The notes beneath the pieces are model-generated. The model was not told where the DNA came from. It saw nothing but the letters and a program-made list of their open reading frames with translations, and did no database searches. Positions 1 to 64,000 of a DNA stretch of 64,000 nucleotides are shown here, piece by piece. The stretch is taken from assembly GCF_011405515.1 (NCBI RefSeq), contig NZ_AP022671.1:1116001-1180000 (forward strand). The letters are read 5' to 3'. Made by a program: the position numbers and the translations under genes. The stretch is from Nitrospira sp. KM1. GTDB lineage: Bacteria > Nitrospirota > Nitrospiria > Nitrospirales > Nitrospiraceae. The stretch's first letter is position 1. Every line of letters begins with the position of its first letter.

Positions 1-6
1 AAGAGT

Positions 7-2604
7 TTAGAACCGCAGGCCCACCGTGGCTAGCACGGTACGCGGGTCGCCGTAGAAATACCCCGTCAGGCTGTTATCTGCATAACCGACGTACCGCTGA
101 TCGAGCAAATTACGGAAATTCACAGCGACGTTTATTTGCTTTGCTTTCAGCCAGTTGTTAGGCTCTAAATCGCGGTTGTAATAAAGAGCTGCATTCACAA
201 TCACGTACCCCGGCACATTGACTTGCGGATCAAAGATCCAAACATTGCGTCCTGTATAGCCGATCACTCCCCCGCCTAAGCCAAATCCCTTTAACGATCC
301 CTCTTGGAAATGATAGGTCGACCAAAGCGTCGCCTTATTATACGGAATCATCCCTAAACGCCTATTCACGAGCGTGGGATCGTTGTCTTTTGTCACTTCT
401 GCATCGGTATACGCATAGCTGGCAATCACGTTCCACCCATCGGCCAAACTAGCTGTGACATCCAATTCAATACCTTGGCTCCGTTGCTCCCCCGTTTGCA
501 CAGCAAAACCTTGAGCAGCACGAGCAGGGTCTGGATCGGGCGTCACCAGATTTTCGCGCGTCAAATGATACCAGGCGAGACCAAGTGACAATCGATTCTG
601 AAAGAAGAAGGTCCTTATACCAACTTCGTACTGGGTAGATCGCTCCGGTTTAAACAGTTCGCCGGTTGGATTGAACGACCCAGGGGAGTTTGGCAAGAAC
701 CCTCGAGTCCAAGAGGTATACAAGGAGACCGGCTCGATTGGTTGGTAGACCAACCCCAGTCTAGGACTTACACCGGTGTCGTCCGAGGTCTGCTCAGGTG
801 GGTTGGCCGCAACAGTGCCCGCACGTTGAAACTGATGCACGTAGTCAAACCGTACCCCACCAACCAATTTCAAGTTTGGCAGTAAGGCAATTTGATCTTG
901 GAGATAGACCCCTACGAGCTTTTGTTCCGTTTCAAAAAGTCTCACTGCACTAATCGGCGCGCTGAACGGATTGATACCGTAATCTGGATTATACAGGTCC
1001 AAATTCAAAGAGGGTCCCGTGCGCGTTGTAATCTGTATTGGGTTTTGCCGTACCTCTCGTAGTTCGACCCCAGTCAGCAACGTGTGGTCCATTTGCAGCA
1101 ATCTGAAGCGGCCTACTATATTGGTTACCATGCTGTGGAGATGTTGGCGAGAGATGCTGGTTTCACCAGGGCCACTGCCCCAAAATCTCGACACCGTTCG
1201 CTGATCTGGCTCTAAGGCTAGAATACCCCCATTTATTTGATCACTTTGCAGAATGGAATAGCGGTACATGTTTCGAATTGACCAATTATTATTGAATTGA
1301 TGAGAAAGATCATAACCAACACGATAGACTGTGCGGTCGTTTCTCCCAAAATTTCCCATGCCTGTAAAGCGATTACGAGGGATATCACCATTGATGTTGG
1401 GCAACACCGTCCCCTCGGAGGGAAGGCCCGGAATGCGCTGAGTCCATCGTTTGAAATATTCGCCATCCACAGTCAGCGTCGTACGAGACCCCATGATCCA
1501 CGTAATGGAAGGGGTAACTCCCACCGCATCGCGATTGGCGAAATCGACGAAACTCAAGGCTTTTTGGCCGACAACTGTTAAACGATAGAGCAGCGTCTTA
1601 CTGGCATTCAGTGGACCAGTCGCATCGAGTTCTGATCGGTAGAGATTATAGTTGCCGAGAGTGACGTTAGCAGAATAAGCCGCATCTGGTAATGGCTTAC
1701 GAGTCACGATATTTATGATGCCGCCTGGATCGCCCAGTCCGTACAGGACCGACGCCGGCCCCTTTAACACCTCTAGACGTTGTACATTGTAGGTATCGGA
1801 CGCAAGCTGTGCGGAGAAAAGATCGAATAACCCATTGCGAAACATATTGTTATTGCCTATAGCAAAGCCTCGAATGAACCACGCGTCATTGACGTCAGCA
1901 CTTTGTGAAAACGTAGAGATCCCGCTGATATTTTGTAGAGCATCATCCAGCCGAATGGCCTTCTGCTCCTCAATCACTTTTCTTGTGACCACCTGAATTG
2001 ATTGCGGCGAGTCACGTATAGGTGTATCGGTACGCATAGCCGTATTTGCTTCCTCTGCGACGTACGATTTTGGATCGCTTTCACGTTCGCGTATATCCTT
2101 CACCAGAATCTCCGGCACCTTGACTGGTTTCTGAGCGTTACTCGGGGCTGTGTCAGTCGCTCCGTTTCCTGAGGCGGCCGCCGCTCCAGCAGCCCCAGCC
2201 CCGACCAAGCCAGGCACGACAGCTCCTGAACTGTCGCGTTTGAGCGTCACAATTTTCGGTCCGACGAATCGATACGTCAGACCGGTACCGACCAATAGAC
2301 TTTTCAACCCTTGTTCTGGTGTAAGTGAGCCAGTAACCCCGGGAGAACTCATATCCGCAGCGATTTCAGAGGGAATACTCACCTGCCAGTCAGTAGTGTC
2401 TGCAAAACTATGCAGGGCTGATGAGAGAGGTTGAGAGGGAATATTAAACATGAATTGACGCGGTTCACTTCCTGCCCCTATTCCATCTTGCGCCAATGCC
2501 GGTATCATCGAGAGACTCTGGCATGCGATGAGCAGATGGACGGCTAGAGTGTAGGTGAATCCCTTTGAAGTGAAAACTTTCAACTGAGTTTTGCCGATAC
2601 TCAT
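7..2604 (-). CDS. TonB-dependent siderophore receptor with STN signalling domain
   Basis: Outer-membrane receptor of the FecA/FpvA type, expected to import a ferric siderophore using TonB energy. The 865-aa protein begins with a signal peptide (residues 1-38, ending PALA). A secretin/TonB N-terminal (STN) domain follows at about 50-115 (starts FNIPSQPLSSAL), then a plug at about 165-290 (TPIRDSPQSIQVV, LKGPASVLYGLGDPGG) and a beta-barrel ending in the typical aromatic residue (VGLRF). The start is placed at 2604 because GGAGGAGG lies just upstream and the signal peptide begins there; an in-frame codon 66 bases earlier has no such site. The STN domain marks a receptor that signals through an anti-sigma factor, and FecR and FecI lie directly upstream on the same strand. 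The siderophore cannot be inferred. Confidence 0.93.
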   Translation of the reverse strand: MSIGKTQLKVFTSKGFTYTLAVHLLIACQSLSMIPALAQDGIGAGSEPRQFMFNIPSQPLSSALHSFADTTDWQVSIPSEIAADMSSPGVTGSLTPEQGLKSLLVGTGLTYRFVGPKIVTLKRDSSGAVVPGLVGAGAAGAAAASGNGATDTAPSNAQKPVKVPEILVKDIRERESDPKSYVAEEANTAMRTDTPIRDSPQSIQVVTRKVIEEQKAIRLDDALQNISGISTFSQSADVNDAWFIRGFAIGNNNMFRNGLFDLFSAQLASDTYNVQRLEVLKGPASVLYGLGDPGGIINIVTRKPLPDAAYSANVTLGNYNLYRSELDATGPLNASKTLLYRLTVVGQKALSFVDFANRDAVGVTPSITWIMGSRTTLTVDGEYFKRWTQRIPGLPSEGTVLPNINGDIPRNRFTGMGNFGRNDRTVYRVGYDLSHQFNNNWSIRNMYRYSILQSDQINGGILALEPDQRTVSRFWGSGPGETSISRQHLHSMVTNIVGRFRLLQMDHTLLTGVELREVRQNPIQITTRTGPSLNLDLYNPDYGINPFSAPISAVRLFETEQKLVGVYLQDQIALLPNLKLVGGVRFDYVHQFQRAGTVAANPPEQTSDDTGVSPRLGLVYQPIEPVSLYTSWTRGFLPNSPGSFNPTGELFKPERSTQYEVGIRTFFFQNRLSLGLAWYHLTRENLVTPDPDPARAAQGFAVQTGEQRSQGIELDVTASLADGWNVIASYAYTDAEVTKDNDPTLVNRRLGMIPYNKATLWSTYHFQEGSLKGFGLGGGVIGYTGRNVWIFDPQVNVPGYVIVNAALYYNRDLEPNNWLKAKQINVAVNFRNLLDQRYVGYADNSLTGYFYGDPRTVLATVGLRF

Positions 2605-2630
2605 CGAGGCGCCTCCTCCTTCGTCAGAAT

Positions 2631-2646
2631 GCAACGTATACGTTGC
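2631..2646. promoter_or_regulatory. Perfect 16-bp palindrome before the TonB receptor
   Basis: GCAACGTATACGTTGC is a perfect 16-bp palindrome 27 bp upstream of the receptor start. It lies between fecR and the receptor, so it could be an operator or a 5'-leader hairpin. No known regulator is assigned. Confidence 0.45.
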
Positions 2647-2701
2647 CTTGACGGAAAGAGGCCCTGACACCCCACATGGGAAAAATAATATTATGAGTGG
2701 A

Positions 2702-3697
2702 TCAATAGAGAATGGTCAGGCGATCGGTCACCGCGACCATGTGAAATGGAAGGGTTTTGGAAAGAGTCGCGAGAAGGGCTGCCGGTTCATTGAGATGATA
2801 GGTCCCAGTGACATGAATCAGTCTCAATTGTGGATTCGCGATAATAATCGTTCCTGGGTAATAACGACGGACCTCGTCAATCACATCGCCTAACAGCGCC
2901 GATGTGACCGTTAATCTATTCCGTAACCATCCGGTGGCTATATGGACCTCGATCGAATGCGGTTCTTCTGAGCGGTCAGCCTGAACACGTACTTGCTTTC
3001 CCGCCTCAAGGGCAATGTGTGGCCACGAACCGCGAGCCTCAGAGACTTGCACTAGTCCCTCGACCACTGTCACTTGGACTCCTGAAGATTGGGTTTGCAC
3101 GTCGAACTCAGTCCCGACAGCGCGGGTCGTAATGCCGTTATGTTCTACGATGAAAGGACGTTGCGTATCGGGAGCAACTCGAAAGAACGCTTGGCCTTGC
3201 AGGAGATGCACTTTCCTGGTGTGGTCTTCGTACCTGATGGCCACAGCGGTCCGCGTATTCATGGTGAGGGTTGAGTGATCTGGCAACTCGATGGTGCGCC
3301 GTTCTCCCACCGACGTGTAATAGTCTGCTTGCAGGCGCGTGAACAGGTCCCACTGTTCCGCGGCCAAAATGAATAAGACGAGTATCGCAGCCGCTCCGAT
3401 CGCATGCCAATAAGATGGCAGCCAGCTGGTTGCAGGAACGTGATTGAGATGGTCTGTTGATTCGGCCGATCGGCGTGCGGCTGTTTTGAAGATCGGGTGA
3501 TCCCAGGCCGCATTGACCTTGCGAAATGCACGTTCGTGCATGGGGTCTTGCTGACACCAACGCTCAAACGCCTGTCTTTCTTCAATCGTGACATCGTCTG
3601 CACGCAGCCGTCCAAACCAATCAATGGCCTCATCGACAATTCTGCTGTCTTGAGCTGTGGACTGAGGGGAATTCACGTTGTTGTCGGATTTCGACAT
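2702..3697 (-). CDS. FecR-family anti-sigma factor / sigma regulator
   Basis: Inner-membrane regulator that relays the receptor's periplasmic signal to the FecI-type sigma factor. The 331-aa protein has a cytoplasmic DUF4880-like region (about 20-70, AIDWFGRLRADDVT...FERW), one membrane segment (about 95-113, IGAAAILVLFILA), a periplasmic FecR domain (about 125-220, with TTRAVGTEFDVQ) and a DUF4974-type C-terminus. It sits between the sigma gene and the receptor, the classical fecI-fecR-fecA order. The start is uncertain: ATG at 3697 is chosen, but a GTG at 3739 is in frame and neither has a strong ribosome site. Confidence 0.9.
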   Translation of the reverse strand: MSKSDNNVNSPQSTAQDSRIVDEAIDWFGRLRADDVTIEERQAFERWCQQDPMHERAFRKVNAAWDHPIFKTAARRSAESTDHLNHVPATSWLPSYWHAIGAAAILVLFILAAEQWDLFTRLQADYYTSVGERRTIELPDHSTLTMNTRTAVAIRYEDHTRKVHLLQGQAFFRVAPDTQRPFIVEHNGITTRAVGTEFDVQTQSSGVQVTVVEGLVQVSEARGSWPHIALEAGKQVRVQADRSEEPHSIEVHIATGWLRNRLTVTSALLGDVIDEVRRYYPGTIIIANPQLRLIHVTGTYHLNEPAALLATLSKTLPFHMVAVTDRLTILY

Positions 3698-3787
3698 GCC
3701 TGACTTTCGTGCCAGAGGATCATGCCTTCCAAGAGACACGTGGAGTATATGCTATGACGGAAATGCACGTCACCACCCCATCCTGGG

Positions 3788-4312
3788 TTATGGAAAGTCG
3801 AGGAGATCGAGTGAATTCCAACACTGCTTCAATGCGCGAGTAATCAACTTCTCGACCGCACTTTTCGATATTCCAAGCTCTCTTGCAATTTGCACGTAGC
3901 TATACCCCTCCACTCGGTGCAGGAGAAATGCGTGCCGGCATCGTGGAGGGAGTTGATCTATCACTGCCTGAACTTGTTGCAATTGTTGTTTGGCCGACAG
4001 CTCACGATCAGGCGTGGGGATGAGAGAAGCGACGTTCAGCGCGGCGTCCTCAGTCACAGGCTCCGAGAGGGAACACGTAGGCGTCTTACGACTTCTGAGG
4101 TGATCAATAGCGAGATTAATCGCCGTTCGATACAGAAGCGATCGAGGATAGATGACGTTCTCTTTCCCGGCAATACCGAGTATGCGGGTAAAGGCTTCTT
4201 GGACGAGATCAGTCGCCAACTCTTTGGAACGAACCAGACGTGTCACGTGCAACGTCAACACGTGGCGTTGCTCGTCAAAGAGCCGCTCAATGTCGGAATA
4301 GGTGAGATTCAT
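3788..4312 (-). CDS. ECF sigma factor, FecI-like
   Basis: Extracytoplasmic-function sigma factor expected to direct transcription of the downstream TonB receptor. The 174 aa hold sigma region 2 (about 9-75, ATDLVQEAFTRI...YRTAINLAIDHLR) and region 4 (about 118-165, IDQLPPRCRHAFLLHRVEGYSYVQIARELGIS), the normal length for FecI. The stop lies 90 bp before fecR's likely start, so the two are probably co-transcribed. A promoter-like sequence with an overlapping Fur-box-like stretch is present upstream, which would fit iron control. Confidence 0.92.
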   Translation of the reverse strand: MNLTYSDIERLFDEQRHVLTLHVTRLVRSKELATDLVQEAFTRILGIAGKENVIYPRSLLYRTAINLAIDHLRSRKTPTCSLSEPVTEDAALNVASLIPTPDRELSAKQQLQQVQAVIDQLPPRCRHAFLLHRVEGYSYVQIARELGISKSAVEKLITRALKQCWNSLDLLDFP

Positions 4313-4337
4313 GGTCCATCACTGGAACGGGGGTTGG

Positions 4338-4366
4338 ATGATAGCAGTTCTCAAAATCACCTGCAA
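4338..4366 (-). promoter_or_regulatory. Candidate sigma-70 promoter and Fur-box-like site for fecI
   Basis: On the minus strand TTGCAG and TATCAT are separated by 17 bp, 26 bp before the fecI start. Overlapping them at 4340-4358, GATTTTGAGAACTGCTATC agrees with the 19-bp E. coli Fur consensus at 12 of 19 positions, including both GAT/ATC ends. The match is manual and the site is a candidate. Confidence 0.45.
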
Positions 4367-4622
4367 CTAACTGACTCTGAACCTGCTGCAGTATGGAGTG
4401 ATTACTGAAGCGGAGCGCTTTCCAACTTCTGAAGACTCCATGCCTAACCATTCCGGCACTTCTTCTTCCTGAACTCCCCGGTGGAATCTGCGCCGGATCA
4501 GCCCGTAGACCGACCTAAGCCACTCTCGCATTCATTTCCAAGATCTCAAGTACCGTATCGTTGGGCGCATGACTTGTTTAAGCAGGATGGTGACGTAACA
4601 CTCATGACCGGGAGAACCCTTA

Positions 4623-5849
4623 GTGGCAGCTCTAAAAGTCCCGAGCAGAGAAAGTCTCCGTGCTCTCGATACCCTCAACATATTCTTGGCAGATGTTCGC
4701 GACGGGGTTGGTCCCTATCTCGCCATCTATCTTCTGACAGTCCAACAATGGGACCCAGCGAGCATTGGGGTAGCCATGTCCGCCATGGGCATTGCCAGCG
4801 TTGCCGCTCAAACCCCATGCGGCATCCTAATCGATACCCTCAACCAGAAACGATTGCTCACCGTCCTCGCGTCCCTGTTTGTCGGTATCGGCTGCACGGC
4901 CCTCACATTCCATTCCTCATTTGAATTCGTACTCGGCGTCCAGTTGTTCAATGGGATTGCTGCAGCGATTTTTCCGCCGGCTGTGGCGGCTATTACCCTC
5001 GGCTTAGTAGGTCCGAACCTCTTTCCGGTTCGAATGGGGCGTAATGAAGCCTTGAATCATGCTGGGAATGTCCTGTCTGCTCTGCTGGCAGGGATCGCTG
5101 GCCATGTCCTCGGCGTGCAATGGATCTTTTTTCTCGTCAGCGCAATGGCCGTGGGGAGTATGGTGTCCGTCCTGTTTATCCGGGAGCGTGATATTGATCA
5201 CGGTCGTGCACGTGCTGCCGCTTCGAACGGGAATGCATCGGAACGCATCTCTGGCCTCAGCATCTTGTTCCGCAATCGAACCCTTCTCATTTTCGCTCTC
5301 AGCACCGCGCTCTTTCATTTTGCCAATGCCGCCATGCTTCCGCTCGCAGGCCAACTTCTCTCTCGTGATAATCCCGAGGTCGCTTCGCTGTCGATGTCCG
5401 CGTGCATCATTGCCGCCCAGATCATCATGATTCCTGTGGCTGCGGCGGCAGGCCGCTTAGCCGGGACGTGGGGACGCAGACCGGTGTTCTTAATCGGATT
5501 CGCTGTGCTTCCTATACGCGGGCTTTTGTATACGCTGAGTGATGCCCCCCTGTATATCGTCGCGGTTCAGCTATTGGACGGCATCGGGGCAGGCATCTTT
5601 GGGGTTTTGTGGGTGACCGTGGTCGCCGATCTCATGAAGGGAACTGGACGGTATAATTTCGCCCTGGGGGCGATCGCCACAGCCCAGAGTATCGGAGCCG
5701 CACTCAGTAATCTGGCTGCGGGGTATGTAGTCGGCCTCTGGGGATACGGCGCGGGGTTCCTCATGCTCGCAACTGCCGCGGTGGTCGCGCTGCTCCTGTT
5801 TGTTTGGAAAATGCCGGAGACGGGTGGTTATCAATCCCCGGCACAATGA
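4623..5849 (+). CDS. Major facilitator superfamily transporter
   Basis: Inner-membrane secondary transporter of about 12 hydrophobic segments (408 aa, usual MFS length). The charged motif between segments 2 and 3 is partly kept (GILIDTLNQKR), and a second copy appears in the C-terminal half (GRLAGTWGRRPVF). The GTG start at 4623 follows GGGAG. It is divergent from the FecI/FecR/receptor cluster, so a role in siderophore export or iron handling is possible, but the substrate cannot be read from the sequence. Confidence 0.85.
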   Translation: MAALKVPSRESLRALDTLNIFLADVRDGVGPYLAIYLLTVQQWDPASIGVAMSAMGIASVAAQTPCGILIDTLNQKRLLTVLASLFVGIGCTALTFHSSFEFVLGVQLFNGIAAAIFPPAVAAITLGLVGPNLFPVRMGRNEALNHAGNVLSALLAGIAGHVLGVQWIFFLVSAMAVGSMVSVLFIRERDIDHGRARAAASNGNASERISGLSILFRNRTLLIFALSTALFHFANAAMLPLAGQLLSRDNPEVASLSMSACIIAAQIIMIPVAAAAGRLAGTWGRRPVFLIGFAVLPIRGLLYTLSDAPLYIVAVQLLDGIGAGIFGVLWVTVVADLMKGTGRYNFALGAIATAQSIGAALSNLAAGYVVGLWGYGAGFLMLATAAVVALLLFVWKMPETGGYQSPAQ

Positions 5850-6539
5850 TGGCGTCGGATCTTCGCCATTTACTTGATATTGAACATTCGAGCCATTTAA
5901 AAACCTTGACCGTCCTTGTTATTTGCCCTTGGTTTCTCCCGGTACTTCCTGAAGGGGAGAAGAACGGTGTCAAAACCAATCAATTCACCGATGTCAGCTT
6001 GCCATGGCTGCGAATCCATGAGCTGGACGGGTTGAGATGTAATCCTGTAGTTCCTGTAAGACGTCTCTTCACTCATCAGGCTGGTGATACTCCCTACTGG
6101 TCTCCATGCTCCGGAGGGTCCAATCGTATACCCGTCTCATATCACCTATGGTGATATACCGGTCACAATAGTTGCTCCCCCACTCAGCGGCAGGCACGGC
6201 TCCGCAATACGTGCAGCCCTAGTAATCCGTACAAGTCCAAACGCAAGTGACTGGACCGATTGATGCTTTAAAGGGAAGGCTGCCTGGGACTCAACGCTAA
6301 ATATTCTTGACCATCAAACGCCTAGGAGGCGTTTTACATCTCCACGGACGGTTAGTTCGAAGTTTCTCTCGCGGCTCCAGCCATACCGGTCTTCCAAGTT
6401 ATCGGGGATTGTCAAAGATATCAGGCCGCGCTTCGACCGTTATCGTACAGTCGCTTGATTAGGGGTCATGAGAGAGATCAGCAACATACGAAGTCAAAAA
6501 ACTGACCCCATTGATGTGTTGACTGACCCTGATGCTGAC
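5850..6539. other. 690-bp stretch with no recognised gene
   Basis: Reading frames here are short and do not look like coding sequence. I see no tRNA, convincing terminator or repeat. The low-complexity, AT-richer composition suggests decayed DNA or untranslated regions. Confidence 0.5.
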
Positions 6540-6800
6540 TTATGTGCTGGGCGGCTCGTACATGTCCATTAGATTCACGCCCACTATTTCTCCATTAATG
6601 ATCCGTTGGCCATACGTGACACCGTGCACATCGGCCTCATGCTCCGTGGGCCAGCTACTACCGTTCAAACGAAATTCTTGTGTAGAGAGAATTTCGCTCA
6701 CAGCTTTACTGATGAGAATCCGTGGAATCCATCCCAAGCCTCGATGCCAGTGCGGTAAGGAGACGATTGTATGGTTCTTATATTGGACCTGAGTCGCCAT
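6540..6800 (-). CDS. Small CV_2116-like protein, copy 1
   Basis: An 86-aa soluble protein of unknown function. It shares a pattern with two other small proteins of this window (21533-21766 and 30402-30638): a short YxxxTI start, a central tryptophan before a beta-rich stretch, an acidic ExEA segment, and a closing GxxYGQxIIDG-type motif (here GVTYGQRIINGEIVG). The pattern resembles the CV_2116 / HlyJ-like small-domain family, as far as I can judge by eye. It stands alone between a non-coding stretch and the nxr locus. Confidence 0.6.
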   Translation of the reverse strand: MATQVQYKNHTIVSLPHWHRGLGWIPRILISKAVSEILSTQEFRLNGSSWPTEHEADVHGVTYGQRIINGEIVGVNLMDMYEPPST

Positions 6801-6938
6801 GGCTTACGTCACCCGTGTCATGGTTCGGCACTGTAAACTTAAAGCATATGTGTATGATCCGCGCTTAGTTCCATCATTCATTGTTATGCCACGGCACTGT
6901 TGTGTTCCTTACGGGCGCAATGGAGCATTTGCATGATC

Positions 6939-7610
6939 TCAATGACGTGGCAGACACCATATACCGACCGCGAGGACGAAACTGACTCCAATAAACAGCG
7001 TGATAGTGACCCTCAACGAATTATCCGCATCCCTTCGTACTCTGCCGGCAATCTCCGCGACGACTTCGATCAACCGTTCCAATTCGTTCGTTACGCTCAC
7101 GAATTTCATCCCGGATTCTATGGCCATGTTGCGTTCCGCCTCATCCCGCCATTCAACCGCCCGACCCTCCGATCCCGATTGCCAGACTTTTTCCATGATC
7201 TGAATCGTGCGCTCCGAGGAGGCCATATACTCCTCCAGCTTCGCTTGAACCGCCTTAACCTCCTCAAGCTCCCTGTTATCGATGTTCTGCTCGGATGACG
7301 CTCGATTGCTGACTCTGATGAATCGCTCCAGCGCCGTATCGATGCGCGATCGCTTTTGAGCGAGAGAGTCCACAATCCGTCTAAACTCTCCTTGCGTATC
7401 GGTTTGCACGGCACGGATGACGGACGTTCGATATCGAACGAGCTCTCCGTTGATGTAGCTCAGATCCGTAACCGCCAGCGTATATTCGGCATACATGACA
7501 CGAAGATTCTGATCCACACGGTTTAAGACGCGGGAGCCCACGAGGCCGCAACCGATGATGAGAAGACTGACGAGCACATGCATCCATAGAAATCGCGCGC
7601 GCAGGTTCAT
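6939..7610 (-). CDS. Four-helix-bundle sensor-like membrane protein without output domain
   Basis: This 223-aa protein has a membrane segment at about 8-28 (WMHVLVSLLIIGCGLVG), about 150 residues of helical periplasmic sequence like the ligand-binding domain of methyl-accepting chemotaxis proteins (4HB_MCP type), and a second membrane segment at about 198-218 (LFIGVSFVLAVGIW). It stops right after that helix, with no HAMP or signalling domain. The start at 7610 is preferred: an upstream in-frame start would place a terminator hairpin inside the gene. It is the next gene after nxr on the same strand. It may be a truncated receptor or a sensor subunit needing a partner. Confidence 0.72.
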   Translation of the reverse strand: MNLRARFLWMHVLVSLLIIGCGLVGSRVLNRVDQNLRVMYAEYTLAVTDLSYINGELVRYRTSVIRAVQTDTQGEFRRIVDSLAQKRSRIDTALERFIRVSNRASSEQNIDNRELEEVKAVQAKLEEYMASSERTIQIMEKVWQSGSEGRAVEWRDEAERNMAIESGMKFVSVTNELERLIEVVAEIAGRVRRDADNSLRVTITLFIGVSFVLAVGIWCLPRH

Positions 7611-7620
7611 TCCGCTCTCG

Positions 7621-7658
7621 ATACAGAAAGGGCAGAGTGCCTTGCGACATCTCTGCCC
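7621..7658 (-). terminator. Rho-independent terminator-like hairpin after nxr
   Basis: On the minus strand GGGCAGAG and CTCTGCCC form a perfect 8-bp stem with a 13-nt loop (7630-7637 with 7651-7658), followed by TTTCTGTAT. It lies between the nxr stop and the next gene's start and probably ends or attenuates nxr transcription. Confidence 0.65.
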
Positions 7659-7673
7659 TGTGAGATCTCTATC

Positions 7674-7713
7674 TCGAATGATCGAGTAAGGGAATCCCCG
7701 ATCGATCATTCGA
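7674..7713. repeat. Perfect 12-bp inverted repeat directly after the nxr stop
   Basis: TCGAATGATCGA (7674-7685) is exactly complementary to TCGATCATTCGA (7702-7713). The 16-nt loop holds a smaller GGG-AAT-CCC hairpin. The structure starts 11 bp after the nxr stop codon and may shield the 3' end of a highly expressed message. Confidence 0.7.
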
Positions 7714-7724
7714 CAACGTTGGCT

Positions 7725-10700
7725 TTACAGCCAGTTCACCCGTTCGGCGGGGCGAATGTAGATGGGCTCTTCGACCTGGATGCGGGCCACTTCCTTGCCC
7801 GACTTGTTGAAGCCCAGCACGGTATCGTTGTACATCTCAAAGCGCTTCCCGTGGATCTGGGTTTCAAACACCTTCGGGCCCGGAATGACGTCGTAGCGGA
7901 AGATGATCTGCTGGCTGGCCCGCCAGAGTTGGAGGACGGCCAACAGCTCCCGGCTCGGCACCAGGTACTTCTCAATGGCATTGTCGACGCCCGGGCCGAA
8001 CATCTGCCGCGCATAGCCCCGGGGGGAATGCCGCGGCGGAATGTAGAAGCCGTTGGGCTCGGTGCCCCACTGCGGATACAAGGGCAGCGCCACCTGCTCC
8101 ACCCGAATGGTGTAGTACAGGGGATGCCACCGGTCCTCCGCCCACAGGCCGTCTTCGCCGATGCGCACCAGGCTCTGCATGCGGATCTTGCCCACGCACG
8201 CCGCCATACAGCGCGTCTCCATCGGCTCCCCGCCCGTCAGCGGATCCTTGCCCTCGATCCGCGGATAGCACGCAATGCACTTCTCCGACACCCGGGTCGT
8301 CCCCCGGTACATCGGCTTCTTAAACGGACACTGCTCCACGCACTTCTTGTACCCCCGGCAGCGGTTCTGGTCGATCAACACAATGCCGTCTTCCGGCCGC
8401 TTGTAGATCGCCTTGCGCGGACAGGCCGCCAGACACCCCGGGTATGTGCAGTGGTTGCAGATCCGCTGCAGGTAGAAGAAGAACGTCTCATGCTCCGGCA
8501 GGCTGCTGCCCGTGAGCCGCCACGGTTCATCGCGCGAGAACCCCGACTTATCGATGCCTTCCACCAAGGAGCGCATCGAGGTGGCGGTGTCCTCGTAGAT
8601 GTTCACGAAGCGCCATTCCTGGTCCGTCGGGATGTAGCCGATCGCCGCCTGGCCCACCTTGGCCCCCGCGTCGAAGATCGTCATCCCTTCGAACACCCCA
8701 TAGGGCGCATGGTGCTTGCGGCCCACCCGCACGTTCCACACCTGCCCCCCCGGGTTCACCTGCTCGATCAACTGCGTGATCTTCACGTCGTAGAACTGCG
8801 GATACCCCCCGTAGGGCTTCGTCTCCACGTTGTTCCACCACATGTACTCCTGCCCCTTCGAAAACAGCCACGTCGACTTGTCCGCCATCGAACAGGTCTG
8901 ACAGGCCAAACACCGATTGATGTTGAACACAAAGGCAAACTGCCACTTCGGATGCCGCTCCTCGTACGGGTACAGCATCTTCCGTCCCAGTTGCCACTTG
9001 AACTTCCAGGCAATCGCGTGCTTGCCCGGGAGTGAGTCGGTCTGGTGCATCGGCATCAGCCACGACCGGGTAAAGGACTGTTGGGCCCCATACCGGAAGT
9101 TGGATTGATAGCCGGTGTCCACCGCGATCGCCCGGCCGTCCGGCCGCGTCTCGTGGCCCTTCACCGACTTCGCCGTCGACACGTACGGAGCGTGTTTCGC
9201 CATCGTCACGTGATACGGATAGGCCGGGTTGTACTTCGCGCGAATCATCAAGCGCGCGACCTTGTAGAACGGATCCGAGGGCTTCCAGCCCCGATAGGGC
9301 CGGTCCACCGGGTTGCCGTCCACATAGACATAGTCGCCGTCGTTGATGCCGCGGTCTTTCGCCGCCTGCGGGTTGATGTGGATCTGGTGCTCGCCGACGC
9401 CCGGCGTCCGTTTGTCCATGCGGTACGGATCGCCGAAGTTCGACTCGTAAATCTGCACCCAATCGTTCACCGACCACTGGCTGTGCACCCGGTGCCGGGT
9501 CTTGGGCGTCACGCAGTAGAACTGGTACCCCTTCTCCCACAACGGGTTGGAGTGCCGCTTGATTTCCTGCCACGGCAGCTTGATGTTGCGCACCGTCTTA
9601 TCGTCGTGGTGCTGCGCCGTGATCGGAATCCCATAGTCGTCCGGCCGGATGTACGGGTTGCTCGTCATGATCGCGTTCGGCAGATACGGCGTCGCCTCCG
9701 GGCCTTCCCGGTGCGAGATGAAATTCTCGCCGTACTCGATCGCTTCCGGCTCCGTCCGGTAGGTCTCATACCGGCCGGTTCGTGTCCACATGGGTTTGGA
9801 TTCGTTCGTCTCCTCCCAGAACGGGTGACGCGGGTAGGTGCGGGTCATGACCATCCAGCCCTTCTCCGACTTCAAGAGCACGTCCGCGCTGTAACCGTAG
9901 AACGTGGATGAAGCATCTAAAAGACGCTGCACATAGACGTCCACCCGATTGTCATAGACGAACTTGAAGTAATCCCGCATCCGTTTGTCACCGGTCATCT
10001 CCGCCAACTTGGCGGCGACACCGGCGAACGTATCGAGGTCGTTGCGCGTGTCGTACAACGGCCGGATGCCGCCCTTCCACACCTGCACCCAAGGATTGGA
10101 GACCGTCACCGTCATTTCCGGATAGGTGAACTCCATCCAGGAATTGCACGCAAAGGCGATATCGTTGTGGTTGACGTCCGAGGTCATCTCGATGTCCTGC
10201 GTGATCAGGGTCTCGATGCTCGGATCTACGTTGCGCACCATGTCGTAGTGATGTTTCGCATTGTTGAGCACGTTCACGTTGGTGACCCAACGGAACTTAC
10301 TCGGAGTCGGCATATGCGTTTTGCCGGTGAAGACCTTGCGTCCGTACTTGGGGGTGTTCACGATCAGCGCGGTGTCGCCGTGGTTCCAGTAGCCGACTTC
10401 CTCGCCATAATAGTAGGACTTGGTCTTGATTTCTTTGCCGTGTGCATTCGGATCCAGCGAGATGTTGAACGGGTCCTCACCCGTGTGTACGGCGAGCCCG
10501 GCGCCCGACCAAGGCGTTGCCGCCCATGTTCCGGCTTTATAATTGCCGGCCCAGGTATGCTGACCGGTTCCGAATTTCCCAACGTTGCCTGTGGCGATCA
10601 GCACCATTGCGGCTCCCCGGGAATTGACGGTCATGTGGAAGTAGTGGTTCGTCCCTTCACCGTTATGAATCGCGGCGGGCTTGATCGTGCCGGAATCCCT

Positions 10701-12239
10701 TGCCCAGCGGACCAAGAGATCTTTCGGTGTCCGGCAAATCTGGTGGACCGTATCCAGGTCATAATCCTGAAAATGCACCGTGTACAGCTGCCAAATCGGC
10801 ATCACGTCGATCTCGCGGCCGTTCAATAGCTTGACTCGATGCGTGCCGGTGAGCGCGGCGTCAATGCCGCTGTGAGTGTAATGCCATCCAACCTGTTCGC
10901 GATGAAGCGGCACGGGCTGGTTTTTGTTGAGATCCCAGACCATCATGCCGCCCAACCGTTCGATCTGCTCCTGTTTCAACGACTGAATGCGGCCTGAATA
11001 GCTCTTGGAAAAATCTGGGAATTTGTAATCGCGAATCACATCACGAGGGTCCAAGTGCTGGAGGGTATCCGTACGCACGAGGACCGGTGCATCGGAATAG
11101 CCTTTCAAGAAATCGACATCATGAAGATTTTCATCGACGATGATCTTGAGCGCACCCAGGAAAATCGCGCCGTCCGACTGCGGCCGGAGTGGCATCCAAT
11201 AATCGGCACGATACGCGGTGGGGTTGTACTCCGGGGTGATCACGACGATACGGCCACCCCGCTCGATCGACTCGAGTTTCCAATGCGCTTCGGGCATCTT
11301 GTTCTCGACGAAGTTCTTTCCCCAGCTCGTGTTGAGCTTGGAGAACCGCATATCGGAAAGATCGATGTCAGACGCCTGTGCGCCACACCACCAAGGATTT
11401 GATGGGTTCTGGTCGCCATGCCAGGTATAGTTCGACCAATACCGGCCACCCTGGGCTTGATCCGAGGTGACCTTCCGAATCCATGTATCCAACAATGCAT
11501 TGACACCACCGTTCATTCTCGTATTGCCCATTTTCCCGATGATTCCCAACACGGGCATCCCGGCCCGGTGTTTGAAGCAGCGCGTACCGGCGCCCTTCAT
11601 CATCTCGATCATTTCCGGCGCATAGCCCTGTTCGCGCAACCGCCGCGCGCCCGCCTCACCGCTATATCGCGTCGCCACGATGATCATGGCCTTTGCGGCG
11701 TAGGTGAATGCCGTATCCCAGGATACGCGCATCATGTCGTCGAGAAAGCGGCTGTCGAATTTGTATTTGCGCTTCACATCCGGCGTCAGCTCAGGTGAGC
11801 CGGCATCCATCCATTCCTTCCACCCTTTCCGCATCAATGGCCCCTTCAAGCGATACGGGCCGTAGACGCGGCGATGGAAGGTGAAGCCCTTCAGACACAT
11901 CCGCGGGTTATGGGCGAACGTTCCGCGATTGCCGTACAGGTCTTCATACGTTTGGTGATCGTAGTTCTGCTCCACCCGCATGACGACGCCGTTCCGGACG
12001 AAGGCACGGATGCGGCAGGCGTGGGTGTCATTCGGTGAGCAAACCCAGGTAAATGAAGAATCATAGCGATATTGATCGTGATACACCCGCTCCCATGAGC
12101 GATCCGGATAATCACCGAGTGGATTGCCTACCTCGATGACCGGTTGCAGCGCCGTCAGCGCCAACACCTTGTCTGCAAGCGCGACTGCCGCGATCGTCCC
12201 AGTCGTCACTTTCAAGAACTGTCTACGCGATAACACCAT
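7725..12239 (-). CDS. nxrAB (fused): Nitrite oxidoreductase, alpha and beta subunits fused in one frame
   Basis: NXR oxidises nitrite to nitrate in the periplasm and feeds electrons to the respiratory chain. Residues 1-1082 of this 1504-aa frame are the molybdopterin alpha subunit: a twin-arginine signal (SRRQFLK, 4-10), an N-terminal Fe-S motif with C67, C75 and C115, and a C-terminal molybdopterin-binding fold (GVGEHQIHINPQAAKDRG). Residues 1083-1504 are the four-cluster beta subunit (CLACQTCSMADKSTW; CNHCTYPGCLAACP; RCRGYKKCVEQCP; KCIACYPRIEG). From memory, Nitrospira NxrA is about 1147 aa and NxrB about 429 aa, so about 65 alpha and seven beta residues are missing at the junction (8994-9008). 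The ATG at 12239 follows GGGAGGGA and a sigma-54 promoter. Fusion versus assembly error cannot be settled here. Confidence 0.93.
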   Translation of the reverse strand: MVLSRRQFLKVTTGTIAAVALADKVLALTALQPVIEVGNPLGDYPDRSWERVYHDQYRYDSSFTWVCSPNDTHACRIRAFVRNGVVMRVEQNYDHQTYEDLYGNRGTFAHNPRMCLKGFTFHRRVYGPYRLKGPLMRKGWKEWMDAGSPELTPDVKRKYKFDSRFLDDMMRVSWDTAFTYAAKAMIIVATRYSGEAGARRLREQGYAPEMIEMMKGAGTRCFKHRAGMPVLGIIGKMGNTRMNGGVNALLDTWIRKVTSDQAQGGRYWSNYTWHGDQNPSNPWWCGAQASDIDLSDMRFSKLNTSWGKNFVENKMPEAHWKLESIERGGRIVVITPEYNPTAYRADYWMPLRPQSDGAIFLGALKIIVDENLHDVDFLKGYSDAPVLVRTDTLQHLDPRDVIRDYKFPDFSKSYSGRIQSLKQEQIERLGGMMVWDLNKNQPVPLHREQVGWHYTHSGIDAALTGTHRVKLLNGREIDVMPIWQLYTVHFQDYDLDTVHQICRTPKDLLVRWARDSGTIKPAAIHNGEGTNHYFHMTVNSRGAAMVLIATGNVGKFGTGQHTWAGNYKAGTWAATPWSGAGLAVHTGEDPFNISLDPNAHGKEIKTKSYYYGEEVGYWNHGDTALIVNTPKYGRKVFTGKTHMPTPSKFRWVTNVNVLNNAKHHYDMVRNVDPSIETLITQDIEMTSDVNHNDIAFACNSWMEFTYPEMTVTVSNPWVQVWKGGIRPLYDTRNDLDTFAGVAAKLAEMTGDKRMRDYFKFVYDNRVDVYVQRLLDASSTFYGYSADVLLKSEKGWMVMTRTYPRHPFWEETNESKPMWTRTGRYETYRTEPEAIEYGENFISHREGPEATPYLPNAIMTSNPYIRPDDYGIPITAQHHDDKTVRNIKLPWQEIKRHSNPLWEKGYQFYCVTPKTRHRVHSQWSVNDWVQIYESNFGDPYRMDKRTPGVGEHQIHINPQAAKDRGINDGDYVYVDGNPVDRPYRGWKPSDPFYKVARLMIRAKYNPAYPYHVTMAKHAPYVSTAKSVKGHETRPDGRAIAVDTGYQSNFRYGAQQSFTRSWLMPMHQTDSLPGKHAIAWKFKWQLGRKMLYPYEERHPKWQFAFVFNINRCLACQTCSMADKSTWLFSKGQEYMWWNNVETKPYGGYPQFYDVKITQLIEQVNPGGQVWNVRVGRKHHAPYGVFEGMTIFDAGAKVGQAAIGYIPTDQEWRFVNIYEDTATSMRSLVEGIDKSGFSRDEPWRLTGSSLPEHETFFFYLQRICNHCTYPGCLAACPRKAIYKRPEDGIVLIDQNRCRGYKKCVEQCPFKKPMYRGTTRVSEKCIACYPRIEGKDPLTGGEPMETRCMAACVGKIRMQSLVRIGEDGLWAEDRWHPLYYTIRVEQVALPLYPQWGTEPNGFYIPPRHSPRGYARQMFGPGVDNAIEKYLVPSRELLAVLQLWRASQQIIFRYDVIPGPKVFETQIHGKRFEMYNDTVLGFNKSGKEVARIQVEEPIYIRPAERVNWL
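8991..9008 (-). other. Junction between NxrA-like and NxrB-like sequence
   Basis: The alpha-like text ends at IAWKFKW and the beta-like text starts at QLGRKMLYPYEERHP with no stop, spacer or new start. Free NxrB, as I remember it, begins MPEVYNWQLGRKM, so the breakpoint falls on a shared tryptophan codon. Such microhomology would fit a short deletion of roughly 0.3 kb. Confidence 0.75.
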
Positions 12240-12364
12240 TGTCCTGTCCCTCCCTGCTAAAGTTCTGGCATACAGTTCCTCAACTCGAAGCCATTCACCT
12301 CCCTTCATCCTGGTTTTGGATGCTTCAGGCGGCCCACCCCCTGTTCATCTGGAGGGTGACTCTC

Positions 12365-12380
12365 AGCAAGGAGATTGCCA
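12365..12380 (-). promoter_or_regulatory. Sigma-54 promoter of nxr
   Basis: Read on the minus strand, TGGCAATCTCCTTGCT matches the -24/-12 consensus TGGCACG-N4-TTGCW closely: GG at 12378-12379, ten bases, GC at 12366-12367. It lies about 126 bp before the nxr start, giving a leader of about 115 nt. The upstream NtrC-type gene would supply the activator. Confidence 0.8.
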
Positions 12381-12501
12381 GGGATAATGATGGAATGATC
12401 GGAACGATGAAATTCAGCGCAACAGCTTGATATGCAATGTTAAATTGCACTGTTGGTAAAATTCATGCAGTAGGAATGGATTATTTCGAAGCTACGAAAA
12501 G

Positions 12502-12517
12502 GAATATGCAGATATGC
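12502..12517. promoter_or_regulatory. Candidate enhancer dyad 1 upstream of nxr
   Basis: GAATAT-GCAG-ATATGC is a near-perfect 6+6 dyad with a 4-bp spacer, centred about 131 bp upstream of the -24 element. It repeats almost exactly 78 bp further upstream. Confidence 0.6.
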
Positions 12518-12579
12518 GGAAGCAGAGTCGGAGATGGGGAAATTGGATACTCTTCAAATCCTTTCAATGATTTTTGTCA

Positions 12580-12595
12580 GCATATGCGAATATGC
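12580..12595. promoter_or_regulatory. Candidate enhancer dyad 2 upstream of nxr
   Basis: GCATAT-GCGA-ATATGC is a perfect 6+6 dyad with the same 4-bp spacer as the first site. The two centres are 78 bp apart, about seven helical turns, as expected for paired NtrC-type sites. Confidence 0.62.
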
Positions 12596-12690
12596 GCGGC
12601 GGGCTATGTCTGCGGAATAGGCCGATTTAGTAGTGGACAGCGTCGTTGTCGAAGAGAGCAGCGAGTAAATGAGTGTGATGTGGCAGAAAC

Positions 12691-14151
12691 TTAATCTGCT
12701 TCATCACCCTCGTGGCCCAGGAACCGTTTCATGAGAGTGGAGAAATGCTGGCGCGGAATGCCGCTACTCTCCGCTGCCTTGGTAATGACACCCCCGTGTT
12801 GGGAGAGTTTTGCCTGAAGATACGACTTGGTAAATTCATCGATCGCGAGTTCTTTGGCCTTCATGTACGGAAGAGAGACGAGCGCAGTCCCGTCGATCAT
12901 GACTGGATGCGCCGGCAACAGCGTTCGAATGCTCTTCCCCGTGATCACGTCTCCGGTCGCATAGATAACCGCCCGCTCCACCACGTTCCGAAGTTCGCGG
13001 CCGTTCCCCGGCCAGGAGTATCCCGACAGAGCCTCCACGGCAGACTCGTCAAAATAACAATTCATCCTTCCCAACTTGGCTCTCAGCGTGCTCAGGAGCT
13101 TGCGGGCGATGATTGGAATGTCTTCCGGCCGCTCTCTCAACGGTGGGACGGCAATGGAAATCACGGCCAGCCGGTAGTACAGATCCTTCCGAAATGACCC
13201 TTCCCGCACCCGCTCCTCGAGATTGCGGTTCGTCGCCGCGATAAAACGCGTGTCGATTCGGCGAACCCGGGTTCCTCCGACCGGACGGACTTCATTGTCC
13301 TCTAGCACGCGTAACAGCTTGGATTGGAGAATCAGGGGCAATTCACCGATCTCATCGAAAAATACGGTGCCGTCCTTCGCCAATTCGATCAGCCCCGGTT
13401 TGTCAGCAATGGCTCCGGTGAAGGCGCCACGGGTATGGCCGAAGAGTTCACTCTCCATGATGCCTTCTGGAACGGTCGTACAATCGATGACCTGAAACGG
13501 CTTCTCCTGTTGGAGACTCTGCTGGTGGATAGCCCTGGCAATCAGTCCTTTCCCTGTTCCCGTTTCACCTGTGATCAAAACCGTGGATTGGCTTTGTCCG
13601 GCGATCTCGATACTCCGCTGGACCTGATTGAATGATCGGCTGATTCCTACGAAACTCTTGACGACCGTGTTCCGGCGACCATGTTCTTCATAGATTTCTT
13701 GTCGGCGGAGGATCTCCGAAATCCGAATTGCCCGATGGAGCCTTATGCCAAGATCTTCGGCATTCACCGGCTTCAGCACATAGTCGAACGCCCCTCGACG
13801 CATCGCTTCGACGGCCTGCGAGACGGTGTTCATTCTCGAAACGACCAATACCGGAAGGTTGGGATCGATCTGTTGAAGTCGACTCACCAGATCCAAACCG
13901 TTCATGCCCGGCAGCATCATATCCGTCAGCACAAGATCGACGGACCGCTCCTGAAGCAGGTGTAACGCCCCTTCGGCGTTCGCGCGGACTTCCATTTCAA
14001 ATTCGCCGCCCAGTGGCTGCAGGTCGGCCTCTTCCAACGCATGCAGCATCAATTCGATGTCCGTGGGATTGTCCTCGACGACCAGGATCGTAAAGGGAAC
14101 CTTCGCGCGTTTCTTCGAGGCTGCAATGTCGAGGACGTCGTGATGTGTCAT
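12691..14151 (-). CDS. NtrC-family sigma-54-dependent response regulator
   Basis: A 486-aa activator with three expected parts. The receiver domain (about 20-140) has the phospho-acceptor D77 in VLTDMMLPG. The AAA+ domain (about 165-400) has Walker A GETGTGKG, the sigma-54 contact motif GAFTGA and an arginine-finger region. A Fis-like helix-turn-helix closes the protein (about 440-480, GGVITKAAESSGIPRQHFSTLMKRF). The ATG at 14151 begins 9 nt after the kinase stop, so translation is probably coupled. It lies just upstream of nxr, whose promoter is sigma-54 type, so nxr is its obvious target (inference). Confidence 0.93.
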   Translation of the reverse strand: MTHHDVLDIAASKKRAKVPFTILVVEDNPTDIELMLHALEEADLQPLGGEFEMEVRANAEGALHLLQERSVDLVLTDMMLPGMNGLDLVSRLQQIDPNLPVLVVSRMNTVSQAVEAMRRGAFDYVLKPVNAEDLGIRLHRAIRISEILRRQEIYEEHGRRNTVVKSFVGISRSFNQVQRSIEIAGQSQSTVLITGETGTGKGLIARAIHQQSLQQEKPFQVIDCTTVPEGIMESELFGHTRGAFTGAIADKPGLIELAKDGTVFFDEIGELPLILQSKLLRVLEDNEVRPVGGTRVRRIDTRFIAATNRNLEERVREGSFRKDLYYRLAVISIAVPPLRERPEDIPIIARKLLSTLRAKLGRMNCYFDESAVEALSGYSWPGNGRELRNVVERAVIYATGDVITGKSIRTLLPAHPVMIDGTALVSLPYMKAKELAIDEFTKSYLQAKLSQHGGVITKAAESSGIPRQHFSTLMKRFLGHEGDEAD

Positions 14152-14160
14152 CAACGCATC

Positions 14161-16257
14161 TTAACAGAAGCCTTTGATCGAGCCGTCTACGATCTCCGCG
14201 GGATTTTCCCTGGAGGAACCGAAGCCGGCCGCTCCTGCATTATCTTTCAGACAAGGAACCGTAAATCGGACCGCACACCCGTCAAACGTTGCCGCCTCAA
14301 TCCAGACGCGGCCGCCGTACAGCTCGACAATTCGTTGCACGATCGCCAGCCCAATTCCGCTGCCTGGGGCATTCCCTGGCGCCAATCTGATGAACGGCTT
14401 GAACACGTCGCTTCTGCGAGATTCGGGGATGCCGATGCCGCGGTCTCGAACGGTAAAACACGCCATATTCTGGTCTATGCGAGCGGAGATATCGATGACC
14501 GGACGCTCTTCCGGACGTGAATATTTCAATGCATTCGATAGAAGGTTGTCGAACACCTGCCGGAGGTAGGCGCCATGGCAAGCCACCAGGGGTAATCCCC
14601 TGCCGACCTCGACATTGGCGTGCAGCCGTTCGATTTCTCCGGCATGGGCTTTGAGCACCTCTTCGATCACGAGCGCAGGATCCACAGCGGTGACGGGCCC
14701 CTGCCCCGAGCCTACCCGTGCAACAGCCAGGATTCCCTCGACACGTTGGACAATGTCGCTGCCGTTTTCCTGAATCAATCTCAACCACTTGGCCGTACGT
14801 TCATCGATGTGTCCGGTAAATTTTTGCGCGAGCAGCCGGGCCAGTTCTTCCATTCTCGCACCGGGACCTTTGAGATCGTGCGCCAGCGTTTCCGCAAGGC
14901 TTTCAAGATGTCGTAACCGCGCCAGCAATCCTCGCTGCTTTTCCTGAACCGCATCGTACAGCCGAGCATTCGCAATAGCCAGCGCGGCTTGCTGCGCAAG
15001 GCCTTTCGCCAGACGGATGTTCCAGTTGCCCGTCGGTTCATCCCTTCCATTGATGAGCGAGAGCACCCCGAACGGAACACCTTGCGCCATCAGCGGAATG
15101 GCCAGCATGGAATCCCCGATGAGATTCCGCCTGACCACGTGAGGACGCCGGTCGGCGCGAAATTGATCGCCGGTCGCCACGTCACCGCTTTCAAATGCCA
15201 GGACACATACCGGCAACTCCTCCCAGAGCATCACCGACTTTTTCAAACGGTCATTCCACTCTCCAGAAGCCGCTTCGACGACCCAGCATCCCATTCGCTC
15301 GTCCCGGATCAGCACCAGGCAAGAACTCGTGCCGATCAGCTCGACCGCACGATCCAGAATCCGCCGCAAGACGCCGTCCAGTCCGTCGGGTCCAATGGTA
15401 TTGATGTCCTGCCCGATTGTGATCAGCACTTCCAGTTCGTCCACGTGGGTATGGATTCGTCTGGCCATTTCGAGGTACGCATGGGCAAGCTGCCCAAGCT
15501 CGTCCTGCGATGCACGCAATGGAGTAAACAAATCGTCGATCTCGGAGAGAGGAATGTGGTTCCCCATCCTGCCGGTTGCGGCCCTGAGTCGCGAAATCGG
15601 ATCGGTCAGGGAGCGCGCTAACATCCTTGAGCTGATCCAACCCAGCATCACAACGCCCCCTAACGCGATCCAGAGACCGACGAATGTGCGCTGGGACAAT
15701 ATCTCCGTATCGATGTTGAGCGCGATTCGTTGGCCGTCCAGCCTGTCCTCGATCAATCCGAGGTCCTCGCGGAGCCGGTCGGACAATCTCATTCCCTCTC
15801 CCGACCGCACATAGGTTAGGGCCTGGTCGGACCTTCCGCTCTGAATCTGGGCAATCAATTCGTGTTTGGACCGGAGAAACGCCTTGAGCTGCTGCTCGAT
15901 CCGCAGTATATCGATGGATGAATCCGCCGCCCCGTTCAATCGAAGTCTGGCTTCGGACAGGGCTTTATCAATTTTAGATTCCGCCTCGTGCAGCGGCGTC
16001 AAAAATGTCGCATCCTGCGTGATCATGTACCCCCGGAAGCCGCCCTCAATATCGGCGGTCAACCGCCGCAGGTGGTGTACGTGCGCATGGTCAAGGATGA
16101 TTTCCTGGCGCTGTTGTTGAAGGGATAAGAGTTGATTGACTACGTAGAGATGGATCGTCAATCCAATGAAAAGCGGCACGCAGAGTAGAAGGAGCACCGT
16201 CCAGACCTTGTGTTGGATCCGGAGCCCATCCCACCACTGTGCAATGCTTAGAGGCAT
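14161..16257 (-). CDS. Membrane sensor histidine kinase with CHASE3, HAMP and GAF domains
   Basis: A 698-aa kinase expected to phosphorylate the NtrC-type regulator encoded immediately downstream. It has membrane helices at about 19-37 and 190-212 flanking a helical periplasmic CHASE3-type domain (GGFRGYMITQDATFL), then HAMP, a GAF domain at about 280-430 and an H-box with H460 (TLAHDLKGPG). The ATPase domain has an N-box (NLLSNALKYS), G1 (DRGIGIP) and G2 (GSGIGLAIV). The start at 16257 follows AGGAG. The signal is unknown; nitrite or redox state would suit the context. An IS remnant abuts its promoter region. Confidence 0.93.
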   Translation of the reverse strand: MPLSIAQWWDGLRIQHKVWTVLLLLCVPLFIGLTIHLYVVNQLLSLQQQRQEIILDHAHVHHLRRLTADIEGGFRGYMITQDATFLTPLHEAESKIDKALSEARLRLNGAADSSIDILRIEQQLKAFLRSKHELIAQIQSGRSDQALTYVRSGEGMRLSDRLREDLGLIEDRLDGQRIALNIDTEILSQRTFVGLWIALGGVVMLGWISSRMLARSLTDPISRLRAATGRMGNHIPLSEIDDLFTPLRASQDELGQLAHAYLEMARRIHTHVDELEVLITIGQDINTIGPDGLDGVLRRILDRAVELIGTSSCLVLIRDERMGCWVVEAASGEWNDRLKKSVMLWEELPVCVLAFESGDVATGDQFRADRRPHVVRRNLIGDSMLAIPLMAQGVPFGVLSLINGRDEPTGNWNIRLAKGLAQQAALAIANARLYDAVQEKQRGLLARLRHLESLAETLAHDLKGPGARMEELARLLAQKFTGHIDERTAKWLRLIQENGSDIVQRVEGILAVARVGSGQGPVTAVDPALVIEEVLKAHAGEIERLHANVEVGRGLPLVACHGAYLRQVFDNLLSNALKYSRPEERPVIDISARIDQNMACFTVRDRGIGIPESRRSDVFKPFIRLAPGNAPGSGIGLAIVQRIVELYGGRVWIEAATFDGCAVRFTVPCLKDNAGAAGFGSSRENPAEIVDGSIKGFC

Positions 16258-16419
16258 ACGACTCCTGCTAATCTTAAGACAGCGTAGTTAGTAGCATTAA
16301 GGAGCGTATCAAGAATGTCAACTACCCGGCCATCGCCGCATTTCCAGCCTGACGTCCTCCCAGAAAACTGGACCAGCGAAAGCTGGAGTGATGAGCTAGT
16401 CTTCCAGCGGAAGGAGAGC

Positions 16420-16977
16420 ATGAAAAAGAGCAAGTTTTCGGAGGAGCCGATCACCAAGCAGAGTGATGAACGGTGGACGATGGACGTGACGCCTAGTCTC
16501 TGCGGACAAGATGGCTGGGCACATTTGGCCGCCGTGATCGACTGTCATGATCGGAAAGTGATCGGCTATGAGTTCGCACTGCGGAGTCGGGCTCAGGAGG
16601 CTGAACGGGCGCTTGAAGCGGCCTGCTTGACTTGGCACGGTTCGGTACCTTGCGGCCGGGGAGCCCCGGTCTTACGAAAGCGGCAACGGCCTGATCACTC
16701 AGAGTCGCCGCTTCCGGCAGCGTGTCGAGACTCCCGGTTGCAGCAGGAATTCATCACTCCATGAGGGCACTATATGCCGGTGCAGAAAGGGATCATCGAA
16801 CGGTTCTATCGGAGTCTGAAGGAGGAGCCTCTGCACCGCACGTTCCAAACGTTTGAGGAGGCACGGCGAGTCATTCGGGATTGGGTGCAGTGGTACAACC
16901 ACGAGCGGCCGCATCAGACGCTCGGCTATCGGAGCTCTATCCAAGTTCGGGCCCAACAATTAACCGAAGTGGCGTGA
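16420..16977 (+). pseudogene. Degenerate IS3-family transposase remnant
   Basis: The remnant begins MKKSKFSEE, the usual start of an IS3-type OrfA. After only a dozen residues it jumps to the integrase core of OrfB (WTMDVTPSLCGQDGWAHLAAV), so the middle of the element is deleted. The core then shifts frame more than once between about 16640 and 16770; QAC-RDSRLQQEFITP and the C-terminal part (KGIIERFYRSLKEEPLHRTF, WYNHERPHQTLGYRSS) lie in different frames. No intact terminal inverted repeats were found. It cannot encode a working transposase. Confidence 0.85.
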
Positions 16978-17091
16978 TTTCAGGGAGCACTACACGACCT
17001 TTCGAAGCCTTTCGTCGAATCTCCACCGATTCTCTGTGCTTCTATTTAAGACACTTGGTGGCAGGCAGGCACATCTACTATAGTTAGGGAC

Positions 17092-17532
17092 ATGACGATC
17101 AAGAGAATGGACCATGTCAGCGTCGTGGTCGACGACCTCACAGCCGCCATCGCCTTCTTCACCAATCTCGGCATGTCACTGGAAGGCGAGAGGCCGGTCG
17201 AGGGAGCCTGGGTGGACCGCCTCGTCGGGCTCAAGGGCGTCAAGGTCGACATTGCCATGATGCGAACCCCGGACGGCCACGAGCGGGTCGAGCTGACGAA
17301 GTTCTGCAATCCGGAGTCGGTCTGGGCCGAGCCGGCGATCGCTCCGCCGAACACGCTGGGCCTCCGGCAGATCATGTTCGCTGTCGAAGACCTCGACGAC
17401 ACCGTGGCCCGCATGCGTGACCATGGCGCCGAACTCATCGGCGAGGTGGTCCAGTACGAGGACATGTATCGGCTCTGTTACCTGCGAGGCCCGGCGGGCA
17501 TCATCGTCGCACTGGCCGAAGAACTCTTCTGA
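17092..17532 (+). CDS. VOC-family (glyoxalase/dioxygenase-like) protein
   Basis: A 146-aa protein of the vicinal oxygen chelate fold with its two beta-alpha-beta units: MDHVSVVVDDLTAAIAFFTN (about 5-25) and LRQIMFAVEDLDDTVARM (about 85-103). Candidate metal ligands are H8, a glutamate in HERVELTKF and a late glutamate. Such proteins include lyases, dioxygenases and resistance proteins, and the substrate cannot be told. The gene is clearly richer in GC than its neighbours and follows a transposase remnant, so recent acquisition is likely. No integron attC site could be drawn around it. Confidence 0.85.
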   Translation: MTIKRMDHVSVVVDDLTAAIAFFTNLGMSLEGERPVEGAWVDRLVGLKGVKVDIAMMRTPDGHERVELTKFCNPESVWAEPAIAPPNTLGLRQIMFAVEDLDDTVARMRDHGAELIGEVVQYEDMYRLCYLRGPAGIIVALAEELF

Positions 17533-17638
17533 AGCGTTCTCCCCTTCCGGCAAAGCGGCGGGGCGCTCCTTCGCCTCCGAATCAGGGTTGGCAACCATCC
17601 TTCTTTCTCGCCTGCTTGCGCTGCGGTTTTGTTAGGCA

Positions 17639-17866
17639 CTAACTGACACGCTCAAATTTTCCTTCGTCTTGCTTATAGACCTTCGTCGTGTCGCTCTCCA
17701 TGAGATTCTTCGATGGATTGTCCCAACGAATGACATAATGGGACGATCCGTCAGGCTCCCAGTGACAGCTGACGACGTGCGCCCTGGCACCGGCAATACC
17801 AGGCCACCATTCCTCTTTGAGTCTGATTTGGTCGCCTCGATTAAAGGCGAGATCATCGGAGGACAT
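17639..17866 (-). CDS. Small SH3-like (DUF1918-type) protein
   Basis: A 75-aa soluble protein with GDQIRLKEEWW near the start and SSHYVIRWDNPSKN in the middle, a layout like the small beta-barrel DUF1918 family. A diverged second copy lies 140 bp upstream. No function is inferred, and the ribosome site before 17866 is weak. Confidence 0.6.
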   Translation of the reverse strand: MSSDDLAFNRGDQIRLKEEWWPGIAGARAHVVSCHWEPDGSSHYVIRWDNPSKNLMESDTTKVYKQDEGKFERVS

Positions 17867-18005
17867 GCATCATTGTACGAAGGAGCAGGACCTTGCGAAA
17901 CATCTGATTAGATACGTCGGCTTTTACTGCCGTTTTGGCCGGGGGCTAGACGTTGAGGACGGGCTAACCTGGGGGACGTGAAATCAAAAAAGCGAAGAGA
18001 ATGTC

Positions 18006-18203
18006 TTACGGCACCATCGGCTCAAACCGATGTTCGTCACGTTTAGAAATTTTGGAGTGTGTGCCCGGTGAGACATTGGACGACACATGGTCCCAGCGAA
18101 TTAATGTGTATGGGCTCTGCGGTGCCCAGACGATCGCGAGAACGGTGACTGTCGCTCCCAAGCTGAATCTCGCACTGACGCAAGGCCGGAGGCACATCAC
18201 CAC
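18006..18203 (-). pseudogene. Decayed second copy of the small SH3-like gene
   Basis: The last 36 residues (SPYTLIRWDHVSSN...RDEHRFEP) align with the C-terminal half of the protein at 17639-17866 (HYVIRWDNPSKN...KQDEGKFER). The N-terminal half keeps little similarity and lacks the GDQIRL stretch. It looks like a degenerate tandem duplicate. Confidence 0.45.
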
Positions 18204-18215
18204 CAGGCCTTGCGT
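18178..18215. terminator. 10-bp perfect stem-loop after the lipoprotein gene
   Basis: ACGCAAGGCC and GGCCTTGCGT form a perfect 10-bp stem with an 18-nt loop, 15 bp beyond the stop of the lipoprotein at 18230. There is no clear U-run, so it may be a processing or stability element rather than an intrinsic terminator. Confidence 0.4.
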
Positions 18216-18229
18216 TCCCTACATCTTTG

Positions 18230-19288
18230 CTAAATCTTTCTAATAGCGATCACTCGACCATCGGCATCGACTTGAGCCCGCACATAATCACCAGACTGCA
18301 TATTCCCCAGCACATCCGGTGTAAACCACACCGGAGTTTCCGTGCCATTTCCCTCTCGCAGGACATAATGACCGCGTCCATCCGCTCTTGAAGTAGCATC
18401 GGCTCGAATTAATTGGCCATCGAGAGTTCGAGCATTCGCAGCCGCAGGCAGGCGCGTGTTCTTAGGATTGATGCCCGCCGCCTGGGACAACAGGATACGA
18501 GCCTCTTGTACATGGTTGGTGGCGTCCATCAATGAATAGCGGGCCGGACACTCGGGATCGTCATACACCATGTTACCGTTGATATCCGCATGGGTCGCGC
18601 AATGACTTCTGAGTGTCCTGCCCCTGGTCGCAACCTCATGGGCTTCGGGTCGGAGCGGCATGGCTAATGTCTCTCTCAGCGCCACGATGCCTTCACTTAA
18701 GCCGGGAACATTTCCGGCGCGTTGAGCTTCCTTGGCATTGTTCAGAGATAACTCTGTATGGCTGAACATCTCTGCGGCATTGCCCTGGCTGCCGGCGGTC
18801 TCCGCCTCACGAGCATGCTTGACCGCTTTTTCGATATAGCGGTCAAAATATGCGCTTTCTCTGGTCAGTGCCACGTTCTCATAACTGCTTCCCATTTCCT
18901 GGAGCGGCTGACGACCGCGGGCTGGACAGGAAGGATCATCATAGACGACATTGCCCCTGGAATCCGTATGAGAGCGACAGACGGTCTTTTGCCTGGCATC
19001 TTTATGAGGATTACCGGCCATGGGCCGATTCTCGGGCCTACAGTCCGGTGACGCTGTCATGTCGCCCTTCTGGTCCGCGCAGCCGACAACGCGCTCCGAG
19101 TCCAACTTATTGTCCCCAGCTCCAGTTGGGTTGATCGGCACAGGACGTTCAGTCACTGCCGGACCGGCGTCCGATGGGTACGTACGGTCGGCCGAGCGTG
19201 TCTGCTGTCGCATCGAGCAGGAAGCGCTCATCACTAAAGCGATGGCCAATACGCCTACTGGCACTATGGTCTGAATTCGCAACGACAT
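18230..19288 (-). CDS. Lipoprotein with repeated CPAR cysteine motif
   Basis: A 352-aa secreted lipoprotein of unknown role. The signal peptide ends at a lipobox-like SAS-C24. Two copies of a short motif, HxDxxGNxVYDDPxCPAR, occur at about 105-125 and 230-252, each with flanking cysteines (disulfides likely). The C-terminal 60 residues form a small domain (GHYVLREGNGTETPVWFTPD...ADGRVIAIRKI). The start at 19288 follows GGAGG. A sigma-54-type promoter and a GGACA dyad half-match lie upstream, as for the stress genes further on. Confidence 0.8.
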   Translation of the reverse strand: MSLRIQTIVPVGVLAIALVMSASCSMRQQTRSADRTYPSDAGPAVTERPVPINPTGAGDNKLDSERVVGCADQKGDMTASPDCRPENRPMAGNPHKDARQKTVCRSHTDSRGNVVYDDPSCPARGRQPLQEMGSSYENVALTRESAYFDRYIEKAVKHAREAETAGSQGNAAEMFSHTELSLNNAKEAQRAGNVPGLSEGIVALRETLAMPLRPEAHEVATRGRTLRSHCATHADINGNMVYDDPECPARYSLMDATNHVQEARILLSQAAGINPKNTRLPAAANARTLDGQLIRADATSRADGRGHYVLREGNGTETPVWFTPDVLGNMQSGDYVRAQVDADGRVIAIRKI

Positions 19289-19399
19289 GTGGTCCTCCAA
19301 GGTTTTTCAACTGGCTCTCGTGAATAAATGCAGCCCTTGTTCAAGTGTTCAAGAACATCTTGAAACTCTAAGAGGGGCGGCAACATTGTAAGGAATCAG

Positions 19400-19415
19400 T
19401 GCAAGGGTGGGACCT
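19400..19415 (-). promoter_or_regulatory. Sigma-54 promoter candidate of the lipoprotein gene
   Basis: Minus strand AGGTCCCACCCTTGCA: GG at 19413-19414, ten bases, then GC at 19401-19402 inside TTGCA. The predicted leader is about 100 nt. The nearest GGACA-type site (19496-19508) is 89 bp from the -24 element. Confidence 0.62.
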
Positions 19416-19442
19416 GATGCAGTATGCCGCAATGAATGACTG

Positions 19443-19531
19443 TGATCACGCGCACTTATCTATATTTGTGTTTGTGTGTTGCGCCCTTATGGGAAGGACA
19501 GAGCGCGCATGCCCTTTAGGATGATCACGCG
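19443..19531. repeat. Two TGATCACGCG direct repeats 79 bp apart
   Basis: TGATCACGCG occurs at 19443-19452 and 19522-19531. Both copies lie upstream of the lipoprotein's sigma-54 promoter, with a GGACAGAGCGCGC element (19496-19508) between them. They may be extra activator or repressor sites. Confidence 0.45.
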
Positions 19532-19971
19532 GAAAACTACAGTGCGGAGTTCACGTCTGAGAGCACATCAGAGGAATTCGTAAACGGGTGCAAAACAGAG
19601 CATGATTCGATTCTCCAAGATGCGCGAACTTAAAGAACTAATATTTTCCCTTTAGACTGTTTTCAGGACACAACGTATCTGCCAAGACAGCTTGTCATCG
19701 AGATCAGACGGTGCAAGATTTCTTTCGCTCGGTACTCTAGAACATCACTAACATCACTCTGGCGCTTCGTACGCTTACTGCATCACGGCATGATTGTTCA
19801 CTAGGAACCCGTACCGTCCTACTCACCTCTTTCATACGGCACCAAGATAATAGGCGGCTAGTACAGCCTTACGTAGTTGTCTCCCCTTGAACACAGGATG
19901 ACAACAGGTCTAGGCTAGCGCTGCCCGACAGTGGGAGATGCTTGCAGTTCACCGGGAAACGGCGGGATGCC
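19532..19971. other. 440-bp non-coding stretch with weak GGACA-type dyads
   Basis: No gene is recognised. GGACACAACGTAT (19666-19678) and AGACAGCTTGTCA (19685-19697) resemble the paired dyads found upstream of the sigma-54 genes, but their centres are 19 rather than 18 bp apart. Confidence 0.4.
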
Positions 19972-20169
19972 ATGACCATAGATGACATTTTCGGAATGCT
20001 CCTGTTTATCGGCGGGGCTCTCGGAACGATCGTCCTGTTCGTGCTTCTTTATCTGGAGTGGGGATTCAACAACAGGCCCAGCCAGAGACCTCGGCGACGT
20101 TCCTTCGTGACCGTCACAGGTGATCACCTCAGGTTTCTGCTCGGAAATAAGCCGTCGCGCTCGAGATGA
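19972..20169 (+). CDS. Small single-span membrane protein
   Basis: A 65-aa protein with one strong membrane helix (about 7-30, GMLLFIGGALGTIVLFVLLYL) followed by a basic cytoplasmic tail (RPSQRPRRRSF). An in-frame TTG at 19942 could extend it by ten residues. There is no family assignment, and the gene is supported mainly by its hydrophobic-then-basic layout. Confidence 0.5.
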   Translation: MTIDDIFGMLLFIGGALGTIVLFVLLYLEWGFNNRPSQRPRRRSFVTVTGDHLRFLLGNKPSRSR

Positions 20170-20398
20170 GCTATTGAGGGTATCAACCGCCGCAGCTACC
20201 TTCGCTCAAGGCTAGACACCTTGTCTTATTAGGAGCCACATGTCCCTGACACATGAGGCAATGATATTCAAACGGCGTCCACAATCTGATCGGCACCCGA
20301 AGTCTTCGGCACAATGTACACAACTCCGGCATTCCATGGTATTATCCCTGCCTATCGCTCGCCATGTTCGACCCCGCTATCAATAGCTCCTTCGCACT

Positions 20399-21475
20399 GT
20401 GACAGCACGAGACCGGAATCTGACGAGGCAGGCTGCCCGGCATCTCCTGTTCTATGTCTGGATCATCGCACTGCTGTTGCCAGCGGCTGCGACGCCTTGT
20501 GACGCATTCGACTGGGTTCCGTCCGACGAGGAGATTCAAAAATACAGAAAGAGCTGGAATCCGTTTTCGGAAGGCCCCCTATTGATTCAGTCCGTCGATA
20601 TTCATCCGGCAGGCCAGTTGTCCGTTCGGCCGTTTGTCTTCTCTCAAGTGGCTGAAAAAAGTTATGGCAACACACTCTCGCTGCCTTCCGAGGCTAAGGA
20701 CGGTCCGGTGCATACGTACGCCGTCTCGCCGCTCGTGACCATGACCTATGGACTCTCGAATCACTTCGAACTGGGGGCGGCGACGTCGATGATCGCTTTC
20801 TGGTCGAAAGACACGACTTCGGCCAATGCGGGGAACGGCGGCCCGTGGACGACCGACGCGGGTATGGGCGATACCTCGATCATCTTGAAGTACCGGCCGG
20901 TGGTTCAGGATCCAGACAGCGCGAGGCCGTCCTTCACGCTCTATCAGCAGCTGATCTTGCCGACAAGCCGATGGACCGGGACGGAGCGCCCGCCGGGTGG
21001 TGTGGCGCCGCTCGGACGATTGCCCTCCACGCGGTTCGGCGAGTTAGGATTTACGGAAGGCGCCACATTCAGAAAAAATCTGAAACCATTCCGGCTGAGC
21101 GGCGGAGTCTACTACACGTATTCGGCTCCAGGCAGCGACAACAACCAAACGACATACGTTGGAGACGTCATCAATACTCGGTTGGTTTTCGAACACTTTC
21201 TCAGTGAGAAACATGGTTTTGCCTACAACCTGGAACTGGCAACGGTCCATACCGGCACGTGGCGACTCGACGGCCATTCAGTCAATCGAGGAGCAGTGAA
21301 TGGTTCGACTGTCATAGGAATCGAGCCGGCAATCCAATTCAAATTGACCGACTCAATAGTAGGTGCTCTCGGCGTGCTGTTTACCGTCGCCGGGCAAAAT
21401 GCGGCCGATGCCATTTATCCGAACTTTGCCTTCCAATGGTATTGGAACCAAGGCAAGAAAGTAATCATGCGCTAA
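20399..21475 (+). CDS. Outer-membrane beta-barrel-like exported protein
   Basis: A 358-aa protein with a signal peptide (about 1-37, ALLLPAAATPCDA) followed by amphipathic beta strands with alternating hydrophobic residues. It resembles the 'transporter / phenol meta-degradation' outer-membrane family (LVTMTYGLSNHFELGAATS; GDTSIILKYRPV). The GTG start at 20399 keeps the signal peptide complete. No substrate can be proposed. It is not obviously in an operon. Confidence 0.7.
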   Translation: MTARDRNLTRQAARHLLFYVWIIALLLPAAATPCDAFDWVPSDEEIQKYRKSWNPFSEGPLLIQSVDIHPAGQLSVRPFVFSQVAEKSYGNTLSLPSEAKDGPVHTYAVSPLVTMTYGLSNHFELGAATSMIAFWSKDTTSANAGNGGPWTTDAGMGDTSIILKYRPVVQDPDSARPSFTLYQQLILPTSRWTGTERPPGGVAPLGRLPSTRFGELGFTEGATFRKNLKPFRLSGGVYYTYSAPGSDNNQTTYVGDVINTRLVFEHFLSEKHGFAYNLELATVHTGTWRLDGHSVNRGAVNGSTVIGIEPAIQFKLTDSIVGALGVLFTVAGQNAADAIYPNFAFQWYWNQGKKVIMR

Positions 21476-21532
21476 TGGAGTGCCCTTTCGGACGATGCAC
21501 GCATTGCGCGTCATAAGAGATGGGGGAAGAAT

Positions 21533-21766
21533 CTACGTCACTGTCACGCCCGGGACCTGGCCGTCGATGATACTTTGGCCGTAACGAATACCCCGCAAGT
21601 CGGCCTCTTTCTCCGTAGCGCAAGTCCCCAGTGGGGCGATATGGCGGATAGCGGTTGAACCGCTCTCCATCCAAATCAGAATGATCTTCGGACGCCATTC
21701 ATCGTTATAGAGGCGGTGGGGAACCGATTTCACCGTGATGTTGTGATAGGTGATTGTTTGCGCCAT
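21533..21766 (-). CDS. Small CV_2116-like protein, copy 2
   Basis: A 77-aa protein (MAQTITYHNITVKSVP...) sharing the pattern of the copies at 6540-6800 and 30402-30638, including EKEADLRGIRYGQSIIDGQVPG at the end. AAAGG precedes the start. Function unknown. Confidence 0.62.
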   Translation of the reverse strand: MAQTITYHNITVKSVPHRLYNDEWRPKIILIWMESGSTAIRHIAPLGTCATEKEADLRGIRYGQSIIDGQVPGVTVT

Positions 21767-22083
21767 GACATGCCTTTTCTTGTTTCGGATTTTCCTCTGG
21801 AAATGCGTTCTCCGGCCGTCGTTGGTCGTCCGAACTTCAAGGGATGAAAATCAAGGCTCGACAGACTCGATAAGATCAATTATGACCAGTCTGAGCTGAT
21901 TTCAAGGAGAACGAACTCTAGCAGAGAGTCGCAAACCTGATCAATCGCAGAATGCTTCAAGAATAAATACGTGGTTTCGCGTTACAAGGACGCTCGAATT
22001 TTGCGCTAAGTATCTGGAAAAGCTAACGAATCCACGTCTGCGGAGGACCACCGTGGAGGGCTACAATCCTACGACTGCAGGGG
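21767..22083. other. 317-bp stretch with no recognised gene
   Basis: AT-richer sequence between two small minus-strand genes. No promoter, repeat or RNA gene stands out. Confidence 0.45.
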
Positions 22084-22305
22084 TCAAGAAGTTGGTAGTT
22101 GGTAATAGAAGACCGGTCGATGCATATTCTTACACCTGTCACATGTCCCGTCTGTTTCTCGAAGACTGTCTGGATAAAACTTCGTGGCGTAGAAGAAATC
22201 TTCCTCATAGCCGGTAGATGGGTAAAGCCTGATCAGGTGAGAGCAGGATAAACAATAATGAGCGGTGGTACGCATAAACCCAAAATGGAAAATGACCCTA
22301 TGCAT
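22084..22305 (-). CDS. Small zinc-ribbon-like protein with two CxxC knuckles
   Basis: A 73-aa product beginning MHRVIFHFGFMRTTAHYC. It contains CLSC (C18, C21) and CDRC (C55, C58), a spacing suited to one structural zinc. AGGTG lies 7 nt before the ATG at 22305. I do not recognise a named family, and the gene could be spurious. Confidence 0.45.
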   Translation of the reverse strand: MHRVIFHFGFMRTTAHYCLSCSHLIRLYPSTGYEEDFFYATKFYPDSLRETDGTCDRCKNMHRPVFYYQLPTS

Positions 22306-22479
22306 AATACACCTAATCGGCTCTGGTTGCACTAGGGCATGCACCGGGTAATCCTTAAAGTCATCGAAATTGGTCTTTGATGTCACTTGCCGGCAAGAGG
22401 CAAATTCGCCACGCTTTTTTTCACACCCTGCCGGGCTGCTATTGTCTGGCGGGATCCATGACGGAGGAATTCAAATAAC

Positions 22480-22902
22480 ATGAGTAGATACGTGACCATC
22501 GGCATGATGCTTGGAGTGCTATCGCTTGCCGTCAATCTTGGGTGTGTATCCACTAAGGACCGCGAGCGCCGTGCATTGACCGCCGAGTTCAATAAGGGCC
22601 TGGGGCAATACAAAGATCATCGAATCATAGAGGCCGGGCCTCCTGACAATTGCATGGTGAAGCAAACCGGAAGAGGAGAAGTCTGCGAATGGAAGACTAC
22701 TGACCACTCGGTGCGCTACTACTACGACGCCGGGGGAGTTGCAAGGCAGTGGACCTATAAGGATTCGCAGGTGGGAACCTTAGAGGGAGCTCAGGATCCT
22801 TCGGAATCTTCCGATCACACGGGCGAATCGGAGAGTGTCAAACAGTCGATTAAGGACGTCATCGATGACATGCGATTCACACCGGGTTTCAGCGGCCACT
22901 AG
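22480..22902 (+). CDS. Small lipoprotein of unknown function
   Basis: A 140-aa envelope protein with a signal peptide and lipobox NLGC (C22). The middle part (KDHRIIEAGPPDNC...EVCEWKTTDHSVRYYYDAGG) recalls small outer-membrane assembly lipoproteins such as the SmpA/BamE fold, without a firm match. GGAGG precedes the ATG. Confidence 0.7.
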   Translation: MSRYVTIGMMLGVLSLAVNLGCVSTKDRERRALTAEFNKGLGQYKDHRIIEAGPPDNCMVKQTGRGEVCEWKTTDHSVRYYYDAGGVARQWTYKDSQVGTLEGAQDPSESSDHTGESESVKQSIKDVIDDMRFTPGFSGH

Positions 22903-23053
22903 AAACCATATACCGAAAATCATTTCATGCTCCGGGTCGCGCCACCATTTCTTCAGGCATTGAGTGGCCGGACAGTCTAGCCGCGGCATCCACCGTTGGC
23001 ACCCTCAGAACGATCGACACACCCGGCAATAAGAACGCATCCAAATATCCCTC

Positions 23054-23084
23054 CGACAAATTGTCTAATCCGGACTATCTGTCT
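23054..23084. promoter_or_regulatory. Paired GGACA-N3-TGTCC enhancer sites before the Gly/Pro-rich gene
   Basis: CGACAAATTGTCT (centre 23060) and GGACTATCTGTCT (centre 23078) are 13-bp dyads exactly 18 bp apart, 89 and 71 bp upstream of the -24 element at 23149. Confidence 0.65.
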
Positions 23085-23147
23085 CCTTATTTTTCAGATT
23101 TTTCAGTTTTGAATATCGGTTTACCTAGGGAATCATATGAGACCCGG

Positions 23148-23163
23148 AGGTATCCTTTTTGCT
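23148..23163 (+). promoter_or_regulatory. Sigma-54 promoter candidate of the Gly/Pro-rich gene
   Basis: AGGTATCCTTTTTGCT: GG at 23149-23150, ten bases, GC at 23161-23162 within TTGCT. The start codon follows about 48 nt after the expected transcription start. Confidence 0.65.
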
Positions 23164-23221
23164 CACTTCGCCTACGGAAGTGGGAATAATGGCCCCTTAA
23201 CAGAGGAGGAGCAGCAGCACA

Positions 23222-23629
23222 ATGAACTGGAGACTGATTCTGACAGGAACAGCCGTGACTGCTTTATGTTTCGGCGCTCCGGCAGGGACTACTTTCCTCG
23301 CTCATGCACAATCTGGGGCTGCACAATCCGACAAATCACAGCAACCGGGATTGCCGAGATCAGGAGATACAACGAGTCCGTCAGGCATCGACCGCAATAC
23401 CATCCCGCATGCCGGGCCCAGCGAAAAACATTCGACGCCGGGTAGCGGAGGGAATATGGGAAGCACTGGAACGTCCGGCACCCCGAGCCCCGTTCCCCCG
23501 GTTCCAGGGCACGGTGCCCCAATGCCAGGGCACGGCACTCCAGGGTCTCCTGGTGCGGGAAGCCCCTCCATGGGTGGTTCGACTGGTGGCTCGGGTGCCG
23601 GCGGTGCAGCGGGAGGAGGCGGCCGGTAA
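23222..23629 (+). CDS. Secreted Gly/Pro/Ser-rich protein
   Basis: A 135-aa exported protein. The signal peptide is about 1-29 (ending LAHA), and the rest is low-complexity with PGHGAPMPGHGTPGSPG-type repeats and a glycine-only tail. AGGAGG precedes the ATG. It is probably disordered in the periplasm or outside the cell, possibly in the cell wall or matrix. A sigma-54 promoter with paired dyads precedes it. Confidence 0.75.
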   Translation: MNWRLILTGTAVTALCFGAPAGTTFLAHAQSGAAQSDKSQQPGLPRSGDTTSPSGIDRNTIPHAGPSEKHSTPGSGGNMGSTGTSGTPSPVPPVPGHGAPMPGHGTPGSPGAGSPSMGGSTGGSGAGGAAGGGGR

Positions 23630-23741
23630 AATCAACAATGCCTCGCGTACGATTTCAGGAAGTTTTCGATGATTCGATGACTCTTGCGTAAGACAACCGG
23701 TATTAGATTACTCGGAGCGATGGGCATCTGAAAGGGAGCCG

Positions 23742-24911
23742 ATGATTGAATTTTTCAGCCAGACCGCCGTGCGAAAATTCTTCATGAGCATGGCGCTGCT
23801 GCTTTTCCTCACCGGATGTCAATCGTACACCGAAACGTACGGCGGTCAGGAACGCAAGGCAACCTCGCCTACCAAAAAGGAAATCAAGGCCGGCATGACT
23901 GCGACCCTATCGCGGGCGGACACTGACATGCAGGCGGTGCTTACGGCCCTGCAGGATCTTGCTCCGAAGCCGATTGAATCACTCTCAGCCGAAGAGGCTA
24001 GAAAACAGCCCACACCAGCCGATGCCGTGATGATATTGCTCAGAAAGCGATCCTTAATCGTTCAACCTGAGATTGTCGGCCTGGTCGAAAATCGAACGAT
24101 TCCCGGTCCTGATGGAGCCAATATTCCCGTCCGAGTGTATACGCCACTGGGGAAGGGGCCGTTTCCCATGATCGTGTACTTCCATGGAGGCGGATGGGTG
24201 TTCGCGACCCTCGACACATATGATTCGTCCGCGCGGGCGCTGACGAATGCGGCTGGAGCCGTGGTTCTCTCTGTAGAATATAGAAAGGGGCCGGAGCATA
24301 GATTTCCTGCAGCCCATGAAGATGCGTTCGCCGCATATCATTGGGCCCAACAGCATGGTGCCGAAATCCATGGCGATCCCGCTCGTGTGGCAGTGGCTGG
24401 AGAAAGCGCAGGCGGGAATCTCGCTGCTGCAGTTCCCATCATGGCTCGAGAACGGAGGGTGCCTCTACCGGTCCATCAGCTATTGATCTATCCCGTCACG
24501 AGTCAGGACTTGAATTCCCCCTCTTACCGGGAAAATGCCGATGCCATACCGCTGAACCGCGCCATGATGCCTTGGTTTTTTGAGAAGTATTTGAACACGC
24601 CACAGGAGGCTGAGCATCCATGGATTTCCGTTGTCAATGCCAGATCGTTAAAGGAGCTGCCGCCGGCCACCATCCTCACTGCCGATATCGATCCTCTTCG
24701 TTCGGACGGAACACGGTATGCAGACCGGCTTCGGGAAGCCGGCGTACCGGTTCTGTACATGAATTACGAAGGTGTGACGCATGAATTCTTCGGCATGGGT
24801 GCGGTCGTGCTTCAAGCCAAACGGGCGGTAGAAACAGCAGGCACTGAACTTCGACACGGCTTCGAAACCGGTGCTCCGGCCGTTGGAGTTCCCGCGAACG
24901 ATTCGAAGTAG
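23742..24911 (+). CDS. Alpha/beta hydrolase lipoprotein (HSL-type esterase)
   Basis: A 389-aa carboxylesterase of the hormone-sensitive-lipase family, expected to cleave small esters. A lipoprotein signal ends at C26 (LTGC). The oxyanion-hole motif HGGGW (about 146-150) and the nucleophile motif GESAGG (about 216-221) are intact. The acid lies in DIDPLRSDG and the histidine in GVTHEFFGM. The extra 90 N-terminal residues form a helical lead before the fold. It stands alone between the secreted protein and a convergent operon. Confidence 0.88.
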   Translation: MIEFFSQTAVRKFFMSMALLLFLTGCQSYTETYGGQERKATSPTKKEIKAGMTATLSRADTDMQAVLTALQDLAPKPIESLSAEEARKQPTPADAVMILLRKRSLIVQPEIVGLVENRTIPGPDGANIPVRVYTPLGKGPFPMIVYFHGGGWVFATLDTYDSSARALTNAAGAVVLSVEYRKGPEHRFPAAHEDAFAAYHWAQQHGAEIHGDPARVAVAGESAGGNLAAAVPIMARERRVPLPVHQLLIYPVTSQDLNSPSYRENADAIPLNRAMMPWFFEKYLNTPQEAEHPWISVVNARSLKELPPATILTADIDPLRSDGTRYADRLREAGVPVLYMNYEGVTHEFFGMGAVVLQAKRAVETAGTELRHGFETGAPAVGVPANDSK

Positions 24912-25001
24912 CGGACGGCAGGAATGGCAACAGCTAGAATATTCTTTCGTGCCTCTTGTGCTGAAGGAATAGTCTAGATTGGAAGCGAGTCTGCTTAGGC
25001 C

Positions 25002-25181
25002 TTACCCGCTGCTGCCTTGACAGGCAGGGTGCTCGCACGGACAGTGCCCCCCTGGCGGGGGGGCCAGGGCCTGCTCGCATTCATCACTGCAGTACGAACT
25101 ATTTCCCCGGACCTCGCAGGTGCAAGCCTGATGGCCGCAGTGTTTCGGATAGTCGATCGTGGGCGCAGGTTTTGATTTCAT
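25002..25181 (-). CDS. Metallothionein (SmtA/BmtA type), 59 aa
   Basis: A small cysteine-rich metal-binding protein of 59 aa, just under common length cut-offs. Eight cysteines sit at 15, 20, 22, 31, 35, 47, 49 and 54, arranged as HCGHQACTC, SYCSDEC and CPCEHPAC. This matches the order of bacterial metallothioneins that bind Zn(II), Cd(II) or Cu(I), and histidines 14, 17, 46 and 51 may add ligands. It starts 34 nt after the pal stop on the same strand, so it is probably co-transcribed with pal. A very GC-rich inverted stretch (25047-25066) lies inside it. The ribosome site is weak. Confidence 0.82.
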   Translation of the reverse strand: MKSKPAPTIDYPKHCGHQACTCEVRGNSSYCSDECEQALAPPPGGHCPCEHPACQGSSG

Positions 25182-25215
25182 GATGCCGTCACGATGCGCC
25201 CCCGAGGCGAGGCAT

Positions 25216-25800
25216 TCAGGGTTTCACCACCAGATGACCACGGCGATTCTGCTGATGGCATGACTCTGAATGCGTGACGCAAAAAGGGCGTTCCTTGCCA
25301 TAGGATACGACCGTCACACGCTCCGGTTTCACTCCCATTTCCATCAAGTAATTTCGCACCGCCTTGGCGCGCTTTTCGGCAAGCACGAAGTTGTATGTTG
25401 AACTGCCTCGCTCGTCACAGTGACCTTCCACTTTGACCTGGGCCAAGCCGTGCGCGCGAAGCCACTCGGCATCGCGATTCAGGATTTCCCGGCCCTCCTC
25501 ATTGATGGCCCAACTGTCGTAGCCGAAGAATACGTCGCGCATGCCGGCGGCCGTCGTGGCGTTCTGCTCGGCGCGGATTTCATCAAGCTGACGTTTCGCG
25601 CGCGAAGGATCGGCCTTCGCCAGAATGGGATAGCCGTCCAGGCGATCCACTCCGTTGGAGGACGCAGAAGACAGATCGTTGGCCGTCGGCGGACGGGACA
25701 TATTGCCGCCGGATTGCATGGTTTTTCCCGCGCAGGCGGACATCGACAGGGCGACGAACCCAGCTGCGAATAGGCATCCAATGCGAGAAACGGTCTTCAT
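25216..25800 (-). CDS. pal: Peptidoglycan-associated lipoprotein, OmpA family
   Basis: A 194-aa lipoprotein (signal ending MSAC23) with a C-terminal OmpA/Pal peptidoglycan-binding domain (about 85-194). The Pal hallmarks are VEGHCDERGSSTYN and LAEKRAKAVRNYLMEMGV. Pal links the outer membrane to the wall as part of the Tol-Pal system, but the tolQRAB genes are not here, so it may be a paralogue. It lies 19 nt after the RHH gene and 34 nt before the metallothionein gene, all on the minus strand. The cysteine-containing end (CVTHSESCHQQNRRG) is usual. Confidence 0.88.
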   Translation of the reverse strand: MKTVSRIGCLFAAGFVALSMSACAGKTMQSGGNMSRPPTANDLSSASSNGVDRLDGYPILAKADPSRAKRQLDEIRAEQNATTAAGMRDVFFGYDSWAINEEGREILNRDAEWLRAHGLAQVKVEGHCDERGSSTYNFVLAEKRAKAVRNYLMEMGVKPERVTVVSYGKERPFCVTHSESCHQQNRRGHLVVKP

Positions 25801-25819
25801 GACTTCCCTCCTTATTCAG

Positions 25820-26014
25820 TTATGACTTCCGGCGAGGCAAGAGCCGTTTGCGTTCCAGACCCTGAACGTGAACTTCGCAAAGTTCCTGAACGTACTCGCC
25901 CAATGTTTTCTGATGCAGAGCGGCCGCTGCTTTGAGTTTGGCCAAGAGCTGACGCGGCATCCCCCTGACAAACAAAACTGCGGCATCATTATCTAGCTTC
26001 GCTAGCCTAGCCAT
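25820..26014 (-). CDS. Ribbon-helix-helix-like small DNA-binding protein
   Basis: A 64-aa protein with a beta strand (AAVLFVRGMP), two helices (RQLLAKLKAAAALHQKTLGEYVQELCEVHVQ) and a basic tail (ERKRLLPRRKS), like Arc/CopG-type regulators. The ATG at 26014 falls at the predicted transcription start of a good promoter, so the message is probably leaderless. It lies 19 nt before pal. Confidence 0.65.
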   Translation of the reverse strand: MARLAKLDNDAAVLFVRGMPRQLLAKLKAAAALHQKTLGEYVQELCEVHVQGLERKRLLPRRKS

Positions 26015-26021
26015 CAGTGCT

Positions 26022-26050
26022 AGCATATACAAGCTTATTGGGTGAGTCAA
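26022..26050 (-). promoter_or_regulatory. Sigma-70 promoter giving a leaderless message
   Basis: Minus strand TTGACT, 17 bp, TATGCT. The expected start point, 7 nt downstream, coincides with the ATG at 26014. Confidence 0.6.
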
Positions 26051-26402
26051 CGCTGTTTGCAATTCTTGAACTGCTCGCACTGTTGTCTCAAGCACACCAT
26101 GAGCATGCGCTGGCCTCAGCACGTCATTCCGCCAGGCCCATGGATCTCCGGCTCGTGAACTGGTTACCAAATTCTCCCCCCCCGCCTCGCCTAGGATCTA
26201 CTCGTCAGGCTGCTCTTGCGCAAGGACCGTTCTGAGTTTACCGTGGTGACAGCGTTGACTGGTCGAATTTGAACGGCAAAAACATCCGGTGTTGGGTAAA
26301 TTTCACTTCCGTCGGGAAGGGGCTGGCAGAAGAAGCGAGCCTTGTATTAGGATCGAGGCATATTCCGCTTTGATTGTCTCAGGGAGACGGTAACGCTACC
26401 GT

Positions 26403-26849
26403 ATGATGATCGTGGATGAACAACCGCCGATTCACACTCGCACGGCCGACTCCCAGACGTCCGGCCATAACGCTCGATTGATCCGAGTGCTCATCGTGGA
26501 CGATCACAAATTGATCCGGGAAGGACTCCGCAGCATTGCCAGTTCGTTCAAAGAGCTTGAAGTCGTCGGCGATGCAGACAGCGGGGAGCGTGCGGTTCAA
26601 TTGACCCGCGAGTTGAAGCCGGATGTCGTGCTCATGGATATCGGAATGCCTGGTATGAGCGGCATCGAGGCGACCCGCTACATTAAATCGGAATTTCCTC
26701 AGATCGCAGTCGTCGGTTTATCCGTGCATGAGGAAATGGAAGTGGTACAGGAGATGGCTGCGGCGGGCATCGAAGGATATCTCGCGAAAGAAAACGCCGC
26801 GGATCATTTATATCAGGCCATTCAATCGGCCGTGCGGACGCTTCGGTAA
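26403..26849 (+). CDS. Receiver-only response regulator
   Basis: A 148-aa protein holding one receiver domain (about 28-140) with VLIVDDHKLIREGLRSI, the phosphorylated aspartate in VVLMDIGMPGMSGIEATR and a lysine in GYLAKENAADHLY. No helix-turn-helix follows, so it is not itself a NarL-type DNA binder. Its sequence closely resembles the C-terminal receiver of the hybrid kinase at 30671-33214, suggesting related ancestry or a shared kinase. A 24-residue N-terminal tail precedes the domain. Confidence 0.9.
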   Translation: MMIVDEQPPIHTRTADSQTSGHNARLIRVLIVDDHKLIREGLRSIASSFKELEVVGDADSGERAVQLTRELKPDVVLMDIGMPGMSGIEATRYIKSEFPQIAVVGLSVHEEMEVVQEMAAAGIEGYLAKENAADHLYQAIQSAVRTLR

Positions 26850-26980
26850 CGGCCTTCTCCATCTTTCACGATGGAGACCCGTCTCGGCGACGTCTTCGCC
26901 TCTTATCTCACGTTCATTTCCACTCATTCGAACCCAAGCGTTCACGGAACACCTTCACGTTCTCGCCAGGTCCCGCCAGC

Positions 26981-27181
26981 TTATATTAGACCCGAACGGT
27001 CATGCGGTGTTTTGGGAAGATGACGGCACGACCACGCTCCATAGGCCAGTTGCAGAATCTGCATATGATTTTCGATCGACAACTGTTCCTCGATATGCAA
27101 TCTGGGGTCTTCCTCCAGCAATTTGGCCAGATCTCTGGTGGATTTTTGAAATTCTGTCAATACGTGTTGTAACGGCGTCAT
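26981..27181 (-). CDS. Small helical protein of unknown function
   Basis: A 66-aa protein (MTPLQHVLTEFQKSTRDLAK...) rich in leucine and acidic residues, predicted helical. AAGGAG lies 6 nt before the ATG at 27181, which supports the gene. No family is recognised. Confidence 0.6.
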   Translation of the reverse strand: MTPLQHVLTEFQKSTRDLAKLLEEDPRLHIEEQLSIENHMQILQLAYGAWSCRHLPKTPHDRSGLI

Positions 27182-27229
27182 CCTCAGCTCCTTCAAATTT
27201 AAAGCTTGCCACATGGGTGACGGTCCATG

Positions 27230-27568
27230 TCAGACACTGAGCAACGAAGATCGCGAGCCTGAAGGAGGAGGGTGAAATACGCCGGACTGCCGAAGATATC
27301 GGTACTCCGAGTCTATGGAGAAGACGATCGCCGAACCGTGGACCATGAGAATCAGCGGGCGTTGACCGTCAATGAGCGCAAACGCTTCTTGTATGGATTT
27401 ACCGAATTCGTCGCCCGAGTCCGCGAGATCTCCGAATGAGATCGACACACCCACGATGAACAATACGATCGCGATGCTCAGCGAGCCGACAATGATCACG
27501 GACCATCCCGAGCGAGCGTTCCGAATCGCGCGAGCACTCCAGGCCATGGTACGGTCGAACAACAGCAT
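27230..27568 (-). CDS. Possible single-span membrane protein
   Basis: A 112-aa frame with one clear membrane helix at about 24-46 (VIIVGSLSIAIVLFIVGVSI). The C-terminal third is less protein-like and there is no obvious ribosome site, so this may be a chance frame or a decayed gene. Confidence 0.4.
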   Translation of the reverse strand: MLLFDRTMAWSARAIRNARSGWSVIIVGSLSIAIVLFIVGVSISFGDLADSGDEFGKSIQEAFALIDGQRPLILMVHGSAIVFSIDSEYRYLRQSGVFHPPPSGSRSSLLSV

Positions 27569-27709
27569 TGGAGTGTATTGCCAAATAGCTGAGTCTTATT
27601 CAAGGCCGCGATGAGCCTGTAGTACAGCCGACGACAAACATTGGCGGGAACCAGGACTCTGAGGTAATGAGGCGATCTTACAGAACCGTCTGTGATCATC
27701 AGAGGCATG

Positions 27710-28234
27710 TTACCTTGGTTTTTTGGTCGTCTCCGCACTTCGTTCGAGGGCCTCGAGCCGCAAGTGCAGTTCTTCAATTCGGATCAACAACATACTCAAT
27801 GCATCATCCATTGCCTCGAGCTTCAACGCCATGGTCGAAAGATCGGGACCCTGATGTTCATTGGAATCAGGATACCCGCTCTGCGCAGCCCACTGTTCCA
27901 ACCTTCTCGTTCTATGTTCAAGGCTTTCAGAACGAACTTGCATATCCTCTTGTTTGCCTTGAAGGTCGTACGCCTGATGCTGGGTGGTTTCCAGCTGCCC
28001 CCTCAGACTCGGCAACTCCTCTTCTTTAATGACTGACAATTCCTGATGTTGCCTCGCTCTCGTGCGCATGAGTTCTTCATTGGATTGCTGAATTTTCTGA
28101 TGAAGCGTATCCACTCCGGGTGGAGATACGGTCTGCCGCTCTCCGGAGCAGTTGCTAAAAACCGCAATGAACAGGACAAAGATCAGCGATCGAAGGGGCG
28201 CTCCGTTCATCACGGAGACGGATAATTGGACCAT
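27710..28234 (-). CDS. Coiled-coil exported protein, possibly a lipoprotein
   Basis: A 174-aa protein with a hydrophobic N-terminal signal (PLRSLIFVLFIAVFSNC) and long heptad-rich helices (ELMRTRARQHQELSVIKEEEL; ALKLEAMDDALSMLLIRIEEL). The lipobox is poor. The ATG starts one base after the stop of the PRC-barrel gene, so the two are translationally coupled. Function unknown; a role in envelope structure fits the operon. Confidence 0.7.
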   Translation of the reverse strand: MVQLSVSVMNGAPLRSLIFVLFIAVFSNCSGERQTVSPPGVDTLHQKIQQSNEELMRTRARQHQELSVIKEEELPSLRGQLETTQHQAYDLQGKQEDMQVRSESLEHRTRRLEQWAAQSGYPDSNEHQGPDLSTMALKLEAMDDALSMLLIRIEELHLRLEALERSAETTKKPR

Positions 28235-28235
28235 G

Positions 28236-28721
28236 TTATCGGTTTAGACGGACGCGGGATTCATGTTTTCGGACCGGAACATCATAAAACTGATAAATCA
28301 CGACTTCCTGCTGGCTGAGATCCGGCCAATTATTCTTATCAAACCCAGGAGCATTCTTGAGATCTTTCTTGCTGACGTCCAAGAGGAGATATTGACCGCC
28401 CTGGTCCAGCTCGAATGCCTCCCAAGGAACTGCGAAGTATTTGTCACCGATTCCAGCGAACCCGCCGAAGTCGAGCACGGCGTAATCCACCCCTCCTTGC
28501 TCCGGGTCGATCACGAGATCCTTGATGGTTCCCAGCGAGGCACGGTCGAGACCCTGCACTTTCATCCCCAACAGGTCGCTCGCCTTCAATACTCCGCTTT
28601 TATCTTTTGCTGATACCGGGAGAGCGCTCAGGGCAAGTAGAATCACTATCATCAGGAGTCGTGCCGTACGATCTATGAAACATCCGTCCCAAGGTCTCTG
28701 CCTTCTATTCCATCGATCCAT
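28236..28721 (-). CDS. Exported PRC-barrel domain protein
   Basis: A 161-aa protein with a signal peptide (about 20-38, MIVILLALSALPVSA) and a PRC-barrel domain (about 45-135, LLGMKVQGLDRASLGTIKDLVIDPEQGGVDYAVLDFGG and YFAVPWEAFELD). PRC barrels are small beta-barrels found in envelope and stress proteins of bacteria. It is the middle gene of a three-gene minus-strand operon with a DUF1328 protein upstream and a coiled-coil protein downstream. A second PRC protein lies at 29294. Confidence 0.85.
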   Translation of the reverse strand: MDRWNRRQRPWDGCFIDRTARLLMIVILLALSALPVSAKDKSGVLKASDLLGMKVQGLDRASLGTIKDLVIDPEQGGVDYAVLDFGGFAGIGDKYFAVPWEAFELDQGGQYLLLDVSKKDLKNAPGFDKNNWPDLSQQEVVIYQFYDVPVRKHESRVRLNR

Positions 28722-28747
28722 TAGTGCCGCTCCTCCATAGCCTCTTG

Positions 28748-28927
28748 CTATCTTTCCCCAAGCTTGCGTTCGAGTGAAACCGCCAAAATGAGCACAATGA
28801 AAGCAACGCCTAAGAACATATAGAAAAGCACCTTGGCTATTTCAGTTGCCCCCACGGCAATGTCGCCGAATCCAAATGCAGCGGCCACAATGGCAATTCC
28901 GAAAAAGATCACCGACCATCGGAGCAT
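28748..28927 (-). CDS. DUF1328-type small membrane protein, 59 aa
   Basis: A 59-aa two-helix membrane protein starting [20 protein letters not shown], a clear match to the DUF1328/YtjA pattern (MLRWALIFFVIALIAAVFGF-like, then AKxLFxxFLxxF). AGGAGGG precedes the ATG at 28927. In other bacteria members are stress- or sigma-factor-induced. It leads the operon with the PRC-barrel protein and is under 60 aa, hence easily missed. Confidence 0.85.
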
Positions 28928-28982
28928 TATAATGCCCTCCTGTGACTAAGTGCTATGCACTCAATTTGGTATGGATAACTGA

Positions 28983-29162
28983 TCACGAGCGTTTCGAAGG
29001 GACCTTAGCGCCCTTGCGTCTGGCTTCCGACAAGCCTATCGCGACTGCCTGTTTCCTGCTTGTGACCTTCTTCCCACTTCTTCCACTTTTTAAAGTTCCT
29101 GATTTCTTTTTGTGCATCGCACGTCTGACAGATTTTTGAGCTCTCTTGCCATAGCGCGGCAT
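28983..29162 (-). CDS. DUF6496-type small basic protein, 59 aa
   Basis: A 59-aa, very basic protein (MPRYGKRAQKSVRRAMHKKK, then GTLKSGRSGKKVTSRKQAVA and IGLSEARRKGAKVP). The SGTLKSGRSGKKVTSRKQAxAIGLSEAR signature is characteristic of the DUF6496 family, often found in stress loci. GGGAGG precedes the ATG at 29162. It probably binds nucleic acid because of its charge, but no function is known. Confidence 0.85.
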   Translation of the reverse strand: MPRYGKRAQKSVRRAMHKKKSGTLKSGRSGKKVTSRKQAVAIGLSEARRKGAKVPSKRS

Positions 29163-29293
29163 AGAACCTCCCTTGAAAACGACAACGCATGTCCGTTTCG
29201 TTGTTCCCGGCGACGGAGGCTGCCAACGTTAAGCAGCCTCCGGATGAGGAGCACAACCAGTACATGCTCCTCTTCTTGGGACAATGTCTCCTA

Positions 29294-29962
29294 TTACTTT
29301 CCACCTTCAAATTGCGGTGCTTCTCCCTTTGGTAATGCTCGTGGGCCGCTCGGTCCAGCTCCACCCGCTTTGTCTTCACCCTGCGAACCACCTGCTGCCG
29401 GCTCATCAGTTACCCCAAGACCTCTATGCTCCATTTTCGACTCACGTTCACGGATGTTTTTGAGTTCATCCTCGAATACTTTCTTCACATCCGGCGACGT
29501 GTCGGCGGCGGCCACGCTGGGATTCAGTTGCTCCTTGGGTATATTCAGCTGAACCTGGCCCTTCTCCTTGTCCACTTTGAAATTGCTCCAGGGAAACGCC
29601 TGATACTGGCCGCTGTGGCCGATCTCGATCATCGCATATTCAATGCGTTTTGTTTCAGAATCCATGATCACGCTCTTCAGCTGCCCCAGTTCTTCCCCCT
29701 TCTGGCCCACGACTTTGTCGCCCACCAGCGAGCTCTCGACCTCCACCTTCTTGCCGCGGGCCACGGGCAACACGGTATATTTGCTCGGGACCCCCGTATC
29801 CCCCGCCGAGTTCGTAATGTTCGTCGACCCCGGGGATGTCTTTCCCCGTTGTTGCTCACGCTGATCGGCTGATGAATCCGCTCCGACCACTGCCGGTTGC
29901 AGCGGCCACGCCATCAACATGAACGCGCCCACGGCACTCAAGACACAAGTTCTGCTTTTCAT
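29294..29962 (-). CDS. Exported PRC-barrel domain protein
   Basis: A 222-aa protein with a signal peptide (about 1-28), a PRC-barrel domain (about 75-150, SSLVGDKVVGQKGEELGQLKSVIMDSETKRIEYAMIEIG and AFPWSNFKVD) and a disordered, glycine- and proline-rich tail. It is a distant paralogue of the protein at 28236-28721. A sigma-54 promoter and paired dyads lie upstream, so it is probably induced by an enhancer-binding protein. The gene stands alone and is followed by the DUF6496 gene. Confidence 0.85.
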   Translation of the reverse strand: MKSRTCVLSAVGAFMLMAWPLQPAVVGADSSADQREQQRGKTSPGSTNITNSAGDTGVPSKYTVLPVARGKKVEVESSLVGDKVVGQKGEELGQLKSVIMDSETKRIEYAMIEIGHSGQYQAFPWSNFKVDKEKGQVQLNIPKEQLNPSVAAADTSPDVKKVFEDELKNIRERESKMEHRGLGVTDEPAAGGSQGEDKAGGAGPSGPRALPKGEAPQFEGGK

Positions 29963-30028
29963 AACCCCTCCCTCGTTCTAAAAGTGTGTTCCCACGAAAT
30001 GACTGACGATGTAGTTAAAACGGTCTTG

Positions 30029-30044
30029 TGCAAGGAGAAGGCCG
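30029..30044 (-). promoter_or_regulatory. Sigma-54 promoter of the PRC-barrel gene
   Basis: Minus strand CGGCCTTCTCCTTGCA: GG at 30042-30043, ten bases, GC at 30030-30031 within TTGCA. The leader is about 56 nt. Confidence 0.72.
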
Positions 30045-30120
30045 AAGAGTTGACAACGCGGGTTTTGAAACGTTCGTAATCACTTACATGGACGTCGATT
30101 CACAAAATGAATCTTGTTGC

Positions 30121-30152
30121 CGGACAAATTGTCCGAGCAGGACAACTTGTCG
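30121..30152. promoter_or_regulatory. Paired GGACA-N3-TGTCC enhancer sites
   Basis: CGGACAAATTGTCCG (30121-30135) is a perfect 15-bp palindrome and GGACAACTTGTCG (30140-30152) a near-perfect one. Their centres are 18 bp apart. They lie 86 and 104 bp from the -24 element at 30042 and between two divergent sigma-54 promoters. Confidence 0.75.
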
Positions 30153-30222
30153 ATAAAGTCGTATGCAAAAATTAAACAACCGTTTCAGTTCCTCATTAGG
30201 ATCCGCGGTGTCTTTTCTGCCT

Positions 30223-30235
30223 GGACAAATTGCCT
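30223..30235. promoter_or_regulatory. Single GGACA-type dyad near the CV_2116-like gene
   Basis: GGACAAATTGCCT, centre 84 bp upstream of the -24 element at 30313-30314. Confidence 0.5.
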
Positions 30236-30311
30236 CTGTGATCGCCTTGGGCGATCAGGCTCATCAATTTCCAGTGCCGCAATCAAAAAACGGTTAACAT
30301 GCAGCGGCAAT

Positions 30312-30327
30312 GGGCTCACTCTTTGCA
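30312..30327 (+). promoter_or_regulatory. Sigma-54 promoter of the CV_2116-like gene
   Basis: GGGCTCACTCTTTGCA: GG at 30313-30314, ten bases, GC at 30325-30326 within TTGCA. The leader is about 64 nt. Confidence 0.7.
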
Positions 30328-30401
30328 ACAGCTTCCCACAAATATAGAAACTCGTTCACACCGTGATACTCAGAGGCCATAACGTCTTCGTGGGAAGGGA
30401 T

Positions 30402-30638
30402 ATGAGTAGAAAACTGGAATACGGAGGATATCTCATCGAATCCGCGCCGACTCAGATCGCCGATGCGAACGCATGGAAAGTCAAGATCTACATCTCCTGG
30501 GGCGAGGGGGATAATCGGGTGACGCGAACATTTTCGTCGAACGAGGTGAGCGCAAACGAGACCGCGGCGGACGATCAGGGAATTCTCTTTGCTAAACAAG
30601 TCATCGACGGAAGCGAAAATCTACTGTCCCATGGTTGA
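30402..30638 (+). CDS. Small CV_2116-like protein, copy 3
   Basis: A 78-aa protein (MSRKLEYGGYLIESAP...) with the layout of copies 1 and 2: YGGYLI start, tryptophan in NAWKVKIYI, and the closing GILFAKQVIDG. AAGGGAT precedes the ATG at 30402. Its own sigma-54 promoter, divergent from that of the PRC gene and sharing its enhancer dyads, links it to the stress regulon. Confidence 0.7.
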   Translation: MSRKLEYGGYLIESAPTQIADANAWKVKIYISWGEGDNRVTRTFSSNEVSANETAADDQGILFAKQVIDGSENLLSHG

Positions 30639-30670
30639 TCTGATGGAAGTCTGATGAATGCGCTCTTCGC

Positions 30671-33214
30671 TCAATTTCGAATCGAGGCCGACGCCTTCGC
30701 CTGCATACCCGTTAGGATCATTTCGTACAGATAGTCTACCGCGGTCTCTTTGCTGAGAAGCGAGACGGCGCCGGCCGCCCGCATGGCGGTCTGAACGGGC
30801 TCGGCGTCATGGACCGAGAGACCAATTACGACCACCTCTGAGTGCTTCCGCTTGATCTGGCGCGTGGCTTCGATGCCGTCCATTTTGGGCATGGTGACAT
30901 CCATCAGAATCACATCCGGCAGCAATTGGCTCGCAAGAAGAACGGCATCCTCTCCATTGGCGGCCTCACCGATCACGCGGACGTCGGGATACGCTTCCAA
31001 TAGCGAGGAGAGACCTTTTCGAACCATCGCGTGATCGTCCACAAGGAGCACCCGGATCGGCGGGCGATCGGATCCGGACCCGTTGGCAAGCAGGCGATCT
31101 TCCCGTTTCGAGATGGGGCGCTCCTCCGAATCAGATACGGGGACCTGTTGCTCTAAAGGAGCGGAGACCTGATGGGTCCCGACCGCACCATGACTTTTGC
31201 CCGTCGTGATCGGCAGAACGAGCGTGGCGACCGTGCCGTTTCCAGGATCCGATTGCAAATCGAATCGCCCCCCGAGCGAGAGCATCCGCTCGCGGATGCT
31301 GAACAGTCCAAAGCCATGACCTGCTGAGTTCGTCACGCGTTCCTCGGAGGCCGTTCGCGTAGAATCAAAGCCCACGCCCCGATCCGATATTGCGATATGC
31401 AACATGCCTTCGCGCTGCTCGAGGAGAATTCCTGCGTCCTTTACCTGCGCATGCTTCACGCAATTAAAGAGAAGCTCGCGCACGCATTGAAACAACAGGA
31501 GGGCCTGGTCCTCCGGCAACCAGGAAGGATCGGCCCTGATGTCCAATGCCACCTGCAGGTTGCGTTTGGGCATATCCTGCGCCAACCATTCCAACGCCAT
31601 CGCCAGACCAAATTCGTGAAGTACGGGGGGACTCAACTGGGACACGAGCGTTCGGGTATAGGCGATGGACTTGTCGATCGACTCCTGAACATCGGCGATG
31701 ATCTTGGCGAGCATGGGACTCATCGGTTGCTGTCTCGTCTGACTCAATTTAATTCGGCTCAGGGCCAGAAGCTGCCCCAGATAGTCATGAAGCTCACCGG
31801 CCAGACGTTTTCGTTCTTTTTGTTCCGTCAAATTCAGCTCCGAGGCCAAGGCACGAAGCTGTTGTTGAGACTGCATCAGCTCCTGCGTTCGCACGTTGAC
31901 CCGTAATTCCAAATCGTCGTTCATTTCACGAAGTGCGACTTCCCCCTGCTTTCTCTCGATCAGGTCCGCCGCTTGTCGGGCCAAAATATCAAGCAGTCTG
32001 AGGGCCCGCTCCGATGGAGCGTGCGCCTCCTTCCAATGGGTTGAGATCATGCCGACGAGCTGGCCGTTCCGAGAGAAGAGCGGCGTGGTCTGAACCGAAC
32101 GAATCCCCGTCTCGCGATAGGTGTTCCTCAGTTCGTCAGGGAGCAGGATCTGGCCGATGTCAGGAATGATGCAGCGTTTGCCCGTTTGGAGCACCCTGCT
32201 GCAAACGGGCTGATCCTCTGGGCTGATCGACTCCCAGCGCTTCGCCGCCTGTGGCGTAAATCCTCGATAGCCAAGCAACTGTAAGCTGCCCTGCAAACCG
32301 GGCTGCAGGTGATACATCTGCAGGCTGGCAAAATCGGCGTGCGTCACGCCGACGGCAGCATCGAGAATCTTTTCATACAAGGCTTGGACATTGTCTTCTT
32401 GAATCAAGATGGCGCTGATGGCGTGCAGCAAGTTTGTGTCGGCCAATTCTGCTTTCAACTGCAATTCGCTGTTCCGAATCGCCACTTCGGCCTGTTTCCT
32501 GCCCGTAATATCCCGCGCGATTATCGAAGAGCCGACGACGCGGTTGAGACGGCCGCGTATGGGCGAGACAGTCAGCGAGATGTGGAGATGTGAACCGTCC
32601 TTTCGTCGTCGGATGGTTTCATAGTGTTCCAGCAGCTTCCCGCTGAGAATGCGAGACTCTGCATCTCGGAGATCCTCCGGAATGAGCCGGCTCATCGATT
32701 GACCGATCATTTCCTCCGCGGTATAGCCGAACAGACGTTCCGCACCAATATTCCAACTGGTCACAATGCCCCGAGAATCTCTGCTGATGATGGCGTCGTC
32801 GGACGATTCTACAATCGCCGCGAGGCGGCCACGTGCTTCTTCGTCCTTCTTATAATGAGTAATGTCACGGGTAAAACAGCGTGTATGGACGAACTTGCCG
32901 CGTTCCATCAGCACATTCGAGCTGATGAGTACGTAGAGGAGAGCGCCATCCTTACGACGCAGCTTCGCTTCACAATTGTGGACGGTCTCCCCCGCCTGCA
33001 ACCGTGCGAGCATATCCTCGATGAGAGGTTGATCGGCATGGAATTCTTGAATATGGTGACCGATATACTCAGCGCTGGAATACCCAAGCATGGTGAGTTC
33101 GGCCTTGTTGGCCCAAAGGATGGTGCCGTCCCATCCCACCCAATGCATGGCGACAGGGGCATTCTCAACGAAATCGCGCAGTGCGTCCGCCTTGGGTCTG
33201 TTCTGTCGGCTCAT
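30671..33214 (-). CDS. Hybrid sensor kinase: PAS-PAS-GAF-HisKA_3-HATPase-receiver
   Basis: An 847-aa soluble hybrid kinase. Two PAS domains (about 12-130 and 135-255; [34 protein letters not shown]) are followed by a GAF domain (about 275-425). A NarX/LuxR-type HisKA_3 has the phospho-histidine in [17 protein letters not shown], then comes an ATPase domain ([25 protein letters not shown]) and a C-terminal receiver ([26 protein letters not shown]). There are no membrane helices, so the signal is cytoplasmic. NarX-type kinases usually pair with NarL-type regulators; the receiver-only protein at 26403 is the nearest candidate partner. Confidence 0.92.
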
Positions 33215-33419
33215 GTGGATGCGCGAAGTTCAAACAGTCGGGAAGGAGTGGCTTGTGATGAGTGAATGTGTACTCTAACAAAAGAATCGGGCGTCTTCAA
33301 CAGACCTTCGCATTCCTTCATGCCTTCTGCGGCTCGCGTGAAATGGCACTCGCATTCTCACATGGCACGGAGTAGGATAGAGCTCCATCGCGTCCACTGC
33401 GGTGCGCGGAGAACCGCTC

Positions 33420-34151
33420 ATGCACCTGCCCTTCGTCGTCACGGTACTCGGCGTATTCATGATGACCGGTTGCGCCGAACGTGCGCTCAAGCCCCAAGAA
33501 CAGTACGCCCGAGACATGGCCGCAAAACGTGAATGGCTCCGAGGGCCAATGGTCGAGAGTTGCCGGAGTCTTCCGGGACCAGAAAGCCGGGTTGCATGCG
33601 TGATGGTGATTCAGAGAACCCTGACGAAATTGCGAGGAGACTCTCTAACACGCGAGGACCACTTCCGCATCGAACTGGCCAGAGCGAAAGGAAGCGACGA
33701 AACTATGCAACTCTGGACTCGAGCTCAACAGGAAGCGTGGCTTCGAGGACCTCGGACCAGTGCATGCAATATCGCTCCTTTTCCGGGCGAAATGAGGTGG
33801 TGTCTGGATGGCGTCCAGACCGATTTGGAAGCACTCAACGAACCCGATCATGAAGCTACGTATCCGCCTGATATCCGTGCGACCCATGCCGTCGCCCGCA
33901 TTGTGGCGCGCGAGCAGGAGCGAGCCATCCAGCAGCAGCGCGCGCATGAATTGGATCTCGCCCAATTGCAGGCCGCCGGCCATAACCTACCGGGATTTGG
34001 TATTAGCGGCGGATTCTTCGGAATCTCGACCGTTTCTCCCGTGGCTCCGGGGACACCGCTCTATCCATTAACGGCCCCAACACTGCCGCAACCCCCCGTT
34101 TCGTGCACCAGTCATCATGTCGGGGTGACCGTCCAGTCAGACTGCTACTGA
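33420..34151 (+). CDS. Lipoprotein of unknown function
   Basis: A 243-aa exported protein with lipobox MTGC18. The mature part has two WLRGP motifs (EWLRGPMVESC, AWLRGPRTSAC) followed by paired cysteines, suggesting an internal duplication of about 85 residues, and a proline-rich tail. GGAG precedes the ATG at 33420. No family is recognised. Confidence 0.75.
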   Translation: MHLPFVVTVLGVFMMTGCAERALKPQEQYARDMAAKREWLRGPMVESCRSLPGPESRVACVMVIQRTLTKLRGDSLTREDHFRIELARAKGSDETMQLWTRAQQEAWLRGPRTSACNIAPFPGEMRWCLDGVQTDLEALNEPDHEATYPPDIRATHAVARIVAREQERAIQQQRAHELDLAQLQAAGHNLPGFGISGGFFGISTVSPVAPGTPLYPLTAPTLPQPPVSCTSHHVGVTVQSDCY

Positions 34152-34228
34152 TCCAGTCTTTCCGTAGAATCAGCCACCCCTTTCCCACCGGCGGTATCCC
34201 CACAGTCACAAACAGATTATGCGCGCAG

Positions 34229-34855
34229 CTACGCCGCGCTTTTCCGCTTCCCGCCCGAAGACTTCTTTCCTGCCCCTTCGTACTTGTGAGTGAGTTTATC
34301 CCGCCGCGCAGAGACTTCTTCGGTCAGTGCTTCGGCATCGATATCCGCTTCTTCAGCCTGAGGGAACATTTCGTTCTCTTCTTCTTCAATATGATGACCG
34401 ACCAACTCGCCCAGCACTTTGAATTTTGTAGCATATCCCTTGTCTCCGACGTCCATTTTACGCAGCTCCTTAATGAGCAGCTTGACGACGTGATGCTCTT
34501 CCCGAGCCTCATCCACAAGATCTTGCTCGTCTATCACTTCAGCGATAGCGGGATAGACCAGCTCTTCCTCTAGAGCCGAATGGATTTCGAGAGCCTTTAA
34601 CACCTCCTCAGCGATGGAGGTCCGGGCACGTTTATCCCCCTCTTCAAATTTTTTGAATAGCTCTTGCACCTTGCGGTGATCGGCTTTTAATTGTTCAAAC
34701 ACTTCTCCAGACGCTTTTTCTCCATCATCATCCGATCCCTCTCCATCATCCTCATCCATCTCTTCTTCATCTTCTTCGCCTTCATCTTCATTATCGATAT
34801 CCACATCCTCTTCCATATCCGTTTCGGGCCCAGTTTGGGTTGTCTGGTTTTTCAT
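34229..34855 (-). CDS. Hemerythrin-like (HHE) domain protein with acidic N-terminus
   Basis: A 208-aa protein with a very acidic N-terminal stretch (about 10-55), a hemerythrin/HHE domain (about 58-180; QLKADHRKVQELFKKFEEGD, ALEIHSALEEELVYPAI, EEHHVVKLLI, VGHHIEEEENEMFP) and a basic tail (KKSSGGKRKSAA). The HxxxE and HHxxE ligands fit a di-iron site that could bind O2 or NO or store iron. AGGAGG lies just before the ATG at 34855. A sigma-54 promoter and several GGACA dyads precede it. Confidence 0.87.
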   Translation of the reverse strand: MKNQTTQTGPETDMEEDVDIDNEDEGEEDEEEMDEDDGEGSDDDGEKASGEVFEQLKADHRKVQELFKKFEEGDKRARTSIAEEVLKALEIHSALEEELVYPAIAEVIDEQDLVDEAREEHHVVKLLIKELRKMDVGDKGYATKFKVLGELVGHHIEEEENEMFPQAEEADIDAEALTEEVSARRDKLTHKYEGAGKKSSGGKRKSAA

Positions 34856-34912
34856 GAATTCCTCCTTGATGGGTTTGGAATTGACATCCAACCAAATTGC
34901 TGAGTTCACGTG

Positions 34913-34928
34913 TGCAAAGCAGAGACCA
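34913..34928 (-). promoter_or_regulatory. Sigma-54 promoter of the hemerythrin gene
   Basis: Minus strand TGGTCTCTGCTTTGCA: GG at 34926-34927, ten bases, GC at 34914-34915 within TTGCA. The leader is about 47 nt. Confidence 0.72.
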
Positions 34929-35001
34929 GTCTCTCTCTCTGACCCTTCTGCAATAAATCCGAGGTTTGATCAGTATGGCCAACCCGCCGGATGAAGGATC
35001 G

Positions 35002-35014
35002 GGACAGGGTGTCG
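35002..35014. promoter_or_regulatory. GGACA-N3-TGTCG dyad near the hemerythrin promoter
   Basis: GGACAGGGTGTCG, centre 82 bp upstream of the -24 element at 34926. Confidence 0.6.
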
Positions 35015-35057
35015 GAAAACAGGTTTGAGTTTGTGAATTTTGAAAGTCTTATAGGTG

Positions 35058-35088
35058 GGACAGACTGTCGAGCGGGGACATGATGCCC
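35058..35088. promoter_or_regulatory. Paired GGACA-type dyads between hemerythrin and cytochrome genes
   Basis: GGACAGACTGTCG (35058-35070) and GGACATGATGCCC (35076-35088) have centres exactly 18 bp apart, as at 30121-30152 and 23054-23084. Confidence 0.65.
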
Positions 35089-35240
35089 GAGAGATTTTAG
35101 AACTAAATTAGATGCTTAATTATTTTTGTTGGTTAAACGGCTGGGATGCACCTTCCTACCAAGATCCTACAAAAAGCACTCCCGCCGGTTTAGTCAATCT
35201 GATGCCATTCCCGTCCAGATGATTAGGTGTGGCGAACGCA

Positions 35241-35253
35241 GGACAAGATGTCG
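35241..35253. promoter_or_regulatory. GGACA-N3-TGTCG dyad upstream of the di-haem cytochrome gene
   Basis: GGACAAGATGTCG, centre 190 bp upstream of the -24 element at 35437, further than at the other loci. Confidence 0.5.
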
Positions 35254-35435
35254 AATGAAGACAAAACGCGCACACATCTAATCAAAATGATTTCTCTGAA
35301 ATTGTCGCCCTGACACGCGCCATTCGCGTTACAAGCCTTCCAATCATTCATAAACGTAGGAGGTTTTGGACTTGGCTTTTATACCTGGATTCCTGTTCGA
35401 TCTGTCAGTTTTTGGAAACGGTCACGAGAATGACG

Positions 35436-35451
35436 AGGTGCATTTTTTGCA
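35436..35451 (+). promoter_or_regulatory. Sigma-54 promoter of the di-haem cytochrome gene
   Basis: AGGTGCATTTTTTGCA: GG at 35437-35438, ten bases, GC at 35449-35450 within TTGCA. The leader would be only about 17 nt. Confidence 0.65.
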
Positions 35452-35478
35452 CTAGCCAAAATTTGGGTTAGGAAACGT

Positions 35479-36975
35479 ATGAGGTTTACCATGAGGAGCA
35501 GATATTCGGGAAACTTCGTTGCATCAGCACTTATTCTTTCCGCCACAACTATTATCACGACTATGTGGGTGAGCCTGGATTCTGCCCTTCTAGCCCAATC
35601 GACCCTTGACGCTAAAAAGGCACAGCATCAATCTTCGGGATCGGGTAATGCCGGCGCAATCGAACATGCGAAAGAAAAGGGGTTCGATGGCGTAGATTTC
35701 TCCTACGATCTCTTCGGTGCCTCTCCCGCTCAAAACGCGAATAAAGCTTTTGAACAGGTAATGAAGAAAGATGTGGCGGAGAAACCGGGGGTGATGAAAC
35801 AGCAGCACCAGCTTTTGCACGACCGTTACGATTTGAGCTGTAGGACCTTGGACGGCGTGACCATGACCAAGGGCAAACCACAGCCGATCGGTCCTACGGT
35901 GAAGCTGCCATCGGGACTTTCATGGGACCAAGTCGGAGAAATGGGTGCGGAAGATATCAGGAAAAAGAAGACCTTTCCGCCAGGGTTTGACAGGCTGCCT
36001 CATGTCAAACATGCCGTAGGAGGGCAAGTCTTCCCACACATCCAAACGAAAGAATTCCCCCGATTGGAACGGTTCGATGTGGAATTCGACCTCCCGGAAT
36101 GCATCCTCCCGGAATTCCCTCCTCCCATTTTTCTCACGACCCATCCCGAACTGGGAGACGTATCTCAAGGAGAAGTGTTGACTGCTGATAACTTTGACCG
36201 TTTATTCAGAGGCCTGATCACACCGGCCCAACTGGATGGTTTGCGAATGCTCGTCACTCAGTTTCCGCAAGAAGAGTTCAACGCGACTTCCGACAGGAAG
36301 TCTGCCAAACCGAGCCTTGGCGTCAGTTGCTTGGATTGTCATGTGAATTTCCATACCACCGGTCAATTTCATTTGAACCCTGACACCAGACCGCAGCTGG
36401 ATCGTTTGAGGTTGGATACGACCAGCCTTCGAGGCATGTTCAATCAACAAATTCACGGATCGAAACGTTCAATCCGTTCAGTTGAGGATTTTACGGAATT
36501 CGAGCAGCGCACTGCCTATTTCAACGGCGACCCTATTCGGGCCATGAAAAAAGGCATGAACATCATTGATCGTGTTCCAGTTGCGCATATGGGTCAAATA
36601 CAGAACATGATCGATTTTCCTCCAGCCCCGCATCTCGATCCGATGACGGGACGTCTCGATCGGACCAAAGCGAATTCAAAAGAAATTCAGGGAGAGGATC
36701 TCTTTTTTGGGAAAGCCAAATGCGTCGCTTGTCACCTGCCGCCGGCCTATACGGACCATCAGATGCATGACTTTCATTTGGAGCGTTTCGGCGCCACCGC
36801 TGATGGACCGATTAAGACCTTCGTGCTCCGTGGCATCAAAGATTCACCGCCATATTTTCATGACGGACGACTTCCGACGCTTGAAGATACCGTTGAATTT
36901 TTTAATGTCGTGGGGAATCTCCGCCTGAACAAGGAAGAAAAGTCGGCACTGGTTGCGTTCATGCGGGCATTATAG
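35479..36975 (+). CDS. Di-haem cytochrome c, peroxidase (MauG/CcpA)-like
   Basis: A 498-aa exported protein with a signal sequence (about 10-40) and two c-type haem motifs, CLDCH (about residue 290) and CVACH (about 415). The second half resembles the di-haem cytochrome c peroxidase family, with LRGIKDSPPYFHDGRLPTLEDTVEFFN near the end. The N-terminal 200 residues are unusual and give no match. The protein probably reduces peroxide or carries electrons in the periplasm. AGGA precedes the ATG. Confidence 0.82.
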   Translation: MRFTMRSRYSGNFVASALILSATTIITTMWVSLDSALLAQSTLDAKKAQHQSSGSGNAGAIEHAKEKGFDGVDFSYDLFGASPAQNANKAFEQVMKKDVAEKPGVMKQQHQLLHDRYDLSCRTLDGVTMTKGKPQPIGPTVKLPSGLSWDQVGEMGAEDIRKKKTFPPGFDRLPHVKHAVGGQVFPHIQTKEFPRLERFDVEFDLPECILPEFPPPIFLTTHPELGDVSQGEVLTADNFDRLFRGLITPAQLDGLRMLVTQFPQEEFNATSDRKSAKPSLGVSCLDCHVNFHTTGQFHLNPDTRPQLDRLRLDTTSLRGMFNQQIHGSKRSIRSVEDFTEFEQRTAYFNGDPIRAMKKGMNIIDRVPVAHMGQIQNMIDFPPAPHLDPMTGRLDRTKANSKEIQGEDLFFGKAKCVACHLPPAYTDHQMHDFHLERFGATADGPIKTFVLRGIKDSPPYFHDGRLPTLEDTVEFFNVVGNLRLNKEEKSALVAFMRAL

Positions 36976-37164
36976 ACAGAGTCCTATTCTTATCCGCGGC
37001 CCCGGGCGCTGTTCCATACAGGCACTGGCGGCAGTCGATCCGGGTGGTTCGTCATGTGCTGGCAGATCCCACACCGCATTTATGGGCTGTCTATGCCGGT
37101 CGTCTGTTGAGCAACTTCACTGTCATGTGCATTTGGTTTCATATTCAAGAAGGAGGACATCGTC

Positions 37165-37437
37165 ATGGATCATGATCAGGGACATTCGCTCGGTATTCTA
37201 TTGGCATTTCTCAGTGGAGCGGCTCTCGGGTCGGTCGCCGCCCTGCTGCTCGCGCCGCAGTCCGGAGAAGACTCGCGCGAACAATTGACGGACTATGCGC
37301 GACGCATGGGAGATGATGTCGAAAGTGCCTCAGGACGGGCCCGCGAAACTTTTACAGATATGGTCAACCAGGGAAAAGAAACCCTACAGGAAACCGGCCA
37401 GAAACTGCGTGAAGGGTCTAAGGCATCCGCCACGTGA
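37165..37437 (+). CDS. YtxH-domain protein, copy 1
   Basis: A 90-aa protein with one membrane helix (about 9-28, ILLAFLSGAALGSVAALLLAPQSG) and a helical acidic/basic tail (YARRMGDDVESASGRARETF). The G-x-LLAPxSGxxxRxxL signature marks the YtxH family, common in stress-induced membrane proteins. AGGAGG precedes the ATG. A paralogue follows at 37697. Confidence 0.85.
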   Translation: MDHDQGHSLGILLAFLSGAALGSVAALLLAPQSGEDSREQLTDYARRMGDDVESASGRARETFTDMVNQGKETLQETGQKLREGSKASAT

Positions 37438-37696
37438 GCAGGCAACAGTTCCCCTCCTTCCCCAGTCGTGAGGCGATGACATGGATGCGTACGAAGCGGA
37501 ATTCCATCTGACGTCCGAAGGACAAGTGATCGGATTGCCCCTATACAACACGCAGTTTATGAATTGAGATTTCCACTCCTACTCGCAACTGCTGGAGGCG
37601 TCAGCGTTCACCTGCGTCGAATGAGCATTGAGGATTCGGCGTGACAGTCATCAGGGCAAAGTCTGTTGACTATCTTACCTTAGAGGAGGCTCGATC

Positions 37697-37999
37697 ATGT
37701 CAGACCAAGATTCTTCGGGAAGAGTCATGATGGCTTTTTTATGTGGGGCATTACTCGGCACGGTTGCCGCCATACTTCTTGCTCCGCAATCTGGAAGTGA
37801 ATCGCGCGATCGGCTGCGAGGCTATGCGAAGCGGACGGAGGATGATTTGAGGAGCTATGCCGGCCGAGCGGGTGATGCGCTCGAAGAGATCGTCTCGGAA
37901 GGAAAAGAATTCGTCGATGCGAAGAAGTCAGTCTTGCGGGAAGCATTTGAAGCGGGGCGCGATGCCATGAAAGAGGAACGAGAGAAGTGGCGAGGTTAG
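37697..37999 (+). CDS. YtxH-domain protein, copy 2
   Basis: A 100-aa paralogue of the preceding gene with the same signature (MAFLCGALLGTVAAILLAPQSG, SRDRLRGYAKRTEDDLRSYAG) and a longer charged tail. GAGGAGG precedes the ATG. The 259-bp interval between the copies holds only a 28-codon frame (37481-37567), so they are probably expressed separately. Confidence 0.85.
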   Translation: MSDQDSSGRVMMAFLCGALLGTVAAILLAPQSGSESRDRLRGYAKRTEDDLRSYAGRAGDALEEIVSEGKEFVDAKKSVLREAFEAGRDAMKEEREKWRG

Positions 38000-38168
38000 A
38001 CAATATCGTTCTATACGTACCCTAGCTCAATACACGATCAGACACAGTCAGCCGCGCGGGCCGGAAGAATGCAGTACGGGTATCGGTGGTTCTTCCGGCC
38101 ATGGCTCTGGCACCTCACACGGAATTAAGCGATTTGACCAGGGGTTGGCCGTGCACTAGGATGGCAGG

Positions 38169-39761
38169 GTGAGACAACCCCAAAAATTTTCCGAGAGAAC
38201 CGGCCGACCGGGCTGGATCTATGCGGGTCTTGTCGTCGGCCTGCTTCTGCTTGCGGCGCTCGTCGGCATCTTTTTCATTGATGAACCGCTACGGATCTAC
38301 CTCGAAGAACGCGCCAATGCAGGACTCCCCGGATATCACGTCACCATCGGCGGACTCGAATTGCATCCGCTGGCGGTGTCGGCCGAACTGCGCGATGTCA
38401 CTCTGCGGAGGCACGACTCCTCGCAAGCACCTCAGGTGGTGATTCCCCACATCACAACGACCTTACAGCTATCATCGATCTTCTCGGCCATGATGATCGG
38501 CGACATTCAAATCGACTCGCCGGTCGTCTCCGTATCCCAACAACAGATTGAACGGCTCCTCAACAAGGACCGAGAACTCGTCAAGGCTCACGTCGCAGCT
38601 TTTCAGAATCGCGCCAGACAGGCGATGCCGTTTCAAACTTCCCTCTCGATACGGAACGGGCACATCAACATCTATGGGACGGGAGCCACGGAACCGCTTC
38701 ACCTTCAGTCGCTTTCGGTGACCGCAGCCAATCTCACAAACCGTCAGGAAGGCGGAGCCTCGCACCCCGTGACCTGGCAGGCAACTGCTGGCCTCAACGA
38801 CCAGACAGGGCTGGAGTTCGACGGACAGGCGGACGTGTTTGCCTCTCCGCTTCCAAAAGTCGATTCCACCATCACGGCGCATCGGTTGCGGCTCACCGAG
38901 TTGATGCCGGTTATGCAACGATACAACGTCCAAATCCGAAGCGGAGAACTCGACTTGAGTGGAACGTTGTCGCAATCAGGTGAATGGACGACGGTCACGC
39001 TCGACACGCTGGCCGTCCAACAAGCCGCGATCGACGTGGTTCGTCCTCAGGGAGGCTGGCAGCCTGTCCAGAAGACCCCGTCCAGTAATGACAAATCCAA
39101 ACCGGCCTCGCGCAATCCGTACCTCCGCATCACTGTAGAGCACGGACAGCTCTCGGACAGTGAATTTGGCTTTATCGATAAGGCGACCTCCAGGGAGTAC
39201 CGCGTGTTCCTCTCCGATACGAATGTGCAATTGGAGCACGTCAGCAACCGCCAGGAGGACGGAACCGCAACGGTGGAGCTCAATGGAAAGTTCATGGGAC
39301 ACGGCCCAACGGTCATCCGAGGAGCCATTCGGCCAGGACAATCTGCTCCTGATTTCGATTTGAATGTGAGGATTATTCGAACAAAGGTCGTCAGTCTGAA
39401 TAACGTCTTGCAGGCCTACGGCCATCTCGATGTGACCGACGGCACGTTTGCGTTTTTCAGTGAACTGTCAGTCAGAGGAGACAAGATCACTGGCTACGTC
39501 AAACCGTTCTTCAAGGATGTGGAAATATACGATCCTCAGCAGGACAAGGAGAAGGCGCTGGCCCAACGAGCCTATGAAGCGACGGTAGGCGGCATTGTCG
39601 ACTTATTGAAAAGCGACTCACGGAAGGAAGTGGCAACCAAGACCACTGTATCCGGATCGATCCAAGACGCCCGTATCGATATCCCACATATCATCGGAAA
39701 GCTCATTCAAAACGCGTTTTTCAACGCGGTGCTGCCAGGTCTCGAAAAACACAAAGCCTGA
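38169..39761 (+). CDS. DUF748 / AsmA-like membrane-anchored protein
   Basis: A 530-aa protein with one N-terminal membrane anchor (about 16-38, GLVVGLLLLAALVGIFFI) and a long periplasmic beta-rich body. It is typical of DUF748/AsmA-like proteins thought to bridge lipid transport between inner and outer membrane. Motifs include VTIGGLELHPLAVSAELRDV and the late segment FDLNVRIIRTKVVSLNNVLQAYGHLDVTDGTFAFFSEL. The GTG start follows AGG. It stands alone. Confidence 0.82.
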   Translation: MRQPQKFSERTGRPGWIYAGLVVGLLLLAALVGIFFIDEPLRIYLEERANAGLPGYHVTIGGLELHPLAVSAELRDVTLRRHDSSQAPQVVIPHITTTLQLSSIFSAMMIGDIQIDSPVVSVSQQQIERLLNKDRELVKAHVAAFQNRARQAMPFQTSLSIRNGHINIYGTGATEPLHLQSLSVTAANLTNRQEGGASHPVTWQATAGLNDQTGLEFDGQADVFASPLPKVDSTITAHRLRLTELMPVMQRYNVQIRSGELDLSGTLSQSGEWTTVTLDTLAVQQAAIDVVRPQGGWQPVQKTPSSNDKSKPASRNPYLRITVEHGQLSDSEFGFIDKATSREYRVFLSDTNVQLEHVSNRQEDGTATVELNGKFMGHGPTVIRGAIRPGQSAPDFDLNVRIIRTKVVSLNNVLQAYGHLDVTDGTFAFFSELSVRGDKITGYVKPFFKDVEIYDPQQDKEKALAQRAYEATVGGIVDLLKSDSRKEVATKTTVSGSIQDARIDIPHIIGKLIQNAFFNAVLPGLEKHKA

Positions 39762-39818
39762 CCGTAACGGATTTCACTTCCACACCGTGCGATTTTGAGT
39801 GTCTGCCTCTATCTTTCG

Positions 39819-42188
39819 CTACCCCTTCCACTTCCAATTCCGGATTTCCGGCATGTCCTCCCCATAGGTGGCGATGTATTGTTTATGCTCGATCAGTTTG
39901 TTGCGAATCGACTGTTTGACATAGTCAGCTCGCGACCCTTGGAGGGCGGCCCGATGAATCACGTCGGCGACCAAGTGGAAGCGGTCAAGGTCGTTCAACA
40001 CCGTCATGTCGAACGGTGTAGTCGTCGTCCCTTCCTCCTTGTAGCCTCTCACATGCAAATTGTGGTGATTGGCGCGCCGGTACGTCAGCCGGTGGATCAG
40101 CATGGGGTAGCCATGGAACGCGAAGATGATCGGCTTGTTGGTCGTGAATAACGAGTTGAAATCCGGATCGCTCAGCCCGTTCGGATGCTCACTGGTCGGC
40201 TGCAGCTTCATGAGATCCACCACGTTCACCACCCGGACTCTCAGATCAGGAAAATACTCGCGCAACAACGATACGGCCGCCAGCGTTTCCAGTGTCGGCA
40301 CATCCCCGCAGCAGGCCATGACCACATCCGGCTCACCATCTTGGTCGTTGCTCGCCCACTTCCAAATCCCGACACCGCTGATGCAATGCTTGATCGCCGC
40401 ATCCATATCCAGCCACTGCGGAGCGGGCTGCTTGCCGGCCACGATGACGTTGACATGCTGGCGGCTGCGCAGGCAATGGTCCGTGACCGACAGGAGGGTA
40501 TTGGCATCCGGCGGGAGATATACACGAATGACCTCGGCCTTCTTATTGACGACGTGATCGATAAATCCAGGATCCTGATGACTGAAACCGTTGTGATCCT
40601 GTCTCCACACGTGGGAGGTCAGGAGATAATTCAGCGACGCAATAGGACGTCTCCAGTCCAGATGATTGGTGACCTTCAACCACTTCGCATGCTGATTGAA
40701 CATGGAGTCCGCGATATGGATGAACGCTTCATAGCAATTGAAAAATCCGTGACGTCCTGTGAGCAGATAGCCTTCAAGCCATCCCTGGCACATGTGTTCA
40801 CTGAGGACCTCCATCACACGGCCTGCAGCCGACACGTGATCGTCGGTCTTCAGCACTTCCGCCGTGGAACAACGCTCGTCCACCTCGAACACGGCCGTCC
40901 AGCGATTGGAAGCGGTCTCATCCGGACCGAAAATTCTGAACTTGCGCGCATTCATCTTCAGAACGTCTCGGATGAACCGGCCCTGTACCCTGGTCGCTTC
41001 GGCTTCCATCGATCCCGGCTTCGGAATTGAAACCGCATAGTCTCGGAAATCCGGCAGCCGGAGTTCCTTCAAGAGCAACCCGCCATTCGCATGAGGATTG
41101 GCGCTCATGCGCCTGGTTCCGACCGGCGCCAGTTCCGCCAGTTCGGCTATCAGTCTGCCCGATGTATCGAACAACTGTTGAGGTCTGTAGGATTTCATCC
41201 ATCGTTCAAGGATACGAACATGCGACGTTTTTTCCATGTCACCCATCGGCACTTGATGCGCGCGAAAGGTGCCTTCGATCTTCTTCCCGTCGACTTCTTT
41301 CGGCCCCGTCCAGCCCTTGGGTGAGCGGAGGATAATCATGGGCCAGCGAGGACGTTGAGAAAATCCTTTGGTACGAGCGGTGGTCTGAATCGTCCGGATA
41401 TCGGCTGTCGCGTCGTCCAGCGCAGCGGCCATGGCGCGATGCATCGGCATCGGGTCATCGCCTTCAACGAATATCGGCCGGTAGCCGTACCCGTTGAACA
41501 GCGCTGTCAATTCATCCTTCGGAACACGGGCAAGCACGGTCGGACCGGCGATCTTGTATCCGTTCAAATGCAGAATCGGCAGAACGGCGCCGTCGCGGAC
41601 CGGATTGAGAAACTTATTGGAATGCCAACTCGCAGCCAGGGGGCCGGTCTCCGCCTCTCCATCCCCAACGACGGCGGCCACGATCAAATCAGGGTTGTCG
41701 AACACAGCGCCGAATGCATGGACAAGGGCATAGCCGAGTTCTCCCCCTTCGTGAATTGAGCCGGGCGTTTCCGGCGCCACATGGCTTGGTATGCCGCCGG
41801 GAAACGAAAATTGCTTGAAGAGCTTCTTCATCCCTTCTTCGTCCTGAGAGACATGCGGATACACTTCACTGTACGTCCCTTCCAGGTAGGTGTTTGCGAC
41901 AACACCCGGACCACCGTGTCCGGGACCGGCGATATACATCATGTTGAGGTCCTGAGCTTTGATGACTCGGTTTAGATGGACGTAAATAAAATTGAGTCCG
42001 GGCGTGGTACCCCAATGGCCCAGCAGCCGAGGTTTGATGTGCGCGCGCGTGAGACGCTTCTTCAACAGGGGGTTGTCGAGCAGGTAGATCTGACCGACTG
42101 AAAGATAATTCGCGGCCCGCCAATAGGCGTCCATTCTGTCGAGCAAGCCGGCGCTCATGCGTCCATCATTCTTCTTTTTTGGTTTCAT
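39819..42188 (-). CDS. xfp: Xylulose-5-phosphate/fructose-6-phosphate phosphoketolase
   Basis: A ThDP enzyme that splits xylulose-5-P or fructose-6-P with phosphate, giving acetyl phosphate. At 789 aa it is the full family length. Signatures include [35 protein letters not shown] and the ThDP-binding [20 protein letters not shown]. It starts 20 nt after acetate kinase, so the pair forms a route from sugar phosphate to acetate and ATP. In an autotroph this could overflow pentose-phosphate or Calvin-type intermediates, or serve in reverse (inference). Confidence 0.95.
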
Positions 42189-42207
42189 AGGTCTTCTTCG
42201 CTCCTGA

Positions 42208-43395
42208 TTATGATCCGATCATTGCCCATACGGTCCTGGCGATCTCCTGTTCTTCATCAGTTGGAATGACCATGATGGTCACCCGGCACCCGTCTCGCGA
42301 AATCATGCGGGCGTTCGCTTCATTTCGGGCAGCATCGATCTCCACGCCCAGAAATCCGAGTCCCGCACAGATGCGGGCTCGAATAACCGGCGAATGCTCC
42401 CCGATGCCGGCGCTAAAAACCAGCGTATCAAGTCCTCCCAACGCGGCGGCCAAAGCGCCGATCCACTTTCTTGCCTGATAACAAAAGACCTCGACAGCCT
42501 CCGCCGCTCTGGAGTCGAGGGATTCGCGCTCGAGCAGATCACGCAGGTCAGAGCTGTATTCCGACATTCCCAATAACCCGGACTCCTTATTGACCATCGC
42601 GTGAAAGCGCTCCGCGTCCATGCGTTCCGTGCGGGCCAGATAGGCAACCAGGCCGGGATCCAAATCACCTGATCGTCTGCTCATGGGCAGTCCGGAGGTC
42701 GGCGTAAATCCCATCGTCGTTTCAACGCTCTGTCCCTTCGAGACGGCGGCCATACTCGCCCCGTTTCCCAGATGAGCGAGAATGACCCGGCCTTCGCCTT
42801 TGTCCGGCGCGATCCTGGTCAACTCGTTCATCAAAAACGCGTAGGACAACCCGTGAAACCCGTAGCGCTGGACGCCCATTTCGGCATACCGTCGGGGAAT
42901 CGGGAGAATCTGGGCGATGCGCGGCATCGTACGATGGAAAGCCGTATCGAAACAGGCTACTTGAGGAGCCGAAGGAAAGCGTCGTCCGAATTCTTCTATC
43001 AGGTCGATTTCAACCGGAAGGTGCTCGGGGTCGTATGGGCCGATCCGACGCAGCTCAGTCAGCATGTCCATTGTCACGCGTGCATGGGTTCGATACGCCG
43101 GCCCACCATGGACGACTCGATGACCAACGGCAACAATGTCACCCAGATTGCCTTTGTCCTTAAGACTGTCCATAAGCGGCTCGACGCAGGCGCCGTGTGT
43201 CGGAGCATTGACGGCACGCTTTTCATTTTTCCCCGTGGTCCGGTCAGTCATGATCATGGTGCTGCCGGTGGTTCCAATCCTTTCGATCGATGCAGTTGCG
43301 AGACATTTGAGCTGTGACCCGCCCACATAAAGAGACGATTTGAGACTCGATGATCCGCCGTTCATGGTGAGAATCAAGGGTTCTTTCGTGTCCAT
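42208..43395 (-). CDS. ackA: Acetate kinase
   Basis: A 395-aa enzyme converting acetyl phosphate and ADP to acetate and ATP. Signatures include the N-terminal [26 protein letters not shown], and [20 protein letters not shown]. It is the first gene of the operon with phosphoketolase. No phosphotransacetylase is present in the window. Confidence 0.96.
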
Positions 43396-43758
43396 GGTTA
43401 AGCTAAACCACCTGACATCGACTGTGCACTGACATCAAGTTCTGAACTTCAGACAGCATACCTCGATCGACATGTAACATCTTCAGTCGATAGATCACTC
43501 ACGCTTTTCTTTGCACCATGAGCCACTATGGCAAAAACTCATGGGTATTCATAGTCACATTCCTCACAATCTTGCGGCGACATTTCCACTCAAAGGGCAG
43601 GCCTCCTGTCAGTCACTTCGACCATGGCAAGGCCTGCTCCACAGAGCACAGCGATCGATAATTGGTGCGAAGGATGGAGACCAGCGAAGCGTTCTTGTGT
43701 CGAGCCTAGATCCACTTGACGCGCTGACACAACCACATGGTCGGTCTGGTACGGGAGG
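43396..43758. other. 363-bp stretch with no recognised gene
   Basis: The gap lies upstream of ackA and downstream of nagZ, both minus-strand. Only a short frame occurs and it does not look coding. It probably holds the ackA-xfp promoter, which I cannot place. Confidence 0.45.
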
Positions 43759-44769
43759 CTAGGCAAATCGGGCTTTCGCACGTAGGACCCGTTGGCAGCC
43801 CTGCTCGACTCTATCGGCGAGAATGGGATTCGCGAGTGCATCTTCCGTAAGATATTGCGCATGAGTCAATGCTTCTTCATCTTCAGGCATCAAGTTGTTT
43901 CCAATGCACAGCAGATCAAGCCCTGCCCGCAGTCCCAATTCGACAGCCTCTCGGGTTGAGTATTTCTTCTGCAGTCCCTGCATCTGAAGATCATCTGAAA
44001 TGAGTAATGCGTCGGGGATGCGTTGACGAAGCTTTCCTATCGCTATTGACGACATGGAAACGGGTCTATCTGCCTCCCACTGATGGACTATGCCGTGGCT
44101 CACCACAACACTGTCGCCCACCAGCGAGTGTCCCAAATCGTAAAAGAGACGCAGTTGCTCATCAGTGATCGTGCAGGAAACGTCCGTGAGATCGTGATGG
44201 CTGTTTTGAATTGCACCGCCGAGTCCTGGAAAATGCTTCAGGCTCAATCCGATTCCCGCATCGTGCGCGACATCATTGAGGATGCGGACATTCGCACGAA
44301 CAGCATCCGGATCATTAGAATAGGACCGGCCGATTGCACCGATATCGGGGTTCATCGGGTTCAAGTTCAGGTCGATCACGGGAGCCAGATTGTAATGAAA
44401 TCCAAGACGGCGTAGTTCGCAAAAACTGTCGGCGGCGAGGCGGCGCTTATCCGAGTCCGACAACTCGTTGAATACTTGCTGACTGGGCAGAGGAGCGAAT
44501 CCTCGCGCCGACTTCAATCGGCAGACTCTTCCACCTTCCTGATCGACGAACACCAGAGGACGGGAAGGCAATGCCGTAATGTCAGCACAGAGTGCTCGTA
44601 CCTGATCCGGAGAATCGATATTGTTCTGATACGTCCTAGTCTGGCAGTTGAAATCGAAGAGGATGACACCGCCCAGGCCATAACTGGCGGCAAAGGTTCT
44701 GAGCCAATCAGGGATATCGAGTCCCCGGAATCCAAGCAGGAAACATTGTCCGACGTCGATACGAACCAT
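43759..44769 (-). CDS. nagZ: Beta-N-acetylhexosaminidase, NagZ-like (GH3)
   Basis: A 336-aa cytoplasmic enzyme expected to remove N-acetylglucosamine from recycled peptidoglycan fragments. It has the GH3 NagZ signature KHFPG with a following HH, the DQEGGRVCRLK segment and the catalytic aspartate region ISDDLQMQGL. The length is usual. The start at 44769 follows GGGGGG; an upstream in-frame ATG would add 11 residues. It stands alone on the minus strand. Confidence 0.87.
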   Translation of the reverse strand: MVRIDVGQCFLLGFRGLDIPDWLRTFAASYGLGGVILFDFNCQTRTYQNNIDSPDQVRALCADITALPSRPLVFVDQEGGRVCRLKSARGFAPLPSQQVFNELSDSDKRRLAADSFCELRRLGFHYNLAPVIDLNLNPMNPDIGAIGRSYSNDPDAVRANVRILNDVAHDAGIGLSLKHFPGLGGAIQNSHHDLTDVSCTITDEQLRLFYDLGHSLVGDSVVVSHGIVHQWEADRPVSMSSIAIGKLRQRIPDALLISDDLQMQGLQKKYSTREAVELGLRAGLDLLCIGNNLMPEDEEALTHAQYLTEDALANPILADRVEQGCQRVLRAKARFA

Positions 44770-44971
44770 GAAATCCCCCCGGAGCTCGGATCTGCCTAGC
44801 ACCAGCGGCCGAACAATAAAAAATATCTAGAAGCCGGTCAAATGGAGAAAGAAGGTCTTCAGATAAGTGGAACGGCCTCTATTATACCCATTTACGGATG
44901 TGGCTGCCGGAGGAAGAAGCAGGATATTCGTTGTTTGGCAGCATGAGTATACCTGACCAGATCGTCGCACC

Positions 44972-47086
44972 TTAGTGCGCAAGACCAGCACGGGCTGCCG
45001 TCAGCGGGCCGTCGAGATGTGTAGCCAGAAACTTTTCCATTTCATTAAACACTCTGATACGATCCTCCGCACGGCTCAGGTGATGGTCTCCATCAGGAAA
45101 TTCCACATACCGAAAATTTGTATTGCCGGCCTTCTTCAAAGCGACCGCCATTTCACGTGATTGCTCAACCAATACGACGCGATCTTCCGCGCCATGCATC
45201 ATTAAGAGCGGCGTCCGAATCTTCTCCACATGATTGATAGGAGAGGTGGCGTTTAAGCGGGCGCGGTCGGACCATGCCGATCCCAGTTGCCGTTCCCATC
45301 CTATTCTATAGTTTACGTTATGTATGTTCTGCTGCAGCAAAAACTGGAGATCGGATACGCCCGCAAAACTCACGGCACACCTGTAGGCGTCCGGTGTTTT
45401 GGCAATACCCATCAGCGCGGCGTATCCGCCATAACTTCCTCCTACGATGCATATTCGATTCGGATCCGCCAGACCCCGAGCAACGACCTGTTGCACGCTA
45501 TCCGTCAGATCGTCCTGCATTTCAAGACCCCACCGCTTGAATCCCGCTTCCATAAATTCGCGTCCGTACCCGCTCGATCCCCTGAAATTGACCTGCAAAA
45601 CGGACCAACCTCGACTGACGAAAAACTGCGTCCAGTAATCAAAGCTCCGATCATCTCTGTAGACCGGTCCGCCGTGAGGAAAGAGTATGAGCGGCCGACG
45701 CACGTTCCGGCCGGGTGGCTTGGTGAAGTACCCATGCAGAATCGTTCCATCCCTGGCTTTGACGGTGAGAGGAGCCGGCTCGGCCAGTACTTTCGGATTC
45801 AAGTCCGGGTAGGCGTCTGCAATCCAAATCAGTCGATTACTGGGTTCGTCCAGAAGATACCATTGCCGCGGCTGCGTGGCGTGTTCGGAGGTAACCAGAT
45901 GGCGCAAGCCATCGTGACTGCTGCTATAGATAATATTGGCCCGTCCCGGAAGGGCCACATTCACTCTGGCGTGCAACGTTTCCACATCAGCGCTCCAATA
46001 CGTGTTCTTCGATGTATCGGCGTCATACTGCAGACCGACCGCGCGTTTCAACCAGGGAGCATAGATGAGACTTCCATTCACGTCGTAAACAGCATGAGAA
46101 GCCAAGAGGGCCGGCGGTGATTCGAGATTGGACAGATCCATTCTGTAGACAGCAGATCGTCCGTCAAGATCCTGTTTGACATACAGTATGTTCGGATCTT
46201 CATCGAATCCCAACGGCGCCAATCCGGCTTCTCGTTCGACGTCGAATTTGCGCAGGGTTTGCCATGAATCTCTTCCCGGTATCTTGACGAGATAATGAAT
46301 CGTCGTGCCCTCCACGGCCACTCCCAAGCGGACAACACCCTGACGGTCGGCAACCCAGGTGCGAATTCCATAGATGTTTCGTTCGACCAACTCCCGTTCA
46401 CCGGTATACACGTCGAGTTTGTAGACATCCGGATAGGTGGGAGTCTTAAAATCCAAGGCGATCAGGATGGAACGTGAATCACCTGGTATTCTCCCGATCA
46501 TTCCATCTTGAAGCTGCGGCAGATGATCGGGCTGGCCACGCAACGGATCCACCTCCGGCGTGACCAGGTCGGTCTTGAGATTCGAGCCATCGCGATTGAT
46601 GGCGAAAAGACGGGTCTGCACCCATTTATGGTGAACAGCCGTATCACGCCTGACGTCCGCCACCATGACGCTGACCAGCAACCGTTCATCATCGAACCAT
46701 TCAAACCATCGGACTGAGAACGTTTTGTTCTCGCTTTCCAGAATTCTTTTGAGATTCTTGCCATCGTGGGTGGACGTCACGACATAGGTCTTGGTTCCAA
46801 TGTTTTGTATTGAAGCCAGATGGGTCCCCGAGGGAGACAACTTCATGGATTGAATTAATGGGAGCGAGGCAAAGGACTTGATGGGAAGACGGCCAGATAT
46901 CGAGTTTCCTGTTTCGAGCGGCAACGGTTCCGAAATAATCTGCTCGTAGGAAGAACAGCCTTCCAAGAGAGAACCGAGCATGAGGACGCGGATGATCAGT
47001 ATGAATAGCGGATGTGAAATAGTATGTGTAGCACTTGGGTTCAGCGGTCGCTTGAAACGCCGCCCGAGAGACGATTCTAAGCACAT
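44972..47086 (-). CDS. S9-family prolyl oligopeptidase-like peptidase, lipoprotein
   Basis: A 704-aa exported serine peptidase. A beta-propeller makes up about residues 60-440, followed by the hydrolase domain with nucleophile motif GGSYGGYAAL, HGAEDRVVL for the aspartate and DGDHHLSRAED for the histidine. The signal ends in a lipobox-like LEGC, about residue 43. The start at 47086 follows a G-rich site; two earlier ATGs are in frame. Substrate preference (DPP-like or acylpeptide-like) cannot be told. Confidence 0.87.
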   Translation of the reverse strand: MCLESSLGRRFKRPLNPSATHTISHPLFILIIRVLMLGSLLEGCSSYEQIISEPLPLETGNSISGRLPIKSFASLPLIQSMKLSPSGTHLASIQNIGTKTYVVTSTHDGKNLKRILESENKTFSVRWFEWFDDERLLVSVMVADVRRDTAVHHKWVQTRLFAINRDGSNLKTDLVTPEVDPLRGQPDHLPQLQDGMIGRIPGDSRSILIALDFKTPTYPDVYKLDVYTGERELVERNIYGIRTWVADRQGVVRLGVAVEGTTIHYLVKIPGRDSWQTLRKFDVEREAGLAPLGFDEDPNILYVKQDLDGRSAVYRMDLSNLESPPALLASHAVYDVNGSLIYAPWLKRAVGLQYDADTSKNTYWSADVETLHARVNVALPGRANIIYSSSHDGLRHLVTSEHATQPRQWYLLDEPSNRLIWIADAYPDLNPKVLAEPAPLTVKARDGTILHGYFTKPPGRNVRRPLILFPHGGPVYRDDRSFDYWTQFFVSRGWSVLQVNFRGSSGYGREFMEAGFKRWGLEMQDDLTDSVQQVVARGLADPNRICIVGGSYGGYAALMGIAKTPDAYRCAVSFAGVSDLQFLLQQNIHNVNYRIGWERQLGSAWSDRARLNATSPINHVEKIRTPLLMMHGAEDRVVLVEQSREMAVALKKAGNTNFRYVEFPDGDHHLSRAEDRIRVFNEMEKFLATHLDGPLTAARAGLAH

Positions 47087-47158
47087 CGCACCCCCACGCA
47101 TAAGTTGATCGCGAGCGGTCGCTTCACGATATGGAAAGGATTCCAAACGTGATTGATC

Positions 47159-47986
47159 TTACATCGAAGGGAGAGATTGTCCAGCAATAGTCGGAAGGCG
47201 CCCAAAATAGTGAAGTGCGATCGCTACACTTGCAGACACGTTGAGAGATTCCATACTGGAACGTATGGGGATGGAGAATCGCACTACGGCCGCTCTCCTC
47301 GTATGCTCGCTCACGCCTTGCCCTTCATTTCCGAAGACGAGGATGAGACGATCCGGAATCGAATGAATGCTCTCGATTTCCACGGCTTCGCGCAAAGACG
47401 CATCCGACGCATAGACCGCGCACCCTTTGGAGGATAAGCCGGCCACGTCCGGTCTAATGAACATCGGAAGGCACAGCAAGGCTCCGCCGGTCGCCCGAAC
47501 AACTTTGGGATTGAACCGATCAACCGAGTCCGAGGTCAGCCACAGTGCAGTGGAATTCAGCGCGGCGGCCGTCCGAATAATCGCTCCAAGATTCAGAGGA
47601 TCCTGAATCCTCTCTCCGAACAACCCCAGCACACGGTCTTGGCTCAAGACCTCAGACTCGCTCCAGACCGGTTGCTTGACGACGGCAAGTATTTCTTGAG
47701 GAGTCCGGACATTCGACAGCGTCGCGAAGACTTGGCTGGAGCATGTATAGGAGAAAACCCCTGATGTCTCTCTCAGGTGTCGGTCGGTCGGAAGTTCCCG
47801 TCGGCAATATGCCGGCGTAGTCACGACCGTTTGAACGAGAGAGGGATATTCGGCGAGCACGTCCCGCACAGCCTTGGCACCTTCGACGACGAAGGTGCCG
47901 TCGGCTTCGCGAGTCCGCTTTTCATGAAGGAGTTTTCTGATGTGCGCCGCTGAGGCGCGCGTCAACGGGCGAGTGAGAGCAGGCAC
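47159..47986 (-). CDS. TrmH/SpoU-family RNA 2'-O-methyltransferase
   Basis: A 275-aa RNA methyltransferase of the SPOUT class, likely on 23S rRNA or tRNA. It has an N-terminal substrate-binding domain and the knot motifs: motif 1 (NLGAIIRTAAAL), motif 2 (LIVLVFGNEGQGVS) and motif 3 (IPIRSSMESLNVSASVAIALH). The target nucleotide is not identified. Confidence 0.9.
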   Translation of the reverse strand: MPALTRPLTRASAAHIRKLLHEKRTREADGTFVVEGAKAVRDVLAEYPSLVQTVVTTPAYCRRELPTDRHLRETSGVFSYTCSSQVFATLSNVRTPQEILAVVKQPVWSESEVLSQDRVLGLFGERIQDPLNLGAIIRTAAALNSTALWLTSDSVDRFNPKVVRATGGALLCLPMFIRPDVAGLSSKGCAVYASDASLREAVEIESIHSIPDRLILVFGNEGQGVSEHTRRAAVVRFSIPIRSSMESLNVSASVAIALHYFGRLPTIAGQSLPSM

Positions 47987-48015
47987 GCTTAACGGTTCAC
48001 CCTACCAACCGGAAA

Positions 48016-48357
48016 TCAACGGCGCTTGCGACCTGATGCGGCTTCTGCAGCCCGAATCCGTTGCGCCCGGGCCTTTGCTCGTTTCAGGGCGGTTAACTTT
48101 CCTTTCGTGCGGTCATCTTCATGCTGCAATTGCTCGAGCTGTGACTTGAGATGCGCCCTTTCTTGCCGATGCAATGTCGCGCACTCTTCTTTGGACAAAG
48201 AGACCCAGTCCCCACCAGTTCTGGCCCGCTTAATGCGTTGGTCCAGCGATTCACGCAATTGTTTGGTTCGCATGGACAAGAGGGATTTCAAAGCCTGCCT
48301 CCGGCGTTGAACTTCCTCTTCTTCCGCCATAATTCCACGAATATCCGTCCCTAACAT
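48016..48357 (-). CDS. Helical basic protein of unknown function
   Basis: A 113-aa, highly charged, probably coiled-coil protein (EEEEVQRRRQALKSLLSMRTKQ..., ending RIRAAEAASGRKRR). The start at 48357 follows GAGGAGG. No family is recognised. It lies 30 bp after the TrmH-type gene's start region on the same strand. Confidence 0.6.
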   Translation of the reverse strand: MLGTDIRGIMAEEEEVQRRRQALKSLLSMRTKQLRESLDQRIKRARTGGDWVSLSKEECATLHRQERAHLKSQLEQLQHEDDRTKGKLTALKRAKARAQRIRAAEAASGRKRR

Positions 48358-48494
48358 GCTTGCCTCCTCACCCCCTGAGGGGATAATCATCAAAGGCATT
48401 CTACATGATTTGATCATTCATCTTCCACTGTGAGAATTTCTGCATAAGCCATTGAATTAAAAAGACATGACCAGAAAATCCGTTCAAGTTCGTA

Positions 48495-48524
48495 TTGCAG
48501 CTCAGGTACCATTTTCAGTAATAT
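48495..48524 (+). promoter_or_regulatory. Sigma-70 promoter giving a leaderless message
   Basis: TTGCAG, 18 bp, TAATAT. The expected start point is the ATG of the XRE gene at 48531. Confidence 0.5.
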
Positions 48525-48530
48525 CTCCAA

Positions 48531-48992
48531 ATGCCAATTGGTCCGCAGATCCAAGCTTGGAGACTCTCAAAAGGCTTATCGCTCGAAGGTTTGGCATCGG
48601 AATCGCATCTTGAATCTCGTGTTCTTGAAGACATCGAAACCGGGACGATAGACCCGCCGGCATCTTTGCTCGAATCGATAGCCGCCTCGCTGAAAATTCC
48701 TGTGGCGTGGATGTTCAGTCATCCCACCGCATTTCAACAACTATTTCACGAATCGGATGATGAGGATGGTGACAAGCCGGAAGAACCCGATCCGGTCACC
48801 GCGCGCATTTTGTCCGCGTCTCGGATGGACCACTCTCTCTATGTGCTCCTGACAGTACTCATGCAACATGCCGATCCCAAATTATTACGAGCTGCGGAGG
48901 CGAGCCTGCGGAGTCTCGTCAAGCAGTCAAAACAGTCGAGCATCCCGTGGCAAAATAGGCCCTCGGGCCATTTCGAACCACCGAGCGATTGA
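48531..48992 (+). CDS. XRE-family helix-turn-helix regulator
   Basis: A 153-aa regulator with an N-terminal Cro/C1-type helix-turn-helix (about 4-60, IQAWRLSKGLSLEGLASES...LEDIETGTIDPPASLLESIAASL) and an acidic linker followed by a helical domain of unknown ligand. No Shine-Dalgarno site precedes it, matching the leaderless promoter. Target genes are not apparent. Confidence 0.83.
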   Translation: MPIGPQIQAWRLSKGLSLEGLASESHLESRVLEDIETGTIDPPASLLESIAASLKIPVAWMFSHPTAFQQLFHESDDEDGDKPEEPDPVTARILSASRMDHSLYVLLTVLMQHADPKLLRAAEASLRSLVKQSKQSSIPWQNRPSGHFEPPSD

Positions 48993-48998
48993 ATGTAT

Positions 48999-50192
48999 TT
49001 ACGCGACATGGAATAGGAGGCATTTCAGATACCGGGTCTCAGGCATTTCTGGAAGAATCGGGTGGTCGCGTCCCTGTCCTCTCAGCTCAAGCAATTTGAG
49101 CTGGCGTTTGGCATCGTAAGCGGCCTTGTAGATCGCATTTTTGAAGGCCTCCTCAGACACATGGTGCGAACAAGAACTGGTCACCAATATCCCATCAGGC
49201 TTTGTCAGACGAATTCCAAGTAGATTCACGTCTTTATAGCCAGCCAAGGCCTTTGGCACCGCCTGTTTGCTTCTGGCAAATGCCGGAGGATCCAGAAACA
49301 CCACATCATACCGCTCCCCTTCTCGATTCATGCGCCGCATCTCTTCAAACGCATCGCCCTGATGGTACGAGCAACGGGTTTCGACGCCGTTCATGGCAGC
49401 GTGGCGGCGAGCGAGAGACAGCGCCTCTGCACTCACATCTATCCCGGTCACAGAGCTGGCCCCTTCAAGCGCCGCATGGATGCCAAATGCGCCCGTGTGA
49501 CAGAATCCCTCCAGCACATGGGCGCCGGCAACGATCCGCGCTGCGACCATGCGGTTTTCGCGCTGATCGCAGAACCATCCCGTCTTCTGTCCTTCGGATA
49601 CATTGACAACGAATCTCGCCGGCCCTTCGTGAACTTCGACGGTCGTAGAACCGCTTCCTCGTACAAATCCGGTCTCGAGAGGAAGCCCTTCCAGCATCCT
49701 GCTCTTCGCATCATTTCTCATATATATCCGTGTGACGCCGCACACGTCGCACAGCATGCCCGCTAAGAGGTCTTTTCTGCGATCCATGCCGGCCGATAGC
49801 GTTTGCATGACCAGGACATCGTCGTACCGGTCCACGATCAGGCCAGGCAAGAGATCGGCTTCGCCGTAGATGACCCGATAGGCATTGGTACCAGACACGA
49901 TGCGGCGGCGTAGCCGGTCTGCTTGTGCGATCCGTTCTCTCCAGAACCCAGGTGTGACCGGCGTGTCATTGAATGAGAGAATCCGTACGCGGATTTTTGA
50001 GTCGGGGTTGAAAAAGCCTCTCGCATAAAAGCGTCCGTTTTGAAGATGAAGATCGATGAGATCGCCGGCTTTCGGGTCGCCTGAGACCCGTTGGACGAAT
50101 CCGGCATAGATCCACGGATGCCTGGTTCCGACGATTTCCTTCTCGCGCGTCAGGATCGCCCGTCCAACAGGCTTCTCTTCGATCAAACTCAT
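48999..50192 (-). CDS. rlmI: PUA-domain SAM-dependent rRNA methyltransferase, RlmI-like
   Basis: A 397-aa methyltransferase with an N-terminal PUA domain (about 8-85, HPWIYAGFVQRV...GRFYARGFFNPDSKIRVRIL) and a Rossmann methyltransferase domain (LEGFCHTGAFGIHAALEGASSVTGIDVS; catalytic DPPAF). RlmI methylates C5 of a 23S rRNA cytosine; this assignment is by similarity. It converges with the XRE gene, leaving a 6-bp gap. Confidence 0.9.
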   Translation of the reverse strand: MSLIEEKPVGRAILTREKEIVGTRHPWIYAGFVQRVSGDPKAGDLIDLHLQNGRFYARGFFNPDSKIRVRILSFNDTPVTPGFWRERIAQADRLRRRIVSGTNAYRVIYGEADLLPGLIVDRYDDVLVMQTLSAGMDRRKDLLAGMLCDVCGVTRIYMRNDAKSRMLEGLPLETGFVRGSGSTTVEVHEGPARFVVNVSEGQKTGWFCDQRENRMVAARIVAGAHVLEGFCHTGAFGIHAALEGASSVTGIDVSAEALSLARRHAAMNGVETRCSYHQGDAFEEMRRMNREGERYDVVFLDPPAFARSKQAVPKALAGYKDVNLLGIRLTKPDGILVTSSCSHHVSEEAFKNAIYKAAYDAKRQLKLLELRGQGRDHPILPEMPETRYLKCLLFHVA

Positions 50193-50295
50193 ACGGTGAT
50201 CTCACTTCCGATGTATGGCGCAGCGCGCCGGTGTCACGCTTTCGGCTTGACGGCGACACCACGCTGTGGTTTGCTGCACCATATAACTCCGGATA

Positions 50296-51984
50296 GTGAG
50301 TCGGCAACAGGCAATCGATACAGAACACATGAGCGATACGGCTTCGATCGGATCAGCGGTCATCGAGCGATTGCACCAATTGGGTGTCCGTCACATTTTC
50401 GGCATTCCGGGTGACTACGTGCTCACCCTCTATCAGCTGATTGAGCGCTCGCCGATCCAGCACGTCGGAACCACTCGGGAGGATTGCGCCGGCTTCGCTG
50501 CTGATGCCTATGCGCGCATCAACGGAATAGGCGCCGCCTGCGTCACGTACTGCGTCGGTGGCTTGAATACCGTCAATGCCATTGCGTGCGCGTACGCGGA
50601 ACGCTCTCCTGTCGTATTGCTCACCGGTTCGCCGGGTCTGTCCGAACGCACCAAGATGCCTTATATGCATCACATGGTTCGGGAGTTTTCCACGCAGCGC
50701 GATGTCTTTGAGCGGATGACCGTGGCCGCCGTCTCGCTTGATGATCCGCTGACGGCCGAGCGTGAAATGGACCGTGCGTTTGCCGCATTGCTTCGTTATC
50801 GACGCCCCATCTATATAGAAATTCCGCGAGACCTGGTCCATACGCCGCTGGGCACTCCGTTGCGGCCGTTGTGTCTCAACGACGAACCCAGCGATCCGGC
50901 TGCGCTCGACGAGGCGATCGAAGAAGTCCGCATGATGCTTGCCTCTGCCAAACGACCCGCAATTCTCGCCGGCGCTGAGATCGGCCGGTTCGGCCTGCAG
51001 GATCATCTCGCCCGTCTCGTCGAACAGTTGAACGTCCCCATCGCGTCAACCCTGCTGGGAAAATCAATCATCCGGGAGGACCATCCGCTCTATGTCGGCG
51101 TGTACGGCGGATTGATCGCACGCGATGAAATTCAACAGTTCATCAATGACTCCGATTGTCTTCTGATCTTGGGGTCCATTCTCTCCGACATGGAAGGATT
51201 GGATGCACGTTCGCCATTGATCTTAGAAGGACGCACCGTTCATGCCACTGCCGACCGGGTCGCGATCAAGCATCATCGGTACGACACGATCCGTTTCGAA
51301 GATTTCGTCCGTGCCCTCAGCACGTATCCGTTTACCCGGTTTTCTTCGAGACCGCTCCCCGATCCGTTCCCAATCGAGCACAAACCGGTTGAACAGGAGG
51401 GGAACGTGACCCTCTACGGATTGTTCCGTCACCTGGACGGCGTGCTGGATGCGCGGACACGCATCGTGGCCGATGTGGGCGAATCACTTTTCGCCGCGGC
51501 CGATCTTCATGTGCACAGGCGCTTTGAATTTCTTTCCCCGGCCTACTACACATCCATGGGTTTTGCCGTCCCGGCGGCCGTCGGAGCCGCCTTTGCCGAT
51601 CCTTCCGTGCGATCGATCGTGCTGGTCGGTGACGGCGCGTTTCAAATGACGGGCACCGAACTCGCGACCGCCGTCCGGTACCGACAATTTCCAATCGTCA
51701 TCGTATTGAACAATCGCGGATATTCAACCGAACGGGAAATTTTAGAGGGTCCGTTCAATGATATCCACGACTGGCACTACGACCGAATTTGCGACGTGAT
51801 CGGAGGCGGATGCGGGATGCGGATCCGCACTCAAGATGAATTTGAGCGTGGTCTGGCAGCCGCGCTCGCGGACCAAAACAGTCTTTACGTGTTGAACGTG
51901 CTCTTGGATCCCGCCGACCGTTCCCCCGGTATGGTCAGACTGGCTCATCGGTTAGCCAAGCGGCTGGCAACGGACCGTCCCTAG
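50296..51984 (+). CDS. ThDP-dependent decarboxylase-like enzyme
   Basis: A 562-aa enzyme of the pyruvate/indolepyruvate decarboxylase type. It has an N-terminal pyrimidine-binding domain with the catalytic glutamate in TTREDCAGFAADAYARING, a middle domain (about 195-330) and the ThDP-diphosphate domain with GDGAFQMTGTELATAVRYRQ. The 2-oxo acid is not evident. The GTG at 50296 is used; ATG at 50329 is an alternative. It may share an operon with the glycosyltransferases 240 bp downstream, but that is unsure. Confidence 0.85.
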   Translation: MSRQQAIDTEHMSDTASIGSAVIERLHQLGVRHIFGIPGDYVLTLYQLIERSPIQHVGTTREDCAGFAADAYARINGIGAACVTYCVGGLNTVNAIACAYAERSPVVLLTGSPGLSERTKMPYMHHMVREFSTQRDVFERMTVAAVSLDDPLTAEREMDRAFAALLRYRRPIYIEIPRDLVHTPLGTPLRPLCLNDEPSDPAALDEAIEEVRMMLASAKRPAILAGAEIGRFGLQDHLARLVEQLNVPIASTLLGKSIIREDHPLYVGVYGGLIARDEIQQFINDSDCLLILGSILSDMEGLDARSPLILEGRTVHATADRVAIKHHRYDTIRFEDFVRALSTYPFTRFSSRPLPDPFPIEHKPVEQEGNVTLYGLFRHLDGVLDARTRIVADVGESLFAAADLHVHRRFEFLSPAYYTSMGFAVPAAVGAAFADPSVRSIVLVGDGAFQMTGTELATAVRYRQFPIVIVLNNRGYSTEREILEGPFNDIHDWHYDRICDVIGGGCGMRIRTQDEFERGLAAALADQNSLYVLNVLLDPADRSPGMVRLAHRLAKRLATDRP

Positions 51985-52223
51985 CCCATCATCCCCCCCG
52001 GCTGAAGACACGCTCCCTCACATCCTTCGGCTACTTGCTTAGCCTCTTTCCGCGAAGGTATCATCTTAACTACGAAATCTCTGCAAGTGGCACGTCGCCT
52101 GCACTGAAAGGTAATCGCAAGACATGCGATGGCAGTGCCTTTTTTGCGTCACGTGATCATGCACTGCAGTCGTGGCAAGAGGGAGAGAATGACTCCCCTG
52201 CAAATCCCTCTTCGGAGGTTGCG

Positions 52224-53468
52224 ATGTCCGATTTTTATCAGAACGGCGTAGTCACGGTCTTACATCGTCTCGGCAGGCCCAATGTCGAGCAATTGGAACA
52301 AGAGCTCGTCAGATACGGTCATGATCATCCTATCGCGCTCGTACTCCCGTCTTTGTATGCAGAATTGAGCAGACCCGCGCTCAAACACATCGTCGAAACG
52401 CTCAAGAAAGTCTCGTATCTCAATGAAATCGTCATCTCGCTGGACCGAGCGTCGGCGCTGGAGTTTCGCTTGGCGAAGCAATATTTCTCAGAGCTCCCCC
52501 ACCGCGTCCGGGTCATCTGGAACGATGGCGCCAGGATACAGAATATTCTGAGCCGCCTGGTCACGAACAACATCGACATCGGGCTGCCGGGAAAGGGTCG
52601 GGGTTGTTGGATGGCGTTCGGCTATATCCTCGCACGCAATCAGAGCCAGGTGATCGCCTTGCACGATTGCGACATCACCAGTTACAATCGCGAGTATCTA
52701 GCCCGCCTCTGTTATCCCGTGGCCAATCCGAATCTGGGTTACGAGTTCTGCAAAGGTTATTACAGTCGAGTCACTGACCGGCTGCATGGCCGCGTGACGC
52801 GGCTCTTTATCACGCCACTGATCCGTAGCCTTCAGCAACTCGTCGGTCCGCATCCTCTGCTGACCTTTCTCGACAGTTTCCGCTACCCGTTGGCCGGAGA
52901 ATTTGCCATGGTCAAGGATTTGGCATGGACGAACCGAATACCAGGCGATTGGGGGCTGGAGATCGGCGTCTTGGCGGAGGTGTACCGTAATTGCGCGCTT
53001 CGCCGCATCTGCCAGGCCGATATCGCGGATGCCTATGAACACAAGCATCAGGACCTTTCGAACGACAATCCCAATGCCGGGCTGCTGAAAATGTGCGTTG
53101 ATATCACGAAGTCATTGTTCCGTAATCTCGCCAGCGAGGGAGTCATCTTGTCGGACGGAGTGTTGAAGACATTGCGGGCGACATACCTTCAGAGTGCGCA
53201 AGAAGCCATCAGCCGCTATGAAAACGATGCGGCGATCAACAGCCTCGCATTCGATCGCCATGAGGAACGCACGGCCGTGGAGGTATTCCTTCAGGGCATG
53301 AAAATCGCGACCGACGGGTTCCGCGAGGACGCTCTCGGCGTGCCGATGATTTCGAATTGGAGCCGGGTCGCACACGCCGTCCCGGACATATTTGAACGGA
53401 TCATCGAATCCGTCGAAGAGGATCATGCGTGGAATCCCACCGCCGAATCCGTGGCGGCACCACTATGA
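52224..53468 (+). CDS. Glycosyltransferase, GT81/glucosyl-3-phosphoglycerate synthase-like
   Basis: A 414-aa nucleotide-sugar transferase (GT-A fold). It shows LVLPSLYAELSRPALKHIV, the metal-binding DCD in IALHDCDITSYN, and conserved blocks YEFCKGYYSRVTDRLHGRVTRLF and PLAGEFAM...WGLEIGVLAE. These resemble GpgS/MpgS-type enzymes (GT81) that make glucosyl- or mannosyl-3-phosphoglycerate, a precursor of compatible solutes. The start at 52224 follows GGAGG. Its stop overlaps the next gene's ATG (ATGA). Confidence 0.75.
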   Translation: MSDFYQNGVVTVLHRLGRPNVEQLEQELVRYGHDHPIALVLPSLYAELSRPALKHIVETLKKVSYLNEIVISLDRASALEFRLAKQYFSELPHRVRVIWNDGARIQNILSRLVTNNIDIGLPGKGRGCWMAFGYILARNQSQVIALHDCDITSYNREYLARLCYPVANPNLGYEFCKGYYSRVTDRLHGRVTRLFITPLIRSLQQLVGPHPLLTFLDSFRYPLAGEFAMVKDLAWTNRIPGDWGLEIGVLAEVYRNCALRRICQADIADAYEHKHQDLSNDNPNAGLLKMCVDITKSLFRNLASEGVILSDGVLKTLRATYLQSAQEAISRYENDAAINSLAFDRHEERTAVEVFLQGMKIATDGFREDALGVPMISNWSRVAHAVPDIFERIIESVEEDHAWNPTAESVAAPL

Positions 53469-54796
53469 GCACCACCTCCACACCGTTGGCGGCCGCGACA
53501 GAGACCGCTCTTAAGGAAATCGGGGCTGCCGATATCTTGGTCGGCATTCCCAGCTACAACAATGCGGCCACGGTCGGTCATGTGGTCCGTGCCGTCGGCG
53601 CCGGCCTTGCCAAATATTATCCAAAGGAACGGACCGTGCTGGTCAACTCCGACGGCGGATCATCTGACGACACGACCCGCATCGTGGCCCAAACCGCAGT
53701 CGACCATCAGCACTTTCTGATTGCCGACCGGCAAAGCGTGCTTCACCGGATCGTGACTCCGTATCACGGCATCCCCGGGAAGGGAAGTGCGTTCAGGACC
53801 ATTTTTGAAATCGCCAGACGTCTGAAAGCCAAGGCCTGCGCCGTCGTCGATGCCGATCTCCGCAGTATCTCTCCGGAATGGATCGAGATGCTGCTACGGC
53901 CCATGATCGACCAGGGCTATGACTATGTGGCGCCCTTCTATCTCAGGCACAAATATGACGGCACCATTACCAACAGTCTGGCCTATCCGCTGACGAGAGC
54001 GCTCTACGGGAAACAAATCCGTCAGCCCATCGGCGGAGAGTTCGGCTTTTCCGGCGCCTTGGCCACACATTATGTCGATCAGCACGTCTGGGATTCCGAG
54101 GTGGCGAGGTTCGGCATCGACATTTGGATGACGACCGAGGCCATCGCGAGCGGAGCGCGAGTGTGCCAAAGTTTCCTTGGCGCAAAAATTCACAATCCCA
54201 AGGATCCTGCATCCGATTTGTCGGCCATGCTTCGGCAGGTCGTGGGTTCCCTATTCGCTTCGATGGAACAGCACGTCGACGTATGGTCCAAAGTGGAAGG
54301 ATCGCAGCCCGTCCCTCTCTTTGGTTTTCCCTACGAGGTCGGCGTGGAACCCGTCCGTGTCGACGTGGATACCATGGTCGCTCATTTCAAACAGGGATTG
54401 TCCGATCTTGAGCCGATTTGGAAACAGATATTGACCCCCGGAAGCCTCGAGGAACTGATCGATCTCAACCCACAAGCACAGGCAGACTGCCGTATTCCCG
54501 ACGAACTGTGGGCGCGTATTGTGTTCGATGCCGCGACGGCCTATCACCGCCAGAGCTTGCCGCGCGAACATCTCCTCAAATCGCTGACGCCGCTGTATCT
54601 GGGACGAACCGCCTCTTTCGTACGTGCGACCCAAGGCCTGACCTCCGCCGAGGCTGAACACACGATTGACAACCTCTGCATGACGTTTGAGCGCAGCAAG
54701 CCCTATTTGCTCGCACGCTGGTCGGAACGGGAATCGCAGCCTGGCGAACGTACACTCGGGTCACGGCCGACAACGGACACTGGGAGGTCGTCATGA
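53465..54796 (+). CDS. Second glycosyltransferase, GT2/GT81-like
   Basis: A 443-aa GT-A transferase with ILVGIPSYNNAATVGHVVRAV, NSDGGSSDDTTRI, the DXD-type CAVVDADLRSISPEW and the GGEFGFSGALA block seen in GpgS-like proteins. It overlaps the previous gene by four bases and the following gene likewise, so it belongs to a translationally coupled operon. It may act on the same acceptor as the first transferase or extend it. Confidence 0.78.
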   Translation: MSTTSTPLAAATETALKEIGAADILVGIPSYNNAATVGHVVRAVGAGLAKYYPKERTVLVNSDGGSSDDTTRIVAQTAVDHQHFLIADRQSVLHRIVTPYHGIPGKGSAFRTIFEIARRLKAKACAVVDADLRSISPEWIEMLLRPMIDQGYDYVAPFYLRHKYDGTITNSLAYPLTRALYGKQIRQPIGGEFGFSGALATHYVDQHVWDSEVARFGIDIWMTTEAIASGARVCQSFLGAKIHNPKDPASDLSAMLRQVVGSLFASMEQHVDVWSKVEGSQPVPLFGFPYEVGVEPVRVDVDTMVAHFKQGLSDLEPIWKQILTPGSLEELIDLNPQAQADCRIPDELWARIVFDAATAYHRQSLPREHLLKSLTPLYLGRTASFVRATQGLTSAEAEHTIDNLCMTFERSKPYLLARWSERESQPGERTLGSRPTTDTGRSS

Positions 54797-55497
54797 ATGA
54801 CTTTGTTGACCGGGCCATATTGGAACCGCTCGAACTGTTGGGTCGTTATGCGCTGGCCGTTCTCCCGAACCTCTTTGCCATGGGCATCTTGCTGCTCGGC
54901 GGGCTGTTCGCTGCGTGGCTCTCGAGCACCCTGTTGGAGCGCGTCTTGCGGGTCCTCGGTTTCGATCATCTGTGCAATCGATTGGGAATGACGACGGCAT
55001 TGCTGCGGGCCGGTATCAAGACCGATCCGTCACGAATCGTGGGGAGTGTGTTGTACTGGTCCATCGTCCTGCTGGCCAGCGTCGCCGCACTCAGCGTGCT
55101 CAATCTGGCGCCGATCAATCAGTTCGCACAATCCTTGCTGGCGTATGTCCCACATATGATTACAGCCGGGGTGATTCTTCTGGCCGGGTATGTGTGCTCG
55201 AACTTCGCCTCGCAGGCGATCCTGATTGCCGCGGTCAATGCCGGCCTGCCTCCCGCGCGACTGATTGCCAACTGCTCCCGGTGGGGCTTGCAACTGCTTG
55301 CCGCAGCCATGGCCCTCGAACAATTGGGGATCGCGCAGCACATCGTCGTCGTGGGGTTCGGTATTACCTGGGGCGGCCTTGTGCTGGCCACGGCAATTGC
55401 GTTCGGACTCGGAGCCACCGACATGGCGAAAGATTTTCTGGAACGGCGCATTGTGCGCAACAAACCCGGCTCGTCCGATGATCTGCGCCATTGGTAA
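54793..55497 (+). CDS. Mechanosensitive-channel-like membrane protein (TM-helix repeat)
   Basis: A 234-aa integral membrane protein with about five hydrophobic segments (LFAMGILLLGGLFAAWL; VLYWSIVLLASVAALSV; MITAGVILLAGYVCSNF; VVVGFGITWGGLVLATAIAFG) and repeated AxWLSxxLxRVL/GAxDMAKDFLERR motifs. These are typical of the 'conserved TM helix' proteins related to small mechanosensitive channels. It lacks the MscS beta-domain. In an osmolyte operon it may release the solute on down-shock (inference). Confidence 0.75.
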   Translation: MNDFVDRAILEPLELLGRYALAVLPNLFAMGILLLGGLFAAWLSSTLLERVLRVLGFDHLCNRLGMTTALLRAGIKTDPSRIVGSVLYWSIVLLASVAALSVLNLAPINQFAQSLLAYVPHMITAGVILLAGYVCSNFASQAILIAAVNAGLPPARLIANCSRWGLQLLAAAMALEQLGIAQHIVVVGFGITWGGLVLATAIAFGLGATDMAKDFLERRIVRNKPGSSDDLRHW

Positions 55498-55527
55498 TAC
55501 GCCCGGACTAACGATACGGAGCCGGCA

Positions 55528-56415
55528 TTGAGAATTGGACATGAATCGTCTCCCGAGGTATTGGACAAACCGTTGACACACCTCGTGGTGTTTACAGACT
55601 TGGATGGGTCTCTGCTGGACAGCACGACCTACTCATTTGACTCGGCAAGGGAGGCACTCCAGCTGTTGCGGGAACGAGAAGTCCCCCTCGTGCTGGTTTC
55701 CAGCAAAACCAGAGCCGAGATGGAACCCCTGCGGATGCGGCTCAATCATCAGGGACCGTTTATCGTCGAGAACGGAGCCGCAGTGTTCGTCCCACAGGGC
55801 CTCTTCAATTTTCCCCTGGAACGCGGACGAACCAGATCGCCATACGAAGTCATTGAACTGGGGCTGCCCTATTACATGCTTCGGGACGTCTTGAAGCAGG
55901 TCGAAGAAGCTGTGGAGACGCCGTTGCTCGGCTTCGGTGACCTGACGGTCGAAGAGATCATGCAGACCACGGCACTCCCGCGCACGGACGCCATACTGGC
56001 CCAACAAAGGGAATACGACGAGCCGTTCATGCTGGAGGGGCCGCCTGCGCTCGTGGCAGAGGTCTGCCGGCAGATCGTCACGCGGGGATTACGATGGACC
56101 AAAGGAAGCCGATTCTTCCATCTGACCGGAGACAACGATAAGGGGCAGGCCGCCGCACTATTGCTCCGCTGCTACCAACGCCAGATACGTCTGCAGGAGG
56201 TGGCGGGCCGCATCGAGACCGTGGGGATCGGCGATAGCATCAACGATGCGCCGTTATTGGCGATGGTCGATCATCCGATCCTGGTTCAAAAACCGGATGG
56301 CTCGTACGATCCAGATATCCATGTGCCCGGAATGATACGGGCGGGCGGGATCGGACCTGCCGGCTGGAACCGGGCGGTGCTGGAATTATTCGAGCGCGTC
56401 GACCAGGGCCGGTGA
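55528..56415 (+). CDS. HAD phosphatase, mannosyl-3-phosphoglycerate phosphatase-like
   Basis: A 295-aa HAD-IIB phosphatase with DLDGSLLDSTTY (nucleophile), VLVSSKTRAEM (motif II), TGDNDKGQAAALLL (lysine, motif III) and IGDSINDAPLL (motif IV). The cap (FVENGAAVFVP; RTDAILAQQREYDEPF) resembles MpgP/YedP. It would remove the phosphate from the glycosyl-3-phosphoglycerate made by the transferases upstream. The TTG start is supported by GGAG. Confidence 0.82.
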   Translation: MRIGHESSPEVLDKPLTHLVVFTDLDGSLLDSTTYSFDSAREALQLLREREVPLVLVSSKTRAEMEPLRMRLNHQGPFIVENGAAVFVPQGLFNFPLERGRTRSPYEVIELGLPYYMLRDVLKQVEEAVETPLLGFGDLTVEEIMQTTALPRTDAILAQQREYDEPFMLEGPPALVAEVCRQIVTRGLRWTKGSRFFHLTGDNDKGQAAALLLRCYQRQIRLQEVAGRIETVGIGDSINDAPLLAMVDHPILVQKPDGSYDPDIHVPGMIRAGGIGPAGWNRAVLELFERVDQGR

Positions 56416-56422
56416 TGCTCAA

Positions 56423-56617
56423 TTACGAAGTCTTCTTCGTGGCAAACACCGTGGCATCGCAAGCCAGATACTTGATTTGTTTCATGGGAATGATGAACAC
56501 TTCCTTCGCAGAGTCGACTTCCAATACCTCCATGTCGTCGCTGATGGTATGACGGATCGCATCCTTCACCAGCAGCTCCTGATTGTCGACAAAAACCACT
56601 TTCACCCAATATTGCAC
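56423..56617 (-). CDS. Small conserved-looking protein of unknown function
   Basis: A 64-aa beta-rich protein (MQYWVKVVFVDNQELLVKDA..., then EVFIIPMKQIKYLACDA). AGGAGGGG lies just before the GTG start. It follows proC by 9 nt on the same strand, so they are probably co-transcribed. Confidence 0.65.
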   Translation of the reverse strand: MQYWVKVVFVDNQELLVKDAIRHTISDDMEVLEVDSAKEVFIIPMKQIKYLACDATVFATKKTS

Positions 56618-56626
56618 GATCCCCTC

Positions 56627-57445
56627 CTAAGACTGTGAACCCAATTCCATTGATCGCCTAGAAGCCGCCTCCACTGCCGACACGAGCATCGCTCGAAACC
56701 CTCCGCCTTCCAAAACATGAAGCCCCGCTATCGTGGTTCCGCCGGGGGAAGCCACACGGTCTTTGAGCACTCCGGGATGCTCTCCCGAGTCGATGACAAG
56801 TTGGGCAGCGCCGGCAACCGTCTGCGCGGCTAAAATCTGCGCAGCCTGACGCGACAGCCCCATCATGACTCCGCCATCGGCAAGGGCTTCGATCATGAGA
56901 TAGACATACGCGGGCCCGCTTCCGCTCAACCCCGTTACCGCATCCATCAACTGTTCATTCACGCGCACCACCTGTCCGATTTGTTCGAACATCAGCCGCG
57001 CCGTCCGTTCGTCGTCCTCCGACAGCACGCCATCGGCATATGCCAGAGCCGTCACCCCCTGCCGGATACACGACGGAGTGTTAGGCATGGCTCGCACCAT
57101 CCGTTCGGCTCCGTGAAGATGCGCCGCCAAACGTGACAGCGGATACCCGGCGGCAACGGAAATGATGAACTTAGATGAAGCTCCGAGGGGAAATGTCTCT
57201 GCCAACACCTCATCGAGGATTTGAGGCTCGACGGCCAGGACGATCACGTCCGCCCAATCGGCCGCTTGACGATTATTCCCCGTCGTCTCAATTGTATATC
57301 TCATGCGAACGGCATCGCGCCGACTGCTGTCGATGTCAGAGGCGATGAGCTGGGAATTCGCCAGTCCGGAGTGTAGAAGACCCGCAATGATGGCTTCCGC
57401 CATATTCCCTGCGCCGATAAACGCGATCCGACGACTTCCAAACAT
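56627..57445 (-). CDS. proC: Pyrroline-5-carboxylate reductase
   Basis: A 272-aa enzyme reducing 1-pyrroline-5-carboxylate to proline with NAD(P)H. The N-terminal Rossmann motif IAFIGAGNMAEAI, the NxxAAxWADVIVLAVEP region and the family signature GLSGSGPAYVYLMIEALADGGVMMGL with PGGTTIAGL are all present. The start at 57445 coincides with the expected start point of a strong promoter, so the message is probably leaderless. Confidence 0.95.
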   Translation of the reverse strand: MFGSRRIAFIGAGNMAEAIIAGLLHSGLANSQLIASDIDSSRRDAVRMRYTIETTGNNRQAADWADVIVLAVEPQILDEVLAETFPLGASSKFIISVAAGYPLSRLAAHLHGAERMVRAMPNTPSCIRQGVTALAYADGVLSEDDERTARLMFEQIGQVVRVNEQLMDAVTGLSGSGPAYVYLMIEALADGGVMMGLSRQAAQILAAQTVAGAAQLVIDSGEHPGVLKDRVASPGGTTIAGLHVLEGGGFRAMLVSAVEAASRRSMELGSQS

Positions 57446-57451
57446 GCGGCG

Positions 57452-57481
57452 ATTATACTGACGCCGTCTTTGACCTTGCAA
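57452..57481 (-). promoter_or_regulatory. Sigma-70 promoter of proC (leaderless)
   Basis: Minus strand TTGCAA, 18 bp, TATAAT, with the ATG seven bases after the -10 box. Confidence 0.65.
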
Positions 57482-57631
57482 CTTGGAGGCAGTGAGCAGC
57501 AACCCGCTGCACCGGGACAGTGCCCCTTAGACAATTCGAGAAAAACGTTGAGCCTCCTCACATCGTTTTGTATCCTTCCTCATGCGCAATTCCTTCGGTA
57601 TCCCTCTCATAATCCAAGCCGGGATTCTCTG

Positions 57632-59161
57632 ATGTTTTTCATCCTCTGCGCTGCGGAAGTCGGTATATTTGTCGCCGTACTCGCTCTCTATCGGGTAGCG
57701 GGAAAGCCGGACGTATGGTCCTTCCTCTCGAGCCTCCCAGGCATCGCCTTTCTCTGTTCGTCTGTTGTCGTAATGGTCTGTTTGGCATGGACGTTCCGTG
57801 CTTTATGCATCAACGACAGGCAGGCCCGACGACGTGCGCTGGTGGGAGCAATCATCAACCTGGTCACGCTCCCGTTATTTGTTGGCAGCCTGGAAACGGC
57901 TTCACGGCTTCTATCCAGATCAGCTGGACCGACTGAGAGGATCTTCGGAGTCGTCCTGTATCCCAAACATTGGCTCGATGTCGTCAGTTCGACGAGGGCG
58001 GTCATCAATGAGATGACCACCAGACCTTCTTATCTCGTGCACGACCCGATCCTCGGCTGGACGGTGGCGCCCTCAAGAAGAGATGCCACCGGACGAAACA
58101 TGAGTAGCGAAGAGGGGCTCCGAAGTCCACGATCCGGCATCTCGTTTCGTGATCCGCGGACCAGGCATTCCGGCATCTCGACTCATCCCTTCACCGTGCG
58201 CGTTGCGCTGCTCGGTGACTCCATGACGTTTGGAGAAGAGGTCAGATGTGAGGAGTCTTGGGGGCACCTACTGGAAACGCTGTTACAACCCGACACACAG
58301 GTCTTGAACTTTGGCGTCTCGGCCCATGGGCTCAATCAGACGTTCCTGCGCTATGAGAAAGATGTCCGTTCATGGAAACCGCACATTGTGGTGATTGGGG
58401 TCTCATCGGCCATGGTCCTGCGAATCAACAGCGTGTACCCCTTTATCATGAATCCGGAATGGATTGGTTTTCCCTTCGTCCGTCCAAGGTTGATCGAGAA
58501 AAATGCCCGTCCGGTCGCCGTCAATTCTCCTGTACCAAACACGATAGATGTATCCGTGCACTCGATCGAAAACTTACCCTATCTTGAACTCGACGACTAT
58601 TTCCGACCGCTGCAATGGGAACGCCAAGGGTTCTGGCGCCCCCTCGAACAATCGTACTTTTTTCGTCTGGTGAACTCTCTTAGACCTCCCCCCCAGTATG
58701 GGCAAAGAGATATATCTCTGGAATCCATTCGCGACAGTCAATTCGTGATTCGATCCATGGTTCAGAAAGTGAGGGAGGGAGGTGCGGTACCGCTCATCGT
58801 CACGCTGCCCTACGAATCCGAACTCGAAGCACGCGATGACCACCGTCCGACGGTTCGCATGCTGTCCGGCGCCGGGCTGCCGTATCACGACATGGCGGGC
58901 TGCCTGCGTGACGAAGAAGGCTCTGAGAAATTCATTGCGTCCGGGCCGCACTATTCGGCACAGTCCAACGTGCATATCGCGGACTGTCTTCAACCGATAC
59001 TGGCCTCCGAAATAGGCCGGCTCAAGAGTGCTCCATCGTCGATGGCGGTGGGGCAGCCTCAGAAGATCGAATACATGGCTGGAGCCATGACGCTGCCTTC
59101 GAGAAAGAACGCCAGCGTTGCGAGCATCAAGATGGCGAAAATCAGCGGCGCCAGCCAGTAG
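57632..59161 (+). CDS. Membrane-anchored SGNH/GDSL-like hydrolase
   Basis: A 509-aa protein with three N-terminal membrane segments (about 1-75; LCAAEVGIFVAVLAL, FLCSSVVVMVCLAWTF), a periplasmic linker and an SGNH hydrolase domain. Block I is LLGDSMTFGEEV, the asparagine block is VLNFGVSAHGLNQTF, and the catalytic histidine is in SGPHYSAQSNVHIAD. Related proteins acylate or deacylate cell-envelope polymers. The last 35 residues are antisense to a DUF5989 gene, so the natural C-terminus may be shorter. A weak GGGA site precedes the ATG at 57632. Confidence 0.82.
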   Translation: MFFILCAAEVGIFVAVLALYRVAGKPDVWSFLSSLPGIAFLCSSVVVMVCLAWTFRALCINDRQARRRALVGAIINLVTLPLFVGSLETASRLLSRSAGPTERIFGVVLYPKHWLDVVSSTRAVINEMTTRPSYLVHDPILGWTVAPSRRDATGRNMSSEEGLRSPRSGISFRDPRTRHSGISTHPFTVRVALLGDSMTFGEEVRCEESWGHLLETLLQPDTQVLNFGVSAHGLNQTFLRYEKDVRSWKPHIVVIGVSSAMVLRINSVYPFIMNPEWIGFPFVRPRLIEKNARPVAVNSPVPNTIDVSVHSIENLPYLELDDYFRPLQWERQGFWRPLEQSYFFRLVNSLRPPPQYGQRDISLESIRDSQFVIRSMVQKVREGGAVPLIVTLPYESELEARDDHRPTVRMLSGAGLPYHDMAGCLRDEEGSEKFIASGPHYSAQSNVHIADCLQPILASEIGRLKSAPSSMAVGQPQKIEYMAGAMTLPSRKNASVASIKMAKISGASQ

Positions 59162-59238
59162 GATCTCCGCTCACTGAAGTAGATGCGCACCTCATGGATT
59201 AACTGAGAGTACTCTCGAACTCCTGACGCAAAATTCAT
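59059..59238 (-). CDS. DUF5989-type small membrane protein, 59 aa
   Basis: A 59-aa protein (MNFASGVREYSQLIHEVRIY...) with an amphipathic start, YFSERRSYWLAPLIFAILML and the closing LEGSVMAPAMYSIF, the pattern of the DUF5989 family that accompanies SGNH hydrolases and carbamoyltransferases. GGAGGG precedes the ATG. It is encoded antisense to the 3' end of the SGNH gene (59059-59161). Confidence 0.78.
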   Translation of the reverse strand: MNFASGVREYSQLIHEVRIYFSERRSYWLAPLIFAILMLATLAFFLEGSVMAPAMYSIF

Positions 59239-59285
59239 AGACCCTCCCTTCTCCTCACCGTAGTCGTCAAAAACGTGGAATAGAC

Positions 59286-59938
59286 TTACACCGCCTGCTT
59301 GCCGTGCCATTTGGCGATCTGTCGCGTGCTGCATACGACCGCTTCACGAAACAGGATAAAGGCGAAGATGGCTCCCGGATAAAACCAGAACCCGCCGAAC
59401 CGCGAGGTCACCCCGCCCGCCACCAACGCGACCAGGATCGAGAGGAAATCGGGCACCGGCCCCAGCGGCTCATAGACCTGCATATGCCGGGCATTGGTCA
59501 GATAGCCGTCCTTGCGCAGGACTTCCTGTTGCCAGGGCCGCTTCTCGTACGGCTTCAGCCGATCCGTCTGCGCCACCGCAGGGGCCGACGTGTCCTTGAG
59601 CACCTGATCATCACAGGCATCGATACACGCATAGCATTTGATGCATTCCCGGTTGAGGACCTTGCCATTGAAATGGAAGATTTTCCGGCTCACGTCGATG
59701 CCTTGCGGACAGGCGGTGCTGCAGTCGCGGCAACCGGTACATTGCGCCACGCGGGTGATCTTGGACTGGACAGGGGAGAGATTCATCAAGGGCGCCATCA
59801 TGGGCGCGTACGGACATAAGATCCGACAGAAGGCTCCATGCCCATAGCGCAGATTCAGCACGACGCTCATTGTAAATTGGATAAAGACGGCCAATCCGAA
59901 GACGCGGCCCGCGGCGAATCGATCGTGATTAACTGAAG
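59286..59938 (-). pseudogene. 5'-truncated polyferredoxin (NapH/CcoG-like)
   Basis: The readable part has one membrane helix (GLAVFIQFTMSVVL), the RILCPYAPMM motif, two 4Fe-4S sets (CTGCRDCSTACP, CIKCYACIDACDD) and a C-terminal membrane pair. Compared with membrane polyferredoxins, the first several helices are missing. Sequence before about 59938 has different composition and overlaps the divergent gene's upstream region, so the N-terminal extension of the frame (to 60263) is probably not coding. Confidence 0.65.
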
Positions 59939-60114
59939 GGGGGAAGAAGACGGCGGGTTGATCATATTGCCCATCTCGTTGAGTCGGATTCCTGATGACC
60001 TGCGGAGCGTACCATTGATGGAATTGCCTAACAATCCGGCCAAAAGGTGTACGTGCTACTGCGAATTGGCTGAGCTTGAAACCATTGCATTCCTTCGGTA
60101 AAGTGCCTTGAATC

Positions 60115-61191
60115 ATGCGCTCTATTACTTTCTGGTTACTCGGCCTGATCCTCATGATCGCCACGCCGGTACAGGCTCGGCAGGAATCCCTCACGCCCGA
60201 ACAAAAACTCAAGCTTGAGCAGATCAATCGCGTCCGCGTTGAAGTCATCGCCCTGACCGACAATGGAGCTGCCGATCCCGCGCCGCTGACGGACGTGGTG
60301 ACGAAACGCCTGCTGGAATTCGGTTACACGGTGATACCCGACCCCGGCCAACCGCACGATGCGACATTCGTCGTCAAGTGTGAGCAACGAAAAACGTGGG
60401 AAGGAACCACCAACATGGGCAGCGATGCGGATCTTCCCGACTCGCCCTCCCGTCTCTGGAAAGGACCGGCCTGCCAGATGTCCTATCTCCTCGACGGGAA
60501 ACGAATGGGCTGGCGGAAAGAAGTGCGGACCGATTTTCAGGATGCGCAACAGGCGGCGGCTGCGGCGCAAATCAAGGACGCGTCGGCGTTCGCCATGGAA
60601 CAGCTGAAGACGCGTTTGGAAGATTACGATTTCCCGGCTCTCATCAGTACCGAATGGGGGCAGGAAGCGCGTCTGTTCAAAGTCTATGACGATCCTGCCA
60701 CGACACAGGCGCGGAAGGTACGGCTGATCACGTTATTCGGCCATCTGTTCTCGACCAATGCTGTTCCCCGCCTTCTCGAAGCTTTGAAAGGCGAAAACAT
60801 CGAACTCGCAAAGGCCGCTGCGCTGGCTTTGGGCAATATCGGCCAAAAGGACACGTTGCCGATCCTGGTGCAGACGATGAAAGACGGAAAGCCTGAATTA
60901 CGTCCGTCTGCTGCCAAAGCGCTGGGCGTCCTGGGTGCCTTGCACGGAGATTTTACGATCGTCGATCCTCTCCTTGACACCCTCAAGACGACCGACGATG
61001 TCGCACTCAAAACCGAGGTGGCTTGGGCGTTGGGAAAACTCCCGGATCGACGAGCCTACGAGCCCCTGTTCGCCCTCCAAAAATCGCTCTACCAGGTTCG
61101 GGAAAACGATGCCGACCCCAAACTGGTCAAACTCAAGGAGGCCGTCAACTGGAGTATTAAACAGATCGATACCTGGGAATATCTTCAATAG
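60115..61191 (+). CDS. Exported HEAT-repeat protein
   Basis: A 358-aa periplasmic protein with a signal peptide (about 1-21, ending VQA), a beta-rich N-terminal domain (about 30-180) and C-terminal HEAT repeats (about 195-345; NAVPRLLEALKGENIELAKAAALALGNIGQKD and TVDPLLDTLK-type units). HEAT repeats usually bind other proteins. It is followed by a second exported protein after 12 nt, suggesting an operon. Confidence 0.8.
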   Translation: MRSITFWLLGLILMIATPVQARQESLTPEQKLKLEQINRVRVEVIALTDNGAADPAPLTDVVTKRLLEFGYTVIPDPGQPHDATFVVKCEQRKTWEGTTNMGSDADLPDSPSRLWKGPACQMSYLLDGKRMGWRKEVRTDFQDAQQAAAAAQIKDASAFAMEQLKTRLEDYDFPALISTEWGQEARLFKVYDDPATTQARKVRLITLFGHLFSTNAVPRLLEALKGENIELAKAAALALGNIGQKDTLPILVQTMKDGKPELRPSAAKALGVLGALHGDFTIVDPLLDTLKTTDDVALKTEVAWALGKLPDRRAYEPLFALQKSLYQVRENDADPKLVKLKEAVNWSIKQIDTWEYLQ

Positions 61192-61203
61192 GGTCTGCAT
61201 GCC

Positions 61204-61734
61204 ATGCGGAACCGTCTCTCCTCCCTCCTCTACCGAATTCTTCTTGGAATAGCCGTCCTTATCACCGTGATCCAAAGTGACCGATCCAGTTGGGGACAAG
61301 TCATTGGTGACGTAGCAGAGTTGGACCGCCTGCGAGCCAAAGCGGAAGAATCCATCGGGAATGATGACCCTGACGGAGCGGCGTTGAACATGGGACGCGC
61401 AGCGCTGATGGCCAAACAGCTCAGCAAGAAATTTCGGGACGACGCGGCGAAAAGCCAGCTCTATCAAGCTGCTGAACCGCTCTTTCGATCTCAGGAGCAC
61501 GGATACCGGGCAATGGCGTTGTTCAGACGGGCCGGGGACCAGTTACCGGCATCTTCGGGCGTCTGCGGAAGCCTCTCGCTGGCTCAGACCAGTGTCCAAC
61601 AGGCGCTCTCGCTTTTAGAGCCGATGTCGGACAACGCGAGCCCGCTCGTCGAGCCCGTCAAGCAACTTCATGCGACAGCTGACGATTGGGTGATCGTGCT
61701 CGCTTCCATGATCACCGACTACCAGTGTCCGTAG
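61204..61734 (+). CDS. Exported helical protein of unknown function
   Basis: A 176-aa protein with an N-terminal signal or anchor (RILLGIAVLITVIQS) and a helical TPR-like body (ALNMGRAALMAKQLSKKFRDD; YRAMALFRRAGDQLP). It lies 12 nt after the HEAT-repeat gene. No named family. Confidence 0.7.
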   Translation: MRNRLSSLLYRILLGIAVLITVIQSDRSSWGQVIGDVAELDRLRAKAEESIGNDDPDGAALNMGRAALMAKQLSKKFRDDAAKSQLYQAAEPLFRSQEHGYRAMALFRRAGDQLPASSGVCGSLSLAQTSVQQALSLLEPMSDNASPLVEPVKQLHATADDWVIVLASMITDYQCP

Positions 61735-61818
61735 AATACGGCCGGGGCGGTATTTCGATAGACCCACGCTCCTTTGCGGTTGCTGAATCGTTCAGGCGAC
61801 TCAGTCACCGTCACGTGC

Positions 61819-62262
61819 TCAATCCTCCTCAGGATTAATGATATGCAGACCGGCTGTTTTGCTCGCAGCCAAGAGTTGCGTGTCGGCGCTGACCATCGTC
61901 AGCCTCAACGGCTTGAGTTCCAACCCTAACGCCAGGTGCATGACCTGTTGCGCCCGGAGAAACGGATACTCCATGCAGAGCTCCTTCGTGGAGAGATACG
62001 TCTGCATTGTGGGAACGATGAATTGAAACAGGCCCTCGGCGGACTCCCTCTCGAACTTATGGATAACCGAATAGCAGTCGTCCCGGGTGATTTCGCCCTG
62101 CTGTGCACGATTGGAAAATGACGAATACAACTCGGTCACTGTCCAAGTCGGGATGATCGCCACCTTCCCTCGTTTGACCATGAGCTTATTCACGATGCGC
62201 GTACCGCGTTCCATGCTGTAGCGCTTTACGAGAGCGGTCGAATCAAAATAGTAATAGGGCAT
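61819..62262 (-). CDS. PIN-domain toxin (VapC-like)
   Basis: A 147-aa PIN-domain protein, probably an RNase toxin. It has the first aspartate in YYFDSTALVKRYS, acidic residues around ELYSSF and VSADTQLLAASKTAG, and the right length for VapC. The start at 62262 follows GGGAGG and comes 4 bp after the antitoxin stop. Key acidic residues appear present, so it may be active. Confidence 0.82.
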   Translation of the reverse strand: MPYYYFDSTALVKRYSMERGTRIVNKLMVKRGKVAIIPTWTVTELYSSFSNRAQQGEITRDDCYSVIHKFERESAEGLFQFIVPTMQTYLSTKELCMEYPFLRAQQVMHLALGLELKPLRLTMVSADTQLLAASKTAGLHIINPEED

Positions 62263-62266
62263 ACGC

Positions 62267-62527
62267 TCATATCCTCCCCTTGAGAATAACCGCCGCCAAC
62301 GGACCGGACATTTTCGACAATCGGTCTTGAAGCTCATCGAGCGGCACTTCTTCATAGCCTTCCCGGCGAAGCTTGTCGGCAAGATTTCCGGTGTTGAACG
62401 ATGTCGTATCGTCGCGCAATCGGTCGCCCAGTCGCCGTTTAGCAAGCCGGCTGGGTACGCGTTTCTGGGTCGCTGTCAGTCCACGGCCGCGGCTACGCGG
62501 CGCCCGCCCGCCAATTGCTTTGCTCAT
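62267..62527 (-). CDS. Antitoxin partner of the PIN toxin
   Basis: An 86-aa basic-then-acidic protein with a positively charged N-terminus (GGRAPRSRGRGLTATQKRV) and an acidic C-terminal stretch (REGYEEVPLDELQDRLSKM), typical of an antitoxin with a toxin-binding tail. It precedes the PIN gene by 4 bp. The DNA-binding fold is not recognised. Confidence 0.7.
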   Translation of the reverse strand: MSKAIGGRAPRSRGRGLTATQKRVPSRLAKRRLGDRLRDDTTSFNTGNLADKLRREGYEEVPLDELQDRLSKMSGPLAAVILKGRI

Positions 62528-62547
62528 AGGTTCGTCTCTCCTCCATC

Positions 62548-63684
62548 TTAGTGAGTTGCACCTGGTTTCAACCCTTCACTTGGACACCCGGCGGGACGGA
62601 TGGCCTGAGCCGGAAGCTCAGATTCTCCGTACACGTGAGCCGCGATCGCCCTTGCCACGTCGCTGGAGAATTCCTGTTGCATCACTCTCACAACCTTGGC
62701 ATTCGCTTCGCGCTCTGATAAGTGTCCTTCCTTTCCTCCCTTGGAAATCGCCCCCACGACACGCTGCCCGTCGACATCCAGCACTTCGAAGTCGCTGCAC
62801 CATCTGACATACACGAATTGGGGATCCCTCACATCGATAGGCCACACGCGGACGAGTCCGCGGACCAGGACGTCCACCGGATGATCAGCGGCGGAGGCGT
62901 CGAGAATGGAACCCGAGCTCGCACGACCCATCACATGCAGCCCCTCCTTGATCAATCCTTCACTCAACGCTCGCTGCACCGGCTCAGCTTGATCCCCGGA
63001 AACCAAGACGCCGACGGCAAGATGCGCGTCAAGAAATTGATCGAGTTCCTGAGTCAATTCGTTGACTCGATAGGGAGGGGCAATGCCCTGTCCGCTCATC
63101 CGAATGACACGCAAATCGGTATTATATGTTTCGCGCAAGACGAGATTACGGATGGCCCTCCTCATTCCCCTGACTTTGACGAGCTTATCCGAGGCATGCC
63201 GTGACTCGGCGACATCATCCTGTATCGAATGGTCCAAGTCTGCTATCTTTTCCTTGAAGGCGGTCTCGGCCTGAGACCGCTGCATGACCGCGAGCGCATA
63301 GGACAATCCCTTTTTCGGGTCGAGCCAGCGATCGGCGATCCGAACGTTCTCCAGGACTTTATCCGTCGACACCTGAGTCAGGTTGTCGAGCGTCAATCTC
63401 CGCTCGTCACGCGCCCGACCACTCTGCTCGACAACCAGATAGGATTCCCAGTCCTTGGACTGAGCGGAAATTTCACTTTTGAAGATGCGTGCCAATGCCG
63501 CGTAGGCCTGATCCTCCGCTGCGTGCCGATTATCGGCCTGGCCCACTCCGACGAGATACTGAGAGGAGGGATACTCCGGGCTGGTTCCATCGATCCATGC
63601 CGGTTTGGACGGTCCTCCAAACGATGTACATCCTGTGATCAGCCAGCCGAAAACTCCCAGAGCGATGATGATCTGCCGCGTCAC
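62548..63684 (-). CDS. LPP20-family lipoprotein
   Basis: A 378-aa lipoprotein with lipobox LITGC and the LPP20-type opening (KPAWIDGTSPEYPSSQYLVGVGQA, then AYAALARIFKSEISAQS). A long C-terminal beta-rich region follows. The GTG start at 63684 overlaps the stop of the upstream gene (GTGA), showing translational coupling. Function unknown, presumably outer-membrane associated. Confidence 0.8.
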   Translation of the reverse strand: MTRQIIIALGVFGWLITGCTSFGGPSKPAWIDGTSPEYPSSQYLVGVGQADNRHAAEDQAYAALARIFKSEISAQSKDWESYLVVEQSGRARDERRLTLDNLTQVSTDKVLENVRIADRWLDPKKGLSYALAVMQRSQAETAFKEKIADLDHSIQDDVAESRHASDKLVKVRGMRRAIRNLVLRETYNTDLRVIRMSGQGIAPPYRVNELTQELDQFLDAHLAVGVLVSGDQAEPVQRALSEGLIKEGLHVMGRASSGSILDASAADHPVDVLVRGLVRVWPIDVRDPQFVYVRWCSDFEVLDVDGQRVVGAISKGGKEGHLSEREANAKVVRVMQQEFSSDVARAIAAHVYGESELPAQAIRPAGCPSEGLKPGATH

Positions 63685-64000
63685 GGCAACACCCGTTGAA
63701 TGAGGAAACCCGTCTCTCCGGCTCCGAGAGAGATGGTGCGCCCTCCTGCTGCCTTGTTGCCGGCCAAGGCCCCACCCTGCACCTGATACGTACCGGGCGT
63801 TACCCATGTCCGTGCGATATGGATTTCATCAGGCAATGTCCGCCAACTGCGTTTGTCGGCTTCCTCCGACGCAACGGCATACCCTTTCGTCAATAAGCTC
63901 ACGATGAGACCGACCCATGGCCCGGCGTCTTTCCCGGCGGCCTGCTGAGCACCCCTTGTCGCTCCTTCCGCGAGACTGAACTTTACAGCTGCTCGCGCCA
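63681..64000 (-). CDS. C-terminal part of a COG3014-like lipoprotein gene (runs off the window)
   Basis: The frame is open to the window edge on the minus strand and ends at the TGA that overlaps the LPP20 start. Motifs such as SLLTKGYAVASEEADKRSWR, LPDEIHIARTWVTPGTY and AGETGFLIQRVLP resemble the C-terminus of COG3014-type proteins often found next to LPP20 lipoproteins. Only about 105 residues are visible. Confidence 0.7.
   Translation of the reverse strand, partial: ARAAVKFSLAEGATRGAQQAAGKDAGPWVGLIVSLLTKGYAVASEEADKRSWRTLPDEIHIARTWVTPGTYQVQGGALAGNKAAGGRTISLGAGETGFLIQRVLP

Follow-up and report, generated by a model that had tools for sequence, protein, structure and literature searches.

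A predicted sigma-54 promoter with two candidate enhancer sites, conserved upstream of one nitrite oxidoreductase copy in Nitrospira

We analysed a window of 64,000 nucleotides from the genome of Nitrospira sp. KM1 (contig NZ_AP022671.1, positions 1,116,001 to 1,180,000), in which a sensor histidine kinase gene, an NtrC-type response regulator gene, a gap of 451 bp and a nitrite oxidoreductase gene (nxr) follow one another in this order on the minus strand (Table 1). The regulator has a clear receiver domain and a sigma-54 AAA+ domain (PF00158, E 5.4e-64) with GAFTGA visible in the translation, and the KM1 genome contains an RpoN gene (PF04552, E 3.1e-56).

A preliminary description of this DNA had named nxr as the target of the regulator; the identity of this gene needs correcting to an in-frame NxrA-NxrB fusion. 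At the junction, near 8999, the NxrA sequence ending in AIAWKFKW is joined to NxrB beginning WQLGRK, so that the fusion lacks the C-terminal end of NxrA along with six residues from the start of NxrB; KM1's other two copies, as well as the orthologous copy in genome G001, have separate nxrA and nxrB genes. In the accessible text of the KM1 paper, W02_10680 is given as a 4515-bp nxrA and not termed a fusion (PMC7522533), and our literature search found no paper on an nxrA-nxrB fusion. The start codon is probably the ATG at 12239 and not the one at 12308, because NxrA homology begins there and because of the published length. Upstream of the start lies a Shine-Dalgarno-like leader element, and near-perfect GGAGGTG or GGGGGTG, distinct from the Shine-Dalgarno sequence of the start codon, occurs about 40–80 nt below the -12 in many relatives' nxr leaders; it might serve as an mRNA stabiliser or a standby site. 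KM1 additionally carries a fourth, truncated nxrA of about 158 residues (88% identical; G000:C1:1870624-1871097, loci L013 and L016). Below nxr, an ORF at 6939-7709 (256 aa) matches just the four-helix sensory part of chemoreceptors (4HB_MCP_1), and since a search of it found no signalling domain, it is possibly a truncated gene.

Table 1. Genes and predicted control elements at the KM1 nxr locus (positions in the window)
Feature	Position	Strand	Sequence or description
nxr, in-frame NxrA-NxrB fusion, W02_10680	7725..12239	-	
Shine-Dalgarno-like leader element	12294..12305	-	AAGGGAGGTGAA; about 60 nt above nxr start
Predicted sigma-54 -24/-12 element	12365..12380	-	TGGCAATCTCCTTGCT; GG-N10-GC spacing
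IHF-consensus site	12420..12432	-	TATCAAGCTGTTG; 52 bp above -24; 9/9 match
Proximal dyad, candidate enhancer site	12502..12517	-	GCATATCTGCATATTC; + strand letters GAATATGCAGATATGC
Distal dyad, candidate enhancer site	12580..12595	-	GCATATTCGCATATGC; + strand letters GCATATGCGAATATGC
Degenerate GTTTC-N6-GTRAC remnant	12675..12690	-	GTTTCTGCCACATCAC; 8/10 match
NtrC-type response regulator	12691..14154	-	Receiver, sigma-54 AAA+ with GAFTGA, C-terminal Fis-like HTH
Sensor histidine kinase	14161..16257	-	CHASE3, HAMP, GAF, HATPase

Orthologues of the regulator were sought in 175 Nitrospiraceae genomes, and 30 of them with flanking DNA (62–100% identity) form one clade with 100/100 support. The promoters beside these 30 orthologues (L017-L020, L033-L058), which share kinship and are hence non-independent samples, are termed class A. 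A kinase homologue adjoins the regulator in every one of the 30 loci, the kinase gene preceding that of the regulator, in agreement with the earlier proposal that nxr is tied to a defined kinase-regulator pair.

The sigma-54 element TGGCA-N6-TTGCT, described previously upstream of nxr, is present where it had been placed. Within the 64-kb window it is matched exactly just once; with one mismatch tolerated, matches are no more numerous than expected by chance, and the element alone is therefore weak evidence, a lone sigma-54 element being not improbable for a genome of KM1's size. TGGCA-N6-TTGC recurs in the regulator-nxr gaps of all class-A promoters (30/30). A search of the KM1 regulator-nxr intergenic region for a sigma-70 promoter found none.

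Further upstream, the two 16-bp dyads lie at the sites and with the 78-bp spacing claimed for them, and the distances of 131 and 209 bp above the -24 agree with our centre-to-centre measurements; from dyad start to -24 start, the values are 137 and 215 bp. An exact scan of the whole KM1 genome (one contig, 4,509,223 bp) for GMATATGCRRATATGC returned two matches, both of them these dyads. Two details of the preliminary description did not survive comparison with relatives: the GCRR spacer is variable, leaving GMATA-N6-TATKC as the core, and the near-integral helical spacing fails, since 78 bp at 10.5 bp per turn amounts to 7.4 turns. Of the 26 two-dyad promoters, 21 have spacings of 66–68 bp, likewise non-whole numbers of helical turns; two, KM1 included, have 78 bp, and the difference of 11–12 bp is close to one turn, as if the phase were kept.

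For the comparison across class A, we scored the 10 defined bases of GMATA-N6-TATKC and took at least 9/10 as presence; as the motif was derived post hoc from the relatives, shuffles, negative promoters and a genome-wide scan served as guards. The proximal dyad was present in 29/30 promoters (123–143 bp above the -24), the distal dyad in 27/30 (186–216 bp above), both in 26/30 and at least one in 30/30, against maxima of 1, 2 and 1 for proximal, distal and both in 200 dinucleotide-preserving shuffles. The dyads are thus not missing from nxr promoters with the same regulator, as they could have been had the earlier interpretation been wrong. Their first five proximal bases, GCATA, are invariant in all 30 promoters, a count somewhat inflated by picking the best-scoring sites, and the two dyads are approximate mirror images facing each other, with the GCATA/TATGC halves inward. 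That they are chance AT-rich palindromes might be suggested by loose matches, with up to three mismatches, which are no commoner in the window than in shuffles; yet sequence and position are kept across 30 promoters where the shuffles reach 1–2, and the exact matches are unique in the genome, which leaves chance a negligible probability.

The dyads could also be read as RNA hairpins or cruciforms acting in attenuation or read-through control, as each KM1 dyad is a possible short stem with a 4-base loop. This reading, however, would not account for the mismatch between positions 2 and 15 conserved in most relatives (A/G in the distal dyad, C/T in the proximal), on which we rejected it, and a terminator search of the regulator-nxr intergenic region was negative; we consider it very unlikely.

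Between the dyads and the -24 lies an IHF-consensus site, a candidate for bending by IHF or an HU-like protein, and KM1 has four HU/IHF-family genes. Matches of at least 7/9 to WATCAANNNNTTR occur 40–58 bp above the -24, mostly at 50–52 bp, in 29/30 class-A promoters, against a mean of 3.7 and a maximum of 9 in shuffles, this site having been looked for post hoc, after inspection of the region. Sigma-54 promoters usually have IHF between enhancer and promoter, according to the accessible part of a published account (PMC7962754). Together, the predicted sigma-54 element, the candidate enhancer sites, the candidate bending site and the sensor-regulator pair are, as judged by comparative genomics, a unit conserved across the family.

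We then considered nxr promoters lacking the regulator. Of 172 family genomes, 26 contain a strict form of the pair, TATGC-N(45-65)-GCATA-N6-TATTC; 25 of these have it immediately next to the class-A regulator and one (G149) has it elsewhere. A reversed control gave 3 matches. No dyad pair was found in the 600 bp of DNA upstream of nxr in 26 promoters from genomes without a class-A regulator, nor in 18 promoters belonging to other nxr classes, many of them from genomes also having a class-A copy (five nxrA copies in G054, three in G001 and G131, two in G116 and G119), nor at KM1's other two nxr copies. A wider regulon was rejected, the strict pair being essentially confined to DNA above nxr. 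The comparison thus shows predicted elements in a fixed geometry that are linked to the regulator-kinase pair and not to the other nxr copies.

Most class-A promoters have a second conserved pair of dyads, GTTTC-N6-GTRAC, near -281 and -346, which in KM1 is largely decayed, most relatives having two better copies. Its conservation raises the possibility that the adjacent regulator acts on the GTTTC-N6-GTRAC dyads and that another DNA-binding protein uses the GMATA dyads. Against this, GTTAC-N6-GTAAC occurs above nxr in genomes without the regulator, the KM1 copies of the second pair are decayed, the GMATA pairs are confined to DNA beside the class-A regulator, and a paralogous regulator has its own dyads at the positions of the GMATA pair; we regard this alternative as improbable. 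The GTTAC-N6-GTAAC dyads are presumably read by a separate protein, because they are found without the class-A regulator, and were for the same reason rejected as the adjacent regulator's site.

Where no regulator adjoins nxr, a sigma-54-like TGGYT...TTGC is common upstream, together with one GTTAC-N6-GTAAC dyad about 225–260 bp above it (L060-L081, L123, L132, L133, L141). Exact copies of GTTAC-N6-GTAAC are rare in four genomes and below the reversed control, with no genome-wide enrichment. A further class of nxr promoters (L015, L142, L135) shares TGGTATGRGAGTTGCC, which is sigma-54-like with GG-N10-GC, and has TCGCGA-rich upstream DNA; neither a class-A nor a class-P regulator is adjacent.

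The paralogues just mentioned, termed class P (L021-L025), are five regulators of about 50% identity, one of them in KM1, and serve as a natural control. Like the KM1 regulator, each is a receiver-AAA+-HTH protein encoded directly above nxrA, with dyads at about -141 and -208 and an IHF-consensus site. Unlike class A, these promoters have GTCA-N8-TGAC dyads (about -131 to -143, -195 to -210 and -276 to -291, some copies being imperfect or hidden under masked bases) and CTTGTA as the -12 element, and the kinase is mostly missing alongside: no homologue adjoins in 4/5 loci, and L024 has one at 35%. The IHF-consensus site is here mostly on the opposite strand, 59–72 bp above the -24. The recognition helix of class P also differs from that of class A (for example, PRPYFxEIMRR vs PRQHFSxLMKR); the HTH_8 match exceeds the Pfam cut-off in the class-P paralogue and is weak in class A, reaching 17.8 bits in KM1, under the cut-off of 22. 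That another dyad takes the same positions beside another regulator is, of the indirect evidence, the strongest sign that the dyad is recognised by the protein next to it.

In all, the preliminary interpretation is supported by these comparisons, minus its spacer and its helical spacing, and we consider it highly probable that this one nxr copy has a dedicated sigma-54 promoter, where two enhancer sites serve the adjacent regulator. We infer binding, phosphorylation, looping and activation at the nxr promoter along the following lines. The kinase presumably phosphorylates the regulator, which would then bind the two 16-bp dyads and build an AAA+ ring, while sigma-54 RNA polymerase would wait at the -24/-12 element. 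IHF or an HU-like protein would bend the DNA at the IHF-consensus site so that the ring reaches the polymerase, and ATP hydrolysis would open the promoter, leading to nxr transcription.

This mechanism is standard for sigma-54, and the arrangement resembles the NtrC/NifA-type enhancer promoters, such as those of glnA and nifH, in its -24/-12 element, in paired dyads 100–200 bp upstream with an IHF-like site between, and in a receiver-AAA+-HTH activator with an adjacent kinase. It differs in its new dyad, GMATA-N6-TATKC, and in having nitrite oxidoreductase as the target, with binding and activation here being predicted. What our analysis may add is a defined control element and a rule that pairs regulator class with dyad class.

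Sigma-54 regulators beside nxr have been published: the accessible text of two papers describes the same neighbourhood and suggests possible sigma-54 control, and that text contains no mention of enhancer sites, an IHF site or regulator-to-dyad matching (PMC7522533, PMC6606698). Neither the enhancer sites nor the matching of dyad and regulator was found in the searchable literature, an earlier mention of the promoter elements being possible. In N. moscoviensis under nitrite-oxidizing growth, both nxrAB_2 and nxrAB_3 and the sigma-54 regulators beside them are weakly expressed, as far as the accessible text reports (PMC6606698); therefore activation may need another condition, and the regulator could also be a repressor rather than an activator.

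We lean modestly towards a specificity code, in which the 16-bp dyad of each nxr promoter class (GMATA-N6-TATKC, GTCAS-N6-STGAC or GTTAC-N6-GTAAC) would be read by its own regulator, so that nearly identical NXR copies could be controlled separately. If this code is true, class-A promoters, with their two dyad types, would integrate two inputs, of which KM1 has largely lost the second. The reaction of Nitrospira nitrite oxidoreductase is a major nitrogen-cycle step, and between two and five copies of nxr, with roles that may differ, are present in several genomes. The dyads of each regulator class turn the suggested differential regulation of nxr into specific tests, and dyad class may make it possible to tell from the DNA which copy of nxr is under the control of which regulator.

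Follow-up and report, generated by a model that had tools for sequence, protein, structure and literature searches.

Do two divergent genes of Nitrospira sp. KM1, one encoding a hemerythrin-domain protein and the other a di-haem c-type cytochrome, share a control region, and if so, which sigma factor and which activator would it depend on, and in response to what? In the stretch of DNA analyzed here (64,000 nucleotides, referred to as the window), the hemerythrin gene on the minus strand and the cytochrome gene on the plus strand are separated by a gap of 623 bp. This gap contains two outward-facing sigma-54-type promoters and four GACA-N3-TGTC dyads, of which three are perfect and the fourth has a single mismatch.

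Organization of the intergenic region

The region 34913-35451 is delimited exactly by the outer edges of the two sigma-54-type elements. On its left, the coding sequence of the hemerythrin HHE-domain protein (34229-34855, minus strand; 208 aa with an acidic N-terminus; Pfam PF01814) starts at an ATG preceded by AAGGAGG, and its predicted promoter TGGTCTCTGCTTTGCA (34913-34928, minus strand) matches TGGYN7TTGCW with no mismatch. On its right, the predicted promoter AGGTGCATTTTTTGCA (35436-35451, plus strand), with one mismatch to the same pattern, precedes the cytochrome coding sequence (35479-36975, plus strand; 498 aa), which carries the haem motifs CLDCH and CVACH and a MauG/CCP-like C-terminal half. 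The dyads, which have no strand, are distributed between these promoters. The center of dyad 1 (GACAGGGTGTC, 35003-35013, perfect) is 81 bp from the GG of the hemerythrin promoter, and that of dyad 4 (GACAAGATGTC, 35242-35252, perfect) is 190 bp from the GG of the cytochrome promoter, with a lone GACA half-site at 35260, 18 bp beyond dyad 4. Dyad 2 (GACAGACTGTC, 35059-35069, perfect) and dyad 3 (GACATGATGCC, 35077-35087, one mismatch) start at 35059 and 35077, an 18-bp tandem arrangement that is characteristic of the regulon described below and that the preliminary description of this DNA does not mention. Dyad 3 is also part of an inverted repeat, CGGGGACATGATGCCCG (35072-35090), which could form an RNA hairpin as well; an Rfam search of the window gave no match.

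Predicted sigma-54 promoters

Taken by itself, the TGGYN7TTGCW pattern shows no enrichment in the window, with 49 matches for 45.6 expected, and the promoters therefore needed testing by other means. A matrix derived from 19 other regulon promoters, which were picked by their core pattern and include two duplicated pairs, gives the hemerythrin promoter rank 2 and the cytochrome promoter rank 12 among the 127,962 positions of the window. Both promoters have the GG-N10-GC core with TTGCW at -12, and the genome encodes a single RpoN (190.9 bits). These promoter sequences, matrix ranks and the single RpoN gene support the proposal, already made in the preliminary description, that sigma-54 drives both genes, the promoters being predicted ones.

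Dyads, tandem spacing and pairing with promoters

With at most one mismatch allowed, 41 copies of the GGACAN3TGTC motif are present in the window, compared to 16.0 (sd 5.0) in shuffled sequences, and the eight perfect GACAN3TGTC cores present in the 64 kb are all confined to 19,686-35,252. The whole genome (4,509,223 bp) contains 111 perfect cores, versus 55 for the reversed pattern; from this frequency, a hand calculation gives approximately 0.015 perfect cores expected in the 623-bp gap, where three are seen.

The dyads are also associated with promoters. A dyad followed 31-91 nt later by GGYN7TTGC is found 23 times in the genome and once in the reversed-pattern control. The preliminary description had placed four dyads between two outward-facing promoters; the coordinates bear that layout out, and the genome-wide pairing shows that it is no local oddity. 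Since two promoters carry two perfect dyads each, the 23 matches correspond to 21 distinct promoters, a number that overstates the independent cases as it includes two pairs of near-identical duplicated promoters, and some pattern matches, such as locus L115, may be due to chance. At the 19 promoters of the matrix, the dyad lies 51-115 bp from the promoter; one of them, near 3318034, is detected only with a wider dyad-promoter spacing.

The 18-bp tandem is the hallmark of the regulon. Around the 32 perfect dyads in the KM1 stretches analyzed, a second dyad, allowed up to two mismatches, is found 19 times at 18 bp, three times each at 17 and 19 bp, and at most twice at any other offset. The exact tandem (7-nt gap, at most one mismatch) occurs at 16 places in the KM1 genome and nowhere in the control. 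Elsewhere among 395 genomes of the phylum, one genome (G046) has two such tandems and each of the others has at most one, so the 18-bp spacing is peculiar to the KM1 genome; the tandem dyads of relatives are often spaced 19-20 bp.

Could the dyads instead be operators of an ordinary repressor or activator acting at sigma-70 promoters, with the sigma-54 matches arising by chance? Perfect tandem GACA-N3-TGTC pairs recur in Marinobacter, mostly as GACANNNTGTCA-N5-TGACANNNTGTC (loci L292, L295, L297, L299 and others). The similarity of these dyads would favor such operators, as 17 of the 18 Marinobacter loci checked have no sigma-54 match within 160 bp; they probably belong to a different regulator. 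In KM1, dyad and sigma-54 element come together far more often than in the control, and no sigma-70-type promoter was found in 34200-35600, which makes the sigma-70 explanation highly improbable. When named genomes were scanned for perfect tandem pairs, no Nitrospira was among the matches listed, which may omit near relatives.

Genes behind the sites

Three hemerythrin genes lie behind the sites, namely the 34229-34855 gene and those at 1749646 and 3248385, both on the plus strand. The sites also precede genes for a catalase, PRC-barrel proteins, a DUF3309 protein, a DJ-1/PfpI protein, a glyoxalase-like protein and a YflT-like protein scoring just under the Pfam cut-off, as well as a single-domain response regulator and small secreted proteins with no assigned function. 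As judged from their sequences, these downstream genes point to a stress-type regulon in which 34913-35451 would be one node.

Other members are found in the window. The sigma-54-type promoter at 30029-30044 (minus strand), with tandem dyads at 30123 and 30141, is predicted to drive a PRC-barrel protein (29294-29962, minus strand; PF05239). On the opposite side of these dyads, another sigma-54-type match (30312-30327, plus strand) precedes a small gene (30363-30638), and the two promoters are a possible second divergent pair. Elsewhere in the window, a dyad GACAAATTGTC (23055-23065, no strand) with a one-mismatch tandem partner at 23073 is followed by the sigma-54-type promoter AGGTATCCTTTTTGCT (23148-23163, plus strand), before the gene of a small secreted protein (23222-23629). 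The PRC-barrel gene and its sigma-54 promoter have a near-identical second copy near 3264913, and the promoter region of a secreted protein is also duplicated, at 3254674 and 3270590. Inside the stress-gene cluster, adjoining open reading frames (16315-16977, plus strand) look, from their translations, like fragments of an IS-type integrase/transposase. Next to the cluster, the genes for phosphoketolase and acetate kinase are neighbors in 39819-43395 (minus strand).

Candidate activator

The genome contains 28 strong sigma-54 activator genes, with four weaker matches excluded. Comparison of the activators of two genomes, G046 and G115, singled out the paralogue pair L021 and L023 among several shared ones. 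In KM1, the L021-type candidate is an NtrC-type response regulator of 450 aa (3462241-3463590 of the KM1 genome, G000:C1) with a receiver domain, an AAA+ domain and a Fis-type HTH; a paralogue that is 85% identical is encoded at 2866708-2868051. This regulator reaches none of the NCBIfam equivalog cut-offs, the nearest model being AtoC (498 vs 714 bits).

An L021-type activator is present in 46 of the 175 genomes of the family. Ten of these 175 genomes have at least six site-plus-promoter matches, and all ten encode the activator (Fisher 7e-7, Mann-Whitney 7e-7, phylogeny being ignored in both); 36 of the 46 activator-bearing genomes have fewer than six. The position of the dyads was compared for two activators, the L021-type one and the NtrC-type regulator of the window itself (12691-14154, minus strand). 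At 21 of 30 loci, the 300 nt that follow the L021-type gene contain a perfect dyad, mostly after 13-43 nt, and in most cases this dyad has a tandem partner 18-20 bp away. In KM1, dyads are present on both flanks of the pair formed by this regulator gene and that of a 554-aa kinase. The sequence comparisons thus point to the L021-type response regulator, encoded outside the window, as the likely activator of the dyads.

The window regulator, which adjoins a histidine kinase gene, is the activator encoded closest to the cluster, and its candidacy rests on this proximity. It was rejected on co-occurrence and on the lack of adjacent dyads: its orthologue is missing from six of the ten site-rich genomes, including the single-contig G115, it is present in genomes devoid of sites, such as G062, and none of its 30 loci has a perfect dyad within 300 nt downstream. 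It also adjoins a nitrite-oxidoreductase-like gene that has its own sigma-54-type promoter. We therefore give little credence to the idea that this regulator acts at the dyads.

Nitrite oxidoreductase and nitric oxide

The nitrite-oxidoreductase-like gene (7725-12308, minus strand) is a single open reading frame of 1527 aa with PDB matches to 7b04_B and 7b04_A. Residues 24-1104 match subunit A (7b04_B) and residues 1104-1525 match subunit B (7b04_A), giving an apparent NxrA-NxrB fusion as read from the sequence; in the passages searched of PMC6606698, a fused nxrB_4/5 is found, which is not an A-B fusion. With this gene in the window, the genome is that of a nitrite oxidizer in kind. Its sigma-54-type promoter (12365-12380, minus strand) lies before the gene, and the NtrC-type regulator and kinase adjoin it. 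No perfect dyad was found near it in the scan of the 64-kb window. The link to nitrite oxidation made in the preliminary description is not supported: the gene has its own promoter and a different, disfavored activator. Sigma-54 regulators beside nxr genes are described for Nitrospira in parts of PMC6606698 and PMC7522533.

The same description had suggested a redox or nitrosative stress response. The stress theme is supported, the sites being shared with the catalase, a further two hemerythrins and additional genes of stress type; the nitrosative specificity is not supported. A nitric-oxide response of the NorR type would accord with the ability of hemerythrin domains to bind NO or O2. The sensor domain of NorR is other than a receiver. 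The candidate activator has a receiver domain and scores 308.6 bits against the NorR cut-off of 476, and the genes of the regulon are of general-stress type, so that a NorR-type response appears extremely unlikely. Nothing points to NO in particular, and neither a specific NO response nor a control link to nitrite oxidoreductase is supported.

Membership of the two genes and conservation among relatives

The two sides of the region differ in how well they fit the regulon. Hemerythrin is a well-supported member: dyad 1 lies within the 51-115 bp range from the promoter GG, and the 18-bp tandem pair is located farther up. On the cytochrome side, the nearest perfect dyad, which has a half-site as partner, is outside this range, so the membership of the cytochrome is less certain; the case for it is weaker, the promoter itself being good. 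The co-control of the two genes proposed earlier is less well supported: the operator sites are shared, but the cytochrome's nearest perfect dyad is distant and only one of its 30 orthologue loci combines a dyad with a close promoter.

The operator is not conserved at the orthologous cytochrome genes, 27 of 30 loci having no perfect dyad upstream (up to 1.3 kb), and among these loci that of KM1 is alone in combining perfect dyads with a nearby sigma-54 promoter. In two genomes (G032 and G044), a dyad is present about 1.16 kb upstream, accompanied by a promoter that is likewise more than 1 kb from the gene. The cytochrome gene of some relatives is immediately preceded by another gene in the same orientation. 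As for the hemerythrin loci, a perfect dyad is found within 600 nt in 6 of 30, two of which have a promoter as well. The genes themselves occur together: cytochrome and hemerythrin share 35 genomes, cytochrome and activator 33, and hemerythrin and activator 35 (Fisher 1e-14 to 1e-21, with phylogeny ignored). The cytochrome and activator genes lie on the same contig in 22 cases; in 10 of these, all of them from relatives and none from KM1, the two genes are at most 10 kb apart.

The out-of-range distance and the scarcity of dyads at the orthologous cytochrome loci would both be expected if only the hemerythrin belonged to the regulon, all dyads serving the minus-strand promoter, and if the cytochrome promoter were fortuitous or under another activator. 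Against this, the cytochrome promoter ranks 12th among 127,962 positions and resembles those of other members such as AAGGTGCGATTTTTGCACA, dyad 4 and the half-site are on the cytochrome side, the sigma-70-type promoter sought in the region was not found, and the cytochrome and activator genes are linked in relatives. We consider this restriction to the hemerythrin unlikely, while granting it real weight.

Predicted gene products

The hemerythrin protein matches Pfam PF01814 with 59.1 bits for a gathering score of 25.3 (E 8e-16), identifying an HHE domain, and its only PDB relative at E <0.01 is the hemerythrin HHE protein 6q09. The nearest NCBIfam model is the PA2171 persister family, NF053874 (86.2 bits, E 2e-24), below the equivalog cut-off of 190. 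PA2171 of Pseudomonas aeruginosa binds the ribosome and FtsZ and represses translation, according to portions of PMC13041383. The two proteins have the homologous hemerythrin domain in common, whereas the KM1 protein differs by its score under the equivalog cut-off, its acidic N-terminal extension and its sigma-54-type promoter.

The cytochrome matches no Pfam family. Its NCBIfam matches to MauG, MbnH and CCP are weak and miss every equivalog cut-off, and the best match in a PDB profile search is the di-haem peroxidase 1iqc (E 4e-8), with the C-terminal haem domain also matching 3o5c. Both CxxCH motifs are invariant in 12 aligned orthologues. With two c-type haem motifs and a peroxidase C-terminal haem domain, as in the bacterial di-haem cytochrome c peroxidase/MauG superfamily, the protein can be placed in this superfamily as a putative di-haem oxidoreductase of the CCP/MauG kind; unlike established members, it has no Pfam family, its best PDB matches are confined to the C-terminal part, and it stays under the equivalog cut-offs.

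Proposed mechanism

From the promoters, the dyads, their genome-wide pairing and the conserved dyad beside the regulator gene, all read from sequence, we infer how binding, activation, signal and protein functions may fit together. A signal would be sensed by the membrane histidine kinase (554 aa), which would phosphorylate the AtoC/ZraR-like NtrC-family regulator (3462241-3463590). The regulator would then bind GACA-N3-TGTC dyads, usually two at 18 bp, and its ATPase would open RNA polymerase-sigma-54 at a GG-N10-GC promoter located approximately 50-115 bp away. In the region studied here, the hemerythrin promoter would be served by dyad 1, and by the pair of dyads 2 and 3, and the cytochrome promoter by dyad 4, alone or with dyads 2 and 3 through looping. 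The hemerythrin-domain product would perhaps damp translation, as is reported for its relative PA2171. Under stress, it would be made together with catalase, envelope proteins and the product of the cytochrome gene, an exported di-haem oxidoreductase of the CCP/MauG kind. Taken together, the evidence makes it fairly probable that 34913-35451 is a bidirectional sigma-54 control region and a node of a genome-wide stress-type regulon, driven in this manner.

Comparison with known systems

In excerpts of PMC6606698 and PMC7522533, sigma-54 of Nitrospira is discussed mainly for nitrite oxidoreductase. We tentatively suggest, as a possibility with less than even prospects, that a two-component activator of NtrC type may, together with sigma-54, direct a general stress programme in this Nitrospira lineage, with hemerythrin translation-dampers, catalase, envelope proteins and a MauG-like exported haem enzyme as its products. 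The two would then fill the role that RpoS, SigB or EcfG has elsewhere, and lineages may gain or lose targets through acquisition of the tandem GACA-N3-TGTC operator. The best genome score for the RpoS model is 327.3 bits, under the cut-off of 378.7; since the genome does encode an RpoS-like sigma that falls short of the cut-off, the absence of RpoS cannot be claimed and sigma-54 may not act alone. For stress survival in nitrite oxidizers, the proposal names a specific regulator, an operator and a set of predicted targets, and it would connect one particular signalling system with hemerythrin-domain proteins that are relatives of a ribosome-binding dormancy factor.

The GlrR (QseF) regulon likewise relies on a two-component activator of the NtrC family, and its sigma-54 promoters have TGTC/GACA half-sites, the enterobacterial site being TGTC(N)10GACA (PMC4987338, in part). 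In KM1, the half-sites are in the opposite order (GACA-N3-TGTC) and in tandem at 18 bp, the targets are stress genes whereas those of GlrR are small RNAs, and the activator scores 382.9 bits with the GlrR model for a cut-off of 763. In Desulfovibrio vulgaris, sections of PMC4641369 describe a 'general stress response' sigma-54 regulon for DVU3305 and 'envelope stress' regulons for DVU3381 and DVU1419, where response-regulator activators run stress genes via sigma-54, as proposed for KM1. The strings GACA and TGTC are absent from the main text of that article. No description of the KM1 regulon was found in searches of an open-access library; the regulon is apparently new, while its kind, a sigma-54 stress regulon, is already known.
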